Below are positions 1 to 64,000 of a DNA stretch of 64,000 nucleotides, in pieces (position 1 is the first letter of the stretch; each line of letters opens with the position of its first letter). Origin of the DNA: Alicyclobacillus sp. SO9 (GTDB taxonomy: Bacteria; Bacillota; Bacilli; Alicyclobacillales; Alicyclobacillaceae); NCBI RefSeq assembly GCF_016406125.1, contig NZ_CP066339.1:1984001-2048000 (forward strand). The letters are read 5' to 3'. Below the pieces are notes generated by a model. The model had not been told where the DNA came from. It searched no databases and was given only the letters and a program-made list of their open reading frames with translations. Position numbers and translations under genes: made by a program.

Positions 1-2426
1 GGACAAGTCTCGAAAAGGGGACCTCACTAGACGTTGGTGGCGTTGAGTTGAAACTGTTTCAATCAGCTCATTTGTACAGTGAGGCTATTCGTTCTATACG
101 GGAGGGGTTATTGCAGTGGCCGAGCCCGGCTGGTTGGCAGTCGCACACATTACTTGATGAAGAGATTACCGTAACAACCGATATGACAGCTCTCAGGAAT
201 TCCGCTGAAAGGCTGAGACAGGCAGCTCAGCAACTCGCTGAAGGCCAGATGGTGATGCATGACGCGGTCCGCGCTTGGGATGAGGAGTCCGCTTCACTCG
301 AACGAGCAATTAGTGAGTTGAAACGGGGGATTAAGCAGTATGATCCCAAGGTGGTGACACTGAAAAGACTCATCGAGGACGGACTGTCTGCCACGGGTCA
401 GCAGATGGCTGAAACATCAACGGAAGTTGCCGTGACCCGGCAGTCAGTTGCAGGGGAGTCTGACGTTGACAAGGCCGCAACGGGTAAAGCGGCATTGGAT
501 CGACGGAGTAGTGAGATGAGCAGCAGGGCAAGCGGCGAGACGAGCGGTGTCAGCATTTTTGCTGAGTTGCTGGAGATTCGCAATCCAGTGTGGCAAAAAG
601 CAATTGAAGGGTACCTGCACACACAGCGGTTTTACCTGATTGTCCCGCCTGAAACATTTTCGCAGGCGCTGCGGATCTATGACGAAGTCAAGAACTCCCA
701 TCATCTGTCTGAAGTCGGACTAGTGGATATTGACAAGGTCATGGCGGAAAGGCCCAAGGCGCTCAGCGGATCGTTGGCAGAAGAAATTGTTACAGACAAT
801 CCGTACGCCCGTGCTTATGCAGACTATCTGCTTGGGCGCGTAATGAAGTGTGACAGCGTGGATGAACTCCGCAACCACCGTACAAGTATTACGCAGGACG
901 GGATGCTGTATCACAATTACGTGGCCAGGCAAATCAATCCTGCTCGGTTTGCAACACTGTACATTGGTAAGCAAGCAATCGAGCACCAACTAAATCAGAA
1001 GACGACTCGTTTGGAACGGGTGCAGACCTTATTGCAAGGCTTTCGGCCTCGTCTGGATCTTGTGGCAGAGTGGGCAGCACAGTCCTGCCCAACGCTTTCA
1101 GAGCTGACGGCAGCGGAGGACTTTCTACAAGAGTTCTCGCGCCTCTCAAAGCTGCGGGGAGAGTACCTTGCGATACTCGATGAGATGGGGCGTCTTGATT
1201 TCACCCGTGTAGAAGAAATTGGTAAGGAAATTGCACGCTGTGATGTGTTATTGAAAGATATGGGACACCAGATGAGTGAGTTAACCAAGAAACAGGGAGC
1301 TCTGCAAGCACAATACCAGCGATTAGTGCAACAGGACATTCCTGGACTTGAAGAGGAGGTCAGAGACAAGAAACACTTTATCTCCAGCCGCTACGACCCG
1401 CTTGCGGCCGCCGATATGAACAGCCGCTACCAGCAGGAACTGAAGCGACTTGGTTCACCGCAAACGGTGATGGCTAATTTCGGACGGCAGCGGTCCACAG
1501 AGAAAAACAGGGAAGAGGAGTCACGGGAAGAACTAGTCAATCAACGATCAGATTACAACAAGACGTTTGGTGCCGGATTTGACATCCTGCGTGAGGACAA
1601 CGACGCGTACAGAGCTGAGTTGACTGCGCTTCAGGAGTCAGGACTGACGGAATACGCAGCCCAGATTCAGGATGCTAAGGAACGAGCTCAGATGCAGTTC
1701 CAGGAGGATTTTATCAATAAACTCCGCAGCAACATTGATACGGTGGAGCAGCAGATTAAAGCACTCAACTCTGCACTGCGGGAAGTTTCCTTCGGCGGCC
1801 GTGAGCGGTATCAGTTCAAGGTATCCCCGAATTCACAGTACCAGCCGTTTTACGCTATGATTATGGACGAAATGCTGCTTGAGGGACGAAGCCTCTTTTC
1901 GGACGCGTTTATGGAGAGGCATGGTTCTGTCATTGACGAGTTGTTCCGGAAAATTGTCGATGTCGACGAGGATAATCAGACAGTTCACTCCGAACTTGAA
2001 AAGAACCTGCACACGTTTACGGATTATCGAACCTATTTGGATTTCGATCTCGTGGTTCGCGACGAAGAAGGCCGCGAGTCACGCTTATCCCGCGTGATTG
2101 CAAAAAAATCAGGAGGCGAAACGCAGACCCCGTTTTATATCGCTGTTCTCGCTTCGTTTGCACAGACCTACCGGATTCATCAATCTGGCTTTAACAACAC
2201 CTTGCGCTTGATGATTTTTGATGAGGCATACAGCAAGATGGATCACCAGCGGATTCGAGACAGCATCAACCTGGTCCGAGACATGGGAATGCAGGTCATT
2301 TTGTCAGCACCGACTGAGAAAATCGCAGATATCGTTCCGTTAGTGGACCGAACCCTGGTAGTACAGCGGATTAAGTCGCAGACCCGCGTAGCTCCCTTCG
2401 AGCCAGACGCTCTGGAGGTGAACTGA
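1..2426 (+). CDS. jetC: Wadjet defence SMC-like ATPase JetC, C-terminal part (cut by window edge)
   Basis: The reading frame is open to the left edge (first full codon at base 3), so the N-terminal ATPase half with Walker A lies outside and about 800 residues are visible. Long charged, coiled-coil-like stretches flank a compact segment at about residues 165-300 (counted from the TTG at 48) that fits an SMC/MukB hinge. The C-terminal head carries the ABC signature SGGETQTPF and a Walker B strand LMIFDEAYSKMD, followed by LSAPTEKIADI. In the Wadjet family JetA, JetB and JetC form an SMC-like complex that extrudes DNA loops and, with the nuclease JetD, cleaves closed circular plasmids. The next gene is jetD after a single base, with its ribosome site inside jetC, so the two are co-transcribed. 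jetA and jetB are expected just upstream. The family call rests on the SMC head plus a JetD neighbour; the Wadjet subtype cannot be decided from this part. Confidence 0.85.
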   Translation, partial: TSLEKGTSLDVGGVELKLFQSAHLYSEAIRSIREGLLQWPSPAGWQSHTLLDEEITVTTDMTALRNSAERLRQAAQQLAEGQMVMHDAVRAWDEESASLERAISELKRGIKQYDPKVVTLKRLIEDGLSATGQQMAETSTEVAVTRQSVAGESDVDKAATGKAALDRRSSEMSSRASGETSGVSIFAELLEIRNPVWQKAIEGYLHTQRFYLIVPPETFSQALRIYDEVKNSHHLSEVGLVDIDKVMAERPKALSGSLAEEIVTDNPYARAYADYLLGRVMKCDSVDELRNHRTSITQDGMLYHNYVARQINPARFATLYIGKQAIEHQLNQKTTRLERVQTLLQGFRPRLDLVAEWAAQSCPTLSELTAAEDFLQEFSRLSKLRGEYLAILDEMGRLDFTRVEEIGKEIARCDVLLKDMGHQMSELTKKQGALQAQYQRLVQQDIPGLEEEVRDKKHFISSRYDPLAAADMNSRYQQELKRLGSPQTVMANFGRQRSTEKNREEESREELVNQRSDYNKTFGAGFDILREDNDAYRAELTALQESGLTEYAAQIQDAKERAQMQFQEDFINKLRSNIDTVEQQIKALNSALREVSFGGRERYQFKVSPNSQYQPFYAMIMDEMLLEGRSLFSDAFMERHGSVIDELFRKIVDVDEDNQTVHSELEKNLHTFTDYRTYLDFDLVVRDEEGRESRLSRVIAKKSGGETQTPFYIAVLASFAQTYRIHQSGFNNTLRLMIFDEAYSKMDHQRIRDSINLVRDMGMQVILSAPTEKIADIVPLVDRTLVVQRIKSQTRVAPFEPDALEVN

Positions 2427-2427
2427 A

Positions 2428-3834
2428 GTGCAGGGAGAGACACTGGCGCGACGTGTGCTGTCGAGACTCTTGGACAAATACGAGAGCAGTGAGGCCTTTC
2501 GCAAGGGGAAGCCGACGCAGACACGCATTCAATTGAAACTGACTGATTCGATTGTGGCGGGGTATGTAACCGGCCGGCTCGATCCCGATGACAGAGAAGC
2601 TCTTCACGAATCCCTTCGAACAATGGCTGAGCGTAGGCTCATAGCGCTCAAGTGGGTAAAGTTCGAACAAGGCAACATTCTCGAACGGGTGTACCTTAAA
2701 TGGGAACGCATTGGCGCTGCATATGAGTACCTCAGTCGAGTACCGCAACGAGAGAAACTGGCAGAGTTCACCACTGAGATGGAGGAGTGGCTGAAACGAC
2801 TATTAAATGCGGGCCTGCCTGAAAGATGGTATTTTCTCAGCAATTGGGTAGACGATATCCTTTCTTTTGTTCGTCAACGCGGACGGATTCCGAGCAGCCT
2901 TATCCCTGAAGAAGACCACTCTCGAACACTTTTGCTGCGCGCATTGGTCGGCTTGGTGCGGAAGAGAGACACCTCTGTTCCGGTTCGTTTATTCTCAAAG
3001 CAACAGCTTGGAAACAGCAAAATTTTCGAAAAACAGGTTCAAAGCAGCGTTGTTCGACTCATGCGTCGCTATTGGTCAGTGGTGCACCCACTAGAATTTG
3101 AAGCCCCAGACGATGATGCCACGCTGCTGCGCGAACTGGGTATCGAATCCGGACATGAGGATATTACGTTCTGCGGTCCGATTCGTTTTCAATACATCAC
3201 CTCTGAAGGAACCGCGACGGCTGGAGAGATTGACGCTGCCGTATTTCCTTACGGATTGGCTGTTGATGCCAGCGACGTCCATCGCATTCAAATCACAGAA
3301 GCATCCATTTCACGTATTTTGACAATTGAAAACAAGGCAAACTATCGTGCTTACGTGCGCGATAGTCGTGAACCAGGTGAGTTCGTCATTTATCTTGGCG
3401 GATTTGCCAGTCCCGCACAGAGAGCGTTTTTGCGGTTGCTCCGAAGTTTCTTGCGGGCCCCTACTGCAGATGAGCGCGTTTCGAACACTTCGGGACAAGT
3501 GAGCCGAGTTCTTCCTGAGAACAGTGCGTCCACATCAGAGCTGAATCGCAGGCCCCGTGTCGCCCTCTATCACTGGGGCGACCTAGACTACGGCGGCATT
3601 CTCATTCTGCAAAACTTGCGGAACAGTTGCTGGCCCGAAGCACAGCCCTGGCGCATGGAGCCAAGACTATTAGACGATTACATAGAGTACGCTGAACAAA
3701 TTGATGAGCCTTATCGCGCCAAACTGAGGCGTCTTCTGGATTCAGATGGGTACCTTTGGGCCCACCCATTGGTCCAACGGATTCTTCTGCGGGGCGCAAC
3801 ATTGGAACAGGAGGCGCTGTTGCTGGGTGAGTGA
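2428..3834 (+). CDS. jetD: Wadjet defence nuclease JetD (DUF3322/DUF2220, Toprim-like)
   Basis: This 468-residue protein starts with GTG one base after the jetC stop, with GGAGGTG about 8 bases upstream. The N-terminal half (about 1-190) is helical and positively charged, as in the DNA-binding arm of JetD. The C-terminal Toprim-like half holds the expected acidic residues: a glutamate in TIENKANYRAYV near residue 300 and the DxD-type loop HWGDLDYGG near residue 383. In characterised Wadjet systems JetD is the metal-dependent nuclease that cuts plasmid DNA when the JetABC motor stalls on it. The order jetC-jetD with no gap is the standard operon end. The protein looks full length and intact, so the system could be functional if jetAB are intact outside the window. 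Confidence 0.88.
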   Translation: MQGETLARRVLSRLLDKYESSEAFRKGKPTQTRIQLKLTDSIVAGYVTGRLDPDDREALHESLRTMAERRLIALKWVKFEQGNILERVYLKWERIGAAYEYLSRVPQREKLAEFTTEMEEWLKRLLNAGLPERWYFLSNWVDDILSFVRQRGRIPSSLIPEEDHSRTLLLRALVGLVRKRDTSVPVRLFSKQQLGNSKIFEKQVQSSVVRLMRRYWSVVHPLEFEAPDDDATLLRELGIESGHEDITFCGPIRFQYITSEGTATAGEIDAAVFPYGLAVDASDVHRIQITEASISRILTIENKANYRAYVRDSREPGEFVIYLGGFASPAQRAFLRLLRSFLRAPTADERVSNTSGQVSRVLPENSASTSELNRRPRVALYHWGDLDYGGILILQNLRNSCWPEAQPWRMEPRLLDDYIEYAEQIDEPYRAKLRRLLDSDGYLWAHPLVQRILLRGATLEQEALLLGE

Positions 3835-3910
3835 CAGCTGGCATCCTGTTCTAGTACTGCAGTCGACGAAGCCTGTGCATAAGCTCCAGTCTAGCGCCCG
3901 TGTGTCCACG

Positions 3911-3946
3911 AATATACCTATCAATATACCTCTCGATATACCCATA
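3911..3946 (+). repeat. Three tandem 12-bp units (AATATACC core)
   Basis: Three consecutive 12-base units, AATATACCTATC, AATATACCTCTC and GATATACCCATA, lie in the 387-base gap between jetD and the secreted glycosidase gene. The unit length is a multiple of three, but no convincing gene covers it. The rest of the gap holds the operator-like palindromes listed separately and AT-rich promoter-like sequence. Confidence 0.6.
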
Positions 3947-4027
3947 GATTGAACAGCGAGGAGAAGCATTATTCTGTCAGAATCCAGCAAGGGAATACTA
4001 ATATTTGCTAAATGGCATCAAATAATT

Positions 4028-4106
4028 GCAATCGATTGCGTTTTAGTATGGCGAAAAATATTGATATATTCTGATGATTTTAATACACTTAGAGAAATCG
4101 ATTGCG
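4028..4106 (+). promoter_or_regulatory. Two LacI-family-type operator candidates upstream of the secreted glycosidase
   Basis: The perfect 12-base palindrome GCAATCGATTGC is at 4028-4039. A second copy of its core, AAATCGATTGCG, lies at 4095-4106, so ATCGATTGCG occurs twice 66 bases apart. Central-CG palindromes of this form are typical of LacI/GalR-family operators, and the first copy is also close to the Bacillus catabolite-responsive element (cre) consensus. A related GAAATCGATTAC precedes the LacI-family gene at 43524. Which regulator binds is inference. Confidence 0.45.
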
Positions 4107-4221
4107 TAACTATTTTGATGATTGAGATTTTTGACTTTAAGACAGGGAGGGTGAGCGAGATCATTGGGTTTGACAGGCAGTTCTCTTGAGAATTTAGGTA
4201 ATGAATATGGGAGGTTACACA

Positions 4222-6015
4222 ATGAAAGGTAGTTTATCGTTAGGTGCAATTGGTGCATTATCTCTGGTTGCTATACCATTCGGTACGACTCATGCCGCAA
4301 CGTCGACCACTCAGGTTACTCCTCATACCGCGACATCAACAGCTCAAGACCTCACTGTTAACTTGGCAAATCGCTATCGACCTGTGACTCACGTAGCAGA
4401 CGGCGCACTCTATGGATTAACAAAGACGACACCTTTAAACCTCGTAGCACTTTTGAAACCGTCTACATTTGTGCAGATGGCACCGGGCGGCAAGCAACTT
4501 GCCAACGGAGAAAATAAACCGTACGGGGACGCACTTAAGGTTGCAGGACTCGCTGCAAAAGCCGGAGCCAAAGTAACGATTCGCATGCCGGACATTTACC
4601 CGACATTCCCATACCAATGGGTAAGTTGGAGCAATTGGATGAGCAAAGTAAAGACAATGGTAAAGGCTACAATGGCGTCAGGAGACAAGAACATCTATGC
4701 GTTTGAATTGTGGAATGAACCAGATTGGACATGGAATACCTCGGCTGCCGGCCCATTCAATCAAGGGTGGAAACGAACCTATCAAGAGGTGCGTTCGTTG
4801 GATCCGAAGGCCCCCATCATGGGTCCAAGCATCTCGAGTTACAATGAGACTTTCATGAAGAGCTTTTTGACCTATTGCAAGGCTAATCATTGCCTGCCTA
4901 ATGTCGTAAGTTGGCACGAGTGGAATGCTGCTGCAATTCCGTCGGATGTAAATAAATACCAGGCGTTGGAAAAGCAATTAGGGATTGCGCCGATACCAAT
5001 CAGCATTGATGAATATGGCGGTCAGCAGCAAGAAGGTGTTCCCGGGGCTATGATTAAATACATTGCACAATTCGAACGCGCCGGAGTCCAAAGTGCCGAC
5101 ATGGCATTTTGGTACGAACCAGGAAGGTTTAGCAACCTTATTACTGATACGAAGAACGCAAACGGAGGTTGGTGGTTGTATAAATGGTACGGGGATATGA
5201 GCGGAGAAATGGCAATGACCACACCGTCAGCTGCGCCTGGGACAAGCCTTGATGGAATTGCGAGTATCAATCCTTCGAGGCACATTGCAGACGTCGTGTT
5301 TGGAGGGGCAAGCGGCAACAATGTGATTACCATAAAGGGATTCAACTCAACGAAAGACTTTCATGGAGACGTCAATGTCGAGCTTAAGGCAACGCCGTGG
5401 TACGGTGTGGATAGTACAGTCCGACACCCAACTACACTCTTTGCGGGAACATTTAAGATATCCAATGGGCAAATCAGTGTGCCTGTGAAAGGCATGCACA
5501 AGTCCTGGGGATACGAAATGGTTGTTACACCTAGTCACAGAAGCATACAAGGGACTTCAAAGGTGAAATATCCAACAACTCCGCATCGGTTTGTATTACG
5601 GAAGGAAGCTGAAAACGCAACCATTCATGATGCCAAAGTGTTCTCTGGTAGCTATGCATCGGGTGCGCAGTATGTCGGAATGATTAACAACCCTGATAGT
5701 TATGTCCAGTTTCACGTCAAAGTTCCTAGCGCCGGCACGTACAACATGCAAGTTGGCTACGCAAACGGGACAGTTGGATATTCTGTGGACAAGTTGCTTG
5801 TCAATGGAAGTCATGTAAACAACGTCGCATTTCCGGCATCAGGAGGATGGACAAATTCAGTACCCAACTTTGGAAGCAGAAAAACAATAGATGTTAAAGT
5901 TCGCTTGAAAGCCGGAAACAACACTATAACCTTACAGAAATTGACCGACTATGCGGAGCTTGACTATATTCAACTGTCCAAATCTCGACAGTTCGATACG
6001 AGAGCTAAAAAGTAA
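4222..6015 (+). CDS. Secreted clan GH-A glycoside hydrolase with C-terminal CBM35/CBM6-like module
   Basis: The 597-residue protein starts at ATG 4222, preceded by GGGAGG; the upstream in-frame ATG at 4201 has no ribosome site. A Sec signal peptide covers about residues 1-26, with cleavage near THA-A. A TIM-barrel-type catalytic region (about 45-350) shows FELWNEPDW, the acid/base glutamate in the clan GH-A WNEP motif, and SIDEYGG with the likely nucleophile. The C-terminal 130 residues, starting at RKEAENATI, read as a beta-sandwich carbohydrate-binding module ending in ELDYIQL, typical of CBM6/CBM35. GH39- or GH5-like xylosidase or mannanase activity is possible, but the family cannot be fixed by eye. 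It stands alone, between operator-like palindromes upstream and a terminator downstream, and probably supplies oligosaccharides to the uptake systems further right. Confidence 0.75.
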   Translation: MKGSLSLGAIGALSLVAIPFGTTHAATSTTQVTPHTATSTAQDLTVNLANRYRPVTHVADGALYGLTKTTPLNLVALLKPSTFVQMAPGGKQLANGENKPYGDALKVAGLAAKAGAKVTIRMPDIYPTFPYQWVSWSNWMSKVKTMVKATMASGDKNIYAFELWNEPDWTWNTSAAGPFNQGWKRTYQEVRSLDPKAPIMGPSISSYNETFMKSFLTYCKANHCLPNVVSWHEWNAAAIPSDVNKYQALEKQLGIAPIPISIDEYGGQQQEGVPGAMIKYIAQFERAGVQSADMAFWYEPGRFSNLITDTKNANGGWWLYKWYGDMSGEMAMTTPSAAPGTSLDGIASINPSRHIADVVFGGASGNNVITIKGFNSTKDFHGDVNVELKATPWYGVDSTVRHPTTLFAGTFKISNGQISVPVKGMHKSWGYEMVVTPSHRSIQGTSKVKYPTTPHRFVLRKEAENATIHDAKVFSGSYASGAQYVGMINNPDSYVQFHVKVPSAGTYNMQVGYANGTVGYSVDKLLVNGSHVNNVAFPASGGWTNSVPNFGSRKTIDVKVRLKAGNNTITLQKLTDYAELDYIQLSKSRQFDTRAKK

Positions 6016-6059
6016 AAATCTAAAAAGTAAATAGAAAAGAAAGCCATGATACTAGTGCT

Positions 6060-6098
6060 GGGGCTGTCTTTTACTAACGAGGTTAGACGGACAGCCCC
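6060..6098 (+). terminator. Rho-independent terminator after the secreted glycosidase gene
   Basis: GGGGCTGTC (6060-6068) pairs with GACAGCCCC (6090-6098) and is followed by GTGTTTGTTTC. It lies 45 bases after the stop codon. The next 216 bases up to pntA are AT-rich and include the palindrome GCATTAATGC (6279-6288), a plausible promoter-region element. Confidence 0.7.
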
Positions 6099-6314
6099 GT
6101 GTTTGTTTCGAACTAAATCCAATAAGGCGTTCCGGAGACTGCCGATACGTGCTCATGGGCGCATTTGCTTCGACAGAGTACGAAGACAAGACAAGGCTCT
6201 CATCACTTCCACAGATACATTTCTGAATAAATGTTCGCAAAAATTTGATTAATCATTTAAATTTGAGTTACAATTTTAGCATTAATGCATAACTAATTGT
6301 GGAGTTGAGGTCGT

Positions 6315-7871
6315 GTGAAAATTGGTATACCAAAGGAAAGCCTAGCTGGTGAAACACGCGTTGCAGCAACCCCGAAATCTGTCAGTCAGTTAAAGAAACT
6401 GGGTTTCGATGTGGCAATCGAGTCTTCTGCTGGTGAACTGGCAAGCTTCACTGATGAGATGTATTCTGCGGCGGGAGCAGAAATTGTGGATGCTGCCCAG
6501 GTTTGGGAATCAGATCTCATTTATAAGGTTAATCCTCCAAACGAAACAGAAGTTGCAAAGATTCATGACGGGTCAACGTTGGTAAGTCTACTATATCCAG
6601 CGCAAAATCCAGAGTTGGTGAGTCAACTTTCTGAGAAGAGTATCAATGTTTTGGCTATGGATATGGTTCCACGGATTTCGCGGGCTCAGTCCATGGATGT
6701 TCTCTCTTCGATGGCAAACATTGGAGGCTACAGAGCCGTTGTGGAAGCTTCCCATCTTTTTGGACGCTTCTTTGCGGGACAGATTACGGCGGCAGGAAAA
6801 GTACCTCCTGCGAAAGTCTTGGTAATTGGTGCTGGGGTCGCTGGTTTGGCTGCCATTGGAACTGCCAATTCGTTGGGAGCCATTGTTCGTGCATTCGATA
6901 CGCGTCTAGAAGTAGCCGAGCAAATCGAATCCATGGGTGGTCAGTTTCTGAAACTGAATTTTGACAGTGACGAAGACGGCTCAACGTCTGGCGGTTATGC
7001 AAAGGTCATGTCGGATGAGTTCATTAAGGCTGAAATGGCGCTGTTTGAAGAACAAGCTAAAGAAGTGGATATCATCATTACGACGGCGCTCATCCCGGGC
7101 AGACCCGCACCTAAACTGATTACTAAGGACATGGTGGAGAGTATGAAACCGGGATCGGTCATTGTTGATATGGCGGCTGCAACTGGCGGGAACTGCGAAG
7201 CCACGGTGCCTGGTGAATTGTACGTGACGGACTCGGGTGTGAAGGTGGTTGGGTATACGGACTTGCCTGCACGACTACCGGGTCAGTCGTCAGAAATGTA
7301 CTCTACCAACCTTCTTAATTTATCTAAATTGCTTTGTAAGGAAAAGGATGGGTCGATTGACATCAATTTTGACGATGTGGTTCTGCGCAATATGAGCGTG
7401 ATTCACAACGGTGAGGTCACGTTTCCGCCGCCGCAGATTAGCGTCTCCGCTCCGACAAAACAGTCGAACGAGACTCCGCAAACAGCTGAATCAGCAGTGG
7501 ACGGTGAAAAAAAGCCTTCAAACCTGAAATACATTTTGGGCGTCGCCGCAATTCTTGTGTTTGGTTTAATCAGTTATGTATCACCTCCAGAGTTCTTGGG
7601 TCATTTTACCGTATTTGCACTGGCTGTCGTGGTTGGCTACTACGTTGTCTGGAATGTAACCCATTCCTTGCATACGCCTCTCATGTCTGTTACGAATGCG
7701 ATTTCAGGCATCATCTTGGTTGGTGCATTGTTGCAGGTTGGCAGTCCAATCGTAATTGTCAAGGTGATTTCCTTCATCGGGATACTCATCGCATCTGTCA
7801 ATATCTTCGGCGGTTTTGCGGTCACCCAACGGATGTTAAAAATGTTTATTAAAGAAGAGGGGGGTCGCTAA
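6315..7871 (+). CDS. pntA: NAD(P) transhydrogenase subunit alpha (fused dI plus membrane part)
   Basis: PntA pairs with PntB in the membrane complex that uses the proton gradient to move hydride from NADH to NADP+. The 518 residues cover the NAD(H)-binding domain I, with MKIGIPKES at the start and the Rossmann loop [11 protein letters not shown] near residue 172. A proline/glutamine-rich linker (about 375-400) and three or four membrane helices (about 405-510) follow. Many Bacillota and Actinomycetota split this protein into PntAA and PntAB; here it is one chain of E. coli PntA size. The GTG start is preceded by GGAG/GAGG. pntB follows immediately at the next base, so the pair is one transcription unit. 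It would supply the NADPH used by the many dehydrogenases in the window; that link is inference. Confidence 0.95.
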
Positions 7872-9296
7872 ATGCCTGCAGGTTTACTAACAGCTGCGTA
7901 CATTGTTGCCGCGCTTTTATTTATCATGAGTCTAGCGGGTCTGTCAAAACAGGAAACGGCTAGAAACGGAAACAAGTTTGGCATGGTGGGTATGGGAATC
8001 GCTCTCATTGCCACAATTCTCAGCATCAGCTATCACAGTTATATTTATATTGCAATCGCCATGTTAATTGGTGCCATCATTGGGATTCGATTGGCACTGA
8101 AAGTCGAAATGACACAAATGCCGGAGTTGGTTGCAATCCTTCACAGCTTTGTTGGACTGGCAGCAGTCCTTGTCGGATTCAACAACTTTATTAGAATTTA
8201 CACAGGTTCCGCGGCGGCGACAACGGGATCATACTTAAATATTGAGCTGACAGAAATCGTTCTCGGGGTATTCATTGGGGCAGTAACCTTCACGGGGTCC
8301 ATTGTGGCTTTTGGAAAGCTTCACGGTTTAATCAACTCGAAGGCGCTGTCCATTCCTCACAAGCACAAGTTAAACCTGTTAGCAGTGACGGCATCCGTAG
8401 TCTTAATGGTGTTGTTTATCATCGCAGGCGGAAAGGGTAGTGCTTTGATTTACTTGTCAGTCATGACGGTCATCGCTTTACTCTTTGGCCTGCATTTGGT
8501 TGCATCCATCGGCGGCGCGGATATGCCGGTTGTCATTTCCATGCTCAACTCCTATTCTGGGTGGGCAGCCGCAGCTGCAGGTTTCATGCTGTCCAACAAC
8601 TTGCTGATCATTACCGGCGCTTTAGTCGGGTCTTCTGGGGCAATCCTCTCTTATATCATGTGTACAGCTATGAATCGTTCGTTTATTTCCGTGATACTGG
8701 GCGGGTTTGGCAATGAAGGTGCCAGTGTCGGAAGTGATGAAGAGTTGGGAGAATACCGTGAAACGACTCCTGAGGATGTGGCGGACCTGCTCAAACAGTC
8801 CAGCTCTGTCATTATCACTCCAGGGTACGGGATGGCTGTGGCCCAAGCTCAGTACCCCGTTGCTGAAATCACCAAAAAACTTCGAGCGATGGGCGTCAAT
8901 GTTCGCTTTGGGATTCATCCCGTTGCAGGACGTTTGCCTGGTCATATGAATGTTCTTTTGGCTGAGGCAAAAGTGCCGTATGACATTGTGCTGGAAATGG
9001 ATGAAATCAACGATGACTTTCCGGAAACCGATACGGTTCTTGTCATCGGAGCCAATGATACTGTGAACCCTTCTGCTCAAGAGGTGCCGGGAAGTCCGAT
9101 TGCCGGTATGCCTGTGCTTGAAGTGTGGAAGGCACAAAATGTCGTCGTCTTCAAACGTTCCATGAATACAGGGTACTCCGGGGTACAAAACCCCCTCTTT
9201 TTCAAAGAGAACACGTCCATGTGTTTTGGCGATGCAAAAGAGAGCATTCAAGCTGTGCTGAGTGCGATTGGGTCAAAGGGAGCTATGATATCGTAG
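7872..9296 (+). CDS. pntB: NAD(P) transhydrogenase subunit beta
   Basis: This 474-residue integral membrane subunit carries the proton channel and the NADP(H)-binding domain III. The first 265 or so residues form about eight or nine hydrophobic helices, including the conserved stretch [20 protein letters not shown]. The C-terminal soluble domain shows the family's NADP-binding features: [16 protein letters not shown] near residue 315, [20 protein letters not shown], and [11 protein letters not shown]. The gene starts one base after the pntA stop, with AGAGGGGGG as ribosome site, and is followed by a terminator. Length and motifs are complete. Confidence 0.95.
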
Positions 9297-9325
9297 GCTT
9301 TCTGTAATGCATTCACTACCTGATC

Positions 9326-9354
9326 CTCCATCCGCAGACCGACGACGGATGGAG
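9326..9354. terminator. Bidirectional terminator between pntB and the minus-strand operon
   Basis: CTCCATCCG (9326-9334) pairs with CGGATGGAG (9346-9354) around an 11-base loop. It lies between the pntB stop and the end of the converging dehydrogenase gene. The T-tract is weak on both sides. Confidence 0.55.
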
Positions 9355-9364
9355 GAGTTGTGTT

Positions 9365-10360
9365 TCATCTTCCTGCATTTTGAATCTCGTGCGCTAAACG
9401 GAGATTTTCCAGTGCATCATATGGTGACATGGGCGGAGAACTTGTTCCGCGAACACATTGCACCATATTAGCTATTTCAGCTTCGAGTTCAAATAGTTCG
9501 CCGGAGTGTCCCTCCAGCGTGATTTCTTGAGGAGTACTGTCTTTGCGGACTACAAGTTGAACAATTGGATTACGTGTTCTATCAGTAAGTCCATGCCATT
9601 CTGCGCGCAGCGATCCCTCAGTACCGTAAATCGTCGCAACAAGGTGATGTCCGTCTGCCGTAAGGCAGTAGCGGTATGTAGCATGGGGTCCATTTTGAAA
9701 GTCAAGCGCCACCGAACAGTGGTCTGCTTTGGTGCCAGAAGACCCAGGAAAACGGCTGCTGACTGTGTGTGGACGCCCCTCAAGATTACCAATCCAGGTC
9801 ATCAAATCGAGGTGGTGGACGGCCTCTTCTATCATCCAGTTGCCCACAGCCTCATCGTTCCAACGCCATCCATGACTTCCTTGACGAAACGGATGACGTT
9901 CCAGCGCTATATCAATCCAAAGAACGTCTCCAATCGTGCCGTCATCTACAAGAGACTTGACTTTTGTCCACAATCTGGACAGTCTTAATTCATACCCCAC
10001 ATATAAGCATTGGCTGCCGGATTCCCACGCAGCAATAACCTTGTTTGCATCGTCAACAGTGGAAGCCAGAGGTTTTTCCAGCAGAACGTGCAATCCCTTC
10101 TGGAGTCCATGAATGGCGTACTGGGCATGAAGATGGTTCGGGACGACTACGTCAAGAACGTCAATTTCGCAGGACTCCAGGCCTTCCTCCAGGCTGTCGA
10201 AGAAAGGACACGATATCGATTCGTTTGCTGGCTTCACCCCGGTTGTATTCACAATAAAGGCAAGTTCTGCGCCTGGGGTGTTCGTGATGATTTGAGCATG
10301 ATGGCGTCCCCATCCTCCGTATCCTGCAAGTCCAAACCGAACTGGCTGCTGTTTTTGCAT
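9365..10360 (-). CDS. Gfo/Idh/MocA-family sugar dehydrogenase (last gene of the minus-strand operon)
   Basis: This 331-residue NAD(P)-dependent oxidoreductase has an N-terminal Rossmann fold starting FGLAGYGGWGRHHA, the family's catalytic-lysine motif LLEKPLAST near residue 94, and the C-terminal alpha/beta substrate domain with the VHHLDLMTWIG helix around 180. Members oxidise or epimerise sugars, cyclitols or their phosphates; the substrate here is unknown. It lies 13 bases behind a second Gfo/Idh gene in a four-gene operon headed by a ROK repressor, which points to sugar-inducible expression. GGAG precedes the ATG. The two Gfo/Idh proteins of this operon are diverged from each other, so they probably catalyse different steps rather than being recent copies. 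Confidence 0.85.
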   Translation of the reverse strand: MQKQQPVRFGLAGYGGWGRHHAQIITNTPGAELAFIVNTTGVKPANESISCPFFDSLEEGLESCEIDVLDVVVPNHLHAQYAIHGLQKGLHVLLEKPLASTVDDANKVIAAWESGSQCLYVGYELRLSRLWTKVKSLVDDGTIGDVLWIDIALERHPFRQGSHGWRWNDEAVGNWMIEEAVHHLDLMTWIGNLEGRPHTVSSRFPGSSGTKADHCSVALDFQNGPHATYRYCLTADGHHLVATIYGTEGSLRAEWHGLTDRTRNPIVQLVVRKDSTPQEITLEGHSGELFELEAEIANMVQCVRGTSSPPMSPYDALENLRLAHEIQNAGR

Positions 10361-10373
10361 TTTTCAGGACTCC

Positions 10374-11369
10374 TTACATGGGAGACTTAATGGCCGTTTC
10401 GAGAAGACGTTGAACCTTATAGGCTGTCTGAAAATCAGGCTGCGCGGATTGTCCTGTTTCAATCGCTGTCAGAAATGTGTCCAGTTGAATCAAAAATGGA
10501 CTCCGTTTGTCGATGTCTTCATTTGCTTCAAACTCTGGATGGTCCTCGCTGTACCACTGAATGGTGAGTGCGTCAGGCTCACTTGCATCATAGGCGGCGT
10601 AACCGTTGGCCCCCATAATTTCGACCCGGTAGGTTCCGGGACCGACTCTGCTGTTAAAGATGGACAGCAGAGCTCCTGAAGCAAATCTCCCTGTGAGTAC
10701 CGACATGTCATCGTTGTTGGGCAGTGTACCGTCATGTGGTACAAACGTGCCTAAGCTGCCATAGACTTGGACCAAAGGACCGCACACGGGCTCTAACATC
10801 CAGGTAGCCATATCCATTGAGTGTGAACCAAAGTCTGTAACGGCTCCTGCACCAGAAACGGAGTCGCGCATTCTCCATTCCATACCGATGTCTTCATTAA
10901 CCAGCCGTGCCCCTGTGCAAATTTCTCTGTAGGCAAAGACTTTGCCCAGAGCCTGGCTTGTAATGAATTTGTGTAAACGTTGAACGCCGCCGCGATAGCG
11001 GTTTTCAAAACCTATGAGATTCACAACCCCTGCGTTCTGCACAGCCTCCTGCATGTGATAGGCACCCTCCAAGGTGTCTGATGCAGGTTTTTCGCACAGG
11101 ACAGCTAACCCTCGTTCTGCTGCAGCCCTCACATACTGCGCGTGAAACCGATTTGGGACGCCTATTATCACTGCATCGAGAGGCTGTTCAAGAAACTCAG
11201 TAAAAGTCTTCGCAACGTGCAAATGAGGGAGACCGTCTGCAAAACGTTCTGCCTGCTTATCATTCTCATCGAAAATTGCTTTCAGGCTGCATCTTCCTGA
11301 AAGAGCTTGAATGGCATCCGCGTGTAATTGGGCAATTCCTCCACAACCAATCAGGCCAATTTTAATCAT
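10374..11369 (-). CDS. Gfo/Idh/MocA-family sugar dehydrogenase
   Basis: The 331-residue protein begins with the dinucleotide-binding loop IGLIGCGGIAQLHADA and carries the lysine motif VLCEKPASDTLE near residue 94. The substrate-domain segment AVTDFGSHSMDMATWML follows near residue 180. The start codon overlaps the stop of the upstream glycosidase-like gene by four bases (ATGA), so translation is coupled. Known relatives include inositol and glucose-fructose dehydrogenases and enzymes that make 3-keto sugars; the substrate is not evident. Its partner could be the downstream Gfo/Idh or the glycosidase-like protein. Confidence 0.85.
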   Translation of the reverse strand: MIKIGLIGCGGIAQLHADAIQALSGRCSLKAIFDENDKQAERFADGLPHLHVAKTFTEFLEQPLDAVIIGVPNRFHAQYVRAAAERGLAVLCEKPASDTLEGAYHMQEAVQNAGVVNLIGFENRYRGGVQRLHKFITSQALGKVFAYREICTGARLVNEDIGMEWRMRDSVSGAGAVTDFGSHSMDMATWMLEPVCGPLVQVYGSLGTFVPHDGTLPNNDDMSVLTGRFASGALLSIFNSRVGPGTYRVEIMGANGYAAYDASEPDALTIQWYSEDHPEFEANEDIDKRSPFLIQLDTFLTAIETGQSAQPDFQTAYKVQRLLETAIKSPM

Positions 11370-12307
11370 GATTGCTCACCCCACCTCATTACGGACACAC
11401 ACAGGTCATGTGCTCCCGATGACGTTGTCCGTTCATAGTAAACATACAAATTGTTGTTAACTAGTATTGGATCTACGTAACGAATCCTGTCTGCACTGAG
11501 TTGGCTTATCCAGCTCTCAAGACGACCTAAGGGCCGGATTTCGGTGTCGCTGTCCATAATGGCAAGTGTTGCTTCTTCTTCATAATTTGATCCTTCATCG
11601 GTATTCGCATCATAAAAGACAAGGTCTTTGGGCGAAAATGGGATAATACCAGAAAGTCGTGCGGTGTGACTGTCGAGTAGATTGGGACGCGGATTGAGGA
11701 CCGACCCGCTCCATGTAAATTGCTTACCGTCTGTTGAAGTCGCCAATCCCGTTCTGGACAACACAGATTGGATAGTGAAAACATCTCCAGAGTCACGAAT
11801 ATCGGATTCAATTTCGTTAATATTGGCAACTTTCTGGGCATAGCTAACATACATGTTGACGTTGCCGTCACCGACTACAACATATGGGTCTTTTACAGCT
11901 TCCGCGTTACAATCACTGCCATTGAGCGCAGGTCGAAGGTTTTTTATATCGAGTTTCTCTGGACTGTCACTGGTAACAAAGTCAATCTTCCAGCGGTCGG
12001 TTTCACTATCAACATAACTGAGATAACAGATAAACTCGTCGCCGATTTTACGAATGCAGGGGCGTTCCATCGATCGCGTTGATAATGCCTTCCCTTCAAA
12101 CACAACAATATCTTCAAACGAAATTCCGTCTTGGCTGAATGCAAGGCGATTTTCGTAACCTCGCCGCCCATCGCCTCCGCGCAGTCTATACCCGAGTAAA
12201 AACCCGTAGCCTTCCACATACGTGGCCGATGGCGCACCGACCCACCATCCTGGCTCCTTACGAGATGCTTCCCTAATTTTGTAGGTTGTTATCACTGGTT
12301 TCTTCAT
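11366..12307 (-). CDS. Beta-propeller glycosidase-like protein (GH43/GH32/GH130-like)
   Basis: The 313-residue protein has no signal peptide. It shows repeated blade-like strand patterns (WWVGAPSATYVEGYGFLLGY, RPCIRKIGDEFICYLSYVD, KDPYVVVGDGNVNMYVSYA, RYVDPILVNNNLYVYYERT) that fit a five-bladed propeller as in GH43, GH32 and GH130. Acidic residues sit in the blade starts (D in KDPYV, E in SMERP), but I cannot assign a catalytic triad. It starts eight bases after the ROK repressor gene and overlaps the next dehydrogenase by four bases, so it acts with them. It could be a true glycosidase, a phosphorylase of the GH130 type, or a protein acting on an oxidised sugar. Confidence 0.55.
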   Translation of the reverse strand: MKKPVITTYKIREASRKEPGWWVGAPSATYVEGYGFLLGYRLRGGDGRRGYENRLAFSQDGISFEDIVVFEGKALSTRSMERPCIRKIGDEFICYLSYVDSETDRWKIDFVTSDSPEKLDIKNLRPALNGSDCNAEAVKDPYVVVGDGNVNMYVSYAQKVANINEIESDIRDSGDVFTIQSVLSRTGLATSTDGKQFTWSGSVLNPRPNLLDSHTARLSGIIPFSPKDLVFYDANTDEGSNYEEEATLAIMDSDTEIRPLGRLESWISQLSADRIRYVDPILVNNNLYVYYERTTSSGAHDLCVSVMRWGEQS

Positions 12308-12315
12308 CTAAATAC

Positions 12316-13479
12316 TCACCTCTGATTTGAATTTGGCGATACAAACCAACTGTTTACTGCAAACATTGCTGCACCCACAGAAGGTCTCCATTGCTCCTCC
12401 ACGTCAAAGTGTTGTCTTCGAATCTCTGGTTGAATCCAGGGATTCCGACGTCTCAACGCGAGTTCCGTTCCTGGGCGAAGGAGTGCTCCTAACTTTCCGC
12501 CAAGTACAATAGGAATTCTTCCAAGGAGAAAGGTAATAGACTCACAAGCCTGTGCGATTGCATCGAACGAATCATGGAGCAGGGTGTAGTGGTCTGTCGC
12601 TTCGTCTTCAAGCAATGCATGGATTGCGTTTAGCAAATTGGCTTTTGCGGTCAAGTTACGTGGATCTACTGCATCGAGGGAGAATTGTCTCGCCAAAGAG
12701 TTCACATTGACATAGGAATCGAGACAACCGTTTCTGCCGCAAATGTCGCAATAGGGTCCCTGTGGGTTCACAATCATATGGGCAATTTCGCCCACGCTGT
12801 TTCCTAAGGACAACGGTTGGTTCCCCACAATGATTCCGGCTCCGATACTGCTGCCGACGCTGAGATAAACCAGACTCTCAACAGACGTTTTTAACGCCTC
12901 AGTTAATGCACAAGCCATTGCGTTGTTAATATATCGCATTGGCACGTCGAGACTGGACTGGAGCTTCAAGAGTAATTCGTTGTAGTGAAGAGAGGGGAGA
13001 ACAGTTGATTCAATTACCGTTGTTGAATCTGACGAGACAATACCGGGAACAGACACAGTTCCTCCAAGCACCCGTCTGTGACTGCGGTTCAGAGCACTTG
13101 CTAAGTCGCCTGTACCTGTAAGAAACTCTTCGAGTGTAAAACTGCTTTTTGTCACTAAGTTTTGATAGACATCGACCAATGACAATACTGAGCCTTCGGG
13201 ACTGACGTCCACTCCTATGAATGTCATTTCTGCTTCATTTAATCGATAATGCGTTGACGGCGCTCCCCGACTGCGGCGCTCTTCCGACTCTCCAACAACC
13301 CACCCCAACTGCTGTAGTTCATCAAGGATGGCGGACACCGTCACTCTGGACAATTGGGTATGGTGGATAAGCCCCGTTTGCGTTAGACCTGGACGACTTC
13401 TCAAAGCATTCATGATAGAACTGCGATTCAATTGACGAATGTGTTGTGTAGACGTGATTGCAGATGTGTTCTCTTGCAA
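12316..13479 (-). CDS. ROK-family transcriptional repressor (NagC/XylR type)
   Basis: The 387 residues comprise an N-terminal winged helix-turn-helix (about 15-75, TQTGLIHHTQLSRVTVSAIL) followed by a sugar-kinase-like ROK domain. The ROK zinc motif is seen as CDICGRNGCLDSYV near residue 245, and a glycine-rich loop YLSVGSSIGAGIIVGNQPL lies upstream of it. ROK repressors release DNA when a sugar or sugar phosphate binds. The gene heads the minus-strand operon and is divergent from the operon at 13810. Two near-identical motifs in the shared 330-base control region (13531 and 13723) are candidate operators, one per promoter, implying that it represses itself and both operons. Confidence 0.88.
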   Translation of the reverse strand: MQENTSAITSTQHIRQLNRSSIMNALRSRPGLTQTGLIHHTQLSRVTVSAILDELQQLGWVVGESEERRSRGAPSTHYRLNEAEMTFIGVDVSPEGSVLSLVDVYQNLVTKSSFTLEEFLTGTGDLASALNRSHRRVLGGTVSVPGIVSSDSTTVIESTVLPSLHYNELLLKLQSSLDVPMRYINNAMACALTEALKTSVESLVYLSVGSSIGAGIIVGNQPLSLGNSVGEIAHMIVNPQGPYCDICGRNGCLDSYVNVNSLARQFSLDAVDPRNLTAKANLLNAIHALLEDEATDHYTLLHDSFDAIAQACESITFLLGRIPIVLGGKLGALLRPGTELALRRRNPWIQPEIRRQHFDVEEQWRPSVGAAMFAVNSWFVSPNSNQR

Positions 13480-13530
13480 ATCAGAAGCCCCCTCTTCATA
13501 GACAGAATACTAAGTCATATCGTATTTTTT

Positions 13531-13744
13531 GTAAAGGACATTTTCATAAAACTTCACGGGATATGAAATGAATTCTGTCAATAAAGGTTGTTTATCTTGC
13601 TCTTGTTTGGAAGAAAACGTAGATTCACCTGGTATTTTACCTGTAAATTAGGACTTATAGCAAATATAATGAAAAGGACTTTTGTTTTAAAAAGCGAATA
13701 ATATCTCCAATATGTAATAATGGTGAAGGATGTTTTCACTAAAA
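13531..13744. promoter_or_regulatory. Divergent control region with two repeated ROK-operator candidates
   Basis: The 330-base gap between the ROK gene and the plus-strand operon is AT-rich. The motif GTAAAGGACATTTTCATAAA (13531-13550) recurs as GTGAAGGATGTTTTCACTAA (13723-13742); AAGGA followed two bases later by TTTTCA is common to both. A weaker relative, AAAAGGACTTTTG, lies between them near 13671. One copy sits about 50 bases upstream of the repressor start, the other about 65 bases upstream of the GTG at 13810, as expected for a repressor of both promoters. The operator role is inference. Confidence 0.5.
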
Positions 13745-13809
13745 GCAGAATACTTAAAAGACAGAAGACTTAAGAATAACTACTTGGTTCTAAGTTGGAG
13801 GTGTCAAGT

Positions 13810-14685
13810 GTGAATTTAGCTATGATTGGAGAGGACCTGATTCACAGTTATATCTACCCTGGACGAATCAATGGCTTCTACCGGAATTTGCTTGAACAGT
13901 ACGGCGGCTGGATGGCGGATATGCATCCGAAACATGACAGCAATGCACTTGATTCACGTGTTCAGATTTCGGTCATCGTTTCCACGGATACGGAGTTAGC
14001 CAGCAAGATTGCCGAAACATGTAAAATTGAAACGGTTGTCACTCAAATGACGCCGGATATGGTGGATGAGTTAGACGGCGCAATCATCATGGAACGAGAC
14101 GGGAACCTACATTTAGAGATGGCAAGGCCCTTCATTGAACAAGGAAAGTTTGTCTATATCGATAAGCCGGTAGCTCAAACATTAAGAGACATTGTGGAAC
14201 TGGAGGCCATTGCCAAAGCACACAACGCTCCTGTGCTTGGAGGCTCGGCAGTCAGGTACAGCCAGCGTATGAAAGCCGCAAGAGAACATTCACAAAACGC
14301 TGTGTCTGTTCACATTGCAGGACCAGGACCGTGGTTTGAATATGGGAGCCATATGGTTGAAGCCCTTGTCATTCTAATGGGATGGGACATTGTGGAGACA
14401 ACTGTGCTCGGTACCGAGACATCCGGTGCAGCAACGCTGCAATGGGCAGACGGTCGCTGTGGCGTAATTCAATACGGGAAAGGATATCCGCCAGGATTCA
14501 CGATTCAGTTGTTTGGTGAGGGCGAGATGTTCCAGACGAACTTGGATGATGCTGTGGCATACTACGAAGGAGTTTCAAATCAAATTGTAGCCGTTGCAAC
14601 AGGAGAGGCTTCTGCAAGTGACTGGTTGGAATTGCGGTCTATCACAAAAGTAATGGAAGAGGTAGGGAGTAAAATTGTTATTTAG
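13810..14685 (+). CDS. Gfo/Idh/MocA-like oxidoreductase (short, divergent)
   Basis: A 291-residue protein. I start it at GTG 13810 because TTGGAGGTG lies eight bases upstream; the in-frame TTG at 13795 is inside that ribosome site. The N-terminus NLAMIGEDLIHSYIYPGRIN is an altered Rossmann loop lacking the usual GxGxxG. The lysine motif YIDKPVAQTLRD near residue 117 is typical of Gfo/Idh proteins, as is the later substrate-domain segment FEYGSHMVEALVILMG. The altered nucleotide-binding loop suggests changed or weak cofactor binding. It heads a plus-strand operon with an isomerase/epimerase and an alpha/beta hydrolase, and is divergent from the ROK operon that holds two further Gfo/Idh genes. 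Confidence 0.75.
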   Translation: MNLAMIGEDLIHSYIYPGRINGFYRNLLEQYGGWMADMHPKHDSNALDSRVQISVIVSTDTELASKIAETCKIETVVTQMTPDMVDELDGAIIMERDGNLHLEMARPFIEQGKFVYIDKPVAQTLRDIVELEAIAKAHNAPVLGGSAVRYSQRMKAAREHSQNAVSVHIAGPGPWFEYGSHMVEALVILMGWDIVETTVLGTETSGAATLQWADGRCGVIQYGKGYPPGFTIQLFGEGEMFQTNLDDAVAYYEGVSNQIVAVATGEASASDWLELRSITKVMEEVGSKIVI

Positions 14686-14752
14686 TATCTGAATTGATAA
14701 CAGCTGGTCACCGTGAAGGACTGAAAGGACCCGGAGGGAGTGGTGAAGAGAG

Positions 14753-15523
14753 ATGAAAATCGGCGTACAACTGTATACGCTGAGGGAAGCAGTAGCGAAG
14801 AGTCTGCCAAGTACTCTTCGGAGGGTAGCTGAGATGGGCTATGAAGGGGTTGAGTTCGCCGGGTTTGCCGGGTATTCGGCAGAGGAACTGCGAGACCTTC
14901 TGTCTCACCTAGGTTTAAGCAGCCTTGGCAGTCACACCAATTTTTATCAACTCAGAGACCATTTTGATGAAGTAGTGAAATTTCATCGTATCTTGGGTAC
15001 GCCATATATTGTCTGCCCATTTCTCGACGAGGAGCTTCGTGCCACGGAAGAGAAGTGCCGACAAGTGGCTCTGCTGTTTGAAGAATGGGGGAGAGCACTG
15101 AAGGATGAAGGCATTGTTTTTTGCTACCACAATCATTCTTTTGAGTTCCAAAAGGATTTTGATGGGCGGCTGTTGTACGACGTGCTAATAGAGCATACAT
15201 CTTCAGATAATGTGAAACTCGAACTAGACACGTGCTGGGTACAGCATGCGGGACAAAATCCCATTGCTTATATGCAAAAATACGCCGACAGGGCAGCGTT
15301 ACTTCACCTGAAAGACTTACGAAACGAAGGGCGGGATGATGTTCAGACCGTACCGTTAGGTGAAGGAAATGTAGACCTTCAAGGAGTTGTTTCCACCGCA
15401 GAACAAATTCACACTGATTGGTTGGTCGTTGAACAGGACTTTTGCCAGTACGATGCCTTTAAAAGTGTTGCAAACAGTCTAAGTTGGTTAAAGAAACACT
15501 ATAGGTCCGAGCCTTTTCACTAG
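14753..15523 (+). CDS. Sugar phosphate isomerase/epimerase family TIM-barrel protein (AP_endonuc_2)
   Basis: The 256-residue protein matches the xylose-isomerase-like TIM barrel: MKIGVQLYTLRE start, GYEGVEFAGFAGYS, then FCYHNHSFEFQ, LELDTCWVQHAG, ALLHLKDLRN and LVVEQDFCQYD, which carry the Glu/Asp/His/Glu-type metal ligands. The family includes hydroxypyruvate isomerase, inosose dehydratase, tagatose/psicose epimerases and subunits of 3-keto C-glycoside-cleaving enzymes. GGAGGGAG-type sequence lies upstream of the ATG. It lies 67 bases after the Gfo/Idh-like gene, and the pairing of these two families recurs twice more in the window. Confidence 0.85.
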   Translation: MKIGVQLYTLREAVAKSLPSTLRRVAEMGYEGVEFAGFAGYSAEELRDLLSHLGLSSLGSHTNFYQLRDHFDEVVKFHRILGTPYIVCPFLDEELRATEEKCRQVALLFEEWGRALKDEGIVFCYHNHSFEFQKDFDGRLLYDVLIEHTSSDNVKLELDTCWVQHAGQNPIAYMQKYADRAALLHLKDLRNEGRDDVQTVPLGEGNVDLQGVVSTAEQIHTDWLVVEQDFCQYDAFKSVANSLSWLKKHYRSEPFH

Positions 15524-15618
15524 ACGAATCGTTCCTGTCCGAGGACATATCATTCCGTTCGTTGATACGGTAAGTGAGGTGAAGCGGGATTCAGTTTGTC
15601 AGAGAGCACATCGAGTGT

Positions 15619-16338
15619 ATGTATGAAGGAAAAACCTTGCGCGGAATGTTTCATAGACCTGCCGTTGAGAATCTAGCGCAAGTACCTGTGGTGATAATGC
15701 TTCACGGCTTCACGGGGAGCAGAGTCGAAAGTCATCGGCTCTTCTTTCATATCTCTGAAGAACTGGAGCGCATGAATGTTGGTAGTTTGCGTTTTGATTT
15801 TCTCGGGTGTGGCGAGAGTGACGGGGACTATCAGGAGATGACCGTTACGTCCCTCATTCTGCAAGCACAAGAAGTGTTGCGCTGGTTGAACCATGCTGGC
15901 GTCAGCAACGTGAATGTCACTGTACTTGGATATAGTCTCGGCGGCCTAGTTGCAAGCGAATTGGTGAGGGCGGATAAAAGTCTCGGAAGAGCGATTTTGG
16001 TGTCTCCGAGCAGGCCGTGGTACCTGCGAGAGAAACATAAGGAACGTTTTTCTAATAAGGCAGCTGAGGCTGTTGAAATTGGGGGATATTTAGTAGGAAG
16101 AGGGTTCTACGACAATCTGGTTCAACACCTGGGAGATACGCCGTTTTCAGATGAGCAACAGATTCTCGTCATTCATGGCACTGATGATAACACTACTCCG
16201 TCTGCAATTGGTGAGGAATATCTCTCAATTCCCGGAGGAACCAAGAAATTTATCCCGATATCTGGTGCTGACCATTCTTTTAATACGTTAGCTCAAACAC
16301 ACCAGCTCCTTGAACATATTACAAGATATCTTTCGTAA
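15619..16338 (+). CDS. Alpha/beta hydrolase (acylester/feruloyl-esterase-like)
   Basis: The 239-residue serine hydrolase has VVIMLHGFTGSRVESH (oxyanion-hole HG motif), the nucleophile elbow GYSLGG near residue 116, the acid in IHGTDDNTTP and the histidine in SGADHSFNT near residue 221, so the triad is complete. There is no signal peptide. The size and MYEGKTLRGMFHRP start resemble bacterial cinnamoyl/feruloyl esterases and related carboxylesterases. It is the last gene of the operon at 13810 and is followed by a strong bidirectional terminator. An esterase that removes acyl groups from a sugar would fit, but the substrate is not shown. The start is less certain because the ribosome site is weak. 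Confidence 0.75.
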   Translation: MYEGKTLRGMFHRPAVENLAQVPVVIMLHGFTGSRVESHRLFFHISEELERMNVGSLRFDFLGCGESDGDYQEMTVTSLILQAQEVLRWLNHAGVSNVNVTVLGYSLGGLVASELVRADKSLGRAILVSPSRPWYLREKHKERFSNKAAEAVEIGGYLVGRGFYDNLVQHLGDTPFSDEQQILVIHGTDDNTTPSAIGEEYLSIPGGTKKFIPISGADHSFNTLAQTHQLLEHITRYLS

Positions 16339-16409
16339 AGGGCCGTCACTGCGTCTTCAAACCGTTACTGCACTGTCACGTAGTCTAATACAGATAGCGC
16401 GGCTAGATG

Positions 16410-16445
16410 AACAACAAAGCCAGGCATTTGCCTGGCTTTGTTGTT
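16410..16445. terminator. Strong bidirectional terminator with 17-bp stem
   Basis: The arm AACAACAAAGCCAGGCA (16410-16426) pairs perfectly with its complement at 16429-16445. The A-rich and T-rich ends serve both strands. It separates the alpha/beta hydrolase gene from the converging DUF4855 gene. Confidence 0.85.
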
Positions 16446-16489
16446 CCCTATTTAGGTTTTGCGACACTGTTCATTGAAGACGCGAATGT

Positions 16490-18214
16490 TTACTGAATTT
16501 GAGTGCCCGTCCACAAACCCTCAATAAACCTATTGGTATTATCGTACAGGGAGTGATAAAAGGGATTCGTACTCTGATAGGCTGTAAGCAAAGTCTTGGA
16601 ACCGAGATAGTAGCTCTTTAAAACGTTGTTTTGAAACCCAAAGACGTTACCCGCGGAAAAGTAGTCATAGTACTTCTTTTGTGCTGTTTGCGCAAGGCTC
16701 GTGGTCGCGGAGGTCACGTCCCAGTGAGCTTCAATTTCGATGCCGTCACCATATTGTTTCGCCATTCCCGCCACGGAGGCAAAACGGTCGTAGGCATTGA
16801 TATTCCAGTTGAAGGATACATTCGGTTGAATCATAACGGAGTCAAAACCCAGACTTCTGGCACGTGTTACTCCGACAGCTCCGTAATAGGGAATCCAGAA
16901 GAATTTCCCGCCGTTTAGATGGACCATAAAGGACGTAGCTCGAACTAAGTCTGCGTTATACGGTAAATTTGCCGCCAAGGATTCGGGCTGCCAATAGAAA
17001 CCTGCTAATTCCAAGTTTGAATAATGATGAGATTTCCAATTCTGCTCGATTTGGTGAATGTACCAGTGGATGACTTTCAACTTATTTAAGTAGGCTTGAT
17101 ACTGGCCGACGTCAGCAGGGTTTAAATCGAGAGACCTTCCCGATGGGCTGATAGCACCAAAGGAGCTTGGGCTGGATGTAAGTCCAGGGACATTAATGAC
17201 AACTTTTTCTTTATAGCCCGGGTCATTCAACTTCTTCTTCGCCGTTGCGACGGCTTGATTCAATGCTGAAAGCTGAATGTCCTTTGAAAACAGGTTCTGA
17301 ACCCAGCCGTTGATAGTAGATGCACTCGCAGGAGAGCCGTATGGACCAAAGAGTACGCCGTCATACATCCAATTTGTTGCCTTTCCAGAGCTTGTCTCGT
17401 GGGCAATCATAGGTTCGAAGTTCTGTGCGGTCCAAGTCCCCAATGATCCGTGGCCATCAGTGTATGCAAGCATCAGATTGCGAATTCCGGCGCTCTTCCA
17501 CGAACCGGACGGAAGGTAGCCGACAGATTTGGTACTCCAGGGCTGCGCGTGTCCAAACTGTGGTGTCCATGTGTGCCAATTTGGAGTTTTGAAACCATCT
17601 ACTACAAATTCATCCGCAAACGCAAAAACCTTTGCAGTAAAAATGGCTCTAACATACCTTGCATTCACATTGGTATAGACGCGATAAGCCTGCGTTCCCG
17701 GTGTGGTATCTCCCTTCCATGTCGATTTTGACATACCGACTGAAGTCCAGTGTTTGCCGTCATTTGAGACCTGGTAGGATACGCTGTTTGGAAAATCAAT
17801 CCCCGCGCTCAGGTTTTGCAGCATGTTCAGAGACAGAGAACGTATGTTTTCTGTTTTGCCGAGGTTAATAGTGATGGCACGTCCGTATTGACGGAGGAAA
17901 GCCTCCCAACCGGAGCTTGAAAAACTGAGCGGTGCCATCTGGCCGTCCGTGAGCTGTCCGTTATTCGGCCATTTGGATTCAATGCTGTGAAAGGTGTTGT
18001 CTGGCCACTGCGTTGTGACGGTATAGCTTTTGCCTAGTGCCAAGTCGCTTCCGACATTCTGTGTTCGCCCCATGTTCGCATGACTACCAGCCTGAATAAG
18101 GTGATGGCTCGTCGAATTGCCTGATGTGGTAGCTGCAAAAATCGTACCTGAGGGAACGATGAGGCTCCCGGCTAGGAGCATCGTCGATGCCCCTAACGTC
18201 CACTTCAACTTCAT
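16490..18214 (-). CDS. Secreted DUF4855 protein with discoidin-like N-terminal domain
   Basis: The 574-residue protein has a signal peptide (MKLKWTLGASTMLLAGSLIV, cleavage near IFA-A at about 28). Residues 55-210 look like an F5/8 type C (discoidin) carbohydrate-binding domain, with LGKSYTVTTQWPDN, RAITINLGKTENIRSLSLNM, VSYQVSNDGKHWTSVG and ARYVRAIFTAKVFAFADE. The remaining 350 residues, from RNLMLAYTDGHGSLGTW onward, match the DUF4855 pattern, a TIM-barrel-like domain of unknown function found in extracellular proteins of Bacillota and others. GGAGGTG lies eight bases before the ATG. It is transcribed alone, divergent from the mannosidase unit. An extracellular glycan-binding or glycan-cleaving role is inferred from context. 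Confidence 0.72.
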   Translation of the reverse strand: MKLKWTLGASTMLLAGSLIVPSGTIFAATTSGNSTSHHLIQAGSHANMGRTQNVGSDLALGKSYTVTTQWPDNTFHSIESKWPNNGQLTDGQMAPLSFSSSGWEAFLRQYGRAITINLGKTENIRSLSLNMLQNLSAGIDFPNSVSYQVSNDGKHWTSVGMSKSTWKGDTTPGTQAYRVYTNVNARYVRAIFTAKVFAFADEFVVDGFKTPNWHTWTPQFGHAQPWSTKSVGYLPSGSWKSAGIRNLMLAYTDGHGSLGTWTAQNFEPMIAHETSSGKATNWMYDGVLFGPYGSPASASTINGWVQNLFSKDIQLSALNQAVATAKKKLNDPGYKEKVVINVPGLTSSPSSFGAISPSGRSLDLNPADVGQYQAYLNKLKVIHWYIHQIEQNWKSHHYSNLELAGFYWQPESLAANLPYNADLVRATSFMVHLNGGKFFWIPYYGAVGVTRARSLGFDSVMIQPNVSFNWNINAYDRFASVAGMAKQYGDGIEIEAHWDVTSATTSLAQTAQKKYYDYFSAGNVFGFQNNVLKSYYLGSKTLLTAYQSTNPFYHSLYDNTNRFIEGLWTGTQIQ

Positions 18215-18456
18215 TTTCCTTACACCTCCGAATTTTCAGTTTAATATCTTATGTAGTCCACGCAAGATGACTTGGGTGGATTATACCACTTCTCATATTA
18301 TTTGTGGAGAAAAATTCTTTTAATTTAAATACGAATTACTATTGGGTAGAGGCGGACCTTTTTGTCTGATAATTTGTTTATGTGGATAATTCTTTTATGT
18401 TTTGAAAGTAAGGTGGTATAGTTTTTCTGTGGGATTGAAAATAGTCTCAGAAGGAA
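18215..18456. other. AT-rich divergent promoter region
   Basis: This part of the 430-base gap separates the DUF4855 gene (minus) from the mannosidase unit (plus). It is AT-rich and must hold both promoters, but I see no confident -35/-10 pair and no obvious operator palindrome. Confidence 0.35.
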
Positions 18457-18615
18457 ATGGACCGCAAAATTCATTTTCGCGATGCAAAGAGGTGGGTCAG
18501 TGAATCTCTACGTGAGTTGCGCCAGTATGAAAATAAGGAGTGCATACGCGTGGATGGTTTAACTGCAGAGTATAGAGGAACAAGTCTGATAGATGTATTG
18601 ACCAGGGCCTTTTGA
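18457..18615 (+). CDS. Possible small protein of 52 residues, unknown
   Basis: An open frame runs from ATG 18457 to TGA 18613-18615, ending 29 bases before the GH38 gene. The product begins MDRKIHFRDAKRWVSE, is strongly charged and looks protein-like rather than low-complexity (helix-prone LRELRQYENKE, then VDGLTAEYRG). An AAGGA is present but only one or two bases from the ATG, which is too close for good initiation, so the start may be elsewhere or the frame may be chance. I do not recognise a family. If real, it would be co-transcribed with the alpha-mannosidase. Confidence 0.3.
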   Translation: MDRKIHFRDAKRWVSESLRELRQYENKECIRVDGLTAEYRGTSLIDVLTRAF

Positions 18616-18644
18616 CTTTAGATGACGGGAGAGATTAGTACAGG

Positions 18645-21600
18645 ATGGAGAAAATGTTTATTGAACAGAAGCTTCTTAGGAGATTGACTCAACTCTACGA
18701 AAACAGGGTCGTTACGAAAACCCCCGTGAAGCAATGGGAAATTCTCAAGGATGAAAAGTATCACCCTTTTCCTCCGGAACCGTTTTCTGGAGAACCTATT
18801 GGAGTTGGAGAGACCTGGGGGGAACTTTGGGAATCTCACTGGTTCAAGTCAAGCGTTTCTTTGTTAGATGACTTTCCATTTGACGCGGCATCTCGCTTTC
18901 GTCCCGTACTATCCATCAGTCTGGGGGCAAAAGAACAGTATGAACCAGGTCCTGAAGCATTACTGTTTCTAAACGGAGCACCAGTAGGGGGACTAGACGC
19001 CAATCATAAGGAAATCTGGTTTACAGATGACGAGTGGCAGGACGGACAACATGAAATTTTGATGAAAGGATTTGCCGGCCAAAATGTAGGGAGGAGGGTA
19101 TTTAAGCAGGCCGACGTGCTGCTTGTAGATGTATTGACAAATGAACTTTATCAGGCGCTGAAACAGGCCTACGATATTGCCTTGCAACTAGATGAGAGCA
19201 GCACGGTGCGCACGGGGTTGCTAAGACTTGTGGATGATGCCTTTCTAGCCATTGACAGCCGCTATCCACACTCCCAGGAATTCGCTTCGTCAGTGACACA
19301 TGCCCTTCATGAATTTCGTACAAGTATTAAAAACTTTACTGGTTACAAAGAGTTATCACTTCCAACCATTCATTTGGTTGGCCATGCCCACATTGACGTA
19401 GCGTGGTTGTGGCGCATAGAGCAAACAAGAGAAAAGGCCGCTCGCACATTTTCCACAGTCCTGCGTTTGATGGAGGAGGAAGCAAACTTCAAATACATTC
19501 AGTCACAGCCACAACTGTATGACTATGTGAAGAGTGATTATCCGGAGTTGTACAAGCGCATTGGTAAACGGGTCAAAACGGGTCAATGGGAACCCACCGG
19601 AGCGATGTGGGTCGAAGCTGACTGCAATATCCCAAATGGTGAATCCTTGGTTCGTCAAATCTTGTACGGTAAGAAATTTTTTAAAAATGAGTTTAATGTG
19701 GATAACCATACATTGTGGCTGCCAGATGTGTTTGGCTATAATTGGCAAATGCCTCAAATTCTAAGACGCAGCGGAATTGACTCATTTATGACGACGAAAA
19801 TCAGTTGGAACCAGTACAACCGTCCTGAAAACGACACGTTTTGGTGGCGGGGCCTCGATGGAACAGAGCTTTTGACTCATTTTATTACAGCGCCAACTCC
19901 AGACGCTCCAAACGTAAAATTCTTCACATACAACGGAGTCGTGGACGCAGCAAGCGTTTTTGGCACGTGGAAAAACTACCGTCAGAAGGATATTAATCAA
20001 GACCTGTTGCTTGCATTTGGCTACGGAGACGGGGGCGGGGGTCCGACGCGTGAAATGCTGAATGCTGCCAAGAACTGGCTGGATGTTCCCGGCGGAACCA
20101 GTGTCGATTTTTCCACAGTAGAAAGCTACTTTAGCCGGCTACACGACAAGCTTGACGAAAACGAGGATGTTCCAATATGGGATGGAGAATTGTACCTTGA
20201 GTACCACCGCGGTACCTACACTTCTCAAGCGAAAAACAAGAAGCTAAATCGACAGTCTGAAAGCCTGTATCGGGATATTGAGTTCTATGCGACCTTGGCT
20301 CTTCATTTGATGAAAACAATGTATCCAAAAGACCTGTTAGATGAAGGGTGGAAGCTCATCCTTCTCAATCAATTTCATGACATCATCCCGGGCTCATCTA
20401 TTCCTGAGGTTTATATAGACAGTCTGGAAGATTACGAGAGAGTAATGAGTCTTGGGACAGCAGCATTGCACTTCTCCGTTGCATCTATGTTTGAGTTGAA
20501 TTCGGAACATCCCGCCATCATTGTTGGCAATTCTTTGTCGTGGTCTGTGACTGGGTATGCATCGATACCTTGGTCTCACCAGTTAGAAAACCTGGTTGCG
20601 ATTGATGAAGAGACTGGAGAAGTAACGGCTTTGGAGCGGTTGCAACCACTGGACGCGAGTTTGCCTGGGCAATCCATTGAGGGAGAGATTGCCGTGCTGA
20701 GAGTTCGAGATGTACCTCCGATGGGATGGAAATCCCTCGCTTTAGTTCCGTCACATACAAAACAGCTTGGGAGTCCTCGCTGCCAGGTTCAAGAGTTGGG
20801 AAATCAAGTGATTGTCGAGAACGAAGTGTTGAGAATGGTGTTTAATGAGGCCGGGTCTATATCTGAGATGTACGACAAAACAAACCGACGCCAAGTACTG
20901 CCTAAGGGTGAAGTGGGCAATAGACTCGTGGTTTTTGAGGATAAACCTCTGGACTACGACGCATGGGATATTGATGTCTTCTACACTGAAAAATCATGGA
21001 TTGTAGACAACTTAATAAGGCGCGAAGTAAAGTCATGGGCCGATGGCAGTGTCAGCATTGTGCAGACATGGACATTTTTAAACTCTCAAATCATGCAAAG
21101 AGCCATGATTCATCCAGAAGACAGCGTAGTCAGCTTTGAAACTGAGGTAGATTGGCACGAGCATCAACTTATGCTAAAAGTCGAGTTTCCGACTGATCTG
21201 CGAACAAACAAAGCGACGTGTGACATTCAGTTCGGGAATATTGAGCGACCAACCCATTCCAACACATCTTGGGATGCAGCCAAGTTTGAAGTCTGTGCCC
21301 ACAAATGGGTAGATGTTTCAGAACGCAGTTACGGTGTTTCATTGCTGAATAATTGTAAGTACGGGCACGATATTCGTGGAAATACTTTACGATTGACACT
21401 GCTGAAATCAGCAATATGGCCCGATAAGAATGCGGACAATGGAGTTCACAGGTTCACTTACGCAATCTACCCGCATAACGGTGATTGGTATGAGGCACAG
21501 ACCCCGAGACGAGCCTATGAATACAATTCTCCGTTGCGCGCATTTCGCGGTGGAACAAAACCTGGATTGAGACCGAAGTACTCGTTTTGTAAAGTCGAAA

Positions 21601-21866
21601 GCCCAAGTGTAATGATTGAAGCATTGAAGCAGAGCGAAGAGGGTTTCGCAACGGTTCTGCGGCTGTATGAGTTCTCCGGGGCGCGTGCAAACTGCAGGAT
21701 TTCATTTGCACAGGCTCTGAGTCATGTCTTTCTCTGCAATTTATTGGAGGAGGAGGAGTCCGAGCTTACCATCGAGCGCAACGGAACCGAAGTGACTCTC
21801 CCGTTTAAGCCCTATCAGATTGTTACACTCAAAGTGACGTTTGCGGTGGACGGGGGAAACGTATAA
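18645..21866 (+). CDS. Alpha-mannosidase, glycoside hydrolase family 38
   Basis: The 1073-residue protein has no signal peptide, so it is intracellular. The order is an N-terminal beta domain (about 1-240), the GH38 catalytic alpha/beta barrel (about 245-520), a middle three-helix domain and C-terminal beta-sandwich domains. The zinc motif HAHIDVAWLWR is at about 248 and the catalytic nucleophile aspartate lies in LWLPDVFGYNWQMP near 364. Another zinc-region histidine is in NQFHDIIPGSSIPEVY. GH38 enzymes release alpha-linked mannose from N-glycan- or mannan-derived oligosaccharides. The next gene starts two bases after its stop, so the two are translated together. Confidence 0.93.
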   Translation: MEKMFIEQKLLRRLTQLYENRVVTKTPVKQWEILKDEKYHPFPPEPFSGEPIGVGETWGELWESHWFKSSVSLLDDFPFDAASRFRPVLSISLGAKEQYEPGPEALLFLNGAPVGGLDANHKEIWFTDDEWQDGQHEILMKGFAGQNVGRRVFKQADVLLVDVLTNELYQALKQAYDIALQLDESSTVRTGLLRLVDDAFLAIDSRYPHSQEFASSVTHALHEFRTSIKNFTGYKELSLPTIHLVGHAHIDVAWLWRIEQTREKAARTFSTVLRLMEEEANFKYIQSQPQLYDYVKSDYPELYKRIGKRVKTGQWEPTGAMWVEADCNIPNGESLVRQILYGKKFFKNEFNVDNHTLWLPDVFGYNWQMPQILRRSGIDSFMTTKISWNQYNRPENDTFWWRGLDGTELLTHFITAPTPDAPNVKFFTYNGVVDAASVFGTWKNYRQKDINQDLLLAFGYGDGGGGPTREMLNAAKNWLDVPGGTSVDFSTVESYFSRLHDKLDENEDVPIWDGELYLEYHRGTYTSQAKNKKLNRQSESLYRDIEFYATLALHLMKTMYPKDLLDEGWKLILLNQFHDIIPGSSIPEVYIDSLEDYERVMSLGTAALHFSVASMFELNSEHPAIIVGNSLSWSVTGYASIPWSHQLENLVAIDEETGEVTALERLQPLDASLPGQSIEGEIAVLRVRDVPPMGWKSLALVPSHTKQLGSPRCQVQELGNQVIVENEVLRMVFNEAGSISEMYDKTNRRQVLPKGEVGNRLVVFEDKPLDYDAWDIDVFYTEKSWIVDNLIRREVKSWADGSVSIVQTWTFLNSQIMQRAMIHPEDSVVSFETEVDWHEHQLMLKVEFPTDLRTNKATCDIQFGNIERPTHSNTSWDAAKFEVCAHKWVDVSERSYGVSLLNNCKYGHDIRGNTLRLTLLKSAIWPDKNADNGVHRFTYAIYPHNGDWYEAQTPRRAYEYNSPLRAFRGGTKPGLRPKYSFCKVESPSVMIEALKQSEEGFATVLRLYEFSGARANCRISFAQALSHVFLCNLLEEEESELTIERNGTEVTLPFKPYQIVTLKVTFAVDGGNV

Positions 21867-21868
21867 TA

Positions 21869-22921
21869 ATGGGAAATGGATTTTCGACAGCCATGGATAC
21901 TCTGCAGGTTATTAAGGGACGGCGCTTTGATGGGCCGCGTCGTCTTGATTTGCCATTGACAAAGGACGAGTTGGAAGTTCGACTCCTTTCAGCGTGGTGC
22001 GGTCGGGTCGTCGGTTGTATGCTTGAGTCTGCCGACACAACTGTCATGGCAACAGGTGTTAGCGAAATCAGCAAGCTCATTTCTGCTTTGCCAAACGAGC
22101 ATTTAGACGATACGATTCTCAGTCTGATAACTCTCGAGAAATATGGACCTGACGTAACGACCCGAAACATTGCAGACATGTGGTTACATTTTCTTGATGA
22201 GCGCCTGAGGTCTGGCGCGGAACACACTGCATATCGAAACCTAGTGAGCGGGGCGCAGCCTTCTCAATCTGCGGTTGCGGAAAATCCGTTTCGAGAATGG
22301 AACGGGGCACACAAGCGAGCGGACATTTTCGGCTACGTGTGCCCGGGTAACCCAGAGCTTGCGGCGGAGATGGCGCACCGTGACGCAATCATTTCTCATT
22401 CTGGCAACGGCATATATAGTTCAATGTTTGTTGCGGCCTTAATCTCTGCAGCCTTCTCTCTCCATGATATCGAGTCAGCTATTCGCGTTGCCTACAGTGA
22501 AATTCCATCAGATTGTGGGTTGGCAGAAATGGTTCACACGATATTGAAATGGCGCGTGCTCGATTACAAATGGAGTGATATGTTACTCCTCTTTCGCGAA
22601 AAATGGGGCGGTCTGCATGCGCGCCATTCCATTCACAGTCTGGGTCGGGTGGTGTTGGCCTTACTTCAGGGGGACGGTGACCTCATTCAATCTATTCGCC
22701 TACTCGTTGACAGCGGCGTTGCAATTGATGCCGGCCTTGCAACTGTCGGTTCCGTATGCGGTGCCATGGAGGGTTCTACGCAGTGGCTGAAGAGATGGAT
22801 TGGCGTGGTGAATCGCGATGTACCCACAGGACTACGCGGACAAGATAAGCTGTCTCTCCCAGATTTGGCAGAACGGACCCGTGATGTCTGCTTGTCAATC
22901 CAGGCCTCTTACGCGGATTAG
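21869..22921 (+). CDS. ADP-ribosylglycohydrolase-family protein with altered metal site
   Basis: The 350 residues show the family's layout: LSAWCGRVVGCMLESA at the N-terminus, HLDDTILSLITLEKYG, the conserved NPFREWNGAHKRADIFGYV, the SGNGIYSSMFVAALISAAF helix and a C-terminal glycine/alanine helix near 290. In family members with an active dinuclear site the last motif reads GWDTD; here it is GVAIDAG, so the first aspartate is lost. The early acidic motif (usually DDDT) is LDDT. The enzyme may therefore bind metal poorly or do different chemistry. Relatives are common in glycan-utilisation loci, where they may act on glycosides rather than ADP-ribose. It is coupled to the GH38 gene and converges on the metallophosphoesterase with only six bases between stops. 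Confidence 0.75.
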   Translation: MGNGFSTAMDTLQVIKGRRFDGPRRLDLPLTKDELEVRLLSAWCGRVVGCMLESADTTVMATGVSEISKLISALPNEHLDDTILSLITLEKYGPDVTTRNIADMWLHFLDERLRSGAEHTAYRNLVSGAQPSQSAVAENPFREWNGAHKRADIFGYVCPGNPELAAEMAHRDAIISHSGNGIYSSMFVAALISAAFSLHDIESAIRVAYSEIPSDCGLAEMVHTILKWRVLDYKWSDMLLLFREKWGGLHARHSIHSLGRVVLALLQGDGDLIQSIRLLVDSGVAIDAGLATVGSVCGAMEGSTQWLKRWIGVVNRDVPTGLRGQDKLSLPDLAERTRDVCLSIQASYAD

Positions 22922-22927
22922 GCCCCC

Positions 22928-23731
22928 TTACCTGTATTGAATATTGTACGTAAATTCGCTCAGCCATTGATGATTTCTGTGATCCCGCAGTTTTACGCTG
23001 ACACTGTCATCGCCAATGTCTAACCAGCGCGACTGCGGGAATTCACCGTGCGGACACCCGCCACCGATGTAACAAACACCATTTTGTCGGACCAGTTGTT
23101 CGCGAATATCCATTCGACTGTGAGTATGCCCAGTGATAAAAAACACGTTATCTCTGGTTTCAAGAATTTTTCTTAATTCTTCTGACTGTACACAGGTGTC
23201 ATCGGATTTAGCGACTGTAGCGTTGATAGGTTGATGAAAAAATACAAATACAGGACCTGACTTTGCTGTCTCAAATTCCTGTTCAAACCATTTCAACTGC
23301 GTATCAGAGAGCCACCCGGCGTCTTTCAAATCGGGGCTGTATTTTTCCGTCGATAAAAAGAAGAAGGAATGATTTTGAATGATTTGCTTGCTGTAGATGG
23401 TCCCTTGCTTTGTATAAGAGCAAAACTGCTGTTGTGCCTTCTCGCAGGTAAATTCGGGATCTTCATAGTAGCCGTAGTACTCATGATTTCCCATTGTGTA
23501 ATATAAGGGCTGATGGCAATGCTTTTCAAGCAACCGCATGGCCAACCTGAAGTCACGTGCCTTCCCGTTGGTGATGTCTCCGTTCATAACATAGAGGTCG
23601 GGTGACAAGGAATCCGCATCTATCAATGCATCTTCTACGGTTGGAACCGTGGACACCGGGGCCTCTGTTTCTTTCCATGTCATGATGTGTAGATCGGAAA
23701 ATATACTCACGGACAAAAATCCATTGGACAA
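22928..23731 (-). CDS. Metallophosphoesterase (calcineurin-like)
   Basis: The 267-residue protein carries the full calcineurin-like set: FSDLHIM near residue 10, YVMNGDITNG, MGNHEYYGYYED, FFHQPINAT and ITGHTHSRMD, which ligate the two metal ions. The start is a TTG with GAGGTG eight bases upstream. It has no signal peptide. Substrates of such proteins range from cyclic nucleotides to phosphodiesters and sugar phosphates, and none can be chosen here. It is divergent from the RpiR regulator, and an ATGGAG/CTCCAT inverted repeat lies directly upstream (23758-23774), so it may belong to the same regulon. Confidence 0.85.
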   Translation of the reverse strand: MSNGFLSVSIFSDLHIMTWKETEAPVSTVPTVEDALIDADSLSPDLYVMNGDITNGKARDFRLAMRLLEKHCHQPLYYTMGNHEYYGYYEDPEFTCEKAQQQFCSYTKQGTIYSKQIIQNHSFFFLSTEKYSPDLKDAGWLSDTQLKWFEQEFETAKSGPVFVFFHQPINATVAKSDDTCVQSEELRKILETRDNVFFITGHTHSRMDIREQLVRQNGVCYIGGGCPHGEFPQSRWLDIGDDSVSVKLRDHRNHQWLSEFTYNIQYR

Positions 23732-23757
23732 AACTATTCACCTCAATCATAATATTG

Positions 23758-23774
23758 ATGGAGATATCCTCCAT
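23758..23774. promoter_or_regulatory. GGA-N7-TCC palindrome in the RpiR/metallophosphoesterase divergent region
   Basis: ATGGAGATATCCTCCAT is an inverted repeat (ATGGAG, five bases, CTCCAT). It has the same GGA-N7-TCC outline as the two 13-mers around the -10 box of the ABC transporter operon, which makes it a candidate autoregulatory site for the RpiR protein encoded at 23890. Confidence 0.4.
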
Positions 23775-23889
23775 CCTCTGGGTCTATTATAGCGTTACAG
23801 AGGAACAGAAAGTGAATTTTACTCCGAATCTGAAGTATGGATTTTCATCTCTGGGTCCATGCCTGTTGTGCTCGAAAGGGGACTAGAAA

Positions 23890-24753
23890 ATGAGCATAGG
23901 AAATAGTTCGAAGACGCTAGCAATGTTAGGCAGTATATATAAGTCGCTGTCCAAGGCAGAACAGAAGGTAGCCGACGCGGTGGCCAGCGACGTGCAGGGT
24001 ACCGTGTACTCGTCTGTTACCGATCTTTCCGAGAAAGCTGACGTCGGAGAAACAACGGTCATTCGGTTTTGTCGAAAACTTGGTTTCCGAGGGTTTCAGG
24101 AATTTAAGTTGACGCTCGCTCAAGAAGCGGTTAATTCAGAGCAACATGTCCATGGTGAAATTGAGATATCAGAACTGGATGATACCAGGACAATGTGTGA
24201 GAAAATTACCCTTCACAATACTCAAGCCTTACAGTCAACTCTCAATTTGTTACAGGAATCGGAGTTGGAAAAGGCAGTAACTGCCTTGCAGAATCACCAG
24301 AAACTCTACATTTTCGGTGTGGGGTCGTCCGGTATCACTGCAGAAGATGCCAAATATCGGTTTATGCGGCAAGGTTTTAACGCCGACTGTGCAACCGACG
24401 GGCATGTGATAGCTATGAACTGTGCCTTGGCCACGAAGCAAGATATCGTGCTTGGTATCTCAACGTCTGGGAGTACCAAGGACCTTGTCGACGGAATGCG
24501 TATCGCTAAAGAAAACGGGGCGTATATTATATGTCTGACCAATCACGCTCGGTCTCCCATCACTTCCTATGCAGATGCAATTCTTTTGACGTCCTTTAAA
24601 GAAAATCCATTACATGGAGGCGCATTTTCGTCCAAGTTGGCACAGATTCATGTCTTGGATATACTCACTACGCTTACTGCCCTCCGCATGAAGGAAAGGT
24701 CTTCCAAGTCCATGGAATCTACCGCAAAAAGTGTCCTGGACAAATTATATTGA
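23890..24753 (+). CDS. MurR/RpiR-family regulator (HTH plus SIS domain)
   Basis: The 287 residues consist of an N-terminal HTH_6 domain (about 1-80, with SVTDLSEKADVGETTVIRFC as the recognition region) and a sugar-isomerase (SIS) domain (about 125-260) with IFGVGSSGITAEDAKYRF and VLGISTSGSTKDLVDG. Such proteins sense phosphosugars; NanR proteins of this family respond to N-acetylmannosamine-6-phosphate. It lies directly upstream of an ABC transporter operon that includes nanE and nagB, so regulation by an amino-sugar phosphate is a reasonable inference. It is transcribed alone and is followed by an inverted repeat and 330 bases before the transporter gene. Confidence 0.9.
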   Translation: MSIGNSSKTLAMLGSIYKSLSKAEQKVADAVASDVQGTVYSSVTDLSEKADVGETTVIRFCRKLGFRGFQEFKLTLAQEAVNSEQHVHGEIEISELDDTRTMCEKITLHNTQALQSTLNLLQESELEKAVTALQNHQKLYIFGVGSSGITAEDAKYRFMRQGFNADCATDGHVIAMNCALATKQDIVLGISTSGSTKDLVDGMRIAKENGAYIICLTNHARSPITSYADAILLTSFKENPLHGGAFSSKLAQIHVLDILTTLTALRMKERSSKSMESTAKSVLDKLY

Positions 24754-24772
24754 TTCGCGTGCGACAAATATA

Positions 24773-24828
24773 GGGAGTTATTTACGGACGGATGTGCGAC
24801 TTGCTGCGCTGAAAACTAAGTAACTCCC
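24773..24828 (+). terminator. Possible terminator or long-loop hairpin after the RpiR gene
   Basis: GGGAGTTATTTA (24773-24784) can pair with TAAGTAACTCCC (24817-24828), 12 pairs with one G-U, around a 32-base loop. No clear T-run follows, so termination is uncertain. Confidence 0.35.
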
Positions 24829-24964
24829 TGCTTCTCGCTTCCCCTCTATTTATTGGTCCTCAAGTCTTCTCTTATGATTGCCGAATCTACACTCTTTTAC
24901 TTATCTACGTTTTTAGAAATTTCAGTTGACAGATGAGTCCGTCATAACGTAATCTTTACGTAAT

Positions 24965-25053
24965 GGAGGTAACATCCGCCAATAATTTATAATGTGGAGG
25001 TTATATCCGATATTTTTTTTAGCTAACGGATGTTGCATACGGAAGTAACAAAA
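24965..25053 (+). promoter_or_regulatory. Promoter of the ABC/amino-sugar operon with repeated operator candidates
   Basis: A consensus -10 box TATAAT is at 24988-24993, but no -35 box lies at the usual distance. GGAGGTAACATCCG (24965-24978) occupies that place and is repeated as GGAGGTTATATCCG at 24996-25009, 31 bases (three helical turns) later, on the other side of the -10. The first 13 bases form an exact palindrome GGA-G-GT-A-AC-A-TCC. A partial third copy GGAAGTAACA starts at 25041, and CGGATGTT at 25027 is the inverse of AACATCCG. The binding protein is probably the adjacent RpiR regulator; this is inference. Confidence 0.55.
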
Positions 25054-25084
25054 AGGTATGTCTAAACTTTTAGGGGGTATCGCA

Positions 25085-26866
25085 ATGGAAAGGAAGCGGA
25101 AACATTCTGTTGGAATAACAATGTTAGCTGCAATGGGTATTACCGCTCTTGTTGCCGGTTGCGGCGGCGCCACAAATGCTACCAACAATACGAGTAGCAA
25201 CGCCACTGCAAGCAATAATACGGCAAGTAAAAGCGGCGTCTTGTCAATGTACATGATTGATGATGGTCACGGCTTCGACCCAAGTCTATTTTCGTGGGAA
25301 ATGTACCAAGATGGAATGGGAATTTTTGAGGGTCTGGTTCACATGGGTCCTAATGGCAGTCCTGTCGCTGGTATGGCGCAGTCTTGGAATACAAGTAAGA
25401 ACGGACTGACATGGACATTTCAACTGCGTAACGGAATCAAGTTCAGTAATGGAGATCCCATTACAGCGCAGGACTTCGTCTACGGGTTCAGGCGGGCTGT
25501 GAGTCCGGCTGATTCTCAGAGTACAAAAGCCGGTCCAGCTCCAATCACCAACATTCCGCTGCTCAATGCTAGTGCAGTCCGCGCAGGAACGAAGAGTGAT
25601 TCCGCCCTGGGGATTAAAGCCGTCAATGCGAGTACTGTCGAAATTACTTTGAGTCGTCCAGACCCGGGTCTGCTTAAGGCTATGAGCCTTCCCACCTCAG
25701 CCTGGATGGTACCGTTAGACAAAAAAGTCGTCAGTAAAATGAAGCCTGCGGATTGGACGAACCCTTCCAAGATTGTCTCTAATGGGCCCTATATGTTGAA
25801 GTCGTATACAGCCAAGACCCAGGCCATATTAGTTCCTAATCCACATTACTATAAGAAAGTTAAATTGAAAGAGATTAAACTCTGGTATTCTCAGAAGACC
25901 AATCAACTGCTTGCCTTTAAGAATGGTTCCCTCGATCTCGCTGTATTGAAGGCTCAAGACGTGTCTGCTGTGAATAAGGATTCGAAACTCAAAAGTGAAT
26001 TGCATATGACACCAACGTCTGCACAATACTCATTCCAGGTTCTCCCGTCCAAAAACAAGGCTCTGTTGAACGTAAAAGTTCGTAAAGCCTTCCAAATGGC
26101 GATTGATAGAAAGGCGATTAGTAAAGGTGTACTGAAAGGAACGGGCACTCCTGCATATGGGTACTGGAATCCGACATGGCTCGATCCCTGGATTAAGGAT
26201 AATGCTATCACCTACAATCCAAGTGAGGCCAAGAAGTTGATGGCTCAGGCAGGATATCCGGGAGGTAAAGGATTTCCTACTGTAATGTTGTATACAGGTA
26301 ATCCATCTGACCAAGTTGCTCAGGCAATTCAACAAGAATGGCAAAATACCTTAGGTGTAAAGGTAGTCTATAAAGGAGAGGAATGGGGCCAATTCTTGAC
26401 AGACATTAAAAAGCAACTGCCAGCTAACGAAGTTGGTTTTGGTCAAACCTCGACAAATGCATTCTATCCAAGCTTGGAACTGCCTACTACAAAAGTAGAC
26501 TGGCTCTACAATAATGGTATTGTGGCAGGCTTCATTCCGCCCAGCCAGTTCCAAAACTACTACAATATCCAAAATAACAAGAGCATAGCTCCGAACAAGC
26601 AAATGGCTCAGGAGGCTGCGCTGCAAGAGAAATACTTACCGTCCGACATCAAGCAATGGATGAATGAGGGATTGACGGCGTATAAAACCAACAGTCAATC
26701 CATGATGAAAAAATTCTTCATCGATGCTCAAAAACGCGCCTATACCATCACCGTTTATACTCCGTTACAACCTATTTTGGTTCGGTCTAACGTGTCTGGG
26801 TATCACCCCAATCGTATGCTCCTGATTGACCCGCCTGTCTGGTTTGGCTATCTGTCGAAATCCTGA
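25085..26866 (+). CDS. Peptide/oligosaccharide ABC transporter substrate-binding lipoprotein (SBP_bac_5)
   Basis: A 593-residue protein starting at ATG 25085 behind TAGGGGGT; the upstream in-frame ATG at 25058 would place that ribosome site inside the gene. Lipobox LVAGC, with the anchored cysteine near residue 23, is followed by an Asn/Ser/Thr-rich tether. The body matches OppA/DppA-type proteins (TWTFQLRNGIKFSNGDP, RKAFQMAIDRKAI). It delivers substrate to the permeases encoded next. The family was named for peptides, but members also bind oligosaccharides, and the amino-sugar genes downstream favour a sugar ligand. A stem-loop without a T-run lies between it and the permease gene. Confidence 0.88.
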   Translation: MERKRKHSVGITMLAAMGITALVAGCGGATNATNNTSSNATASNNTASKSGVLSMYMIDDGHGFDPSLFSWEMYQDGMGIFEGLVHMGPNGSPVAGMAQSWNTSKNGLTWTFQLRNGIKFSNGDPITAQDFVYGFRRAVSPADSQSTKAGPAPITNIPLLNASAVRAGTKSDSALGIKAVNASTVEITLSRPDPGLLKAMSLPTSAWMVPLDKKVVSKMKPADWTNPSKIVSNGPYMLKSYTAKTQAILVPNPHYYKKVKLKEIKLWYSQKTNQLLAFKNGSLDLAVLKAQDVSAVNKDSKLKSELHMTPTSAQYSFQVLPSKNKALLNVKVRKAFQMAIDRKAISKGVLKGTGTPAYGYWNPTWLDPWIKDNAITYNPSEAKKLMAQAGYPGGKGFPTVMLYTGNPSDQVAQAIQQEWQNTLGVKVVYKGEEWGQFLTDIKKQLPANEVGFGQTSTNAFYPSLELPTTKVDWLYNNGIVAGFIPPSQFQNYYNIQNNKSIAPNKQMAQEAALQEKYLPSDIKQWMNEGLTAYKTNSQSMMKKFFIDAQKRAYTITVYTPLQPILVRSNVSGYHPNRMLLIDPPVWFGYLSKS

Positions 26867-26888
26867 GTCTAGTCACGTGCAGTCATGT

Positions 26889-26921
26889 GAGGTAAGGAAG
26901 CCGTATCAGCTTCCTTACCTC
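26889..26921 (+). other. Intra-operon stem-loop after the binding-protein gene
   Basis: GAGGTAAGGAAGC (26889-26901) pairs perfectly with its complement at 26909-26921 around a seven-base loop. No T-run follows, and the permease ribosome site comes directly after it. Such hairpins usually stabilise the upstream message or partly terminate, giving more binding protein than permease. Confidence 0.65.
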
Positions 26922-26937
26922 GTAAGGAGGGTGGAGC

Positions 26938-27903
26938 ATGGCGAAGTATATTTTCAAACGTATGATGTATATGGTGATAGCGTTTATTGCCGTGAGTTTA
27001 GTCACATTTGCCTTGATGAAAGCCGCACCTGGGAGTTTCCTTTCTATTAATACGTACTCCGGCGGCGTTACCGCAGCGGCTACGCAACTCAATGCGAGTG
27101 CGCAAGTGATGCAGACTCTAATCAAAGACTACCATTTGAATCAGCCGTGGTATGTGCAGTATTGGGGATATGTCTGGGGATTTGTAACACTCCATATGGG
27201 GACCTCTTTTGAATATCCCAATCAGGAGACAATTTCAATCATCGCAAGAACCTTCCCCATCTCCATTGGCTTGGCACTCGTCTCCATTGCAATTGGCGTG
27301 GTTGTTTCCATCTTTTCAGGGATTGTTGCAGCCGTTCGAGAAAACACGTGGGTGGATTCAAGCACGATGTTTATAGCCATGATAGGGACTGCATTACCCG
27401 TTTATATCGTTGCTGTACTGCTGATGCTCGTCTTTGGTGTCTGGCTTCATGTATTACCTGTAGTTGGCTTTCGGGGTCCTAAGTACTACATCTTACCGGT
27501 ACTAGCATTGTCCATTCCAATGATTGGCTCGATGTCCCGTTACATGCGCAACAGCTTGATAGAATCGCTGCACTCGGAATACATCACAACGGTGTACGCG
27601 AAAGGCGGAGGCTTACGGCAGGTCATATTGGGCCACGGTCTGCGAAATTCGCTACTGCCATTCATTACGGTGGTGGGTCCTCAACTTGCAGCGCTGATGA
27701 TGGGAACCGTCTTTATTGAGGAGATGTTTGCCATTCCAGGAATGGCCCATATCTTTACGACGGCGGCATCTCAACGGGATTATCCACTCATAATGGACTC
27801 CACACTTTTGTATTCGGTAGTGATTATGCTCATGAATCTAATCGTAGATTTAACGTACGGTATTCTGGACCCAAGAATCAGGAAGACCGGATATACGGGC
27901 TAG
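26938..27903 (+). CDS. ABC transporter permease, DppB/OppB type
   Basis: The 321-residue inner-membrane protein has about six membrane helices, the first at residues 10-30. The binding-protein-dependent permease (EAA) motif lies near residue 215-250 (YAKGGGLRQVILGHGLRNSL). It pairs with the DppC-type permease encoded next to form the channel. GGAGGGTGGAGC precedes the ATG. It lies ten bases upstream of the second permease gene. Confidence 0.92.
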   Translation: MAKYIFKRMMYMVIAFIAVSLVTFALMKAAPGSFLSINTYSGGVTAAATQLNASAQVMQTLIKDYHLNQPWYVQYWGYVWGFVTLHMGTSFEYPNQETISIIARTFPISIGLALVSIAIGVVVSIFSGIVAAVRENTWVDSSTMFIAMIGTALPVYIVAVLLMLVFGVWLHVLPVVGFRGPKYYILPVLALSIPMIGSMSRYMRNSLIESLHSEYITTVYAKGGGLRQVILGHGLRNSLLPFITVVGPQLAALMMGTVFIEEMFAIPGMAHIFTTAASQRDYPLIMDSTLLYSVVIMLMNLIVDLTYGILDPRIRKTGYTG

Positions 27904-27913
27904 GAGGTGTAGC

Positions 27914-28807
27914 ATGACTACAGGAGCGCAAACCACATCCGATTTACAATCAATCATGACTAAACGGCGTTCCATGACGAAGCGTCTGTGGTACCAATTT
28001 AGGCGTAATAAGTTAGCTGTTTTAGGCTTGGGCTTTATTGTAATACTGGTTCTGTCAGCAATTTTTGCACCCATAATTTCGCCTTATCCATATTGGAAGA
28101 CGGACCTCTTGAATACCTATCAATCTCCCAGTGGTGTACACTGGCTGGGCACCGACGCTGATGGTCGTGATGTACTGACGCGCATTATTTGGGGACTTCA
28201 AAGTGCTTGTATTGTTGGTTTTGGGGCTGAAGTGATTGAATTAACAGTGGGTATGATGCTCGGCGCAATCGCCGGTTATGTTGGTGGACTGGCAGACAAT
28301 ATCTTAATGAGAATCGTCGATACAGTTTATTCGTTTCCTAGTTTTTTGTTTAGTATCATCTTGGTTGTGATGCTGGGTCATAATCTTTGGGCTATTCTGA
28401 TTGCTGTGTCTGCGACAAGCTGGGTTGGCATGGCAAGAATTGCAAGAAGCCAAGTTATGAGAGTTCGACAAGGCGGATATGTTGAGAATGCCCGAAGCAT
28501 GGGAGCATCATGGTGGACCATTATTCGCCGCTATGTTCTCCCAAATTCTATGGGACCTATTCTTGTTGCCGTATCATTCGGTATACCGGCAAATATGATG
28601 ACTGAAGCAGGGCTAAGTATCGTTGGATTGGGGATTGAACCTCCTCGTCCGGACCTCGGGCAAATGATTTTTACTGGACAAGATTCCATATTTGGTTATC
28701 CGTATTTGTTGTGGGCACCAACTCTGTTATTTGGGATTGCACTCCTGAGTTTCACATTTGTCGGAGATGGATTGCGCGAGGTGTTTGATATAAAAAGTAA
28801 GCGTTAA
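27914..28807 (+). CDS. ABC transporter permease, DppC/OppC type
   Basis: The 297-residue protein has an N-terminal cytoplasmic stretch, the OppC_N segment with helix VLGLGFIVILVLSAIFAPII, then the conserved HWLGTDADGRDVLTRIIWG and five further helices. The EAA loop is seen as ENARSMGASWWTIIRRYVLP near residue 193. It forms the heterodimeric channel with the preceding DppB-type protein. A GGAGGTG ribosome site lies just before the ATG. Confidence 0.92.
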   Translation: MTTGAQTTSDLQSIMTKRRSMTKRLWYQFRRNKLAVLGLGFIVILVLSAIFAPIISPYPYWKTDLLNTYQSPSGVHWLGTDADGRDVLTRIIWGLQSACIVGFGAEVIELTVGMMLGAIAGYVGGLADNILMRIVDTVYSFPSFLFSIILVVMLGHNLWAILIAVSATSWVGMARIARSQVMRVRQGGYVENARSMGASWWTIIRRYVLPNSMGPILVAVSFGIPANMMTEAGLSIVGLGIEPPRPDLGQMIFTGQDSIFGYPYLLWAPTLLFGIALLSFTFVGDGLREVFDIKSKR

Positions 28808-28834
28808 TGAATTCTCTTGAAGTAGGTGTGAGGT

Positions 28835-29818
28835 ATGCATCAGGTTCTGTCTGTCAACAATTTAACCGTTCGGTTCGCCTCTGACCAGGGGACTGTTAAC
28901 GCGGTAAATGGCATTAGTATTGCGGTTCAGCAAGGCAAGGCCGTAGCCCTTGTCGGTGAAAGCGGAAGCGGAAAAAGTACAGCTGTGAAAGCTATGCTGA
29001 GACTGCTTCCTACAAACGCTGAAATTCGCGGGGATGTGGTTTTTCAAGGAAAAAATCTTGCCAATCTCTCTTCAAAGGAGATACGCAAGATTCGCGGCCG
29101 TAACATTTCTATGATTTTTCAAAATCCAAAAATGTTCTTGAATCCTACCAAGACTATCGGTCAACAAATTATTGAGCCGATACTTTACCACCACCTAGCT
29201 ACTCCAAGTAAGGCGAAAGAGAAAGCCATTTCTCTGCTCGACCAAGTCGGAATTCCATATCCAGAGGAGCGCTACAGCAATTATCCATTCGAGTTTAGCG
29301 GAGGAATGTTGCAAAGGGTCATGATTGCAATGGCACTCATTACGGAGCCGGAGTTGTTAATTGCCGATGAGCCAACGACTTCGTTAGATGTAACCGTACA
29401 AGCGGAGATCCTGACGTTGTTGAAGAGGTTGCAACGCGACCACGGAATGTCAATGGTGTTTGTAACCCACGACTTGGCCGTAGCTGCGCAAGTTTGTGAC
29501 GAGGTCTATGTCCTCTATGGCGGGCTTGTGATGGAGCACATTACGTCGGAAAAGTTGAGACAACGCAGTTCGCATCCGTACCTGCAAGGACTGTTGAGGT
29601 CGATTCCAAGAATTGACGGACCTCGAACAAAGCTTCCCTTCATTCCGGGGCAACCTCCAAGTACGATTGACAGCACAATTACGGGATGTATCTTCGCCAA
29701 CCGTTGTACACGGAAAATGGATAGATGCGAAGAGCAGCCCGAACTAGAGTCTGTTGCGGACAGACATGAAGTTGCCTGTTGGTTGTCCACCCTGGAGGTC
29801 AGTTCCTATGGCGGTTAA
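28835..29818 (+). CDS. ABC transporter ATP-binding protein, DppD/OppD type
   Basis: The 327-residue ATPase has Walker A GESGSGKSTAVK near residue 42, a Q-loop IFQNP, the signature FSGGMLQRV (phenylalanine replaces the usual leucine of LSGG), Walker B LLIADEPTTSLD and the H-loop VTHD. The C-terminal oligopeptide/dipeptide-type extension has the cysteine pattern C-x5-C-x5-C (GCIFANRCTRKMDRCEE), which in relatives holds an iron-sulfur cluster. It works with the DppF-type ATPase whose gene overlaps its end. Confidence 0.92.
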   Translation: MHQVLSVNNLTVRFASDQGTVNAVNGISIAVQQGKAVALVGESGSGKSTAVKAMLRLLPTNAEIRGDVVFQGKNLANLSSKEIRKIRGRNISMIFQNPKMFLNPTKTIGQQIIEPILYHHLATPSKAKEKAISLLDQVGIPYPEERYSNYPFEFSGGMLQRVMIAMALITEPELLIADEPTTSLDVTVQAEILTLLKRLQRDHGMSMVFVTHDLAVAAQVCDEVYVLYGGLVMEHITSEKLRQRSSHPYLQGLLRSIPRIDGPRTKLPFIPGQPPSTIDSTITGCIFANRCTRKMDRCEEQPELESVADRHEVACWLSTLEVSSYGG

Positions 29819-30824
29819 CAACTTGAACGACAGCGGCAAGCAATTGGTCAAACTGGAGGAACTTACGAAGGTGTTTTCCGCGAGTAGAGGTGATTTCCTC
29901 GCTTGCGATCACGTAAATTTACAAGTACAGCAAGGAACCAGCCTCGGCATCGTAGGTGAAAGCGGGAGCGGCAAGTCTACTTTAGTCCGGCTGATGCAAC
30001 TCCTTATTCCATCCACGAGCGGCAAAGTGATACTCAATGGAATTGATGTGACCCGTCTGCCAGAACGCAGACTTAAGCCCTACCGCAAGATGATGCAGTT
30101 TGTGCAGCAGGATCCCTATGGCTCACTGTTTCCCCATTTTACCGTTGCCAAAAATATCACCGAACCACTTAGAATTCATAAAAGTGGAAACAAACTATCA
30201 AGATTGGAACTTGCACTGCAACTCATTGACAGGGTGGGTCTGTCACCCAAACAGTTTCATTTGTATCCACATGAGTTGAGCGGTGGACAGCAACAGCGTG
30301 TGGCCATTGCTCAAGCCCTTTCCTTGAATCCGGAAATGCTGATTCTCGACGAGGCGGTATCAAGCCTGGATGTCTCCATTCAGGCCCAAATTTTGAATTT
30401 GTTGCAGGGCTTAAAAGAAGAATTTGGATTGACTTATGTATTTATTTCACACAACTTGTCTGTGATTCGGTTGATGTGCGAAGAAACAGCGGTCATGTAT
30501 TCCGGGCGCGTTGTAGAGACAGGGGAGTCACAAGAACTGTTTCGCAATCCCTTACACCCGTATACTCAATTTCTGATTTCATCCATTCCAGCCTTTACGG
30601 ACTCGGGAGTGACACCACTGCCAGAAGAATCCATTGCGCTTAGGAAACGTCCGTCTCGCTCTGAATCGGGGGAACTATGTCCCTATCATACAAGGTGTCC
30701 CTTTGCCCAAGACAGATGCCGAAGTGAACGTCCGGTGTTGAGAGAGATTGTGCCCGGAAGATTCGCAGCGTGTCATTTCGCTGAAGACGTAGCCACGGCC
30801 AAAACGGGTCAATGTAGAGGATAG
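29808..30824 (+). CDS. ABC transporter ATP-binding protein, DppF/OppF type
   Basis: The 338-residue ATPase starts at ATG 29808, 11 bases inside the end of the DppD-type gene and behind CTGGAGG; more upstream in-frame codons lie within that gene and lack a ribosome site. It has Walker A GESGSGKSTLVR, signature LSGGQQQRVAIA, Walker B LILDEAVSSLD (alanine replaces the usual proline after DE), H-loop ISHN, and a C-terminal cysteine cluster CPYHTRCPFAQDRC. With the preceding gene it energises the transporter. It is the last transport gene before nanE. Confidence 0.92.
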   Translation: MAVNNLNDSGKQLVKLEELTKVFSASRGDFLACDHVNLQVQQGTSLGIVGESGSGKSTLVRLMQLLIPSTSGKVILNGIDVTRLPERRLKPYRKMMQFVQQDPYGSLFPHFTVAKNITEPLRIHKSGNKLSRLELALQLIDRVGLSPKQFHLYPHELSGGQQQRVAIAQALSLNPEMLILDEAVSSLDVSIQAQILNLLQGLKEEFGLTYVFISHNLSVIRLMCEETAVMYSGRVVETGESQELFRNPLHPYTQFLISSIPAFTDSGVTPLPEESIALRKRPSRSESGELCPYHTRCPFAQDRCRSERPVLREIVPGRFAACHFAEDVATAKTGQCRG

Positions 30825-30845
30825 ATAACTGTTAGGTGGTAAAAT

Positions 30846-31556
30846 ATGGACAATAACGAATTGCTAGAGAGTATCCAAAACGGCCTCATCGTTTCTTGTC
30901 AGGCATTAGACGACGAACCTCTGTTTGGGGCTGAAATTATGGGGCGAATGGCGTTGGCAGCAAAAATGGGTGGAGCAGTAGGAATCCGAGCGAATGGCGC
31001 CCAGGACATTCGAGAGATTAAGAGAGTTACGGACCTTCCTACAATCGGCATTGTCAAGCGGGCCTATGAAGGCTCAGAGGTATACATTACGCCAACCATG
31101 AGAGAGGTTGATGAAGTCGTCTCCGCAGGAGCAGACATCGTGGCGGTAGATGCTACGAATCGGGTGCGTCCGGGCGGCTTGATGGCGAAGGAATTTCTTG
31201 AGTCCATTCGAGTAAAGTTTCCGGATGCGCTTGTCATGGCGGATATTTCGACATTTGCGGAAGGATTAGCAGCGGTGGCGGCAGGCGTAGATATCATCGC
31301 GACAACGCTGTCCGGCTACACTGCTTACAGCCGGCAAGCCGTTAGTCCAGACTTCCGATTGATGCGTGAGTTGACGCATAAGGTCAATGTTCCCGTGATT
31401 GCTGAAGGAAGGATCGGAAAGCCTGAGGAAGCCGTAAGGAGTTTCGAGAATGGCGTGTTCGCTGTGGTGGTCGGGTCAGCCATTACACGACCTCAAGAAA
31501 TTACACGTACATTCGTAGAGGAGTTGCAAACCATACGGAAGATACGTTCTATATAA
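30846..31556 (+). CDS. nanE: N-acetylmannosamine-6-phosphate 2-epimerase
   Basis: NanE interconverts ManNAc-6-phosphate and GlcNAc-6-phosphate in the cytoplasm. The 236-residue TIM barrel shows the family's start (GLIVSCQALDDEPLFGAEIM), the lysine-bearing strand IGIVKRAYEGSEVYITPT, DIVAVDATNRVRPGG, the glycine-rich phosphate site TTLSGYT and PVIAEGRIGKPEEA near the end, and matches the family's length. It follows the ABC transporter genes by 21 bases and precedes nagB by 19. This ties the imported substrate to amino-sugar metabolism. Confidence 0.93.
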   Translation: MDNNELLESIQNGLIVSCQALDDEPLFGAEIMGRMALAAKMGGAVGIRANGAQDIREIKRVTDLPTIGIVKRAYEGSEVYITPTMREVDEVVSAGADIVAVDATNRVRPGGLMAKEFLESIRVKFPDALVMADISTFAEGLAAVAAGVDIIATTLSGYTAYSRQAVSPDFRLMRELTHKVNVPVIAEGRIGKPEEAVRSFENGVFAVVVGSAITRPQEITRTFVEELQTIRKIRSI

Positions 31557-31575
31557 CTCTCGAAAGGGCTGCATC

Positions 31576-32352
31576 ATGGAGATTACATTGGTATCAACCT
31601 ATCAGAAGCTGAGTGAGGTTGCTGCGGACTATGTACAAGAAACGATGAAGTCCCGTGCTCATTGCGTCTTGGGTCTGGCTACGGGGGAGACTCCTGTCGG
31701 CCTATATGCTCAGCTGGTACGACGCTATCGAAGGAGAGAAATTTCTTTTAAAAACACGACCACCTTTAATCTTGACGAATATGTGGGATTACGGCCTGCA
31801 GACGAGTCGAGTTATCACTACTATATGCACCGTCATCTGTTTCGTCACGTCGACATGGACGTCAATAAAATTCACATTCCCCTGGGTGCCGCGGCGGATT
31901 TGGAGGGGGAGTGCAGACGCTATGAATATGCTATTGAGGATTCAGGCGGCATAGATTTGCAGATTCTCGGCATTGGCAGAAACGGGCATATTGGTTTTAA
32001 CGAACCGGGATCAACTTGTACAGGCAGAACGAGAGTAGTGCAGTTGGAGGCAAGTACTCTGGAAGCGAATGCGCAGTATTTTCCGTCCGTTCAGGATATG
32101 CCGCACGAAGCGATTTCTATGGGAATCGGCACGGTTCTGGAGCAAAGTCGACACATTTTGTTGCTTGCTTCCGGTGCGGCAAAGGCCGCCGCGGTTGAAA
32201 AAATGTTGTCAGCGGACGAGACAACGGGAAAGCTGCCTGCCTCGTGTTTACAACTGCACCCTAACGTCACATGTGTGCTGGACTATGACGCTGCGGCAAA
32301 TCTATCAGATTCCGTTGTAAGAGAGAACAGGGTACTAGAGGGCGGGGTGTAG
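31576..32352 (+). CDS. nagB: Glucosamine-6-phosphate deaminase
   Basis: NagB converts glucosamine-6-phosphate to fructose-6-phosphate and ammonia, feeding glycolysis. The 258-residue protein has LGLATGETPVGLYAQL (phosphate loop), FNLDEYVGL with the catalytic aspartate, and the active-site stretch IGRNGHIGFNEPGS with the ring-opening histidine near residue 138. It lies between nanE and a ROK kinase, spaced 19 and 5 bases. nagA, which should make its substrate from GlcNAc-6-phosphate, is not in the window. Confidence 0.94.
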   Translation: MEITLVSTYQKLSEVAADYVQETMKSRAHCVLGLATGETPVGLYAQLVRRYRRREISFKNTTTFNLDEYVGLRPADESSYHYYMHRHLFRHVDMDVNKIHIPLGAAADLEGECRRYEYAIEDSGGIDLQILGIGRNGHIGFNEPGSTCTGRTRVVQLEASTLEANAQYFPSVQDMPHEAISMGIGTVLEQSRHILLLASGAAKAAAVEKMLSADETTGKLPASCLQLHPNVTCVLDYDAAANLSDSVVRENRVLEGGV

Positions 32353-32357
32353 TCGAG

Positions 32358-33299
32358 TTGAAAGAACATAGCATTGGCATTGACATTGGCGGGACCAAAA
32401 TCGCTGCAGCAGTCATATCGGAGGAGGGAAGTATTTTACATAGGAGAGTGTGTCCTACACCTACAGCAGGTCAGGAGTTTGTCATTGAGAAACTGAAAGA
32501 GCTCATTGACGACTTACTGTTCTGGTGTCAACAAGCCAGTATTTCTGTCAAGGGAATTGGCGTTGGGACTGCAGGTCAAATTGACTTTGCGACGGGAAGG
32601 GTTTTAACCGGCACCACCAATATTAAAGACTGGAATGACATCCCGCTGCGCAGTGTCTTAACAAAACACTCTTTGTTGCCTGTGTGGGTTGATAATGATG
32701 TCAATGTACTTACGATTGCTGAACAAAAATTTGGAAGCGCCGTCGGAGAAAAAAATGTCATCTGTCTGTCTTTGGGTACTGGCGTTGGCGGCGGTCTGAT
32801 TGTAGATGGGCAGTTAGTCAGAGGAATGTTTGGTGCGGCAGCCGAACTAGGTCACATTTCAGTGAACATGAACGGCCCTCAATGTAACTGCGGCTTCAAG
32901 GGCTGTCTGGAAACCTACGCGTCTGGAACCGCTATAGCTCGAATGATGAATGAGCGTTTGAACAAGACCGACGAAGTCCAGGCGGATTCAGCTTTAACCA
33001 GTCGACAGGTCTTCGACTTGTATCACCAGCAGCATTCTACTGCAATTGAAGTGGTCAATGAAATGACCGAAGCACTGGCGTTTGCCATTGTGAGTCTGAT
33101 TCATACGTTCAATCCGTCGGTCGTGGTGCTAGGCGGAGGTGTCATGGATAGCGGTACTTGGATAGCAGAGCTTGTCAACGGCAAGGTCAAGAAATTAGGT
33201 ATTTCTTCAATGGTGCAACCTGTACGAATCACCCGAACAAAGACCGGTGTGGATGCATCAGTCATTGGGGCAGCATACCAGTGTTGGCTGTACCAATAA
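32358..33299 (+). CDS. ROK-family sugar kinase (probable N-acetylmannosamine or hexosamine kinase)
   Basis: The 313-residue kinase has the ATP phosphate loop GIDIGGTKIAAAV at the N-terminus and LSLGTGVGGGLIVDG in the second lobe. The ROK zinc motif appears as ELGHISVNMNGPQCNCGFKG with the catalytic-region ExGH. It has no DNA-binding domain, so it is an enzyme rather than a repressor. Relatives phosphorylate glucose, ManNAc or GlcNAc; its place right after nanE and nagB favours ManNAc or GlcNAc. It probably starts at TTG 32358, with GAGGGCGGGG upstream. Confidence 0.85.
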   Translation: MKEHSIGIDIGGTKIAAAVISEEGSILHRRVCPTPTAGQEFVIEKLKELIDDLLFWCQQASISVKGIGVGTAGQIDFATGRVLTGTTNIKDWNDIPLRSVLTKHSLLPVWVDNDVNVLTIAEQKFGSAVGEKNVICLSLGTGVGGGLIVDGQLVRGMFGAAAELGHISVNMNGPQCNCGFKGCLETYASGTAIARMMNERLNKTDEVQADSALTSRQVFDLYHQQHSTAIEVVNEMTEALAFAIVSLIHTFNPSVVVLGGGVMDSGTWIAELVNGKVKKLGISSMVQPVRITRTKTGVDASVIGAAYQCWLYQ

Positions 33300-33321
33300 A
33301 AGAAGCCAGGAGGAGAAGAAC

Positions 33322-34380
33322 ATGGCCAAAATAAAAATTGCGGTTATCGGAGCTGGCACTATTGCGCAAATCGGACATCTTCCATATTACCGAGATGAGA
33401 CTGGTGTGGAACTTTGTGCGGTCGTAGATGTCAACTTGGAAAGGGCCACGGATGTGGCTCGAAAGTTTGGAGCGAATGCCGCTTACAGTGATGCCAAAGA
33501 AATGTTTGAAAAGGAAAACGTGGATGCGGTTAGCATCTGTACCACAAATCAGAGTCATGTAAGTCTGTCGAAACTAGCATTTAGCTACGGCGTGGATGTT
33601 CTGGTAGAGAAACCTCTGGCTGTGAGTTCTGCTGAAGCTTGGGAGCTAGTAAATGAAGCAGAGCGTGCCAAATGTATCTGTATGGTGGGTATGAGCCATA
33701 GGTTCAGAAATGAGTCCCAGGCTCTTAAACGGTTTATTGAAGCCGGTGACTTAGGAGATATTTACTATGCCAACGCTAAGATTCTTAGAAGAAGGGGTAC
33801 GCCCACTGGCTGGTTTACCGACAAATCAAAATCAGGCGGAGGACCGCTGATGGACATCGGTGTCCATGTTCTGGATTTAGCTTGGTGGTTAGTGGGGAAG
33901 CCCGTCCCGGCTCGTGTTTCCGGACAACTGGTCAAGAAAATTGGCCGCTATGAAACAATCATGTCCTCACGCTGGCAAAGTGCAGACAGCGCCAATAGGG
34001 ACAACAGTATTTTTGATGTCGAAGACTTTGCAAGTGCATATATTCGTTTCGAGAACAACATGGTGATGAACCTTGAAGTGAGTTGGGCTCTGAACGGTCC
34101 GCAAGACGATGCGCTCAAGGTGAATATCTACGGTGACAAAGGAGGAGTATCTCTCGATCCGCTGCGCTTTTACTCCGAACACAATCACATTTTGTCGGAA
34201 TCTGCTCTCTCTGTGCAATCAAACGATCAAATGAAAGATGAAATTTCCCACTTTATCGAATGCGTTCAAAGACGTGAAACACCGTTACCCTCCGTACATG
34301 AGGGCGCGCAGATTGTTGATATTTTAGAAGCCATTCACGCGTCGTCTGAACTGAACCGTGAAGTCATCATACAGAAGTAA
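33322..34380 (+). CDS. Gfo/Idh/MocA-family sugar dehydrogenase (first of a tandem pair)
   Basis: The 352-residue protein starts at ATG 33322 behind AGGAGGAG; in-frame codons further upstream lie inside the kinase gene. It has a Rossmann loop IAVIGAGTIAQIGHLP, the lysine motif DVLVEKPLAVSS near residue 96 and the substrate-domain signature SGGGPLMDIGVHVLDLAWWL near 172-193. The second Gfo/Idh gene at 35289 has nearly the same arrangement (RRxGxPxGWF followed by SGGGPL), so they look like paralogues. They flank an isomerase/epimerase gene. The pair may oxidise two related substrates or carry out oxidation and later re-reduction. Confidence 0.87.
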   Translation: MAKIKIAVIGAGTIAQIGHLPYYRDETGVELCAVVDVNLERATDVARKFGANAAYSDAKEMFEKENVDAVSICTTNQSHVSLSKLAFSYGVDVLVEKPLAVSSAEAWELVNEAERAKCICMVGMSHRFRNESQALKRFIEAGDLGDIYYANAKILRRRGTPTGWFTDKSKSGGGPLMDIGVHVLDLAWWLVGKPVPARVSGQLVKKIGRYETIMSSRWQSADSANRDNSIFDVEDFASAYIRFENNMVMNLEVSWALNGPQDDALKVNIYGDKGGVSLDPLRFYSEHNHILSESALSVQSNDQMKDEISHFIECVQRRETPLPSVHEGAQIVDILEAIHASSELNREVIIQK

Positions 34381-34440
34381 AGGTGTAAATCGCTGCAACC
34401 TCTAGATTGAAAACGTGGAACGGGAGACAGGAGGCCCACT

Positions 34441-35265
34441 ATGAAGTTAGCCGTAAGCATGTGGAGTGTACATCGAAAGTTCTTTCATGACGGTTGGAAC
34501 GTTCTGGATTTTCTTGATTTTTGCCGAGAGCACGGGTTCTCGAATGTAGAGCTGCTGGACGTGTTTTGGAAAGACCAATCAAGTGAACTGCCGAAGGTGA
34601 AGGACTTTCTTCGGAAAAACGGCATGACTGTGGCTGCCTATGCAGTCTCAAACGATTTCGCAAAGGAAGCTGCAAGTGACCGAGAAAAAGCTGCAAAGGT
34701 CATCCTGAACGGCATTGAACTTGCGAAGGAACTTGAGACACAAGTCGTGCGCGTGTTTGCTGGGGACTTAAAACCGGGATCGGAATTTCAAAACAGTGTG
34801 GGCTATATCGTTGAGGGCTTTCGGAGCGTAGTTGCAAAGGCGGAAGCAGAAGGCATCGTTTTGGCTCTAGAAAACCATGGGAAACTGGCTGGTAAAGGTG
34901 AACAAGTTCGTCATATTATTCGCGAAGTAGGCAGTAACAGCCTCCGGTCAACTTTTGACATGGGTAATTTCATATTAGTAGACCAAACTGCCCTCCGAGC
35001 CTTTGCGGAACTGGGTACCTTGGTTGCGCATGTGCATGTGAAGGATTTCAAACAAGCAAATCATGGTGAGGGGCTTCAGGGTGTTAATGAAAAGTGGTTT
35101 GTGTCGACCGTTTGTGGCTTGGGTGAAATCCCTATATCCGAAGTGCTGCGAAAGATCCGCTCATCCGGCTATGACGGCTATGTGTCCCTGGAATATGAAG
35201 GTGATGGAGATGAAGTCTCCGGTGTGTTAGACAGCATGGAATATCTTCGCAAGTATATCAACTAG
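34441..35265 (+). CDS. Sugar phosphate isomerase/epimerase family TIM-barrel protein
   Basis: This 274-residue AP_endonuc_2-type barrel begins MKLAVSMWSVHRKFFHDGW. It shows VLALENHGKLAGKGEQ with a metal-binding glutamate, STFDMGNFILVD with an aspartate, VAHVHVKDFKQ with a histidine, and YVSLEYEGDGDE with the last glutamate. The residue set fits a divalent-metal enzyme. It sits between two Gfo/Idh dehydrogenases. The nearest characterised roles of the family in such surroundings are inosose dehydratase, keto-sugar epimerases and 3-keto-glycoside lyase subunits. ACAGGAGG precedes the ATG. Confidence 0.85.
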   Translation: MKLAVSMWSVHRKFFHDGWNVLDFLDFCREHGFSNVELLDVFWKDQSSELPKVKDFLRKNGMTVAAYAVSNDFAKEAASDREKAAKVILNGIELAKELETQVVRVFAGDLKPGSEFQNSVGYIVEGFRSVVAKAEAEGIVLALENHGKLAGKGEQVRHIIREVGSNSLRSTFDMGNFILVDQTALRAFAELGTLVAHVHVKDFKQANHGEGLQGVNEKWFVSTVCGLGEIPISEVLRKIRSSGYDGYVSLEYEGDGDEVSGVLDSMEYLRKYIN

Positions 35266-35288
35266 CTGTATCTGAAAGGGTGACTTTA

Positions 35289-36350
35289 ATGAAACCTTTA
35301 AACGTCGCGGTTATCGGTGCGGGTTCTATTTCAGACCTACACCTCAAGTCTTATCAAAAAAACCAGCAAGCCGCTATCGTAGCCATTTGCGACATAAATG
35401 AGGGTCGAGCTCGCGCCAAGGCTGCAGAATACGGCATCGAACGTGTCTATACAGACTATCACAAGTTGTTGGAGGACAGAGAAGTAGAGTCTGTAAGCAT
35501 TTGCACGTGGAATAACTTGCATGCTCAGATTGCGATGGATGCATTAAGGTCTGGGAAAAATGTCCTAGTTGAAAAGCCTTTGTCCCGGACGCTGGAAGAA
35601 GCTTTGCAGTTACAACAAATTGTAAAGGAAACCGGAGGACTGCTGCAGGTTGGCTTCGTTCGCAGGTATGCTTCGAACACAGAAATTCTAAATCGATTTA
35701 TTCAGGCGGGTGAACTAGGAGAAATCTATTACTCCCGCGTCTCTTGTCTGAGACGGCTTGGCAACCCTGGCGGGTGGTTCGCAGATGTTGAACGTTCCGG
35801 CGGTGGTCCGCTGATTGACCTTGGCGTTCACATCATAGATATCGCTTGGTATTTAATGGGGAGACCCAAGGTTAAATCGATTAGCGGCAACACATATTTG
35901 AAACTAGGCAACCGAAGCAACATTCAGAACTTGTCTTTTTATCAAGCATCTGATTATGACACAAGTAGAAATACAGTCGAGGATTTTGCCAATGCCCTTA
36001 TTCGTTTCGAAAATGGTGCGTCTATGACAGTGGACGTAAGCTACACTCTGCATGCGAAGGAAGACGAGCTGATTGTGAAGTTATATGGAGAAAAAGGCGG
36101 AGCTGAAATTGAGCCGGAGTTAGCTATTGTTTCAGAAAAATACGACACAATTTTGAACGTAACACCACAAGTAGATAACCGGGGACTTGATTTTGTCGAA
36201 GCATTTCAGAATGAAATTAATCACTTTGTTGGTTGCAGTCAGAATCATACAGAGTCCCGCAGTCCGGTGGATGACGGCGTTGAAATCATGAAAATGTTAG
36301 TGGGTATCTATGAATCAGCTCAAAAGGGGACAGAAATTTATTTTGATTAA
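35289..36350 (+). CDS. Gfo/Idh/MocA-family sugar dehydrogenase (second of a tandem pair)
   Basis: The 353-residue protein is taken from ATG 35289, which has AAAGGG about eight bases upstream; GTG 35280 is an alternative. It shows the Rossmann loop VAVIGAGSISDLHLKS, the lysine motif VLVEKPLSRTLE near residue 95 and SGGGPLIDLGVHIIDIAWYL. It closely parallels the product of 33322 in length and motif order, indicating a duplication followed by insertion or retention of the isomerase gene between them. It is followed by an MDR dehydrogenase gene; Gfo/Idh and MDR domains occur fused in some bacterial two-domain oxidoreductases. Confidence 0.87.
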   Translation: MKPLNVAVIGAGSISDLHLKSYQKNQQAAIVAICDINEGRARAKAAEYGIERVYTDYHKLLEDREVESVSICTWNNLHAQIAMDALRSGKNVLVEKPLSRTLEEALQLQQIVKETGGLLQVGFVRRYASNTEILNRFIQAGELGEIYYSRVSCLRRLGNPGGWFADVERSGGGPLIDLGVHIIDIAWYLMGRPKVKSISGNTYLKLGNRSNIQNLSFYQASDYDTSRNTVEDFANALIRFENGASMTVDVSYTLHAKEDELIVKLYGEKGGAEIEPELAIVSEKYDTILNVTPQVDNRGLDFVEAFQNEINHFVGCSQNHTESRSPVDDGVEIMKMLVGIYESAQKGTEIYFD

Positions 36351-36388
36351 ACTGTTGAGGGTTGTGTCTTGATAAATTGGGAGTGTTT

Positions 36389-37396
36389 GTGTTGAGACGA
36401 CTTGTCGCTGTGAATGGATTGGTAAAAATTGAAGTCTGCAGTGAACCGACTATGACTGAGCAAAGTGTTCTGATACAGACGCACTTTTCGGCCATTAGCC
36501 CTGGCACTGAGTATAAACTCATTGAGAGTTCACGGGAATCGCCTGTCCCTCTTGGTTACAGTGCAGCAGGTACTGTCCTGGCTGTCGGAAGCAAGGTCCT
36601 TGGCATCAAGGAGGGAGACAAGGTGGCTTGTTACGGAGGACCGTTTGTGACGCATTCGGAACGGCTGGTGGTTCCTCAAAACCTCTGTGTAAGGTTGCCA
36701 GACGATGTGTCGTTAAGTGATGCTGCCTTCGTCGGTTTGGGTGCCATTGCTGTCCACGGCGTACGAAGCCTGGGAATTCAATTTGGTGAAATTGTGGCAA
36801 TTTTCGGCTTGGGTTTGCTTGGCCAACTCTCCACACAACTTTGTCATGAAGCGAATTACCTTTCCATTGTTACCGATTTATCAGAAGTCAGGCGCGGTCG
36901 GTTACTGAATCACTACAGTACTGCAAGCGGTGTACAAGTGCTTGACAGCTCACATTTCAGTGCAGCCATAAGTGAGGCTTCCGGTGGCGGCGGTGCAGAT
37001 GCAGTCCTGATATGTGCTCACTCCCTTCAATCTGGACTCCTTGATGCTGCTTTAGAGGTTGTCCGATATCGCGGACGCGTGGTTATAGTAGGCAACATTC
37101 CTGTGGAGTGCTCACGAGAAAAAATGTTTCAGAAAGAAGTTGACGTCCAAGTTTCTCGAGCTGGTGGAATAGGAAGGTATGATGAGGGCTATGAAAACCG
37201 CGGAATAGACTTTCCAAGAAGTCTGGTTCGATGGACAGAAGGTAGAAATATGCAGGAAGTGATTCGCTTGCTGGCGTCTGGTCGACTCGACATCGATTCA
37301 CTTGTAACACACCGCATTGCGTTCAATGATGCTCCCAGCGCATATACGGAGATGAAGCAAGAGTCGGATTTTATGGCAGCAGTCCTATCGTACTAG
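36389..37396 (+). CDS. Medium-chain dehydrogenase/reductase, zinc ligands not apparent
   Basis: A roughly 335-residue protein of the MDR (alcohol dehydrogenase) fold. The GroES-like N-terminal domain shows SAISPGTEYKLIESS and VPLGYSAAGTVLAVG, then KVACYGGPFVTHSE, and the NAD(P)-binding domain has IFGLGLLGQL. The usual catalytic zinc motif CxD..GHE is absent (SPGTE, GYSAAG), so it resembles the zinc-free or threonine-dehydrogenase-like group often found beside, or fused to, Gfo/Idh proteins. The start is uncertain: GTG 36389 with GGGAG seven bases upstream is preferred, and TTG 36392 or 36362 are possible. It lies in the operon 38 bases after a Gfo/Idh gene. Confidence 0.78.
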   Translation: MLRRLVAVNGLVKIEVCSEPTMTEQSVLIQTHFSAISPGTEYKLIESSRESPVPLGYSAAGTVLAVGSKVLGIKEGDKVACYGGPFVTHSERLVVPQNLCVRLPDDVSLSDAAFVGLGAIAVHGVRSLGIQFGEIVAIFGLGLLGQLSTQLCHEANYLSIVTDLSEVRRGRLLNHYSTASGVQVLDSSHFSAAISEASGGGGADAVLICAHSLQSGLLDAALEVVRYRGRVVIVGNIPVECSREKMFQKEVDVQVSRAGGIGRYDEGYENRGIDFPRSLVRWTEGRNMQEVIRLLASGRLDIDSLVTHRIAFNDAPSAYTEMKQESDFMAAVLSY

Positions 37397-37437
37397 ACTA
37401 TTTTCAGGACAGACATCCATATTTGGAGGTGAAGCTG

Positions 37438-39471
37438 GTGGCCGAGTTGGTTGTGAATCCAGATTTCCGAGACCGGAAGGAAGGCGAGTCTACGGCAACC
37501 GGCTGGTTTGAAAAACCTGACCGGAATACGTTCGAATATGCGATTGAAGCAATTCAATTGGGCGGTGTAACCAGGAGCATCCAAAAGGTTATCGGATCTG
37601 GTCGCGGAGATGGATACATCTGGCAAAAAATTGACGTTACACCAGGGACCTATCGACTCAGCGGGACACTGAAAACACAGGGAGAAATTAGTTCCCAGTT
37701 AAGGCTCTTCTTTATGGATGAAAACGAGAAAATTATCCGTCGAGAAATATCACGAACGGTGCTCGGCAATAGTGACTGGGAGCGTATTTCAGTAGTGTGT
37801 GAATCCCCGCCTGAAGCCAAAAAAGCACTCCTGTTTGCCATCTCATACACAGTCTTTGAAGAAGCATCTTGCAGTTGGTCACACATTAGTCTTCAGCCAA
37901 TCACTGATTCGACTGACGAAACAACAGGGACAACAGGAAGTGAAGCCGCAGAATTAGAAGACGTTGGCGTTTCGAGACCGGGCGTTGTCTCGTCTACAGA
38001 TGAGGCCCCTGTTATTATCCCACGTCCACAAAGGATAAGCTGGGACACGTCGGTCGCATTTCGCCTCTCGCCGGCCGTTGTTATCGTACCAGAGGGAGAC
38101 ATGTTTCTTGAGGAGATACAGCGGGTCGCTGAGTACTTTAGCGTGTTTGTGAAGACCGAGCTTGGAATGGATATCAGGGTTGCGACATCGGACCAGGCAA
38201 CGGTATTAATGGAAACTATTTTGTTACGCATAGGCAGTCCGAGGGAACATCAGGGTGCAGATAAAGACACCCAGGAAATTCTGCGGACACGCGCTGAGTC
38301 CTATTGTTTGGAGATTGAGCGGAACAGGGTCACAATCACGGGACACGATGCTCGAGGACTCTTCTTTGGAGTTCAGAGCTTCATTCAAATCATCAACGGA
38401 TTGCAAAATTCATCGCAAAACGAATTGCAAACCACAGGCAAGACGGAGCAGTACTATCTTCCGGGATGTGTGATAGTTGACTACCCTGACCTTGAGTGGC
38501 GCGCTGTACATATCTTTATTGATTTTCTTTCACAAGACTTTACAAAAGCACTCATAGACAAAATTTTATGCCGCTATAAATTTAATGCACTTGTGATTGA
38601 GTGCTCGAGCGTTAAATGGGAATCCCATCCGGAAATCTGGCGGGAATCTGCTGTTGAAACCGATAAATTACGCGATCTCGTTGACTATGCAAAACGCCGT
38701 TTCATGGAAGTTATACCGCTGGTTCAGTCTTTAGGACACTGCCAGTGGCTGTTTGCCAATGGACAAAACGTCGATATTTGCGAGGACAGAGACAATCCAT
38801 ATGCCTACAATCCGCTCAATGACAGGTCGTACTCCGTAATGTTTGAAATCTACGATGAAGCCATTGAAGTATTTCGACCAAAGCTGTTTCATATTGGACA
38901 CGATGAAGTTCGCATGGTTGGAAGCTTCCCTAAATCTGCGCAAGGAAAAGAAAAGGGATTCGAATCATTGTTTGTACAGGATACAAATCGAATTTCTCAG
39001 CATTTAGAGAGCCGTGGTGTAAGACCAATGATGTGGGCGGATATTATTCAGGAACCGACGTTTCAACCATATCTCTCAAAGATAGATTCCTCTCTGTTTA
39101 TGGTGGATTGGCAATACACTCCTTTTCGAGCGTACCAAGGTATTGAATTCTTGCGAAATGAAGGATTTGATGTCATCGGGTCAGCCTGGCATAATCCGCA
39201 AAATATTTTTTACTTTACTAAACATGTAAAGGAAATCGATGGCTTAGGAATGCTTCAAACCACCTGGACGGGTCATTTTGGAAGTACGTGTGCGTTAGCG
39301 ACAGACATGAAACAATACATTGCACATCTTTACGCTGCCGAGATGAATTGGAATGTAGACGGCTATGGGTCTGTAGCTGCACTACCCTATGATTCGCAAA
39401 AACTCGTCAAGACTGCACTGGAGGAAAACACTGTGACCGGGGAAATTCCAGACTGGGGAAGGAATTGGTGA
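37438..39471 (+). CDS. Intracellular family GH20 beta-N-acetylhexosaminidase-like enzyme
   Basis: The 677-residue protein starts at GTG 37438 (GGAGGTG six bases upstream); it has no signal peptide. Residues 1-165 form a beta-sandwich resembling a carbohydrate-binding domain (TPGTYRLSGTLKTQGE). Residues 200-345 match the GH20b domain, starting at IPRPQRISWD. The TIM barrel (about 350-650) holds the catalytic Asp-Glu pair in FHIGHDEVRM near residue 485, the GH20 signature in which the aspartate orients the substrate's 2-acetamido group. Release of GlcNAc or GalNAc from imported oligosaccharides fits the nanE and nagB genes of the same operon. Confidence 0.85.
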   Translation: MAELVVNPDFRDRKEGESTATGWFEKPDRNTFEYAIEAIQLGGVTRSIQKVIGSGRGDGYIWQKIDVTPGTYRLSGTLKTQGEISSQLRLFFMDENEKIIRREISRTVLGNSDWERISVVCESPPEAKKALLFAISYTVFEEASCSWSHISLQPITDSTDETTGTTGSEAAELEDVGVSRPGVVSSTDEAPVIIPRPQRISWDTSVAFRLSPAVVIVPEGDMFLEEIQRVAEYFSVFVKTELGMDIRVATSDQATVLMETILLRIGSPREHQGADKDTQEILRTRAESYCLEIERNRVTITGHDARGLFFGVQSFIQIINGLQNSSQNELQTTGKTEQYYLPGCVIVDYPDLEWRAVHIFIDFLSQDFTKALIDKILCRYKFNALVIECSSVKWESHPEIWRESAVETDKLRDLVDYAKRRFMEVIPLVQSLGHCQWLFANGQNVDICEDRDNPYAYNPLNDRSYSVMFEIYDEAIEVFRPKLFHIGHDEVRMVGSFPKSAQGKEKGFESLFVQDTNRISQHLESRGVRPMMWADIIQEPTFQPYLSKIDSSLFMVDWQYTPFRAYQGIEFLRNEGFDVIGSAWHNPQNIFYFTKHVKEIDGLGMLQTTWTGHFGSTCALATDMKQYIAHLYAAEMNWNVDGYGSVAALPYDSQKLVKTALEENTVTGEIPDWGRNW

Positions 39472-39478
39472 TGCGGTG

Positions 39479-40588
39479 ATGAGCGATACTCCGAGCGTAC
39501 AAGTAGGGTGGAAAGCTATTTTGAGAAGGTGTGTAGGGCCGGTACGGACTTATTTTGATTCGATGCTGCGCGGCATGGGAACAGACGACACCCACTTATT
39601 TGATGAGGAATTAGGACAGAGGGCGAGTTGTTGTACGACAGGGCAAGCGGCTTGTTTGTATACATTAGACGCTATCCTTACAGGTGGCGACGGCAAAGAG
39701 ATTGCCGTTGACTTAATGAAGGATGTAGAACGTCGGCAACTTCCCTCCGGAGGCTTCAGTCAGCCCTATTACCGCAAAGCAGGAGAAAAGGAAGTTGTGG
39801 ATATTGCTGAGATTGGGGCTGTTGCCAATAGTCTCTATCACGTGTGGAGGCATACAGGAAGTGATATTCCCGCTATCATTTTGAAGCGAAGTGCGGACTA
39901 TTTGATAACTCAAAAGGTACCTCTGCACAGCGGTGCAGTCTACAAAAATCCAAATGCTGTCGATGATGTTCTGAACGGTGATATCTATGCAGCTCATACT
40001 TGGGCGCGTGCATTTCAGGTGACGAGGGACTCATCCTACGCTGAGGAAGCTAAGAAGACACTACACCATGTAGGAAATGCATTTAGTAGACACGAGAGCG
40101 GGTGGTGGCCTTACACTGAGACGTGGGCGGGCGAAATTGCCATGGGAAACAGTGTCAGTTATCAGGCCACAATTATAGCATTTGCGCACACATGCCTCGA
40201 AGTCATGCCGGCAGAAGTAACAACGCGGTGGATGCACATCATCAATGAAGCCACAGGTACCATTGCTCGGTGCCTGTCAGAACCACCGTCAGAGTTCGTA
40301 GAGGTTCCTTGGTGGTCCCGGGACTGGAAAAACACGTGGGAAATTTACCTCGCGTTGTGGCGTTCCAGAACGAGCAAAGGTCCATCGGACATTGTAAATC
40401 AGAGAATGAGAGAGGTAGTGCAGGATTTGGAACACGACGGAGTTCTGTGCTTTTCTCCGAAGATTCTGTCGGAAGATAGAACCCGGACACCGGTATCTAC
40501 GACGTTTCGCAAGACAGCCACTTTTGCAGGAATTTTATCCTATATGGCGCTTGACGAAGGTGTCGTACAGGGGGCGGACGTCTTATGA
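39479..40588 (+). CDS. Unknown protein, probable helical (alpha/alpha) toroid
   Basis: I do not recognise this 369-residue protein. It is rich in paired helices with repeated small-residue turns (GQAACLYTLDAIL, IAEIGAVANSLYHVW, AAHTWARAFQVT, SYQATIIAFAHTC), and RRQLPSGGFSQPYY resembles the Q/DGGF turns of alpha/alpha toroids such as terpene-cyclase-like or six-hairpin glycosidase folds. There is no signal peptide. Tryptophan-rich patches (SGWWPYTETWAGEI, EVPWWSRDWKNTW) could line a sugar-binding cavity. It starts seven bases after the GH20 gene and overlaps the next isomerase gene by four bases, so it is a firm part of the operon. Possible roles are glycosidase, lyase or epimerase. Confidence 0.7.
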   Translation: MSDTPSVQVGWKAILRRCVGPVRTYFDSMLRGMGTDDTHLFDEELGQRASCCTTGQAACLYTLDAILTGGDGKEIAVDLMKDVERRQLPSGGFSQPYYRKAGEKEVVDIAEIGAVANSLYHVWRHTGSDIPAIILKRSADYLITQKVPLHSGAVYKNPNAVDDVLNGDIYAAHTWARAFQVTRDSSYAEEAKKTLHHVGNAFSRHESGWWPYTETWAGEIAMGNSVSYQATIIAFAHTCLEVMPAEVTTRWMHIINEATGTIARCLSEPPSEFVEVPWWSRDWKNTWEIYLALWRSRTSKGPSDIVNQRMREVVQDLEHDGVLCFSPKILSEDRTRTPVSTTFRKTATFAGILSYMALDEGVVQGADVL

Positions 40589-41403
40589 AGAAGGGGGTGA
40601 ACCAATTTTCAATGCCTGAGCATTGGAGCTTGACAACCATTTTTGAAATGGTTAAAAATGCCGGGTTTGACGGGATTGAACTGAACCTTGGTGATTCAGG
40701 TGAACTGTCCTTAACTTCCAGCGACAGTCACATCGAATCCGCAGCAAGGGAAGCCGAAGCAGTTGGGGTTGACCTGCCAAGCGTTGCAACAGCATTGTTC
40801 TGGAAGTATAGTCTCACACACAACGAAGCCGGGATTCGAGACAAGGCTTATGGTATTGCAAAACGGCTGATTGACGTCGCGGTAATGATGAAAGTTTCAA
40901 CTGTTCTCATCGTTCCTGGTCTTGTCGATGCGGACACCCCTTACGATAAGGCATATGAAAGAGCAGTTGAACAATTGCAATCTATTGGAGAATACGCACG
41001 GCAACAAAACGTCCAGGTCGCGGTTGAAAACGTCTGGAACAGGTTCTTGCTTAGTCCATTGGAGATGCAACGGTTTCTTCGAGACATCGATAATCCATTT
41101 GTCGGCGTGTACTTCGATGTTGGAAATGTACTCGCGTATGGATTTCCTGAACACTGGATTGATATTTTAGGGAATAAAATATTTGCTGTTCATGTAAAAG
41201 ATTTCAAAAACGACATCGGTAATATTCGAGGCTTTACCACTTTGCTGCACGGTGACGTAGATTGGCATGCTGTCATTACAAAGCTTAAAGCCAGTGCTTA
41301 TGACCATTATCTGATGGCTGAGATCCCGCCGCACAAGTATCCTGAAAGATTTCTGCAGGAAATATCAACAGCACTGGATTTCATTATGGAGGTGGATAAT
41401 TGA
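40585..41403 (+). CDS. Sugar phosphate isomerase/epimerase family TIM-barrel protein
   Basis: The 272-residue barrel shows NAGFDGIELNLGDSG, VQVAVENVWNRFLLSP with the first metal-binding glutamate, GVYFDVGNVLAYGFP, IFAVHVKDFKND and HYLMAEIPPHKYP, a complete set of likely metal ligands. It overlaps the upstream unknown gene by four bases (ATGA) and the downstream Gfo/Idh gene by one, so all three are translationally coupled. It is the third isomerase/epimerase-plus-Gfo/Idh pairing of the window and differs in sequence from the ones at 14753 and 34441. Confidence 0.85.
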   Translation: MKKGVNQFSMPEHWSLTTIFEMVKNAGFDGIELNLGDSGELSLTSSDSHIESAAREAEAVGVDLPSVATALFWKYSLTHNEAGIRDKAYGIAKRLIDVAVMMKVSTVLIVPGLVDADTPYDKAYERAVEQLQSIGEYARQQNVQVAVENVWNRFLLSPLEMQRFLRDIDNPFVGVYFDVGNVLAYGFPEHWIDILGNKIFAVHVKDFKNDIGNIRGFTTLLHGDVDWHAVITKLKASAYDHYLMAEIPPHKYPERFLQEISTALDFIMEVDN

Positions 41404-42404
41404 TGGTAAATGTCGTGGTTGTTGGAGCAGGCACAATGGGAACTATGCATTCTACATCCTTCGCGAGGATGGAAGGTGTGCAAGTGGTCGGCATTGTCGA
41501 TATTCGGGCAGAATACGGTAACAAATTAGCGAGCAAAATCGGCACCCAGGCATTCCTGTCACTGAATGATGCATTGACGAGTCAGGAGGTTCATCTCGTT
41601 GATATCTGCGTCCCTACGTACCTGCATCGGCAATACGTAGAACAAGCAGCAGATGCAAACTGCCATGTCATTTGCGAAAAGCCGATTGCCCTGACACTAT
41701 CTGACGCCAACGCCATGATGGACGTCTGTGAACGGGCGGGCGTCAAATTTTTTGTCGGGCACGTTCTGCGGTTTTTCCCAGAATACCAAAAGTCACACCA
41801 ACTTGTTCAACAAGGAAGGGTGGGAGATGTCGGAATCGTGCAGGCCGGGCGCGGAGGTGCATTTCCAAATGGATGGCAAGATTGGTATGCCAGCATCGAA
41901 AAGAGTGGAACCCTAATTACTGATATGATGATTCATGACTTCGATTTTCTGCGCTGGTGCTTTGGAGAGGTGAAACGTGTTTACGCAAAGAGTAACTGGG
42001 GGCGTGACTTGAATAAAATCGACCATGCCTTTGTTACGCTGCGCTTCAAGAGTGGTGTCATTGCCAGCGTAGAGGGAACTTGGGCGTATCCTGACGGGTT
42101 TACCACCTCTCTGGAGATTGCAGGAAAGGGAGGTATCATCGCACGGCACAGTGACGAGGAAGCCCCGATTCATACATTCTTACGAGAGGACGGCACGAAT
42201 ACTGGAGGCGTCGCTGTTCCGGAGAGTCCACTGCTGAAGGGACCCTATTACTTAGAACTTGAGCATTTTATCGACTGTATTATTCATGACACAACACCTC
42301 TGGTTTCTCCCCATGATGCGTATAAAGCCCTGCAAATCAGTCTAAGTGCTCTTCAATCCATCCGTACAGGAATTCCAGTTTATATAGAGGAGGAGACTTT
42401 ATGA
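41403..42404 (+). CDS. Gfo/Idh/MocA-family sugar dehydrogenase
   Basis: A 333-residue protein starting at ATG 41403 within TGATG, behind GGAGGTGG. It has a Rossmann loop VVVGAGTMGTMHSTSF, lysine motif HVICEKPIALTLSDA near residue 92, and MMIHDFDFLRWCFG in the substrate domain, with aspartates where others have VHxxDL. It is coupled to the upstream isomerase gene and, by an ATGA overlap, to another Gfo/Idh gene downstream. Similar proteins include inositol 2-dehydrogenases, but the substrate is open. Confidence 0.86.
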   Translation: MVNVVVVGAGTMGTMHSTSFARMEGVQVVGIVDIRAEYGNKLASKIGTQAFLSLNDALTSQEVHLVDICVPTYLHRQYVEQAADANCHVICEKPIALTLSDANAMMDVCERAGVKFFVGHVLRFFPEYQKSHQLVQQGRVGDVGIVQAGRGGAFPNGWQDWYASIEKSGTLITDMMIHDFDFLRWCFGEVKRVYAKSNWGRDLNKIDHAFVTLRFKSGVIASVEGTWAYPDGFTTSLEIAGKGGIIARHSDEEAPIHTFLREDGTNTGGVAVPESPLLKGPYYLELEHFIDCIIHDTTPLVSPHDAYKALQISLSALQSIRTGIPVYIEEETL

Positions 42405-43384
42405 AAGTAGGGATCGTAAGTTTCGCACATCTTCATGCGTATACGTATGCCGATGCCTTGTTAAATATGGAAGATGTAGAACTATGTGCAATTTCTGATG
42501 GTAATGCCGCTCGCGGACGAGAGGCGGCCAAACGGTTTCGCACACGGTACTATGGGGATTATCACGAAATGCTGCAAGAGGACCTAGATGCGGTTGTCGT
42601 TTGTACAGAAAACTCAAGGCACGCTGAGGTGGTCATTGCAGCAGCAGAGGCAGGTAAACATGTGCTTTGTGAAAAGCCAATTGCCACCACGGTAGAAGAT
42701 GCCAAGCAAATGATTGAGGTTTGCGAACGAAACAACGTCATTTTGCAAATTGCCTTTCCAGTGCGTTTTTGCGCCCCAATTCAGAGACTGAAACAAATGA
42801 TTTTGGATGAGGACCTAGGTCGTATCATTGCAATTAAAGGTACAAATCGAGGTCAAAATCCAGGCGGCTGGTTCGTCGACAAGAATCTCTCTGGAGGCGG
42901 AGCTGTCATGGATCATACGGTTCACGTGATTGATTTGATGAGATGGTTTATGGGAAGTGAAGTCAGAGAAGTGTATGCCGAAGTCGACACAGTGTTTAAC
43001 GATATTCCCGTGGACGATTGCGGCATTCTGACGTTGGAGTTTGAGAATGGAGTATTTGCCTCTCACGACCCCAGTTGGTCCAGGGTGAAGTCGTATCCGA
43101 CGTGGGGAGATGTAACCCTCGAAGTCATTGGAACAAAAGGTGTAACCAAAGTAGATGCCTTTTCGCAACATGTTACTTTGTACAGTGACCTGGACAACCG
43201 AGTCTCTGAAGAATTTTGGGGGGATTCAATGGACATTGAACTGATAAGAGACTTTCTTTCCTGTATCAAGGAGCATCGCTCGCCAAGCATTACTGGTACA
43301 GATGGACTTAAGGCTTTAGAAGTAGCATTGGCTGCGTATCAGTCTGCAGAAACAAATCAACCTGTGAAACTAACTCACAGATAG
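42401..43384 (+). CDS. Gfo/Idh/MocA-family sugar dehydrogenase (last gene of the long operon)
   Basis: The 327-residue protein has an unusual N-terminus, MKVGIVSFAHLHAYTYADAL, in which the GxGxxG loop is replaced by a SFAHLHA stretch. The rest is standard: lysine motif HVLCEKPIATTVEDA near residue 92 and SGGGAVMDHTVHVIDLMRWF near 163-182. Proteins with this SFAHxHA type of start form a separate branch of the family. It overlaps the previous gene by four bases. A 139-base gap then leads to the LacI-family gene. Confidence 0.85.
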   Translation: MKVGIVSFAHLHAYTYADALLNMEDVELCAISDGNAARGREAAKRFRTRYYGDYHEMLQEDLDAVVVCTENSRHAEVVIAAAEAGKHVLCEKPIATTVEDAKQMIEVCERNNVILQIAFPVRFCAPIQRLKQMILDEDLGRIIAIKGTNRGQNPGGWFVDKNLSGGGAVMDHTVHVIDLMRWFMGSEVREVYAEVDTVFNDIPVDDCGILTLEFENGVFASHDPSWSRVKSYPTWGDVTLEVIGTKGVTKVDAFSQHVTLYSDLDNRVSEEFWGDSMDIELIRDFLSCIKEHRSPSITGTDGLKALEVALAAYQSAETNQPVKLTHR

Positions 43385-43455
43385 GAGAATTGAGGTTTTA
43401 AGGCTGCGAATTTTCACATTGTACGCCCCAGGTTCAAGCAATAGGGATAGGGGTC

Positions 43456-43508
43456 TTGACAAGGTGTATATCTAGGTATACGTTTAACAAGAAATATGAA
43501 ATCGATTA
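43456..43508 (+). promoter_or_regulatory. LacI-gene promoter with ATCGAT operator candidate
   Basis: TTGACA (43456-43461) is followed at a short distance by TATACG (43477-43482). GAAATCGATTAC (43498-43509) lies just downstream, 15 bases before the ATG, a position typical of an autoregulatory LacI-family operator. Its core matches the two boxes near 4030-4106. Confidence 0.45.
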
Positions 43509-43523
43509 CTTAGTGGTGAGAGA

Positions 43524-44531
43524 ATGGCGACACTAAAGGATGTAGCGCGTGCCGCAGGCGTGTCAACGGCAACCGTGTCGCGGGCACTTGGCGGTACTGG
43601 TTATGTCTCCGATGAAGTGAAACATCGCGTTATGGCAGCGGTAAAAGATTTAAATTATCAAATGAACGGTATTGCGCGGAGTCTTCGAAACGCAAAGACG
43701 AATACTATCGGCGTTTTAGTTCCTGATATTTCCAATCCGTACTTCATGGAGATCATCCGTTCTTTTGAAGAAGATGTCAGTTCCAGCAACTATAATATCT
43801 TGGTGGCGAGTTCAGCAGAGACCCCCGAAAAAGAGCAGAAACTAGTCGAAGTTTTCGTTGAAAAGCGTGTAGACGCCATTGTTTTGGCAACCTGCCAGGA
43901 AGATGTCAGTCGTTCCGTCGCGGCCTGTCAACAAGGCGGTGTTCCTGTACTGCTCATTGATAGGTCTGCTGCCAACATTGACGTGGATACAGTTGTTGAA
44001 GAAAGTGTGTCTAGTACGTATGAAATTGTGAAATACCTGATTTCTTTAGGACATCGTAAGATTTCTATGATTAATGGAAGTGCGCCAATTAGTACGATTT
44101 CGGAACGGGAAAGAGGATTTCGCCAAGCGCTTGAGGATTTTAAGGTGCCACTGGTTCCAGAATACATACAGCATGGTGAATTTACACAGGAAAGTGGCTA
44201 CTATTTAGGTAATCGATTACTTACCTTGTCAGACCCGCCAACGGCGATATTTTGTTCCAACAACTTTATTACCGTCGGGCTTATGGTTGCTGCGAACAAC
44301 TTGAAGGTACGCATACCGGAAGATGTTTCTGTGGTGAGTTTCGGAGAGCTGTTATTACCAGAGTTGATTCAACCCCGGGTGACGGCGGTCATTCAAGACC
44401 CAGAGAAGGTAGGGAAAATAGCCAGCCGTATTTTGCTTCACAGGATTGAGGATAAGAGTTTAACCGCGACAGAGCGCACCGTTTTATCAACGTATATCCG
44501 CTTAGGTGATTCAGTTTTGCCGAGGAGTTAG
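43524..44531 (+). CDS. LacI/GalR-family transcriptional regulator
   Basis: The 335-residue protein has the classic LacI headpiece MATLKDVARAAGVSTATVSR at residues 1-20 and the hinge helix around 45-60 (NGIARSLRNAKTNTIG). The periplasmic-binding-like effector domain follows, with VLVPDISNPYFMEIIRSFEE, RVDAIVLATCQ, GHRKISMINGSA and PTAIFCSNNF. The full length suggests a functional regulator that releases DNA on binding a sugar. It separates the long ABC/Gfo-Idh operon from the GH78/TRAP/fucose genes and could control either. A strong self-operator candidate lies 15 bases upstream. Confidence 0.93.
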   Translation: MATLKDVARAAGVSTATVSRALGGTGYVSDEVKHRVMAAVKDLNYQMNGIARSLRNAKTNTIGVLVPDISNPYFMEIIRSFEEDVSSSNYNILVASSAETPEKEQKLVEVFVEKRVDAIVLATCQEDVSRSVAACQQGGVPVLLIDRSAANIDVDTVVEESVSSTYEIVKYLISLGHRKISMINGSAPISTISERERGFRQALEDFKVPLVPEYIQHGEFTQESGYYLGNRLLTLSDPPTAIFCSNNFITVGLMVAANNLKVRIPEDVSVVSFGELLLPELIQPRVTAVIQDPEKVGKIASRILLHRIEDKSLTATERTVLSTYIRLGDSVLPRS

Positions 44532-44647
44532 TCGAATTGTCAAAAGGTATTGCTGGTGGAGAAGCAGGGTTGTGCAATCTCGTAAACATATCATTTGAAT
44601 ATTGGAAATAGGCGGAATTTTATGTCTTTTGGAAGGGGTGAGGATAC

Positions 44648-47182
44648 GTGCAAAGCGGTGAAACGCAAGATTTCAAGACTGACTTTCCGAAAGTACGATG
44701 GAGAGGTAAGTGGATTTCTGCGCCGTCCGTGGTTGGAGGTCGAAGAACCGTATCTTCTGCTGCCCTCGGTCACACTATTTTGTTCCGGAAGAGCTTTGAT
44801 GTGGCTGACAGCGGTTGCGAAAAGTTCCCCGCGAGAGTGACAGCGGATTCCCGCTACATTTTGTGGTTGAATGGTGTGGAAGTATCCCGAGGGCCGATTC
44901 GAAGTCAGCCGCGAAGGCTCACCTATGACGTTGTCGACTTGGCACCGTATCTACGTTCTGGCAGGAACGTACTTTGTGCTCGCGTTCAGTACTACGGCGA
45001 AAACACTGCGTGGTGGATGAAGGCGGATGCAAACCTAGCGTTGGGTAACTTTGGGGTATTTGCTTTCGAAGCGTATTGTGACAAGGACAAATCCCTTATC
45101 AGTGACGATAGTTGGAAAGCAACTGTCTCTGATGCATGGAGTTCCGTTCCCATGCAAGATAGAACACTGTCAACCGCACCGCTTGAAGTATTTGACGCTC
45201 GCAGACTGTCTATGCACTGGATTGATCTCAACTTTGATGATACGGGCTGGTCGTCTGCGAAGATTGTAGCGGCGGAGCATATGGGCTCGCTGAAATATGA
45301 CAGTCCTCCAACCGATCCCTATGGACCCATGCGTGTGAGACCGATTTCCAAACTCACAACCTTTGAAAAAACCAGTTCTGTTCATTCAGTACATGTGGTC
45401 CACGATGAGCTTAGTTTGCACTCGGATCCAGTCAAGCACGTGCTGGCCAATCTAGCTGCAGATAACATTCAGTCCGTTGCGGCAAAGCCCGATTTCCCGG
45501 TTGCAATGCAAGTTGCGGGCGGTTGCGCCACCGTAATTATTGTTGACTTCGGTCGGGAGGTTGCGGGAACACTGCGAATCGCTCTGGATGCACCCGAAGG
45601 GACGGTTGTGGACGTTGCTGCCTCCGAAGCGCTGAGTGCGTTCGCAAGTGCGAATCAACACACAGGTTTTCGCTACATTGCGCGGGGACAGGAGGATTCC
45701 TTTGAGTCTTTTGATCCGATGGGGATGCGCTATGCAAAAGTCTGTATCACAGGTACTCACGAATGTCGTGTAGAGTCCGTAACCATTCACGAGCGTCTGT
45801 ATCCGTTTACAGACCGTGGGTCTTTCATCTCGAACGACAGTCGCTTGAACTCCATCTTCGAAGCCGGCGTTCGCACAGTCTCACTCACTTCCCACGATGC
45901 CTTCATAGACTGTCCGTCTCGGGAACAACGCGCATGGATAGGTGACAGTGTTGTTCATCAATTAGTGCATCTTACCGTGAACGCGGATTGGAAATTGGCG
46001 ATATGGAATCCACAGTTGGCCAATTCTCCGAGATACGATGGTATTCTTCCGATGTCTGTTGCAGGGGATTCAGAGGCTGCAGGCGGCGTCAACATTCCGG
46101 AGTGGTCCCTGCACTGGATTAGCAGTGTCTACAACCTGTACCGGTATGTAGGAGATAAGGTTTTGGTTGCCAGCCTACTACCATCCGTAGAACGCGTTCT
46201 CAGATGGTTTCTTCCATACCAAAACGAGCAGGGGCTATTGGAGCATCTTCCTGAATGGGTCCTTGTTGACTGGTCTACGGTGATGCGTGAAGGAGCTTCA
46301 TCCATTCTAAACGCACACTTTGCCTTGGGCCTGTGGCAGTTTTCAGAGATGGCTGCCTGGCTTGAGGACGCTGGCCGTGCGAAATGGGCAACAACGATTT
46401 GGTCAGAAATAAGGAATTCATTCGATGTTTTTTGGGACCCAAAGCGGGAGGCTTATGTTGACAACATCGTCAACGGCATCCCAGGACGGGCCATAAGCCA
46501 GTTGGCACAGGCACTGCCTGTTTGTGGTCGTTTGGTGCCGCCAGAGCGTTTTGATGCACTGTTGCGAAATATGGTGGACAAGCGGCATCTCACGTGCAAA
46601 TCGTGGTTGGCTGATGTGTTTGAACGATTCATTTCAGAAGCGCCAAATCTGACGAGTGAGCAGGATGGAAACGAATTGCTGCTGGAGTCTATTGTTAATG
46701 GTTCTATGGACATCAACGTGGACTGGGATATGGAACAGGAAAGCGTTGAAGCCCAGCCCTTTATGAGATACATGGTACACGACGCCGTTGTATTAGCAGG
46801 CGGGCCTGACAAAATTGCGGATTTGTGCCTTGACTGGGGAAGTTTTCTTGACGCAGAAGGGGACACATTCTGGGAGTTGTGGACAGGAGGCAGTCTATGC
46901 CATGGATGGAGTAGTACTCCGACGCGAGACTTAATTCAGTACACCCTGGGAGTGACGCCGGCAACCCCAGGATTTGAGTCTGCGCGCATTGCTCCGCGAC
47001 TAGGTCATCTGGAATGGGCCAAAGGACAAGTGCCAACTCCCTACGGCTTCATTACAGTTCATATAGATAAGCATTCTATTTTGGTGGAATCACCCGTCCC
47101 GTTTCATTTGGATTTGTCTGGCGACGAGGAGTTGTGTTTTCCTGCGGGAAGGCATTCTTTAGATAGAGTTTCTGACTCCTAA
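44648..47182 (+). CDS. Intracellular alpha-L-rhamnosidase-like enzyme, glycoside hydrolase family 78
   Basis: The 844-residue protein starts at GTG 44648 behind GGAAGGGGTGAGG and lacks a signal peptide. N-terminal beta-sandwich domains (about 15-320; SRYILWLNGVEVSRGP and LTYDVVDLAPYLRSGRNVL are typical of the GH78 N domains) precede the alpha/alpha-barrel. The barrel carries the family's catalytic motif DCPSREQRAWIGDS near residue 420, holding the acidic residues and arginine of GH78. The C-terminal beta domain includes GWSSTPTRDLIQYTLGV. GH78 enzymes release L-rhamnose from glycosides or polysaccharide fragments. The gene stands between the LacI gene and the TRAP transporter genes. Confidence 0.88.
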   Translation: MQSGETQDFKTDFPKVRWRGKWISAPSVVGGRRTVSSAALGHTILFRKSFDVADSGCEKFPARVTADSRYILWLNGVEVSRGPIRSQPRRLTYDVVDLAPYLRSGRNVLCARVQYYGENTAWWMKADANLALGNFGVFAFEAYCDKDKSLISDDSWKATVSDAWSSVPMQDRTLSTAPLEVFDARRLSMHWIDLNFDDTGWSSAKIVAAEHMGSLKYDSPPTDPYGPMRVRPISKLTTFEKTSSVHSVHVVHDELSLHSDPVKHVLANLAADNIQSVAAKPDFPVAMQVAGGCATVIIVDFGREVAGTLRIALDAPEGTVVDVAASEALSAFASANQHTGFRYIARGQEDSFESFDPMGMRYAKVCITGTHECRVESVTIHERLYPFTDRGSFISNDSRLNSIFEAGVRTVSLTSHDAFIDCPSREQRAWIGDSVVHQLVHLTVNADWKLAIWNPQLANSPRYDGILPMSVAGDSEAAGGVNIPEWSLHWISSVYNLYRYVGDKVLVASLLPSVERVLRWFLPYQNEQGLLEHLPEWVLVDWSTVMREGASSILNAHFALGLWQFSEMAAWLEDAGRAKWATTIWSEIRNSFDVFWDPKREAYVDNIVNGIPGRAISQLAQALPVCGRLVPPERFDALLRNMVDKRHLTCKSWLADVFERFISEAPNLTSEQDGNELLLESIVNGSMDINVDWDMEQESVEAQPFMRYMVHDAVVLAGGPDKIADLCLDWGSFLDAEGDTFWELWTGGSLCHGWSSTPTRDLIQYTLGVTPATPGFESARIAPRLGHLEWAKGQVPTPYGFITVHIDKHSILVESPVPFHLDLSGDEELCFPAGRHSLDRVSDS

Positions 47183-47255
47183 TCGCGTTACAAGGGGGTG
47201 GACGTCAACTGAGCAATGGGTCGCATTTCGTACTAAATCTAAGGGGGATATTCTA

Positions 47256-48335
47256 ATGAGAACAAGGTTCAATAGGTACTACCTAACGCTTACGGCCGCA
47301 ACTGTAGCAACAATGGCTTTGGTCGCTGGATGCGGGACCACGAATACTGCAAGTAATACGTCGAAGTCAAATTCTTCGAAGAGTTCCGCTGCCAATGGGA
47401 AAACAATCACATTGACGTATAGTACGGTAGCAACGCCCGACCAATTAGAGGTGAAGGCTGCAAAGAAATTTATTAGCGAGGTAGAAAGTCTGACCAATAA
47501 CAAGGTCAAGATTAAGCTTTATACTTCCGGCAGCCTCTATGGTCAGGATGCCGCTTTGCCCGCAGTTGAGCAGGGAAATTTAGATATGACCACAGTTTCT
47601 GCAGCTACATTGGCCCCCCAAGTCCCGGAACTCGGAATGTTCACAGCGGCTTACACGTTTAAGAACTATACGGCAATGGATAAAGTTTTGAATGGCAGTA
47701 TTGGGAAGAAACTGTTTAAGCAGGTTGCGCAAAAGACCCATGTACTCCCTCTTGACGCTTGGTATCTAGGAAATCGGGAACTGAATTATCGCAATGTTGG
47801 GCACGCCATAAAAACCCCGCAGGATATGAAGGGTGTAAAGCTGAGAATGCCAGATGCAAAAGCATGGCTGAATCTTGGTAAGGCGTTGGGAGCCAACCCT
47901 GTTCCGCTGTCCTTCAGCAATGTCTACACTTCTCTACAAACGGGCACCATTGACGCACAGGATAATCCGTTGCCGACAGATAAGGCCGACAAATTCTATG
48001 AAGTTGCAAAGAACATAAGTCTTACTAATCATGTAATCGATTCCATCTGGCCCGCTATCAGCGATAAGGCATGGAATAAACTGACTCCCAGTGAGCAATC
48101 GGATATGCAAAAGGCAGTGTCTGATGCAGGAAAATGGATGGCGCAACAAACCATTCAGCAACAGAAGACGCTCGTTAAATGGTTTCAACAGCATGGCGTC
48201 ACAATTGTTCATCCTGATGTAAACGCATTCTATAAATATGCTCAAAATTGGTATAAAACCCACCCATCTGCTACGAAGGGATGGAACAAAACCCTGCTAA
48301 AGCAGGTACAGCAAGTGAATGCGTCCGTCAAGTAA
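47256..48335 (+). CDS. TRAP transporter substrate-binding lipoprotein, DctP family
   Basis: The 359-residue protein has a lipobox ALVAGC with the cysteine at residue 26, then a Ser/Asn-rich tether. The DctP fold shows NNKVKIKLYTSGSLYG, GVKLRMPDA with the arginine that usually binds the ligand carboxylate near residue 195, FSNVYTSLQTGTIDAQDNPL and a long helix connecting the lobes. The conserved arginine implies an organic or sugar acid as ligand. A stem-loop follows before the small membrane subunit gene, as after the ABC binding-protein gene. AAGGGGG precedes the ATG. Confidence 0.92.
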   Translation: MRTRFNRYYLTLTAATVATMALVAGCGTTNTASNTSKSNSSKSSAANGKTITLTYSTVATPDQLEVKAAKKFISEVESLTNNKVKIKLYTSGSLYGQDAALPAVEQGNLDMTTVSAATLAPQVPELGMFTAAYTFKNYTAMDKVLNGSIGKKLFKQVAQKTHVLPLDAWYLGNRELNYRNVGHAIKTPQDMKGVKLRMPDAKAWLNLGKALGANPVPLSFSNVYTSLQTGTIDAQDNPLPTDKADKFYEVAKNISLTNHVIDSIWPAISDKAWNKLTPSEQSDMQKAVSDAGKWMAQQTIQQQKTLVKWFQQHGVTIVHPDVNAFYKYAQNWYKTHPSATKGWNKTLLKQVQQVNASVK

Positions 48336-48344
48336 GTCAATTTA

Positions 48345-48370
48345 GCGGAGGACTGCCAGGGGTCCTCCGC
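48345..48370 (+). other. Intra-operon stem-loop after the TRAP binding-protein gene
   Basis: GCGGAGGAC (48345-48353) pairs with GTCCTCCGC (48362-48370) around an eight-base loop. No T-run follows and the next gene starts 20 bases later. It probably stabilises the dctP message or causes partial termination. Confidence 0.6.
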
Positions 48371-48389
48371 CCTGCGTGGGGGTGTAAGT

Positions 48390-48899
48390 GTGCTTCAGAC
48401 TCTGAAAGTCTTAAGAAACATTGTGGAAATTTATATTCCCGTTATTTCATTTTCCGTGATGTTCTGTGCGTTTATTGTCGGGATTTTTTATCGGTATGTT
48501 CTGGACAATCCACTGACTTGGCCCTTCGAGGTCTCGTCGATAGGATTTCTTTGGGCAGCCCTCTTTGGCGCAGTCTACGCGATGCGTACTCGCAGTCACA
48601 TTGCCTTTGACGTGGTGTATGATTTGATGTCTCCGAGAGTTCAGCGAATTGCACGCCTTGTCTCAAACGGTTTGATGTTCGTTGGATTTAGCATCGCGCT
48701 GTATCCGACATATCACTATATCCAATTCATGCACACCCAACAGACACCGGATTTTCAGATTCCCTTTAATGTGGTGTACGCTCCCTTTGCCTTGTTCTGC
48801 CTCACCGTATCTATTTACTCTCTGATTGACCTTTGGCAGGACATTCGCTCTATGTTTCATCACCGTGAAACACTTCTGAGGGAGGGACAGCAGACATGA
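48390..48899 (+). CDS. TRAP transporter small membrane subunit, DctQ family
   Basis: The 169-residue protein has four membrane helices, at roughly 10-35, 45-65, 85-110 and 128-150. The first loop LDNPLTWPFEVSSIGFLWAA is typical of DctQ proteins. It starts with GTG behind GGGGGTG and ends with an ATGA overlap with the large subunit gene. It forms the transporter's membrane complex with DctM. Confidence 0.9.
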   Translation: MLQTLKVLRNIVEIYIPVISFSVMFCAFIVGIFYRYVLDNPLTWPFEVSSIGFLWAALFGAVYAMRTRSHIAFDVVYDLMSPRVQRIARLVSNGLMFVGFSIALYPTYHYIQFMHTQQTPDFQIPFNVVYAPFALFCLTVSIYSLIDLWQDIRSMFHHRETLLREGQQT

Positions 48900-50185
48900 C
48901 CTGGTACTTTGCCATTCCCCTGGTTCTTTTTGTATTAATGTTCATCGTTCGTATGCCTTTAGGTTTAGGGCTGATGTTGACGGGTGTGTTTTATTTGTTG
49001 GCAACAGGCCAAGATGTGGGTCTGATGGCGGAGAATATTGTCAGTAAATTATACACACAGAGGGTCATTATTGCAGTGCCGCTATTTGTCTTCACAGCTA
49101 ACGTCTTTAATCGAGGAGAAATCACCGATCGCATTTTTACATGGGTCAATTCGTTCATTGCCAAGTACCGCGGCGGCTTAGGACATGTAACTGTGATTGA
49201 CTCGATGATTTACTCCGGCATGACGGGCTCATCGACAGCTGAGGCGGCTGGTCTTGGAAAGATGGAAATTTCGACGATGAAAAAGATGGGTTATGACGGC
49301 GGATTCAGCTGTGCAATCGCAGCATCTGCTTCTACGTTAGGAACCATTATTCCGCCGAGTATTCCAATGATATGGTTTGCGTTACTCTCCGGCGCGTCTA
49401 TCGGACAACTGTTTCTTGGCGGCGTTGTCCCTGGGGTTCTCTTTGGCATCGCTTTAATGGTCTATGTGGTTTTTATATCTTATCGCAGAGGATATCCAAA
49501 GGGTGAGTCCTTTACTTTGCGAGAGTTTTTTGTCAGTACATTCAAGGCATTTCCAGCGCTCTTGACTCCAGTCATTCTTCTTGGCGGTATCTATTCAGGG
49601 GCCATGACAGCGACGGGTTCTGGGGCTGTCGCCGGTCTGTACGCCTTGATTCTCGGAGTTCTTGTCTATCGTGTCATAGGTTGGAAAGAGACCTACGAAC
49701 TGTTGGTTGATACAGTCCGAATGACTGGCATGTTGACCATGCTCGTGGCTGGCGCATACATGTTTTCGTTCATCGTCGCTCAGCAGCAATTGCCAAATGT
49801 GGTAGCCCATCTGATGTTGGGTGTTTCAGATAACAAGTATTTGTTTCTCTTGGTCATCAACATTGTGTTTCTTTTGCTGGGAATGGTCTTGGACACCTCG
49901 GTTATCACACTGGTTTTTGTGCCCATCGTTCTTCCGCTCGTAGAACAATTTCATATCTCGCTGATTCACTTTGGTGTGATGATTGTCCTGAATATGATGA
50001 TAGGTCTTTCCACACCCCCTTACGGACCTCTGCTCTATATCACGTCGGCTGTTTCGGAAACACCGTTGCGGGATGTAATCAGGGAGATATGGCCGCAATT
50101 AATCGCCATGATTATCGTTTTGATTGTGGTTACCTATATACCAGCTACCGTGACTTGGCTGCCAAATCACGCGATAGCAAAATAA
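48896..50185 (+). CDS. TRAP transporter large membrane subunit, DctM family
   Basis: The 429-residue protein has about twelve hydrophobic segments. The DctM family's conserved stretch GMTGSSTAEAAGLGKMEIST lies near residue 105, and SASTLGTIIPPSIPMI near 140, with the repeat-related GLSTPPYGPLLYITSAVS near 365. It is the sodium-coupled translocation subunit working with the DctQ and DctP proteins encoded upstream. It is followed after 15 bases by a lyase gene, an arrangement often seen where the TRAP system feeds that enzyme. Confidence 0.93.
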   Translation: MTWYFAIPLVLFVLMFIVRMPLGLGLMLTGVFYLLATGQDVGLMAENIVSKLYTQRVIIAVPLFVFTANVFNRGEITDRIFTWVNSFIAKYRGGLGHVTVIDSMIYSGMTGSSTAEAAGLGKMEISTMKKMGYDGGFSCAIAASASTLGTIIPPSIPMIWFALLSGASIGQLFLGGVVPGVLFGIALMVYVVFISYRRGYPKGESFTLREFFVSTFKAFPALLTPVILLGGIYSGAMTATGSGAVAGLYALILGVLVYRVIGWKETYELLVDTVRMTGMLTMLVAGAYMFSFIVAQQQLPNVVAHLMLGVSDNKYLFLLVINIVFLLLGMVLDTSVITLVFVPIVLPLVEQFHISLIHFGVMIVLNMMIGLSTPPYGPLLYITSAVSETPLRDVIREIWPQLIAMIIVLIVVTYIPATVTWLPNHAIAK

Positions 50186-50200
50186 GTGAGGAGGAGTGTC

Positions 50201-51088
50201 ATGAACACTTCAGGGACTTTCAATGGAGTCTATTCTCTGCTGCTAACGCCTTTTCAGTCTGACAAGAAGATTGACTGGGATACCTATGAGAAGTACGTCG
50301 AGTGGCAGCTGGCATTTCAACCAAACGGCCTGTTTGCTGTTTGTGGAACAAGTGAAATGAAGTGGCTGCTTCGTTCAGAACGCATGGAGTTGGCAAAAAG
50401 AGCCGTTAAGCGAGCTGGGAATCTCCCGGTTATCGCCACGGCAAATTTGGATGACGACAGACAGATGCATAAGGAAGAAATTCAAGAGATGATTGAAACC
50501 GGTGTGTCAGGAATTGTTCTTGTTCCGCCCCTTGGGCTGGGCATAGATGCGTCGCAGTTAGAGGAGTATTTTTCGGAACTCATTGAGCTGTCATCGGTTC
50601 CCGTGTTGATTTATGAGTGGCCGCAAACCGCACCCCATATAGTGTCAGCGGAAACCTTCTCCTCTTTGGTGAAGCGTACAGGCCTGCGGGGAATCAAAGA
50701 TACGACCTGTACGCTAGAGGGGATTTCAGAGAAAATCAAAAGCATTTCAGGCTACGATGCAACTGTTTTTCAAGCAAACATTCCTTTTTTGTTGGACTCA
50801 CTCGACGTTGGTGTAGAAGGAATCATGGCCGTGGTGAGCAGTTGCTGTGCAGACTGGGTGGTGGAATTATGGCAACGGCGCCATGACCTCTCAGCAAGAG
50901 GCGACCTTTATTCAAAACTCTTACAGCTGGATATGTTGTTGCGCTTGGGCTACCCGGCCACGGGCAAGTTTCTTGCCCGCGCTCGCGGCATCGATATAAG
51001 TCCCGCCACTCGTTGGCCCATTGAGCTGACGAAGGAAGCAGAACGGGCATTAGCTGCATTCGTTGATGAGTTCGCTTTACAGAGTTAG
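50201..51088 (+). CDS. DHDPS/N-acetylneuraminate-lyase family aldolase or dehydratase
   Basis: A 295-residue TIM-barrel enzyme, started at ATG 50201 behind GAGGAGGAG. The Schiff-base lysine lies in LRGIKDTTCTLEG near residue 165 and the catalytic tyrosine in VPVLIYEWPQTAPH near 137. The usual G-T/S-T-GE substrate loop is replaced by VCGTSEMKWL, and the YYNxP motif of dihydrodipicolinate synthase and sialate lyase is YEWPQ. It is therefore neither a typical DapA nor a typical NanA, and an aldolase or dehydratase for another 2-keto acid is more likely. Its place behind a carboxylate-type TRAP transporter and before fucI suggests a sugar-acid substrate. Confidence 0.82.
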   Translation: MNTSGTFNGVYSLLLTPFQSDKKIDWDTYEKYVEWQLAFQPNGLFAVCGTSEMKWLLRSERMELAKRAVKRAGNLPVIATANLDDDRQMHKEEIQEMIETGVSGIVLVPPLGLGIDASQLEEYFSELIELSSVPVLIYEWPQTAPHIVSAETFSSLVKRTGLRGIKDTTCTLEGISEKIKSISGYDATVFQANIPFLLDSLDVGVEGIMAVVSSCCADWVVELWQRRHDLSARGDLYSKLLQLDMLLRLGYPATGKFLARARGIDISPATRWPIELTKEAERALAAFVDEFALQS

Positions 51089-51159
51089 TTACAGAGCTAG
51101 AGATTTAATAGTCCATAAACAGCTACAAATGACGTCAGCATGATTGGGAGGCACAAGAC

Positions 51160-52947
51160 ATGGGGAACACAAACGCAATGATGGATGAAACGTATCCAAA
51201 GATAGGTATCAGACCCGTAGTGGATGGCCGACGCGGAGGAATTCGAGAGTCACTGGAAGAGGTCACCATGAATTTAGCGAGATCGGCTGCAGAACTTTTT
51301 AGAAATCACCTACGCTATCCAAACGGTCAGCCGGTTCAGGTGGTGATAGCCGATACCTGCATTGGGGGCATTACGGAAGCGGTTGCCGCGAACCGACAAT
51401 TTGCGGCTCTAAATGTCGGTGCGACGTTAACTGTTACACCTTCTTGGTGTTATCCGACGGAGACGATGGATCAAGACCCGATTCTGCCGAAAGCCGTGTG
51501 GGGGTTCAACGGCACAGAACGACCAGGAGCAGTCTATCTTGCTGCGGTTCAGGCTGCCCATAACCAAAAGGGGTTACCGGTCTTCTCAATATATGGGCAC
51601 AATGTACAGGACATGGGTGACACATCAATTGAGTCAGATGTAGAAGACAAATTACTTCGCTTTGGGCGGTCTGCTTTGGCGGTTGCTTTGATGCGCAACA
51701 AATCTTATCTTTCCATCGGAACGGTTGCCATGGGCATCGCCGGCTGCATTCCTCAAGAGGACTTCTTTCAGTCTTACTTAGGTATGCGTAACGAATATGT
51801 AGACATGACAGAACTCCTTCGCCGGATAGATGGAGAAATATATGACAAGGCGGAGTTTCAAACTGCCCTGGAGTGGGTGCATGAATACTGCAAAGAAGGA
51901 GTCGATGTCAATCCCCCCGAAGTGCAGCGTTCAAGACTACAAAAGGACGAGGACTGGGAAACCGTTGTCAAGATGACACTTATTATCCGTGATCTCATGA
52001 TTGGCAACCCCGTGCTTGACGACATGGGTTACGGAGAAGAAGCTCTTGGACACAGTGCGATTGCCGCTGGGTTTCAAGGACAGCGGGCTTGGACGGACCA
52101 GTATCCAAACGGAGATTTTGCAGAAGCCATTCTGACAAGTTCATTTGATTGGAATGGAACGCGATTGCCTTATATGCTGGCGACAGAGAACGACTCGCTG
52201 AATGCTGCAACGATGCTGTTTGGATCTTTATTAACAAATCGTGCCCAAATTTTTGCGGATGTACGTACCTATTGGAGCCCGGAGGCAATCGAAAGAGTAG
52301 TTGGCAAGAAACCCACTGGGATGGCAGAAGGAGGCGTAATCCACTTAACCAATTCCGGTTCAGCTGCGCTTGATGGAAGTGGGCAACAGACAGTAGACGG
52401 TACTCCTGTCATGAAACCTTGGTGGGAGGTCTCCGAGACCGATGTGAAAGCGTGTTTGGAAGCTACTTCGTGGTGTCCAGCGGTTGATTTCTTTCGAGGA
52501 GGAGGCTTCTCTTCTCGATATGTGAGCCGAGGCGGAATGCCCGTTACGATGGCTCGAATTAACGTGGTTAAAGATTTAGGGCCAGTCTTACAACTGGTTG
52601 AAGGTTACACCGTTGAGTTGCCAGAGGATATGCACAGAGTGTTGGATGAAAGAACAAACCCGACTTGGCCCGCAACGTGGTTTGTTCCCAGACTGACGGG
52701 AGAAGGAGCCTTTCGTGATGTCTACTCTGTGATGAACAATTGGGGCTCCAATCATTGCGCCGTCAGTTATGGACACGTTGGTGCAGACTTACTGACACTG
52801 GCTTCGATGCTGAGAATACCCGTGAACATGCACAACATACCCGATGCAGACGTATTTCGCCCTTCAGTCTGGAGTCAATTTGGTACAAATGACCCAGAAT
52901 CAGCCGACTACCGGGCATGTAGGACATATGGCCCAATTTATGTCTGA
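51160..52947 (+). CDS. fucI: L-fucose isomerase
   Basis: The 595-residue protein closely follows E. coli FucI in length and order of motifs: [90 protein letters not shown] with the active-site aspartate/glutamate region, [16 protein letters not shown] and [12 protein letters not shown] at the end. It converts L-fucose to L-fuculose, and such enzymes also accept D-arabinose. GGGAGG precedes the ATG. The kinase gene starts 22 bases later. A fuculose-phosphate aldolase and an alpha-fucosidase are not in the window. Confidence 0.95.
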
Positions 52948-52969
52948 GCTTGATGGAGGGGGATTCTCA

Positions 52970-54637
52970 GTGCAAAAGACTGTAATTGGGGTGGACTTTG
53001 GAACGGAGTCGGGACGGGCGGTGGTGGTAGATGTTAGAAGCGGTGCGATACTGGCGGCACATGTGACGCCCTATCCACACGGCGTATTGGATGAAGTGTT
53101 GCCAACTGGCGAGCAACTGGGAGACAATTGGGCGCTGCAACACCCTGAGGACTATTTGACGGTCTTGAAAACGTCGATTCCTAAAGTACTGCAAATAAGT
53201 AAGGTGTCGCCCGAGACAGTAATCGGGATTGGGATTGATTTCACGTCGTGCACGATGTTACCCGTTAACGCTGAGGGTGCCCCTTTGTGTTTACTGCCGA
53301 TGTTCGAACACCGTCCCCATAGTTGGCCCAAACTGTGGAAGCATCATTCAGCTGCAGAGGAAGCACAGGATGTGACGCAACTAGCTGCAGCCCGTCAGGA
53401 GTCATTTCTCCCGTTATACGGCGGCGCGATATCAACAGAGTGGATGATCCCGAAGATTTTGCAAGTGCTGCGTTCAGACCCCAAAGTCTATGAGGCATCC
53501 AACCGATTTGTGGAGGCCGGGGACTGGGTGACAGCTCAACTGACCGGAAATTTTGTCCGTAACAGGAGTGCAGCCGGATTTAAAGCCATGTGGACTGAAA
53601 CCGGCCCACCCGATTCGGAGTTTTTTGCAGAGTTGGACCCGAGGTTGCAACATATTATGTGCACAAAACTGCGTGGAAAAGTCGTTCCTGTGGGAAGTGT
53701 AGCGGGCCATCTGGTTGAATCCTTGGCACAAGCGACGGGACTCTGTCCTGGCATACCGGTTGCTGCAGCGGCAGTTGATGCTTTTGCAGCGGTGCCGGGT
53801 GCAGGAGTCGCGCAGCCTGGGACCATGGTACTAGCTATGGGGACTTCAACTTGTCATATGGTGTTGTCTGAAGAACTGCATATGGTGGAAGGCATAACTG
53901 GGGTCGTCAAAGACGGTATTTTGCCCTCCTTCTATGGCTATGAGGCTGGGCAGGCAGCGGTTGGGGATATCTTTAATTGGTTCCTTGAAAATATGGTGCC
54001 GGACTCCTACATTGAACACGCACGGGCAAATAAAATGAGTGTCTTTGACTTGCTGGAAACGAAGGCCAGTGATTTGACCCCTGGTGAGTCAGGTCTTGTT
54101 GCATTGGACTGGTGGAATGGGAATCGATCGATCTTGGGTGATGCTCATCTAAGCGGCATGATGGTTGGGCTCACTCTTAGTACAAAAACTGAGGAGATGT
54201 ATCGAGCTTTAATTGAAGCAACCGCTTTTGGAACTCGAAAAATCGTAGAACGTTTTGTTGAATCTGGTGTTGAGATTAACAAACTTGTTGCATGTGGAGG
54301 ACTTCCCGGAAAGAACAAAATGCTGATGCAAATATACGCAGACGTGACAGGTCGAAAGATTTCAACACCAGCGGTGGATGAATCTACCGCACTTGGTGCC
54401 GCCATTTTGGCGGCAGCCAGTGCTGGGTTGAAACTTGGCGGATACGACTCTGTCACAGAGGCTATTCATCAGATGAGTCCGCACAGGGTTGTGGAATTTC
54501 ATCCGATTCAGAAGAATGTCGAGAGATACAATGAACTATACGAGGTGTATTGTGTTCTGCACGACACCTTTGGACAGGGTTCACCAGAACTCATGCATCG
54601 GCTGCGCAAACTCAGAGAATTGACACGCAAGTCCTAA
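52970..54637 (+). CDS. FGGY-family carbohydrate kinase, ribulokinase (AraB) type
   Basis: A 555-residue kinase started at GTG 52970 (GGAGGGGG ten bases upstream); in-frame codons before that lie in fucI and lack ribosome sites. It has the ATP-binding start VIGVDFGTESGRAVVVD, GIGIDFTSCTMLPVN, the ribulokinase signature LAMGTSTCHMV near residue 290, and VACGGLPGKNKMLMQIYADV near 445. The signature matches bacterial AraB more than FucK. Coupled to fucI, it probably phosphorylates L-fuculose or D-ribulose (from D-arabinose). The mismatch between an AraB-type kinase and a FucI isomerase leaves the true pentose or deoxyhexose open. A terminator follows. Confidence 0.9.
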   Translation: MQKTVIGVDFGTESGRAVVVDVRSGAILAAHVTPYPHGVLDEVLPTGEQLGDNWALQHPEDYLTVLKTSIPKVLQISKVSPETVIGIGIDFTSCTMLPVNAEGAPLCLLPMFEHRPHSWPKLWKHHSAAEEAQDVTQLAAARQESFLPLYGGAISTEWMIPKILQVLRSDPKVYEASNRFVEAGDWVTAQLTGNFVRNRSAAGFKAMWTETGPPDSEFFAELDPRLQHIMCTKLRGKVVPVGSVAGHLVESLAQATGLCPGIPVAAAAVDAFAAVPGAGVAQPGTMVLAMGTSTCHMVLSEELHMVEGITGVVKDGILPSFYGYEAGQAAVGDIFNWFLENMVPDSYIEHARANKMSVFDLLETKASDLTPGESGLVALDWWNGNRSILGDAHLSGMMVGLTLSTKTEEMYRALIEATAFGTRKIVERFVESGVEINKLVACGGLPGKNKMLMQIYADVTGRKISTPAVDESTALGAAILAAASAGLKLGGYDSVTEAIHQMSPHRVVEFHPIQKNVERYNELYEVYCVLHDTFGQGSPELMHRLRKLRELTRKS

Positions 54638-54659
54638 GTCTAGCATCACAAGCCTATTA

Positions 54660-54687
54660 AAAACAGGGGTTTTCACACCCCTGTTTT
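54660..54687. terminator. Bidirectional terminator between the kinase and MFS genes
   Basis: AAAACAGGGGT (54660-54670) pairs with ACCCCTGTTTT (54677-54687) around a six-base loop, followed by CTTC on the plus strand and preceded by A residues that give a T-run on the minus strand. Confidence 0.8.
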
Positions 54688-54699
54688 CTTCACTCTGCG

Positions 54700-54761
54700 G
54701 TGACCTTCAAATTGGGGTGACGATTAAATTGCAGTGACCGTCAAATTGCAGTGACAATTAC
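54700..54761. repeat. 17-bp tandem repeat, 3.6 copies, overlapping the MFS stop codon
   Basis: Units at 54700-54716, 54717-54733, 54734-54750 and 54751-54761 (partial) all start GTGAC, and the three full ones continue to AAATTG. The last partial unit overlaps the stop codon of the minus-strand MFS gene (54758-54760). Changes in copy number would alter the 3' end of that message but not the protein unless the last unit is involved. Confidence 0.75.
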
Positions 54762-56086
54762 AGAGACTGCTGGTCTTCCTGCGCTTCAACACGGGCAAGC
54801 TGCCGTGAATGGTCAGGGCGATGAAAGAAGATAACGGCCAGTACCGAGCTAATAGCGAGAATGGCCAGCAGCCAAAATGCTCCTCGGAAGCTGCCGGTTG
54901 AGGTCACCACCCAGCCTGTAATGGTTGGCGCGACAAAGCCGGCAATTGCAAAGAACGTGTCCATCACTCCGAGAGCCGTTCCGGTTCTTTCTCGGGCTAC
55001 ATCGACGTTGATTGCGTAAAAAGTCGAGTTCGCACTCATGCCGAAGGCAACCGCCAGAGAGACAAAGATGAGCGTAACAGCGAGATTGTGGGTGTAAATG
55101 ACAGGAATGATGCATGCGGCCGCCAGCAATTGCGAAATCCAGATGGGGTGCGAGCGAGCTTTTCGCAAGCTTCCCGTCTTCTTCAAAATCGCATCAGACA
55201 AGTATCCAACAGCCCACAAAAGAATAGCTGCCAGTAACCATGGGAGAATGCTGAACAGTCCAATGGACGTCAAGTCTAAATGGTATTGATCGCTCAGAAA
55301 CGACGGCAGCCAGGTCATAAAGAAGAACAGGTAGTAGCCAAATACAAAAAACGACCAGTCGTTGGCAAGCAAAGTTGGATTGGAAAACAGGAACTTCCAC
55401 AATCCTCTTACACTGTGGGACTGCTTGCGACGCATGGTTTTCGCGTCTAATTGCCGGCTTTGGAGTTGTCCCTCGCGGATGTGCTTTAGTTCGGCTTCAT
55501 TGACATGTTTACTGTGTTCTGGAAAGTCTCGAAAGAGGAAGAACCAGAGCGGTACCCAAATGAGACCTAGAATTCCGAGAATGATAAACATACCGCGCCA
55601 GGAAGTCTTTAGAATCAATCCGGTAACAATCGGCGCACCAATAGCAAGCGCCAGCGGAACGGCGACGAGAGAGTTTGACAGCGCAATTGCGCGTTCGTTT
55701 TTGTGCAGCCAGTCACCAACAGCTCGGTTGATAGCGGGAAAATTCGGACCTTCAGCTACGCCAAGAAGAATGCGCATGACGTAAATCATCGTAAAACTGA
55801 CGGCAAGGCCTGTGAGGCCAATGGATAAGGACCATAAGAGCGATGAGATGAGAAGAACACTGCGTGCACCGGAACGATCGACCCAAATGCCGCCAAAGAA
55901 TGTCATAATCATGTAACCAACGCCAAAGGCGCCGAGAATCATCCCGGATTGAGCAGCATTTAAGTGAAACAGCTTTGAGATGTCCGGGATGGCGTACGAA
56001 ATAGCCGACCTATCAATGTAGTTAATAATGGTGATAGCAAATAACAGACTAATGATGGCCCAGCGGTATTTTGTAGCCGTTTTCAT
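54758..56086 (-). CDS. MFS transporter, anion:cation symporter (ACS) family
   Basis: The 442-residue permease has twelve membrane segments. The ACS-family motif INYIDRSAISYAIPDI is at the end of helix 1, GGIWVDRSGARSVLL (MFS motif A) follows helix 2, and RILLGVAEGPNFPAINRAVG lies in helix 4. Members of the family import hexuronates, galactonate, glucarate or other organic acids with protons. The 2-hydroxyacid dehydrogenase and benzoylformate-decarboxylase-like genes are divergently transcribed next door, so a 2-hydroxy or 2-keto acid is a possible cargo. GGAGGG precedes the ATG on the minus strand. Confidence 0.9.
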   Translation of the reverse strand: MKTATKYRWAIISLLFAITIINYIDRSAISYAIPDISKLFHLNAAQSGMILGAFGVGYMIMTFFGGIWVDRSGARSVLLISSLLWSLSIGLTGLAVSFTMIYVMRILLGVAEGPNFPAINRAVGDWLHKNERAIALSNSLVAVPLALAIGAPIVTGLILKTSWRGMFIILGILGLIWVPLWFFLFRDFPEHSKHVNEAELKHIREGQLQSRQLDAKTMRRKQSHSVRGLWKFLFSNPTLLANDWSFFVFGYYLFFFMTWLPSFLSDQYHLDLTSIGLFSILPWLLAAILLWAVGYLSDAILKKTGSLRKARSHPIWISQLLAAACIIPVIYTHNLAVTLIFVSLAVAFGMSANSTFYAINVDVARERTGTALGVMDTFFAIAGFVAPTITGWVVTSTGSFRGAFWLLAILAISSVLAVIFFHRPDHSRQLARVEAQEDQQSL

Positions 56087-56579
56087 TGTTTCCCTCCTTT
56101 GAAAATGTTCCCCTACTTTGGAATATGATTTAATGCATAGAGGTATTTTTACATACTATTCCTAGAATTGGGCGCGGTTGAGCCGATAGTTGTAACAAAA
56201 AAGTGAACATTATGAGATGTGTGAAATCGGTTTCTGTGACCTTCCATTACCATTGACCTGTTCTCATATCTATTCATCAGACAGGTTTACAATGCGCCGA
56301 AGACTAGTGAAGAATAGTACGATACTTAATTTCGAAAACTTTGACATATCTCTCATCATTCACGTCTGTTGTCTGCTATAGTTGACGTAATGGCAAATAG
56401 AAAAATGTGATTTGAGCGGCTCTGGGACGTGCAGGTTGCGAGAGCAGTCGACCAATCGGTTGGTTGATGACGTTGGTGAGCGGCGTGGAAAGCGCTCTCG
56501 TTTTCCGTAATTGCTGCGGCTGTTGACGGGAAAATTCGCTCAGCTGTCGGAATTTTTTTCATCGGAAGGGGATGGTGTC
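56087..56579. promoter_or_regulatory. Divergent control region with palindromes upstream of the hydroxyacid dehydrogenase gene
   Basis: The 493-base gap holds a possible extended -10 (TGCTATAGT, 56374-56382). A near-perfect 14-base palindrome ACCAATCGGTTGGT (56451-56464, six of seven pairs) resembles TetR-type operators. GGAAAGCGCTCTCG (56487-56500) resembles a catabolite-responsive element with two mismatches. I see no gene in the gap. Which regulator binds is unknown, and no regulator gene lies next to it. Confidence 0.35.
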
Positions 56580-57539
56580 TTGCGTATTCTTGTTGTCGTT
56601 CCACCGAGTGAAGCGGCTCTTGAACAGGCGCAGCAAATGGCCGGCTTGTTCATGGGGCACGAAATTGAAGTTGCTTCCACTGCACAGGAGCAGAATCGTC
56701 GTCTGCCGGAGGCGGACATCCTGATGTCAAACGCCTTTGTGCCCGTGACGGCAGGAAACTTGGCACAAGCAAAAAACTTGCGGTTCATTCAGGTCTTGGG
56801 TGTAGGGGTAAATCATATTGATTTAGACGCGGCCAAAGCACAGGGGGTTGTTGTGGCCGATGTAGCTGGTGCAAACTCCGTGAGCGTCGCTGAGCATGTC
56901 ATCATGTCGCTGCTGTGTTTGTATCGACCGATTGTCGCCAGCCACACAGCTATCCAAAACGGACAGTGGCCGCTGTCGCAGTGGTTCAATCAAGCAGAAG
57001 ATTTGACAGGGAAAACCATTGGCATTGTGGGTATGGGCAGAATCGGCCGGGAATTGGCTCGCCGGTTGCTGCCTTTTGCTGTCGGAATTGTGTACACGGA
57101 TGTTGTTCGGCTCACTGAGGCAGAGGAAGCAGAACTCGGCGTCAGCTACGTTGAAAAATCGGATTTGCTCTCCATCAGCGATGCAGTCACATTACATCTT
57201 CCTTTTACAGAGGAAACCTATCATTTTATCAATAGTGATGCATTAGCCCTCATGCAGCCCGGCAGTGTTCTCATCAATGCAGCGAGATCTGAGTTGGTGG
57301 ATGAAGGAGCTCTCGTTGAGGCACTTCATTCCCATCTGCGCGGGGCTGCCCTTGATGTGTTTTCACCAGAGCCGCCAAACCCGGATAACCCGTTGTTTAG
57401 CCTGCCAAATGTACTGCTGACCCCGCACGGAGCGGGAACCACCCGGCAGGCTCAAGAGCAAATTGCTGCGCGCGCTCTGCAAAACGTGCTTCGATTTATG
57501 GATGGCAGGTCACTCGAAGATGTGGTGGTGGATGCATGA
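56580..57539 (+). CDS. D-2-hydroxyacid dehydrogenase (NAD-dependent)
   Basis: About 319 residues from TTG 56580, chosen because GGAAGGGGA lies upstream and the protein then begins LRILVVVPPSEA; other in-frame starts extend to 56511. The NAD-binding loop is GIVGMGRIGRELARRL near residue 153. The family's catalytic residues are all seen: arginine in NAARSELVDEG, glutamate in DVFSPEPPNPDNPLF and histidine in LTPHGAGTTRQA. It reduces a 2-keto acid or oxidises a 2-hydroxy acid. Its stop overlaps the start of the ThDP decarboxylase gene by four bases (ATGA), so the two act together, presumably on the same 2-keto acid. Confidence 0.88.
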   Translation: MRILVVVPPSEAALEQAQQMAGLFMGHEIEVASTAQEQNRRLPEADILMSNAFVPVTAGNLAQAKNLRFIQVLGVGVNHIDLDAAKAQGVVVADVAGANSVSVAEHVIMSLLCLYRPIVASHTAIQNGQWPLSQWFNQAEDLTGKTIGIVGMGRIGRELARRLLPFAVGIVYTDVVRLTEAEEAELGVSYVEKSDLLSISDAVTLHLPFTEETYHFINSDALALMQPGSVLINAARSELVDEGALVEALHSHLRGAALDVFSPEPPNPDNPLFSLPNVLLTPHGAGTTRQAQEQIAARALQNVLRFMDGRSLEDVVVDA

Positions 57540-59227
57540 GCACAAATCCAGGCGGACGTATGAACGCAAGAGATGCATTTCATCAGTGGCTCACTGACAG
57601 AGGGATTTCGCGGATGTTTGGCAACCCGGGATCGACTGAACTACCGATGCTGGTCGACTGGCCAAAATCGGTGGAGTATGTGCTTGGCTTGCAGGAGAGC
57701 GTCGTTGTCGCTATGGCAGACGTGTACGCACAGACAACAGGCATGCCTGCACTGGTGAACCTGCATGCAGCGCAGGGGCTCGGGAATGCAATGGGATCGC
57801 TCAGGACAGCCCTGCATAACCACGCACCCATGGTGGTGACGGTCGGACAAGAGGACACAAGGCACCAGATTCTGAATCCGCTTTTGTACGGCGACATGGT
57901 CTCCCTCGGGCAACCTGTGGTGAAGTGGGCGTACGAGGTGAAGGAAGCGGCAGATGTCGTCCCGGCCCTGGAGCGAGCCTGGCACTTTGCAGAGGCAGCG
58001 CCGGCTGGACCCGTCTTGCTGTCGATTCCCATGAACCTCTGGGATGGGCCTGCAACAAAACTTCCAATCCGGCAGTCTTACACTTACACACGGACGACTG
58101 TCAATCCTGAATTTCTCAGCTCAGTGGCGGAGGCATTGTCAGAAGCGACATCACCTGCCTTGGTACTGGGGGGCGGAGTGGCTCGCAGCGATGCGTTTGC
58201 AGAGGCTGTTGCATTAGCGGAGCGCCTGCAGTGTCCCGTTTATGGAGCACCGCTTGCGGAACGCATGGGGTTTCCCAACCAGCACCCGCTGTATGAGGGA
58301 ATGTTGCAACCTGTCTTGCCACTGATTTTGCAAACCCTCGGGCGATACGATGTCGTGGTGGTGATTGGCGCTCCTGTATTTCTGACCTATCCGTACTTGC
58401 CTGGTCCTCGCGGGTTGCCGATGCAGGTGTACCACATTGACGACATTGATGTGAACCTGTCAGCTTCTCTGGCACAACATACCTTTCAGTATCCAGTCAA
58501 AGGAGCCATCGCGGCTTTGGCAAACCAGGTTGTGGAAGCGAACCACACAAGACCGAACGCGTCTGCGGCTCGCAGAGCCCAGCGGAAATCAGCTGCCATT
58601 CGCTCGAAACAGAAGCTGGGCGCAGCTTTCGTCCTTGGGACTGTGTCACGAATGGTTGCGAAAGATACGGTAGTGATTGATGAAGGAATTTCTGCGAGTC
58701 CGTTGGTGCGGGAGTATGTCAATGTATTCCAAAGTGCACAGTATTTCAGTGCTTCTACCGGCGGTTTGGGCTGGGGCATTCCTGCAGCAATTGGTGCGGC
58801 TCTGGCAAGACCGGGACAGAAGGTGGTGGCGATTGTCGGAGACGGCGCCAGCCTCTATGGTATTCAGGCACTTTGGACGCTGGCGCGTCTGAACCTCCCA
58901 GTGGGCGTGATTGTGCTGAACAATCAGCGCTATGCCATCTTGAATGGATTTGGGAAAATGCTCTATCCGAGTCTTGAATCGACGATTCCAGGGATTGAAC
59001 TCCCGGGGCTGAATCTGGTGAAGATTGCGGAAGGATTCGGTGTGTCTGCATCTCGTATCGATACGGCGGCAGCGCTCGAGTCGGCACTTGAGTCGGCACT
59101 TAACGACGGTTGGCGCTTTGATGAAGGAGATGCGGCAGGCGACGCAGGCGCTCAAAGTGGCCAATCTGCCGTAAAACCGTTCCTGTTGGATGTTGCGGTA
59201 AGCTCCGAGGATATCTCTCTGATGTAG
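57536..59227 (+). CDS. Thiamine-diphosphate-dependent decarboxylase, benzoylformate-decarboxylase type
   Basis: The 563-residue protein shows the three ThDP-enzyme domains. The N-terminal Pyr domain includes FGNPGSTELPML (serine at the place of the active-site serine), GLQESVVVAMAD with the ThDP-activating glutamate, and NLHAAQGLGNAMG with the histidine characteristic of benzoylformate decarboxylase. The PP domain has AIVGDGASLYGIQALWTLAR and the magnesium/ThDP motif closing at NNQRYAILNGF. It decarboxylates an aromatic or branched 2-keto acid to an aldehyde. Coupling to a 2-hydroxyacid dehydrogenase suggests use of a mandelate-like compound. The C-terminus has an Ala/Gly/Asp-rich insertion (about 528-545). 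Confidence 0.87.
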   Translation: MSTNPGGRMNARDAFHQWLTDRGISRMFGNPGSTELPMLVDWPKSVEYVLGLQESVVVAMADVYAQTTGMPALVNLHAAQGLGNAMGSLRTALHNHAPMVVTVGQEDTRHQILNPLLYGDMVSLGQPVVKWAYEVKEAADVVPALERAWHFAEAAPAGPVLLSIPMNLWDGPATKLPIRQSYTYTRTTVNPEFLSSVAEALSEATSPALVLGGGVARSDAFAEAVALAERLQCPVYGAPLAERMGFPNQHPLYEGMLQPVLPLILQTLGRYDVVVVIGAPVFLTYPYLPGPRGLPMQVYHIDDIDVNLSASLAQHTFQYPVKGAIAALANQVVEANHTRPNASAARRAQRKSAAIRSKQKLGAAFVLGTVSRMVAKDTVVIDEGISASPLVREYVNVFQSAQYFSASTGGLGWGIPAAIGAALARPGQKVVAIVGDGASLYGIQALWTLARLNLPVGVIVLNNQRYAILNGFGKMLYPSLESTIPGIELPGLNLVKIAEGFGVSASRIDTAAALESALESALNDGWRFDEGDAAGDAGAQSGQSAVKPFLLDVAVSSEDISLM

Positions 59228-59281
59228 TTTGACTCGCATAACGCAGAAGTTTTTACTTGATAAGAGAAAGAGGTGGATCCA

Positions 59282-59941
59282 ATGAAAATTTCCATAATTG
59301 GTACAGGGAACATCGGTGGAGCATTAACGCGCAGGTTCACTCAGCTTCATCACGATGTTAGGATAGCCAATTCACGCGGTCCAGAATCTTTACGAGAACT
59401 AGCATCAGAAACTGGGGCGCTCCCTAGCACCGTCCAAGAAGTGGTTCAGGGTGCCGACGTCATTGTCGTGACGATTCCCGAGAAAAACATACCAAATCTA
59501 CCGGGTGACCTGTTTGCACAGGTTCCGGCAGACACAGCAGTGATTGATACCGGAAACTATTATCCAAGACAACGGGATGGGAAAATTTCCGAGATTGAAG
59601 AAGGGCTGTCGGAAAGTCGTTGGGTGGAACAACACCTCGGCCATGCAGTTATCAAAGTCTTCAATAACATTTACGCCAAACACCTGCTGGAACGCGGGCT
59701 TCCCGCAGGAGAACCGGGACGGATTGCACTCCCTGTGGCCGGAGACGATGTGTCAGCCAAGCAAAAAGTGATGGGATTAGTCGAGGAACTTGGCTTCGAC
59801 GCCGTCGACGCGGGTGGTCTGGATGAATCCTGGCGTCAACAACCTGGATCGCCTTGTTATGGTGCTGATTCGGACGTTGAGGGTTTACGGGAGGCGTTGC
59901 GGGCTGCCAGTCCACATCGTACGAGTGACTGGCGCGCCTGA
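59282..59941 (+). CDS. NADPH:F420 reductase-like Rossmann protein
   Basis: The 219-residue protein starts at ATG 59282 behind GAGGTGG. It has the dinucleotide loop MKISIIGTGNIGGALTRRF, then ANSRGPESL, where the NADP phosphate-binding serine/arginine are expected, and VIVVTIPEKNIPNLP. It matches the F420-dependent NADP reductase-like family (NADP_oxidored F420), which in bacteria without F420 contains NAD(P)-dependent reductases of unknown substrate. It lies 54 bases after the decarboxylase gene and ends before a strong terminator. Confidence 0.8.
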   Translation: MKISIIGTGNIGGALTRRFTQLHHDVRIANSRGPESLRELASETGALPSTVQEVVQGADVIVVTIPEKNIPNLPGDLFAQVPADTAVIDTGNYYPRQRDGKISEIEEGLSESRWVEQHLGHAVIKVFNNIYAKHLLERGLPAGEPGRIALPVAGDDVSAKQKVMGLVEELGFDAVDAGGLDESWRQQPGSPCYGADSDVEGLREALRAASPHRTSDWRA

Positions 59942-60046
59942 CACCCGATGGACACCAGATGCGAATAAGTCGGAAATGAAAGTTGAGTCCGGATAGCGGG
60001 GCATGGTATCCGTTTGAATTGAATCGTCGACATCACGTGGATGATG

Positions 60047-60085
60047 AGCAGATGGGCTGTTTTCAGAGAGAACAGCCCATCTGCT
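60047..60085 (+). terminator. Terminator with perfect 15-bp stem
   Basis: AGCAGATGGGCTGTT (60047-60061) pairs perfectly with its complement at 60071-60085 around a nine-base loop, followed by ACTTTTC. It ends the unit containing the reductase-like gene, and marks the start of a region of about 870 bases without a gene, filled mainly by tandem repeats. Confidence 0.85.
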
Positions 60086-60216
60086 ACTTTTCTGGAGCGG
60101 ATTCCAACGGGTGCTGTGCAAGCAAAGGCTGCAGACCAGTTGCTGGGTGCATGGTTTTCGTGTGGATGAAACCGTCGCGGGCAGTCAGCCTCCCAGTCTT
60201 CGCGTGTGTGCTGGTC

Positions 60217-60454
60217 CCTGCTGCTTGGCGGACGCTGCTGCTTGGCGGTTGCTGGCGCTTGGTGGACGCTGCTGCTTGGCGGACGCTGCTGCTTGGCGGG
60301 TGCTGCTGCTTGGTGGGTGCTGCTGCTTGGTGGGTGCTGCTGCTTGGTGGTGGCTGGAGCTTGGTGGTGGCTGGAGCTTGGTGGTGGCTGCCGCTTGGCG
60401 GTTGCTGGCGCTTGGTGGTGGCTGGAGCTTGGCGGGTGCTGCCACTTGCTAAGG
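60217..60454. repeat. 17-bp minisatellite, 14 units
   Basis: Fourteen consecutive 17-base units of the form GCTGCTGCTTGGCGGAC start at 60217. Variants differ mainly at bases 5-7 (CTG, GAG, GCG, CCG) and in the last four bases; the last unit is degenerate (GCTGCCACTTGCTAAGG). GC-rich and non-coding by position: 17 is not a multiple of three, so translated frames on both strands only produce low-complexity chains. Confidence 0.9.
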
Positions 60455-60690
60455 ATCTTTTTGCTCCCTATCGCGTTACTCGCCAAAAAATAGGGATCGA
60501 TTCGCTCACTATTTCTACAAGGCCATCACAATAATGATCGCATTGATCCCTATCATCCCCGCTCCGCTCTAACACTATGGATATTAGTGTCCTTTCATGA
60601 CACTAATATCTTGGCCATGCGACATTAGGGATCTTTGAGATCCCAATCTCATCCCACGTCGAACAATAGTGATCATTCGAGTTCCTAACT
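60449..60690. repeat. Degenerate hairpin array, six units of about 41 bp
   Basis: A motif GGGATC (or AGGATC, ATGATC, AGTGTC, GTGATC) ends at 60457, 60498, 60539, 60591, 60633 and 60674, giving spacings of 41, 41, 52, 42 and 41 bases. Each is followed after 5-9 bases by a complementary arm such as GATCCCTAT, so most units can fold into hairpins of ATAGGGATC against GATCCCTAT. The best is exact: GATATTAGTGTC (60580-60591) with GACACTAATATC (60599-60610). Spacer parts also share a pyrimidine-rich run (TCTCATCCC, TCATCCCCG). The array adjoins the 17-bp array on its left and merges into the 8-bp array on its right. Confidence 0.65.
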
Positions 60691-60800
60691 TCCTAACTTC
60701 CTAACTTCCTAACTTCCTAACTTCCTAACTTCCTAACTTCCTGACTCCCTGACTCCCTGACTCCCTGACTCCCTGACTCCCTGACTCCCTGACTCCCTGA
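60681..60800. repeat. 8-bp microsatellite, 15 units, with a unit-type switch
   Basis: Fifteen perfectly phased octamers: one GTTCCTAA, six CTTCCTAA, one hybrid CTTCCTGA and seven CTCCCTGA, ending at 60800. The two halves therefore differ by two bases per unit and meet in a single intermediate unit. It ends 154 bases before the SDR gene, in its likely promoter or leader region. The bases from 60801 to 60954 hold no gene and end in the ribosome site of the SDR gene. Confidence 0.9.
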
Positions 60801-60954
60801 CTCTCCGCCTCACTGCTCAGTCCTTATTAACGAGACCTGGTCTTACGACGAAAGACCTATCCCACTGCTTTCCCCTGTACATCCTTCGCCGGATTCGCTG
60901 AGTTCTGCATCGACCTATGATGGTGACAGACATCAGCGAATGGAGGTTTTTTCA

Positions 60955-61716
60955 ATGTTACAAAAACCCGTTATAGCTATCACAGGAGGTACACGCGGCC
61001 TCGGATATGCGTTGGCAAAGGCCCTTCTTGAGGACGGATTTGCAGTATCCGTTTGTGCGAGACGGACGGAAGAAGTGAAGGAGGCTGGCCGTGCATTGTC
61101 AGACTATGGGCCGGTTCTAGCGCAACAGGTGGATGTGACGGATGCTGCCGCAACGGAAAATTGGCTGCAATCCACCAAGCGTGAATTCGGCCGCATCGAC
61201 GGTTTGGTGCACAATGCATCGAGTATTGGCGATGTCCCGATGCCTGTGCTGCAAAACACAACGGCAGCCAATATGCGGCAGGTGCTGGAAGTCAATACAG
61301 TGGCTCCAGTCCTGATGACACAGCAGGCATTGCCCATACTCCTCGAACAACCCCGTGCCCTTGTGGTGGCGATTTCCAGTGATGCTGCTGTCGGCGGCTA
61401 CGAAGGCTGGGGTGTGTATGGTGCCAGTAAGTCAGCGCTGGATTTGATTGCGAAGACATTCGCGTCGGAGTTGGCGGAGAAAAATGTGCAGGTTGTTTCT
61501 GTCGATCCCGGTGACATGGACACAGAAATGCACCACGACGCGGCGCCTGCTGACAACGGGTTACCGGCGCCAGCCATGTCAGCCAGCGCCATGATGGCGT
61601 TGTTTCGTCCCTTGCGAACCGGTGAGCCTTGGCCAAGCGTGTCAGGGTCACGGTTGTCGGTGCATCATGATGACGGCAAATCGCTGTTGGCTGGGCTGAA
61701 GGGAGAGGATGAATGA
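60955..61716 (+). CDS. Short-chain dehydrogenase/reductase (SDR)
   Basis: A 253-residue protein started at ATG 60955 behind ATGGAGG; the in-frame ATG at 60940 is part of that ribosome site. It shows the classical SDR motifs AITGGTRGLGYALAKAL (TGxxxGxG), VHNASSIG (NNAG equivalent), the catalytic serine in VAISSDAAVGG and YGASKSALDL with the Tyr-x3-Lys pair. The C-terminus is longer and glycine/alanine-rich. It ends in an ATGATG overlap with the QueA-like gene, so the two are co-translated. Its substrate is unknown; a link with the neighbouring QueA-like protein is inferred from the coupling. Confidence 0.88.
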   Translation: MLQKPVIAITGGTRGLGYALAKALLEDGFAVSVCARRTEEVKEAGRALSDYGPVLAQQVDVTDAAATENWLQSTKREFGRIDGLVHNASSIGDVPMPVLQNTTAANMRQVLEVNTVAPVLMTQQALPILLEQPRALVVAISSDAAVGGYEGWGVYGASKSALDLIAKTFASELAEKNVQVVSVDPGDMDTEMHHDAAPADNGLPAPAMSASAMMALFRPLRTGEPWPSVSGSRLSVHHDDGKSLLAGLKGEDE

Positions 61717-62936
61717 TGGCGTCACTTCGCATGGAATCAAGTGGCATGGAATCAAGTGGCATGGAATCAGGTCGCATGGAACTGAGTGGTATGGAATCAG
61801 GTCGCATGGAGTCAGGTCGCATGGAGTCAAGTGGCATCAAATTGAATGGCATGGAATCCAGTCGAATCGAATCACTGCGGGTGGAAGACCTGGACTTCGG
61901 TATCGATGTAGGGCAGTATGTGGCGGATCGAACAGCAGAGGCTCGTGGTCTGGCCAGAGATAGCGTAAAGATGCTGGTGGTTCATCGCAGCACTGGACGG
62001 CTTCAGGACACACGGTTCAGCAGTTTGCCTGACTTTCTCGAGGCGGGGGACGTCCTGGTTGTCAATTCGTCGGCTACCATTCCTGCTCGGCTGGCGGTGC
62101 ACTCACAGGGACAACATCATTTCATTCACCTGGCCGCAAGGCTTTCCGCCAATCGTTTTCTCATTGAACGGCGGGGAGGACATGGTGAAGCGGACGCCCG
62201 ATTCTGGCCAGAAGGAACAGCGATAACCGTCCTTGGCGGAGACGTGAACGGACGGCCTGCAGCAAGCTGCAGGGTGAACCGCAGGTTTCATCCCAACAGT
62301 CGACTCTGGGAAGTGGAGGCGGATGAAGACCTGTATCAGCTTGCGCCTTCTATTGGATCGCCGATTCGGTATGATTACGTCAAACAAGACACCACCGCGG
62401 GGGATTATAGGACCATTTTTGCGAGAATAGCGGGATCGTCGGAAATGCCCTCAGCAAGCCGCCCGTTCACCAAACCTATTCTGCGCCAACTTGCCCGGCG
62501 AGGCGTCAAAGTGGCTTCCATCACCCTTCATACCAGCGTATCCAGTCATGAAGTCGAAACAGATTTGTCACAGCATCCCGTCTTGCCGGAATGGTATCAG
62601 GTTTCGGAACAGTCTGCCACTGTCATCAACCGGGCAAAAGCCAACGGCAACCGCATTATCGCTGTCGGTACGACGGCAGTTCGGGCAATCGAGAGTTCCG
62701 TGGATGCAAGTGGGAAAGTGATGCCACAACAAGGCTGGACGACGCACCTTGTCACGCCGTCGACGAAACCGAAGGTAGTGACTTCCCTAGTCACGGGCAT
62801 GCACGACAACCATACGAGTCACCTGGCACTGATGTATGCCTTTATCCTCCCGGATACACTGCGGCAGGCCTATCGTGTGGCGGCTGACCACGGGTACTTG
62901 TGGCATGAGTTTGGCGATATCTCTTTAATCCTGTGA
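61713..62936 (+). CDS. Divergent QueA-like protein (S-adenosylmethionine:tRNA ribosyltransferase-isomerase family)
   Basis: The 407-residue protein matches QueA in outline: DTRFSSLPDFLEAGDVLVVN followed by SSATIPARL, QDTTAGDYRTIFARIAGSSE, SVSSHEVETDLSQHPVLPEWYQVS (in parts) and RIIAVGTTAVRAIES. QueA makes epoxyqueuosine from preQ1-tRNA. Here the normally conserved TAGLHFT loop is SASRPFT and the NFHLPKSTL segment is GMHDNHTSHL, so the active site differs and another substrate is possible. Residues 1-55 are an extra pentapeptide repeat (Met-Glu-Ser-Ser/Gly-Gly/Arg) absent from usual QueA; the domain proper begins near LRVEDLDFGI. No other queuosine genes are nearby. The true start may be any of several in-frame ATG codons. 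Confidence 0.75.
   Translation: MMASLRMESSGMESSGMESGRMELSGMESGRMESGRMESSGIKLNGMESSRIESLRVEDLDFGIDVGQYVADRTAEARGLARDSVKMLVVHRSTGRLQDTRFSSLPDFLEAGDVLVVNSSATIPARLAVHSQGQHHFIHLAARLSANRFLIERRGGHGEADARFWPEGTAITVLGGDVNGRPAASCRVNRRFHPNSRLWEVEADEDLYQLAPSIGSPIRYDYVKQDTTAGDYRTIFARIAGSSEMPSASRPFTKPILRQLARRGVKVASITLHTSVSSHEVETDLSQHPVLPEWYQVSEQSATVINRAKANGNRIIAVGTTAVRAIESSVDASGKVMPQQGWTTHLVTPSTKPKVVTSLVTGMHDNHTSHLALMYAFILPDTLRQAYRVAADHGYLWHEFGDISLIL
61716..61880 (+). repeat. 15-bp in-frame tandem repeat at the 5' end of the QueA-like gene
   Basis: Eleven 15-base units such as ATGGAATCAAGTGGC and ATGGAATCAGGTCGC run from 61716 to 61880. Nine begin with ATG in the reading frame, the other two with ATC. Because the unit is five codons, gain or loss of units keeps the frame and only changes the length of the N-terminal extension, while each unit offers another start codon. 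Confidence 0.9.
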
Positions 62937-63033
62937 GTCAGTACGCAACGTGCTGGGAAACAACAATGGAAAGCGGGGGGTGACTCCCGGGTGAAATGGG
63001 AACGTGTCAATCACATCCAAGGCGTTTGGCTTG

Positions 63034-63075
63034 AAATAAGACACCCGTGTTGCATGGTGCGGCGGTGTCTTATTT
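63034..63075 (+). terminator. Rho-independent terminator upstream of sbcD
   Basis: AAATAAGACACC (63034-63045) pairs with GGTGTCTTATTT (63064-63075), followed by further T residues. It ends the SDR/QueA-like unit. The rest of the 313-base gap up to 63250 shows AT-rich promoter-like sequence and no gene. Confidence 0.85.
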
Positions 63076-63249
63076 TTTGATGCCTGTCAACCCTTTTCAA
63101 TTTGCATCTTTTTGCGATAATGGACAATATAGAACATTTGTTCTGTAATAGGTTGTGTCATGGACGGGTATATAACTACTCTGGTTAAAACTGAATTGCA
63201 TGCTGAGACGGACGCACGAAACTCAAAAAACTGGGCGGAGGCGACAAGA

Positions 63250-64000
63250 ATGCGGATACTGCACACGGCAGATTGGCATTTCGGCAAGACGCTGGAAGGC
63301 CGGAATCGAATAGCAGAACAAGCTGAATTTGTGGATGAGTTGATAACCCTATGTGAAAAAGAAGCGGTCGATCTCGTTCTTATGGCAGGAGATGTCTACC
63401 AAACTGTCAACCCGAGCGCTGAAGCGGAGGCGTTGTTTTACCGGGCGTTGGACGGCCTGTCCGCAGGCGGTGCCCGTGGTGTCGTTGTGATTGCCGGGAA
63501 CCACGACAATGCACAGCGGATTAATGCGGCAGGTCCGTTGGCTGACAAAGCAGGCATTACGCTGCTGGGATTGCCAAAAGACTCGGTTGCGCTGACGTCG
63601 CAAACAGCGACAGAGAGGGGGGTGTCTGAACTGGAACAACGGGTTGAGCGTGTCGACGGCGGTGTCGGGTTCGTCGAACTCAAAATACCCGGATGCAAGG
63701 AGAGTGCGGTCGTTGCGGCGGTTCCGTACCCGTCCGAGGGGCGGCTCAATGAGGTACTGTCAGAGACGCTTGATGAAGAGCAAATGCAACAGAGTTACAA
63801 CAAGCGCATTGGGGAGTTGTTTCAGGAACTGGCGGGTCATTTTCGGGACGATACGGTCAATCTCTTGATGAGTCATCTGTATGTGAACGGCGGCATTGAA
63901 TCCGAGTCCGAAGTACAGATTCAAATTGGCGGTGCATACGCCGTTTCACCTGATGTGTTTCCACAGGCAGCTCATTACGTTGCATTGGGCCACTTGCATC
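63250..64000 (+). CDS. sbcD: Exonuclease SbcCD subunit D, N-terminal part (cut by window edge)
   Basis: An open frame starts at ATG 63250 behind GGAGGCGAC and runs to the right edge (250 codons). It has the Mre11/SbcD phosphoesterase motifs: RILHTADWHFGKTLEGRNR, VLMAGDVYQTV, VIAGNHDNAQR, LLMSHLYVNGG and the start of YVALGHLH at the end of the window. SbcD is the metal-dependent nuclease partner of the ATPase SbcC and cuts hairpins and DNA ends. sbcC is expected just to the right. Its position beside DNA rich in inverted and tandem repeats is notable, because SbcCD destabilises palindromes. Confidence 0.92.
   Translation, partial: MRILHTADWHFGKTLEGRNRIAEQAEFVDELITLCEKEAVDLVLMAGDVYQTVNPSAEAEALFYRALDGLSAGGARGVVVIAGNHDNAQRINAAGPLADKAGITLLGLPKDSVALTSQTATERGVSELEQRVERVDGGVGFVELKIPGCKESAVVAAVPYPSEGRLNEVLSETLDEEQMQQSYNKRIGELFQELAGHFRDDTVNLLMSHLYVNGGIESESEVQIQIGGAYAVSPDVFPQAAHYVALGHLH

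Follow-up and report, generated by a model that had tools for sequence, protein, structure and literature searches.

An N-acetylmannosamine-6-phosphate epimerase gene joined to a possible oxidise–eliminate deglycosylation cluster in Alicyclobacillus sp. SO9

What brings nanE, a gene of N-acetylmannosamine (ManNAc) breakdown, to the head of a run of Gfo/Idh dehydrogenases and AP_endonuc_2 barrels, and what would such a run act on? We followed up this question in a 64,000-nucleotide stretch of the Alicyclobacillus sp. SO9 genome (the whole of which we call the window) and in related loci.

Gene content of the locus

Nine consecutive forward-strand open reading frames (ORFs) occupy 33322–43384, in the order Gfo/Idh, AP_endonuc_2 barrel, Gfo/Idh, MDR dehydrogenase, GH20, toroid, barrel, Gfo/Idh, Gfo/Idh. 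A sequence-only reading of the window had described this packed, overlapping order, and the ORF list bears it out: three overlaps of 4 bases each (40585/40588, 41400/41403 and 42401/42404) and otherwise gaps of 4 to 60 bases, into which no unassigned gene of at least 100 aa fits. Genes 1, 3, 8 and 9 (Gfo1–Gfo4) match PF01408 (E 6e-28 to 8e-32) and PF22725/PF02894, and genes 2 and 7 (Bar1 and Bar2) match PF01261 (119 and 148.5 bits, cut-off 31.1). Genes for GH38, DUF4855, GH78-like and L-fucose isomerase proteins flank the cluster.

The unit is larger than that description. Directly upstream, on the same strand, lie an Opp/Dpp-type ABC importer (SBP5-DppBCDF, 25058–30824; one SBP5, two permeases and two ATPases; Pfam SBP_bac_5, BPD_transp_1, ABC_tran with oligo_HPY), NanE, NagB and a ROK kinase, with an RpiR/SIS regulator at 23890–24753 (+). 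The second permease (27914–28807) is assigned from the ORF list and from 49–71% identical homologues adjoining DppB in related loci, not from the Pfam scan. NanE (N-acetylmannosamine-6-phosphate 2-epimerase, 30846–31556) scores 226.8 bits to PF04131 and 305 bits to NF002231 (cut-off 189), with 44% identity to E. coli NanE; NagB (glucosamine-6-phosphate deaminase, 31576–32352) scores 290.5 bits to TIGR00502 (cut-off 236.9). The ROK protein (32358–33299; PF00480, 235 bits) is a putative ManNAc/GlcNAc kinase, its best model, ROK_glcA_fam (247.5 bits, cut-off 260), and the NanK models all falling below cut-off. The regulator (HTH_6 and SIS domains) is NanR-like by context and has a homologue in 12 of the 33 other Bar1 loci tabulated; ManNAc-6-P is the reported effector of an RpiR-type NanR (PMC12713135), and the window regulator may bind it likewise.

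Within the run, the GH20 β-N-acetylhexosaminidase (37423–39471, +; PF00728 and PF02838) has no signal peptide on inspection by eye, retains in 3/3 homologues the HIGHDE motif, presumably the site of the GH20 catalytic pair, and adjoins Bar2 in two other loci (L101 and L104). The zinc-type MDR dehydrogenase (ADH_N and ADH_zinc_N, +) starts at 36404 or, alternatively, at 36362, ends at 37396, and has a 45% identical homologue in Clostridia clusters. Gene 6 (39476–40588, +), which the sequence-only reading had called an unknown toroid, matches nothing in Pfam or NCBIfam at E 0.001. Its model (pLDDT 71.7, pTM 0.80) supports that label at middling confidence, with a predicted (alpha/alpha) barrel resembling AGE/cellobiose 2-epimerase and GH88/GH105/GH76 folds (Foldseek/VIA, Z up to 25.8).

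Dehydrogenases and barrels

Gfo1 (33322–34380, +) is 352 aa long from an internal ATG at 33322; the mechanical ORF begins at 33247. A profile of 13 orthologues scores 240 bits against DgpA (7xr9), 224 against DgpA1 (9m3d) and at best 124 against anything else, placing Gfo1 as DgpA-type, with DgpA by far its closest relative among solved Gfo/Idh structures. K97, D178 and H182, which we take to be the Lys-Asp-His catalytic residues, are invariant in 13/13 Gfo1 sequences. The enzyme is a putative glycoside 3-dehydrogenase, which would oxidise glycosides at C3 in an NAD-dependent manner. Gfo2 (35280–36350, +) is YcjS-like (33% identity, E 4e-60), with copies 46–70% identical in other Bacillota loci. 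Gfo3 (41400–42404, +; TIGR04380, 208 bits, cut-off 355) is a putative 3-keto-sugar reductase whose orthologues are 55–61% identical within the family and 45% in L091 over a partial ORF. Gfo4 (42401–43384, +), a putative 3-keto-sugar reductase or second dehydrogenase conserved at 50–67% identity across 11 aligned sequences, has the UDP-GlcNAc 3-dehydrogenase as its best NCBIfam model, below cut-off (194 bits against 450). It is not DgpA-type: 3ezy is its nearest solved structure (177 bits), against 115 for DgpA.

Bar1 (34441–35265, +) holds E144-N-H146, D173, H199 and E251 invariant in 16/16 sequences and in 27/27 Bar1-type rows of a larger set, two alignments that overlap and are not independent. 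E144, D173, H199 and E251 occupy the four metal-ligand positions, common to most other barrel rows and hence not specific. The E-N-H motif aligns with E-I-H of DgpC1, in which the catalytic His stands two residues past the first ligand; Glu-x-His is not exclusive to such enzymes, being shared by AsbF and further types of barrel. The corresponding His of AtOGE and PuCGE is positioned for H2 abstraction, and AtOGE H134A is inactive (PMC10628242). By profile, Art22 (134 bits) and 4ovx (89 bits) outrank DgpC1 (49.5 bits), and Art22, the nearest solved relative, is titled an isomerase and carries E-N-Y, not E-N-H. The predicted structure (pLDDT 92) does not separate the remaining structural relatives by fold. 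We regard Bar1 as a candidate 3-keto-glycoside β-eliminase, which may prove to isomerise instead.

Bar2 (40585–41403, +), a putative hydratase or epimerase, has E-N-V in 10/10 rows (one a partial ORF) and lacks the DgpC1-type His. Its profile places it nearest to ketose 3-epimerases (UlaE 70 bits, MJ1311 60, D-tagatose 3-epimerase 51), and AtHYD is absent from the profile matches at E 1e-6.

Conservation of the nanE link

Among Alicyclobacillaceae nanE loci, 13 of 14 have Gfo/Idh or barrel genes close by, in 12 cases of the types found in the window cluster and in one a more distant Gfo/Idh; the fourteenth adjoins a probable nanA. Gfo1 and NanE occur together in 12 of the 41 family genomes and are both missing from 25. 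NanE adjoins Bar1 in three further lineages too. Across 34 Bar1 loci, NanE lies at most 4 kb away in 14 and NagA is found in two more; NanE, NagA and NagB are absent from the fetched stretch in the other 18, several of which are short MAG contigs. The same 34 loci, the window stretch 24001–45000 included, gave no match to E. coli NanA at E 1e-15.

DppBCDF, Bar2, RpiR, NanE, ROK, Gfo1 and Bar1 occur together in six loci (G398, G403, G404, G418, G419 and G420), five of them with Gfo3–Gfo4 (none was seen in the G404 stretch) and two with GH20 (G398 and G404). The order in G424 is NagB-NagA-RpiR-NanE-ROK-Gfo1-Bar1-Gfo3-Gfo4. Looser arrangements also occur: in G264 and G785, NanE and RpiR accompany Bar1, yet about 20 kb of sequence holds no Gfo/Idh; in G414 the Bar1 gene does not adjoin the NanE–Gfo1 pair but goes with a further copy of Gfo1 on a different contig; and G435 and G426 carry NanE and Gfo1 on separate contigs. 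Neither toroid nor MDR was seen in the other Alicyclobacillaceae clusters read, and Gfo2 in G434 only; all three are present in Clostridia clusters. Because much of the gene set is found again in other genera and classes, the arrangement is not due to chance. The NanE linkage without NanA, by these comparisons, is conserved beyond the window genome, and the sequence-only reading's joining of Gfo/barrel genes to nanE is thereby upheld.

Proposed pathway and alternatives

We give a probability of roughly 45% to a cytoplasmic oxidise–eliminate–hydrate–reduce deglycosylation module tied to import and amino-sugar catabolism. The features that it draws on can be read from the sequence: gene content, a DgpA-type Gfo1, the metal positions and Glu-x-His of Bar1, and NanE linkage without NanA. 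What we propose beyond these is which reactions Gfo1–Gfo4, Bar1 and Bar2 catalyse, how the steps follow one another, what the substrate is and which sugar is oxidised, a hexosamine being our suggestion. An oligosaccharide with N-acetylhexosamine would be taken up by the Opp-type importer and its terminal β-HexNAc trimmed by GH20. Gfo1 (possibly Gfo2) would use bound NAD to oxidise a sugar residue at C3; in Bar1, as a divalent-metal barrel, His146 would take H2, expelling the C1 substituent and leaving a 3-keto-glycal, to which Bar2 would add water. From the 3-keto sugar Gfo3/Gfo4 would then form ManNAc or GlcNAc by reduction, unless Gfo1 itself, as DgpA can, serves as reductant and recycles its own NADH. 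The released sugar would be phosphorylated by ROK, ManNAc-6-P converted to GlcNAc-6-P by NanE, and fructose-6-P formed by NagB with NagA, which is encoded elsewhere in the genome (its model exceeds cut-off in 38 of the 41 family genomes, G000 among them).

The oxidise–eliminate logic of the sequence-only reading thus stands in part: Gfo1, the Bar1 positions and the two-barrel layout speak for it, whereas the nearest relatives of Bar1 (Art22) and Bar2 (ketose 3-epimerases), the occurrence of Glu-x-His in other barrels and the Bar1 loci that lack Gfo/Idh or amino-sugar genes speak against it. A narrower version, unlikely in our estimate, is a sialic-acid-independent route to ManNAc, in which C3 oxidation of a GlcNAc-type glycoside and loss of its aglycone would give a 2-acetamido-3-keto-glycal; rehydration would deliver the C2 proton to the opposite face and reduction would yield ManNAc. 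Such C2 inversion would explain why NanE and ROK, and not NanA, are kept beside DgpA-type and DgpC-like enzymes.

The hexosamine reading is weakened because the characterised DgpA (D3dgpA) is glucose-specific: it accepts glucosides, gives no reaction with galactosides, rhamnosides or glucuronides, and N-acetyl sugars go unmentioned in the part of that account cited here (PMC11239390). The target of deglycosylation by the Gfo/barrel enzymes could, then, be an ordinary glucoside or another hexoside, with NanE, ROK and NagB separately salvaging ManNAc/GlcNAc of the same imported oligosaccharide, such as a ManNAc-containing secondary wall polymer or glycoprotein glycan. The genes flanking the window cluster fit this, as do A. 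mengziensis (L013), where Gfo1-Bar1-Gfo3-Gfo4 has no adjoining NanE, and L096, where Gfo2, Gfo4 and a barrel resembling Bar1 stand together with GH38, a GH2 β-mannosidase-type protein, Asparaginase_II and, by eye, GH3- and fucosidase-like genes. We nevertheless hold it unlikely: NanE stays near Gfo1/Bar1 in distant lineages whose surrounding hydrolases differ, which product flow explains more easily than a shared substrate.

YcjS is 31% identical to Gfo1 (blastp, E 3e-58) as well as 33% to Gfo2, and Gfo, barrel and MDR together match the YcjS/YcjR/YcjQ composition. The locus might thus edit sugars, Gfo1/Gfo2 oxidising C3, a barrel epimerising the neighbouring carbon (C4, or C2 in a HexNAc) and re-reduction falling to MDR or Gfo3/Gfo4, with GH20 or another hydrolase cutting later; Bar2 and the Art22 kinship of Bar1 point to epimerase/isomerase families, and C2 inversion would account for NanE too. 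This appears rather improbable: although YcjR is a structural match of Bar1 (Z 26.9, rank 36), neither barrel is YcjR-like by sequence (blastp E 0.04 for Bar1, 0.13 for Bar2), YcjR has E-P-L where Bar1 has E-N-H, and the other Alicyclobacillaceae clusters read showed no MDR and, G434 apart, no Gfo2.

That the dehydrogenases are of IolG type and the barrels of IolE or isomerase type, together serving the metabolism of free sugars or inositol, is very unlikely. IolG ranks first or second among NCBIfam models for Gfo1–Gfo4, and the best models for Bar1 and Bar2 are hydroxypyruvate isomerase (TIGR03234, not listed for Bar2) and ribulose-phosphate 3-epimerase, but all scores fall far under cut-off (IolG 129–208 bits against 355; TIGR03234 47.9 against 353; ribulose-phosphate 3-epimerase 89, with the PRK13210 epimerase cut-off at 200) and Gfo1 is DgpA-type. 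Both barrels likewise score far below the cut-off for inosose dehydratase (IolE, 35.8 bits for Bar1 and 31.3 for Bar2, cut-off 290), which with hydroxypyruvate isomerase makes up the two barrel families that the sequence-only reading had set against its own proposal.

Least probable of all is that Gfo3, 31% identical to NanY (E 2e-29), is a 2,7-anhydro-Neu5Ac hydratase feeding Neu5Ac-derived ManNAc to NanE: NanE, ROK, NagB and RpiR do belong to the usual nan repertoire, but Gfo1, Bar1 and Bar2 are left unexplained, NanA is unmatched at E 1e-15 in the 34 Bar1 loci, and its only strong family match (184 bits) adjoins a second NanE in G000, the best in each other genome scoring 94 to 128 bits, a level that we would expect of DapA-like paralogues.

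Comparison with known systems

Established cases of oxidise–eliminate deglycosylation concern glucosides, levoglucosan and C-glycosides from plants. DgpA-DgpB/DgpC of gut bacteria, which acts on C-glycosides, shares with the window cluster a DgpA-type Gfo/Idh and a barrel with the DgpC1 metal positions and Glu-x-His. The window cluster differs in its two barrels, four Gfo/Idh, importer, GH20 and NanE/NagB/ROK, and in a Bar1 closer overall to Art22 and 4ovx; no DgpB-like partner was noticed on reading through its genes.

The levoglucosan system LgdA-B1-B2-C of Bacillus smithii, which runs through oxidation, elimination, hydration and reduction, likewise pairs Gfo/Idh with two unlike barrels, the 'sugar phosphate isomerases' LgdB1 and LgdB2, and amino-sugar genes are not named for it in the part of the account cited (PMC7676230). 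Gfo1–Gfo4 fall far short of the LgdA model (NCBIfam, 86 to 127 bits, 118 for Gfo1; cut-off 650). The Agrobacterium phlorizin pathway (GlycDH-AtOGE-AtHYD-Gfo) has the same layout, a single-chain Mn eliminase, a second barrel and a Gfo/Idh, but begins with oxidation by a flavoenzyme (PMC10628242); AtOGE has His-x-His where Bar1 has Glu-x-His.

E. coli YcjQRS resembles the window cluster in its YcjS-like Gfo1/Gfo2, one barrel and the MDR gene (25% identity to YcjQ, a weak match), and differs in its barrel sequence, transporter and hydrolases. Sialic acid (nan) clusters share NanE, ROK, NagB and the RpiR regulator; the window cluster, in which no NanA was found, has Gfo/barrel genes in its place. 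What is new is this neighbourhood, an unexpected tie between Gfo/barrel genes and N-acetylmannosamine breakdown. If the proposed module is real, oxidise–eliminate chemistry in a conserved form linked to ManNAc-6-P catabolism would reach amino sugars as well. It would also hint at glycosidic linkages ill suited to hydrolases, and account for orphan nanE genes without nanA.

Gene run in the window

The sequence-only reading placed nine genes at 33322–43384, and they lie there on the + strand, in the families it assigned and with three 4-base overlaps, an arrangement that is correct and beyond chance. In order they are Gfo1, Bar1, Gfo2, MDR, GH20, Tor, Bar2, Gfo3 and Gfo4 (Gfo, Gfo/Idh dehydrogenase; Bar, AP_endonuc_2 barrel; Tor, toroid protein). 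In this 5.29-Mb genome (G000) they prolong a run of Opp/Dpp-type importer, NanE, NagB and ROK kinase genes; an RpiR/SIS regulator lies at 23890–24753 and a LacI regulator begins at 43524, downstream of the nine. Inspection by eye found a signal peptide in none of the nine proteins, which would place the chemistry in the cytoplasm.

A second, divergent Gfo/barrel block occupies 9365–15523 and comprises two Gfo/Idh genes, a Pfam-less protein, a ROK/MarR regulator, a short Gfo whose Rossmann domain is matched in part only, and a barrel with an AtOGE-like His-x-His motif. A DUF4855 protein with an F5/8 type C domain (16490–18214, − strand), possibly a polymer-attacking enzyme of the system, has relatives in clusters L015, L088–L090, L103 and L105. 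At 18645–23731 stand a GH38 alpha-mannosidase, an ADP-ribosylglycohydrolase-family protein and a calcineurin-like phosphoesterase, homologues of the last being divergent to NanE in loci L088–L090, L100–L104 and L107. The genes at 43524–54637 (the LacI regulator, GH78-like, TRAP DctPQM, DHDPS-family, L-fucose isomerase and AraB-like kinase) form a separate sugar unit downstream of the cluster.

Association of Gfo1, Bar1 and NanE

Among the 41 genomes of the family, 15 hold Gfo1 (E ≤ 1e-100) and 13 hold NanE over cut-off: both occur in 12, Gfo1 alone in three (G405, G417 and G437), NanE alone in one (G434) and neither in 25. Fisher's p for this co-occurrence is 7e-7 by genome and 0.006 by genus (both in 8 of 16), values that ignore relatedness. 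All 13 family genomes with Bar1 (E ≤ 1e-100) also hold Gfo1; 38 of the 41 have a NagA above cut-off. The family has 14 NanE loci, and NanE lies 51 to 1793 bases from Gfo1 in nine genomes. Elsewhere NanE is about 1 kb from Bar1 with Gfo1 on a different contig (G426), adjoins homologues of Gfo2, Gfo3 and Bar2 (G434) or of Gfo3 and Gfo4 (G435), or stands far from Gfo1 beside a more distant Gfo/Idh gene, 30% identical to Gfo4 (G415).

The order DppBCDF-(GH20)-Bar2-RpiR-NanE-ROK-Gfo1-Bar1 is shared by L101, L102 and L104; Gfo3-Gfo4 follow it in L101 and L102 and are absent from the L104 stretch, while GH20 is present in L101 and L104 and absent from L102. Loci L088–L090 hold the importer, Bar2, RpiR, NanE, ROK, Gfo1, Bar1, Gfo3 and Gfo4 reordered and without GH20. 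The L091 stretch contains NagB and NagA but lacks an importer, L103 (G414) has a NanE-Gfo1 pair without ROK or Bar1, and Alicyclobacillus mengziensis (L013, G417) has Gfo1-Bar1-Gfo3-Gfo4.

A conserved-neighbourhood check extends the association, NanE also standing near Bar1 in three lineages beyond the family. Neighbourhood loci were selected through Bar1 or Gfo1 similarity. An alignment of two Gfo1 sequences, run against named genomes, yielded 22 loci, ten of them annotated and 12 (L023–L034) without annotation. Clostridia and Thermoanaerobacter metagenome-assembled genomes (L014 and L015) have the layout of G384: SBP5-DppBCDF, heparinase II/III-type, NanE, Gfo1, Gfo2, Bar1, BarX (a further barrel), MDR, M55 peptidase and Tor. 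Caldanaerobacter (L019) has a more distant Gfo-Gfo-barrel-barrel block, and the remaining six annotated loci lack the cluster, their Gfo/Idh genes being more distant.

The 34 Bar1 loci, one per genome (L013, L014 and L015 are the same contigs as G417, G384 and G726), leave out the family loci (E ≤ 1e-100) of G414, G415 and G437 (3 of 13), weaker ones, and three of the 17 genomes matching in a further search (G750, G786 and G787). Gfo/Idh genes lie within 10 kb of Bar1 in 27 of the 34. Fourteen, nine of them in the family and the rest in G384/G726, G718 and G264/G785, have NanE no more than 4 kb away; NagA without NanE is found in two (G743 and G747), and NanE, NagA and NagB in none of the other 18, several of which are on short contigs. 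G718 reads Gfo2-Bar1-BarX-NanE and also has ROK; its RpiR gene shares 51% identity with the one in the G420 cluster. G264 and G785, which read NanE-Bar1-RpiR with no Gfo/Idh nearby, speak against an obligatory Gfo1-Bar1 pair. Genes outside the window come from a simple ORF script with approximate start codons, and names given by eye to unlabelled ORFs are based on first residues alone.

The thermophilic Clostridia versions (L014 6156–15684 and L015 6162–18135) carry a heparinase II/III-type protein, whose best solved relative is an oligo-alginate lyase, and an M55 D-aminopeptidase; L015 also has a GH4 near NanE-Gfo1-Bar1. BarX is an uncharacterised barrel of distant Bacillota, whose copies share 55–88% identity with the one in L014 (L014 12978–13826, L065 11293–12177, L069 6060–6923, L074 8319–9191, L099 5481–6383 and L126 4919–5779), near Gfo2 homologues in L014, L074, L099 and L126.

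Tor (39476–40588) is without a family match; its predicted model has the fold type of AGE/cellobiose 2-epimerase, GH88/GH105 and GH76. AGE enzymes require a histidine near the C-terminus, and three aligned Tor sequences lack a conserved one, so Tor is not assigned as a GlcNAc 2-epimerase. Tor occurs in 6 of 398 phylum genomes: the window's own; G384, where it belongs to the layout given above; and four of family f15, in which it lies away from the cluster. Three of these four have a single Gfo/Idh in the stretch. It is placed outside the core because none of the 58 other order genomes matches at E 0.001 (1 of 59 with the window's own).

Dehydrogenases and barrels

Against a Gfo1 profile built from 13 sequences, DgpA reaches 240 bits and DgpA1 224; no other solved Gfo/Idh exceeds 124. 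Identity to E. coli YcjS is 31–33% for Gfo1 and Gfo2 and 26% for Gfo3 and Gfo4. Gfo3 is nearest to NanY among E. coli references and to IolG among models; an inositol pathway was rejected, the IolG-model scores of the Gfo proteins being far under cut-off. UDP-GlcNAc 3-dehydrogenase is the top NCBIfam model for Gfo4 and Gfo1, yet this role was also rejected at 194 and 137 bits, respectively, far under the cut-off of 450; the best solved relative of Gfo4 is 3ezy, an unnamed dehydrogenase (177 bits).

The Bar1 profile ranks Art22 (134 bits) above 4ovx (89), MJ1311 (58), AsbF (55), DgpC1 (49.5), UlaE and IolE (36 each). Top NCBIfam models are hydroxypyruvate isomerase for Bar1 (47.9 bits versus a cut-off of 353) and L-ribulose-5-phosphate 3-epimerase for Bar2 (88.8 versus 200). 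Bar1 residues E144, D173, H199 and E251 are invariant, as is H146 two after E144 (16 of 16 and 27 of 27 rows, overlapping sets). This Glu-x-His aligns with E-I-H of DgpC1 and E-T-H of AsbF; the position reads E-N-H in 4ovx, E-N-Y in Art22, E-N-M in MJ1311, E-N-V in Bar2 (10 of 10), E-P-L in YcjR and E-T-G in 6 of 8 rows labelled BarX. For AtOGE and PuCGE, PMC10628242 proposes that the histidine there acts as the catalytic base, the H134A mutant of AtOGE being inactive, and gives glutamate as the first metal ligand of CGEs. The motif would thus lend support, not proof, to Bar1 as an eliminase, since other barrel types carry it too; five rows of one further type have Glu-x-His, and four rows have His-x-His.

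The predicted Bar1 model (pLDDT 92) is closest in fold to Art22 (Z 34.9) and then 4ovx (30.7), beneath which epimerases, isomerases and YcjR (Z 26.9) bunch. A literature search on Art22/8Z1I gave no relevant function report. In the Foldseek ranking AtHYD comes seventh and DgpB-C 28th; fold by itself does not settle the matter.

Source of ManNAc

An E. coli NanA query matches all 41 family genomes at E 1e-10, strongly only in G000 (184 bits). That match adjoins the second NanE of G000, the fourteenth family locus (L109), with NagB and NagA close by in a canonical-looking NagA-NagB/NanA-NanE cluster (L109 6053–10159; G000:C1:4560573–4564604). The best matches of the other family genomes (94 to 128 bits) read by sequence as probable DapA-like paralogues, so a clear NanA appears to be missing from the other genomes with NanE and Gfo1, in which another source would have to supply ManNAc or ManNAc-6-P. 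A sialic acid pathway was rejected, with NanA in none of the 34 Bar1 loci (one per genome) at E 1e-15.

GH20 enzymes free GlcNAc or GalNAc, not ManNAc, yet the genes conserved alongside are NanE and, in most cases, a ROK kinase. This has two possible explanations: the glycan that is imported contains ManNAc or, in the novel one, the 3-keto route scrambles C2, H2 being the acidic proton and hydration perhaps reprotonating either face. A preprint (PMC12713135) has RpiR-type NanR of Streptococcus and Vibrio binding ManNAc-6-P, with which the RpiR gene of these clusters would accord by analogy. What is really new is the conserved link to NanE in the absence of NanA.

Proposed chemistry and substrate

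The oxidise-eliminate proposal stands as the best-supported reading of the cluster, though unproven: oxidation, elimination, hydration and reduction would deglycosylate a substrate and feed NanE. The GH38 beside the window cluster and the Bacilli locus L096 suggest a possible glycoprotein or N-glycan substrate, with no endo-glycosidase or glycoasparaginase demonstrated. In L096 (1–19901), Gfo2, Gfo4 and a Bar1-like barrel stand together with GH38, a GH2 beta-mannosidase-type enzyme, Asparaginase_II and a GHL6 protein, and by eye with GH3- and fucosidase-like genes, a set suggestive of glycoprotein glycan use.

A literature search, with subscription papers outside its scope, returned no report of this gene combination or chemistry. 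Work from 2024 reportedly concerns a Bacteroides BT2156–BT2160 pathway. Comparable steps are documented for levoglucosan (PMC7676230) and for phlorizin and puerarin (PMC10628242). PMC11239390 describes DgpA as glucose-specific, a finding that speaks against a HexNAc substrate, and as reoxidising bound NADH with a 3-oxo sugar in a ping-pong mechanism; because DgpA recycles its cofactor in this way, Gfo1 might likewise oxidise one glycoside and use the resulting NADH to reduce the last product.
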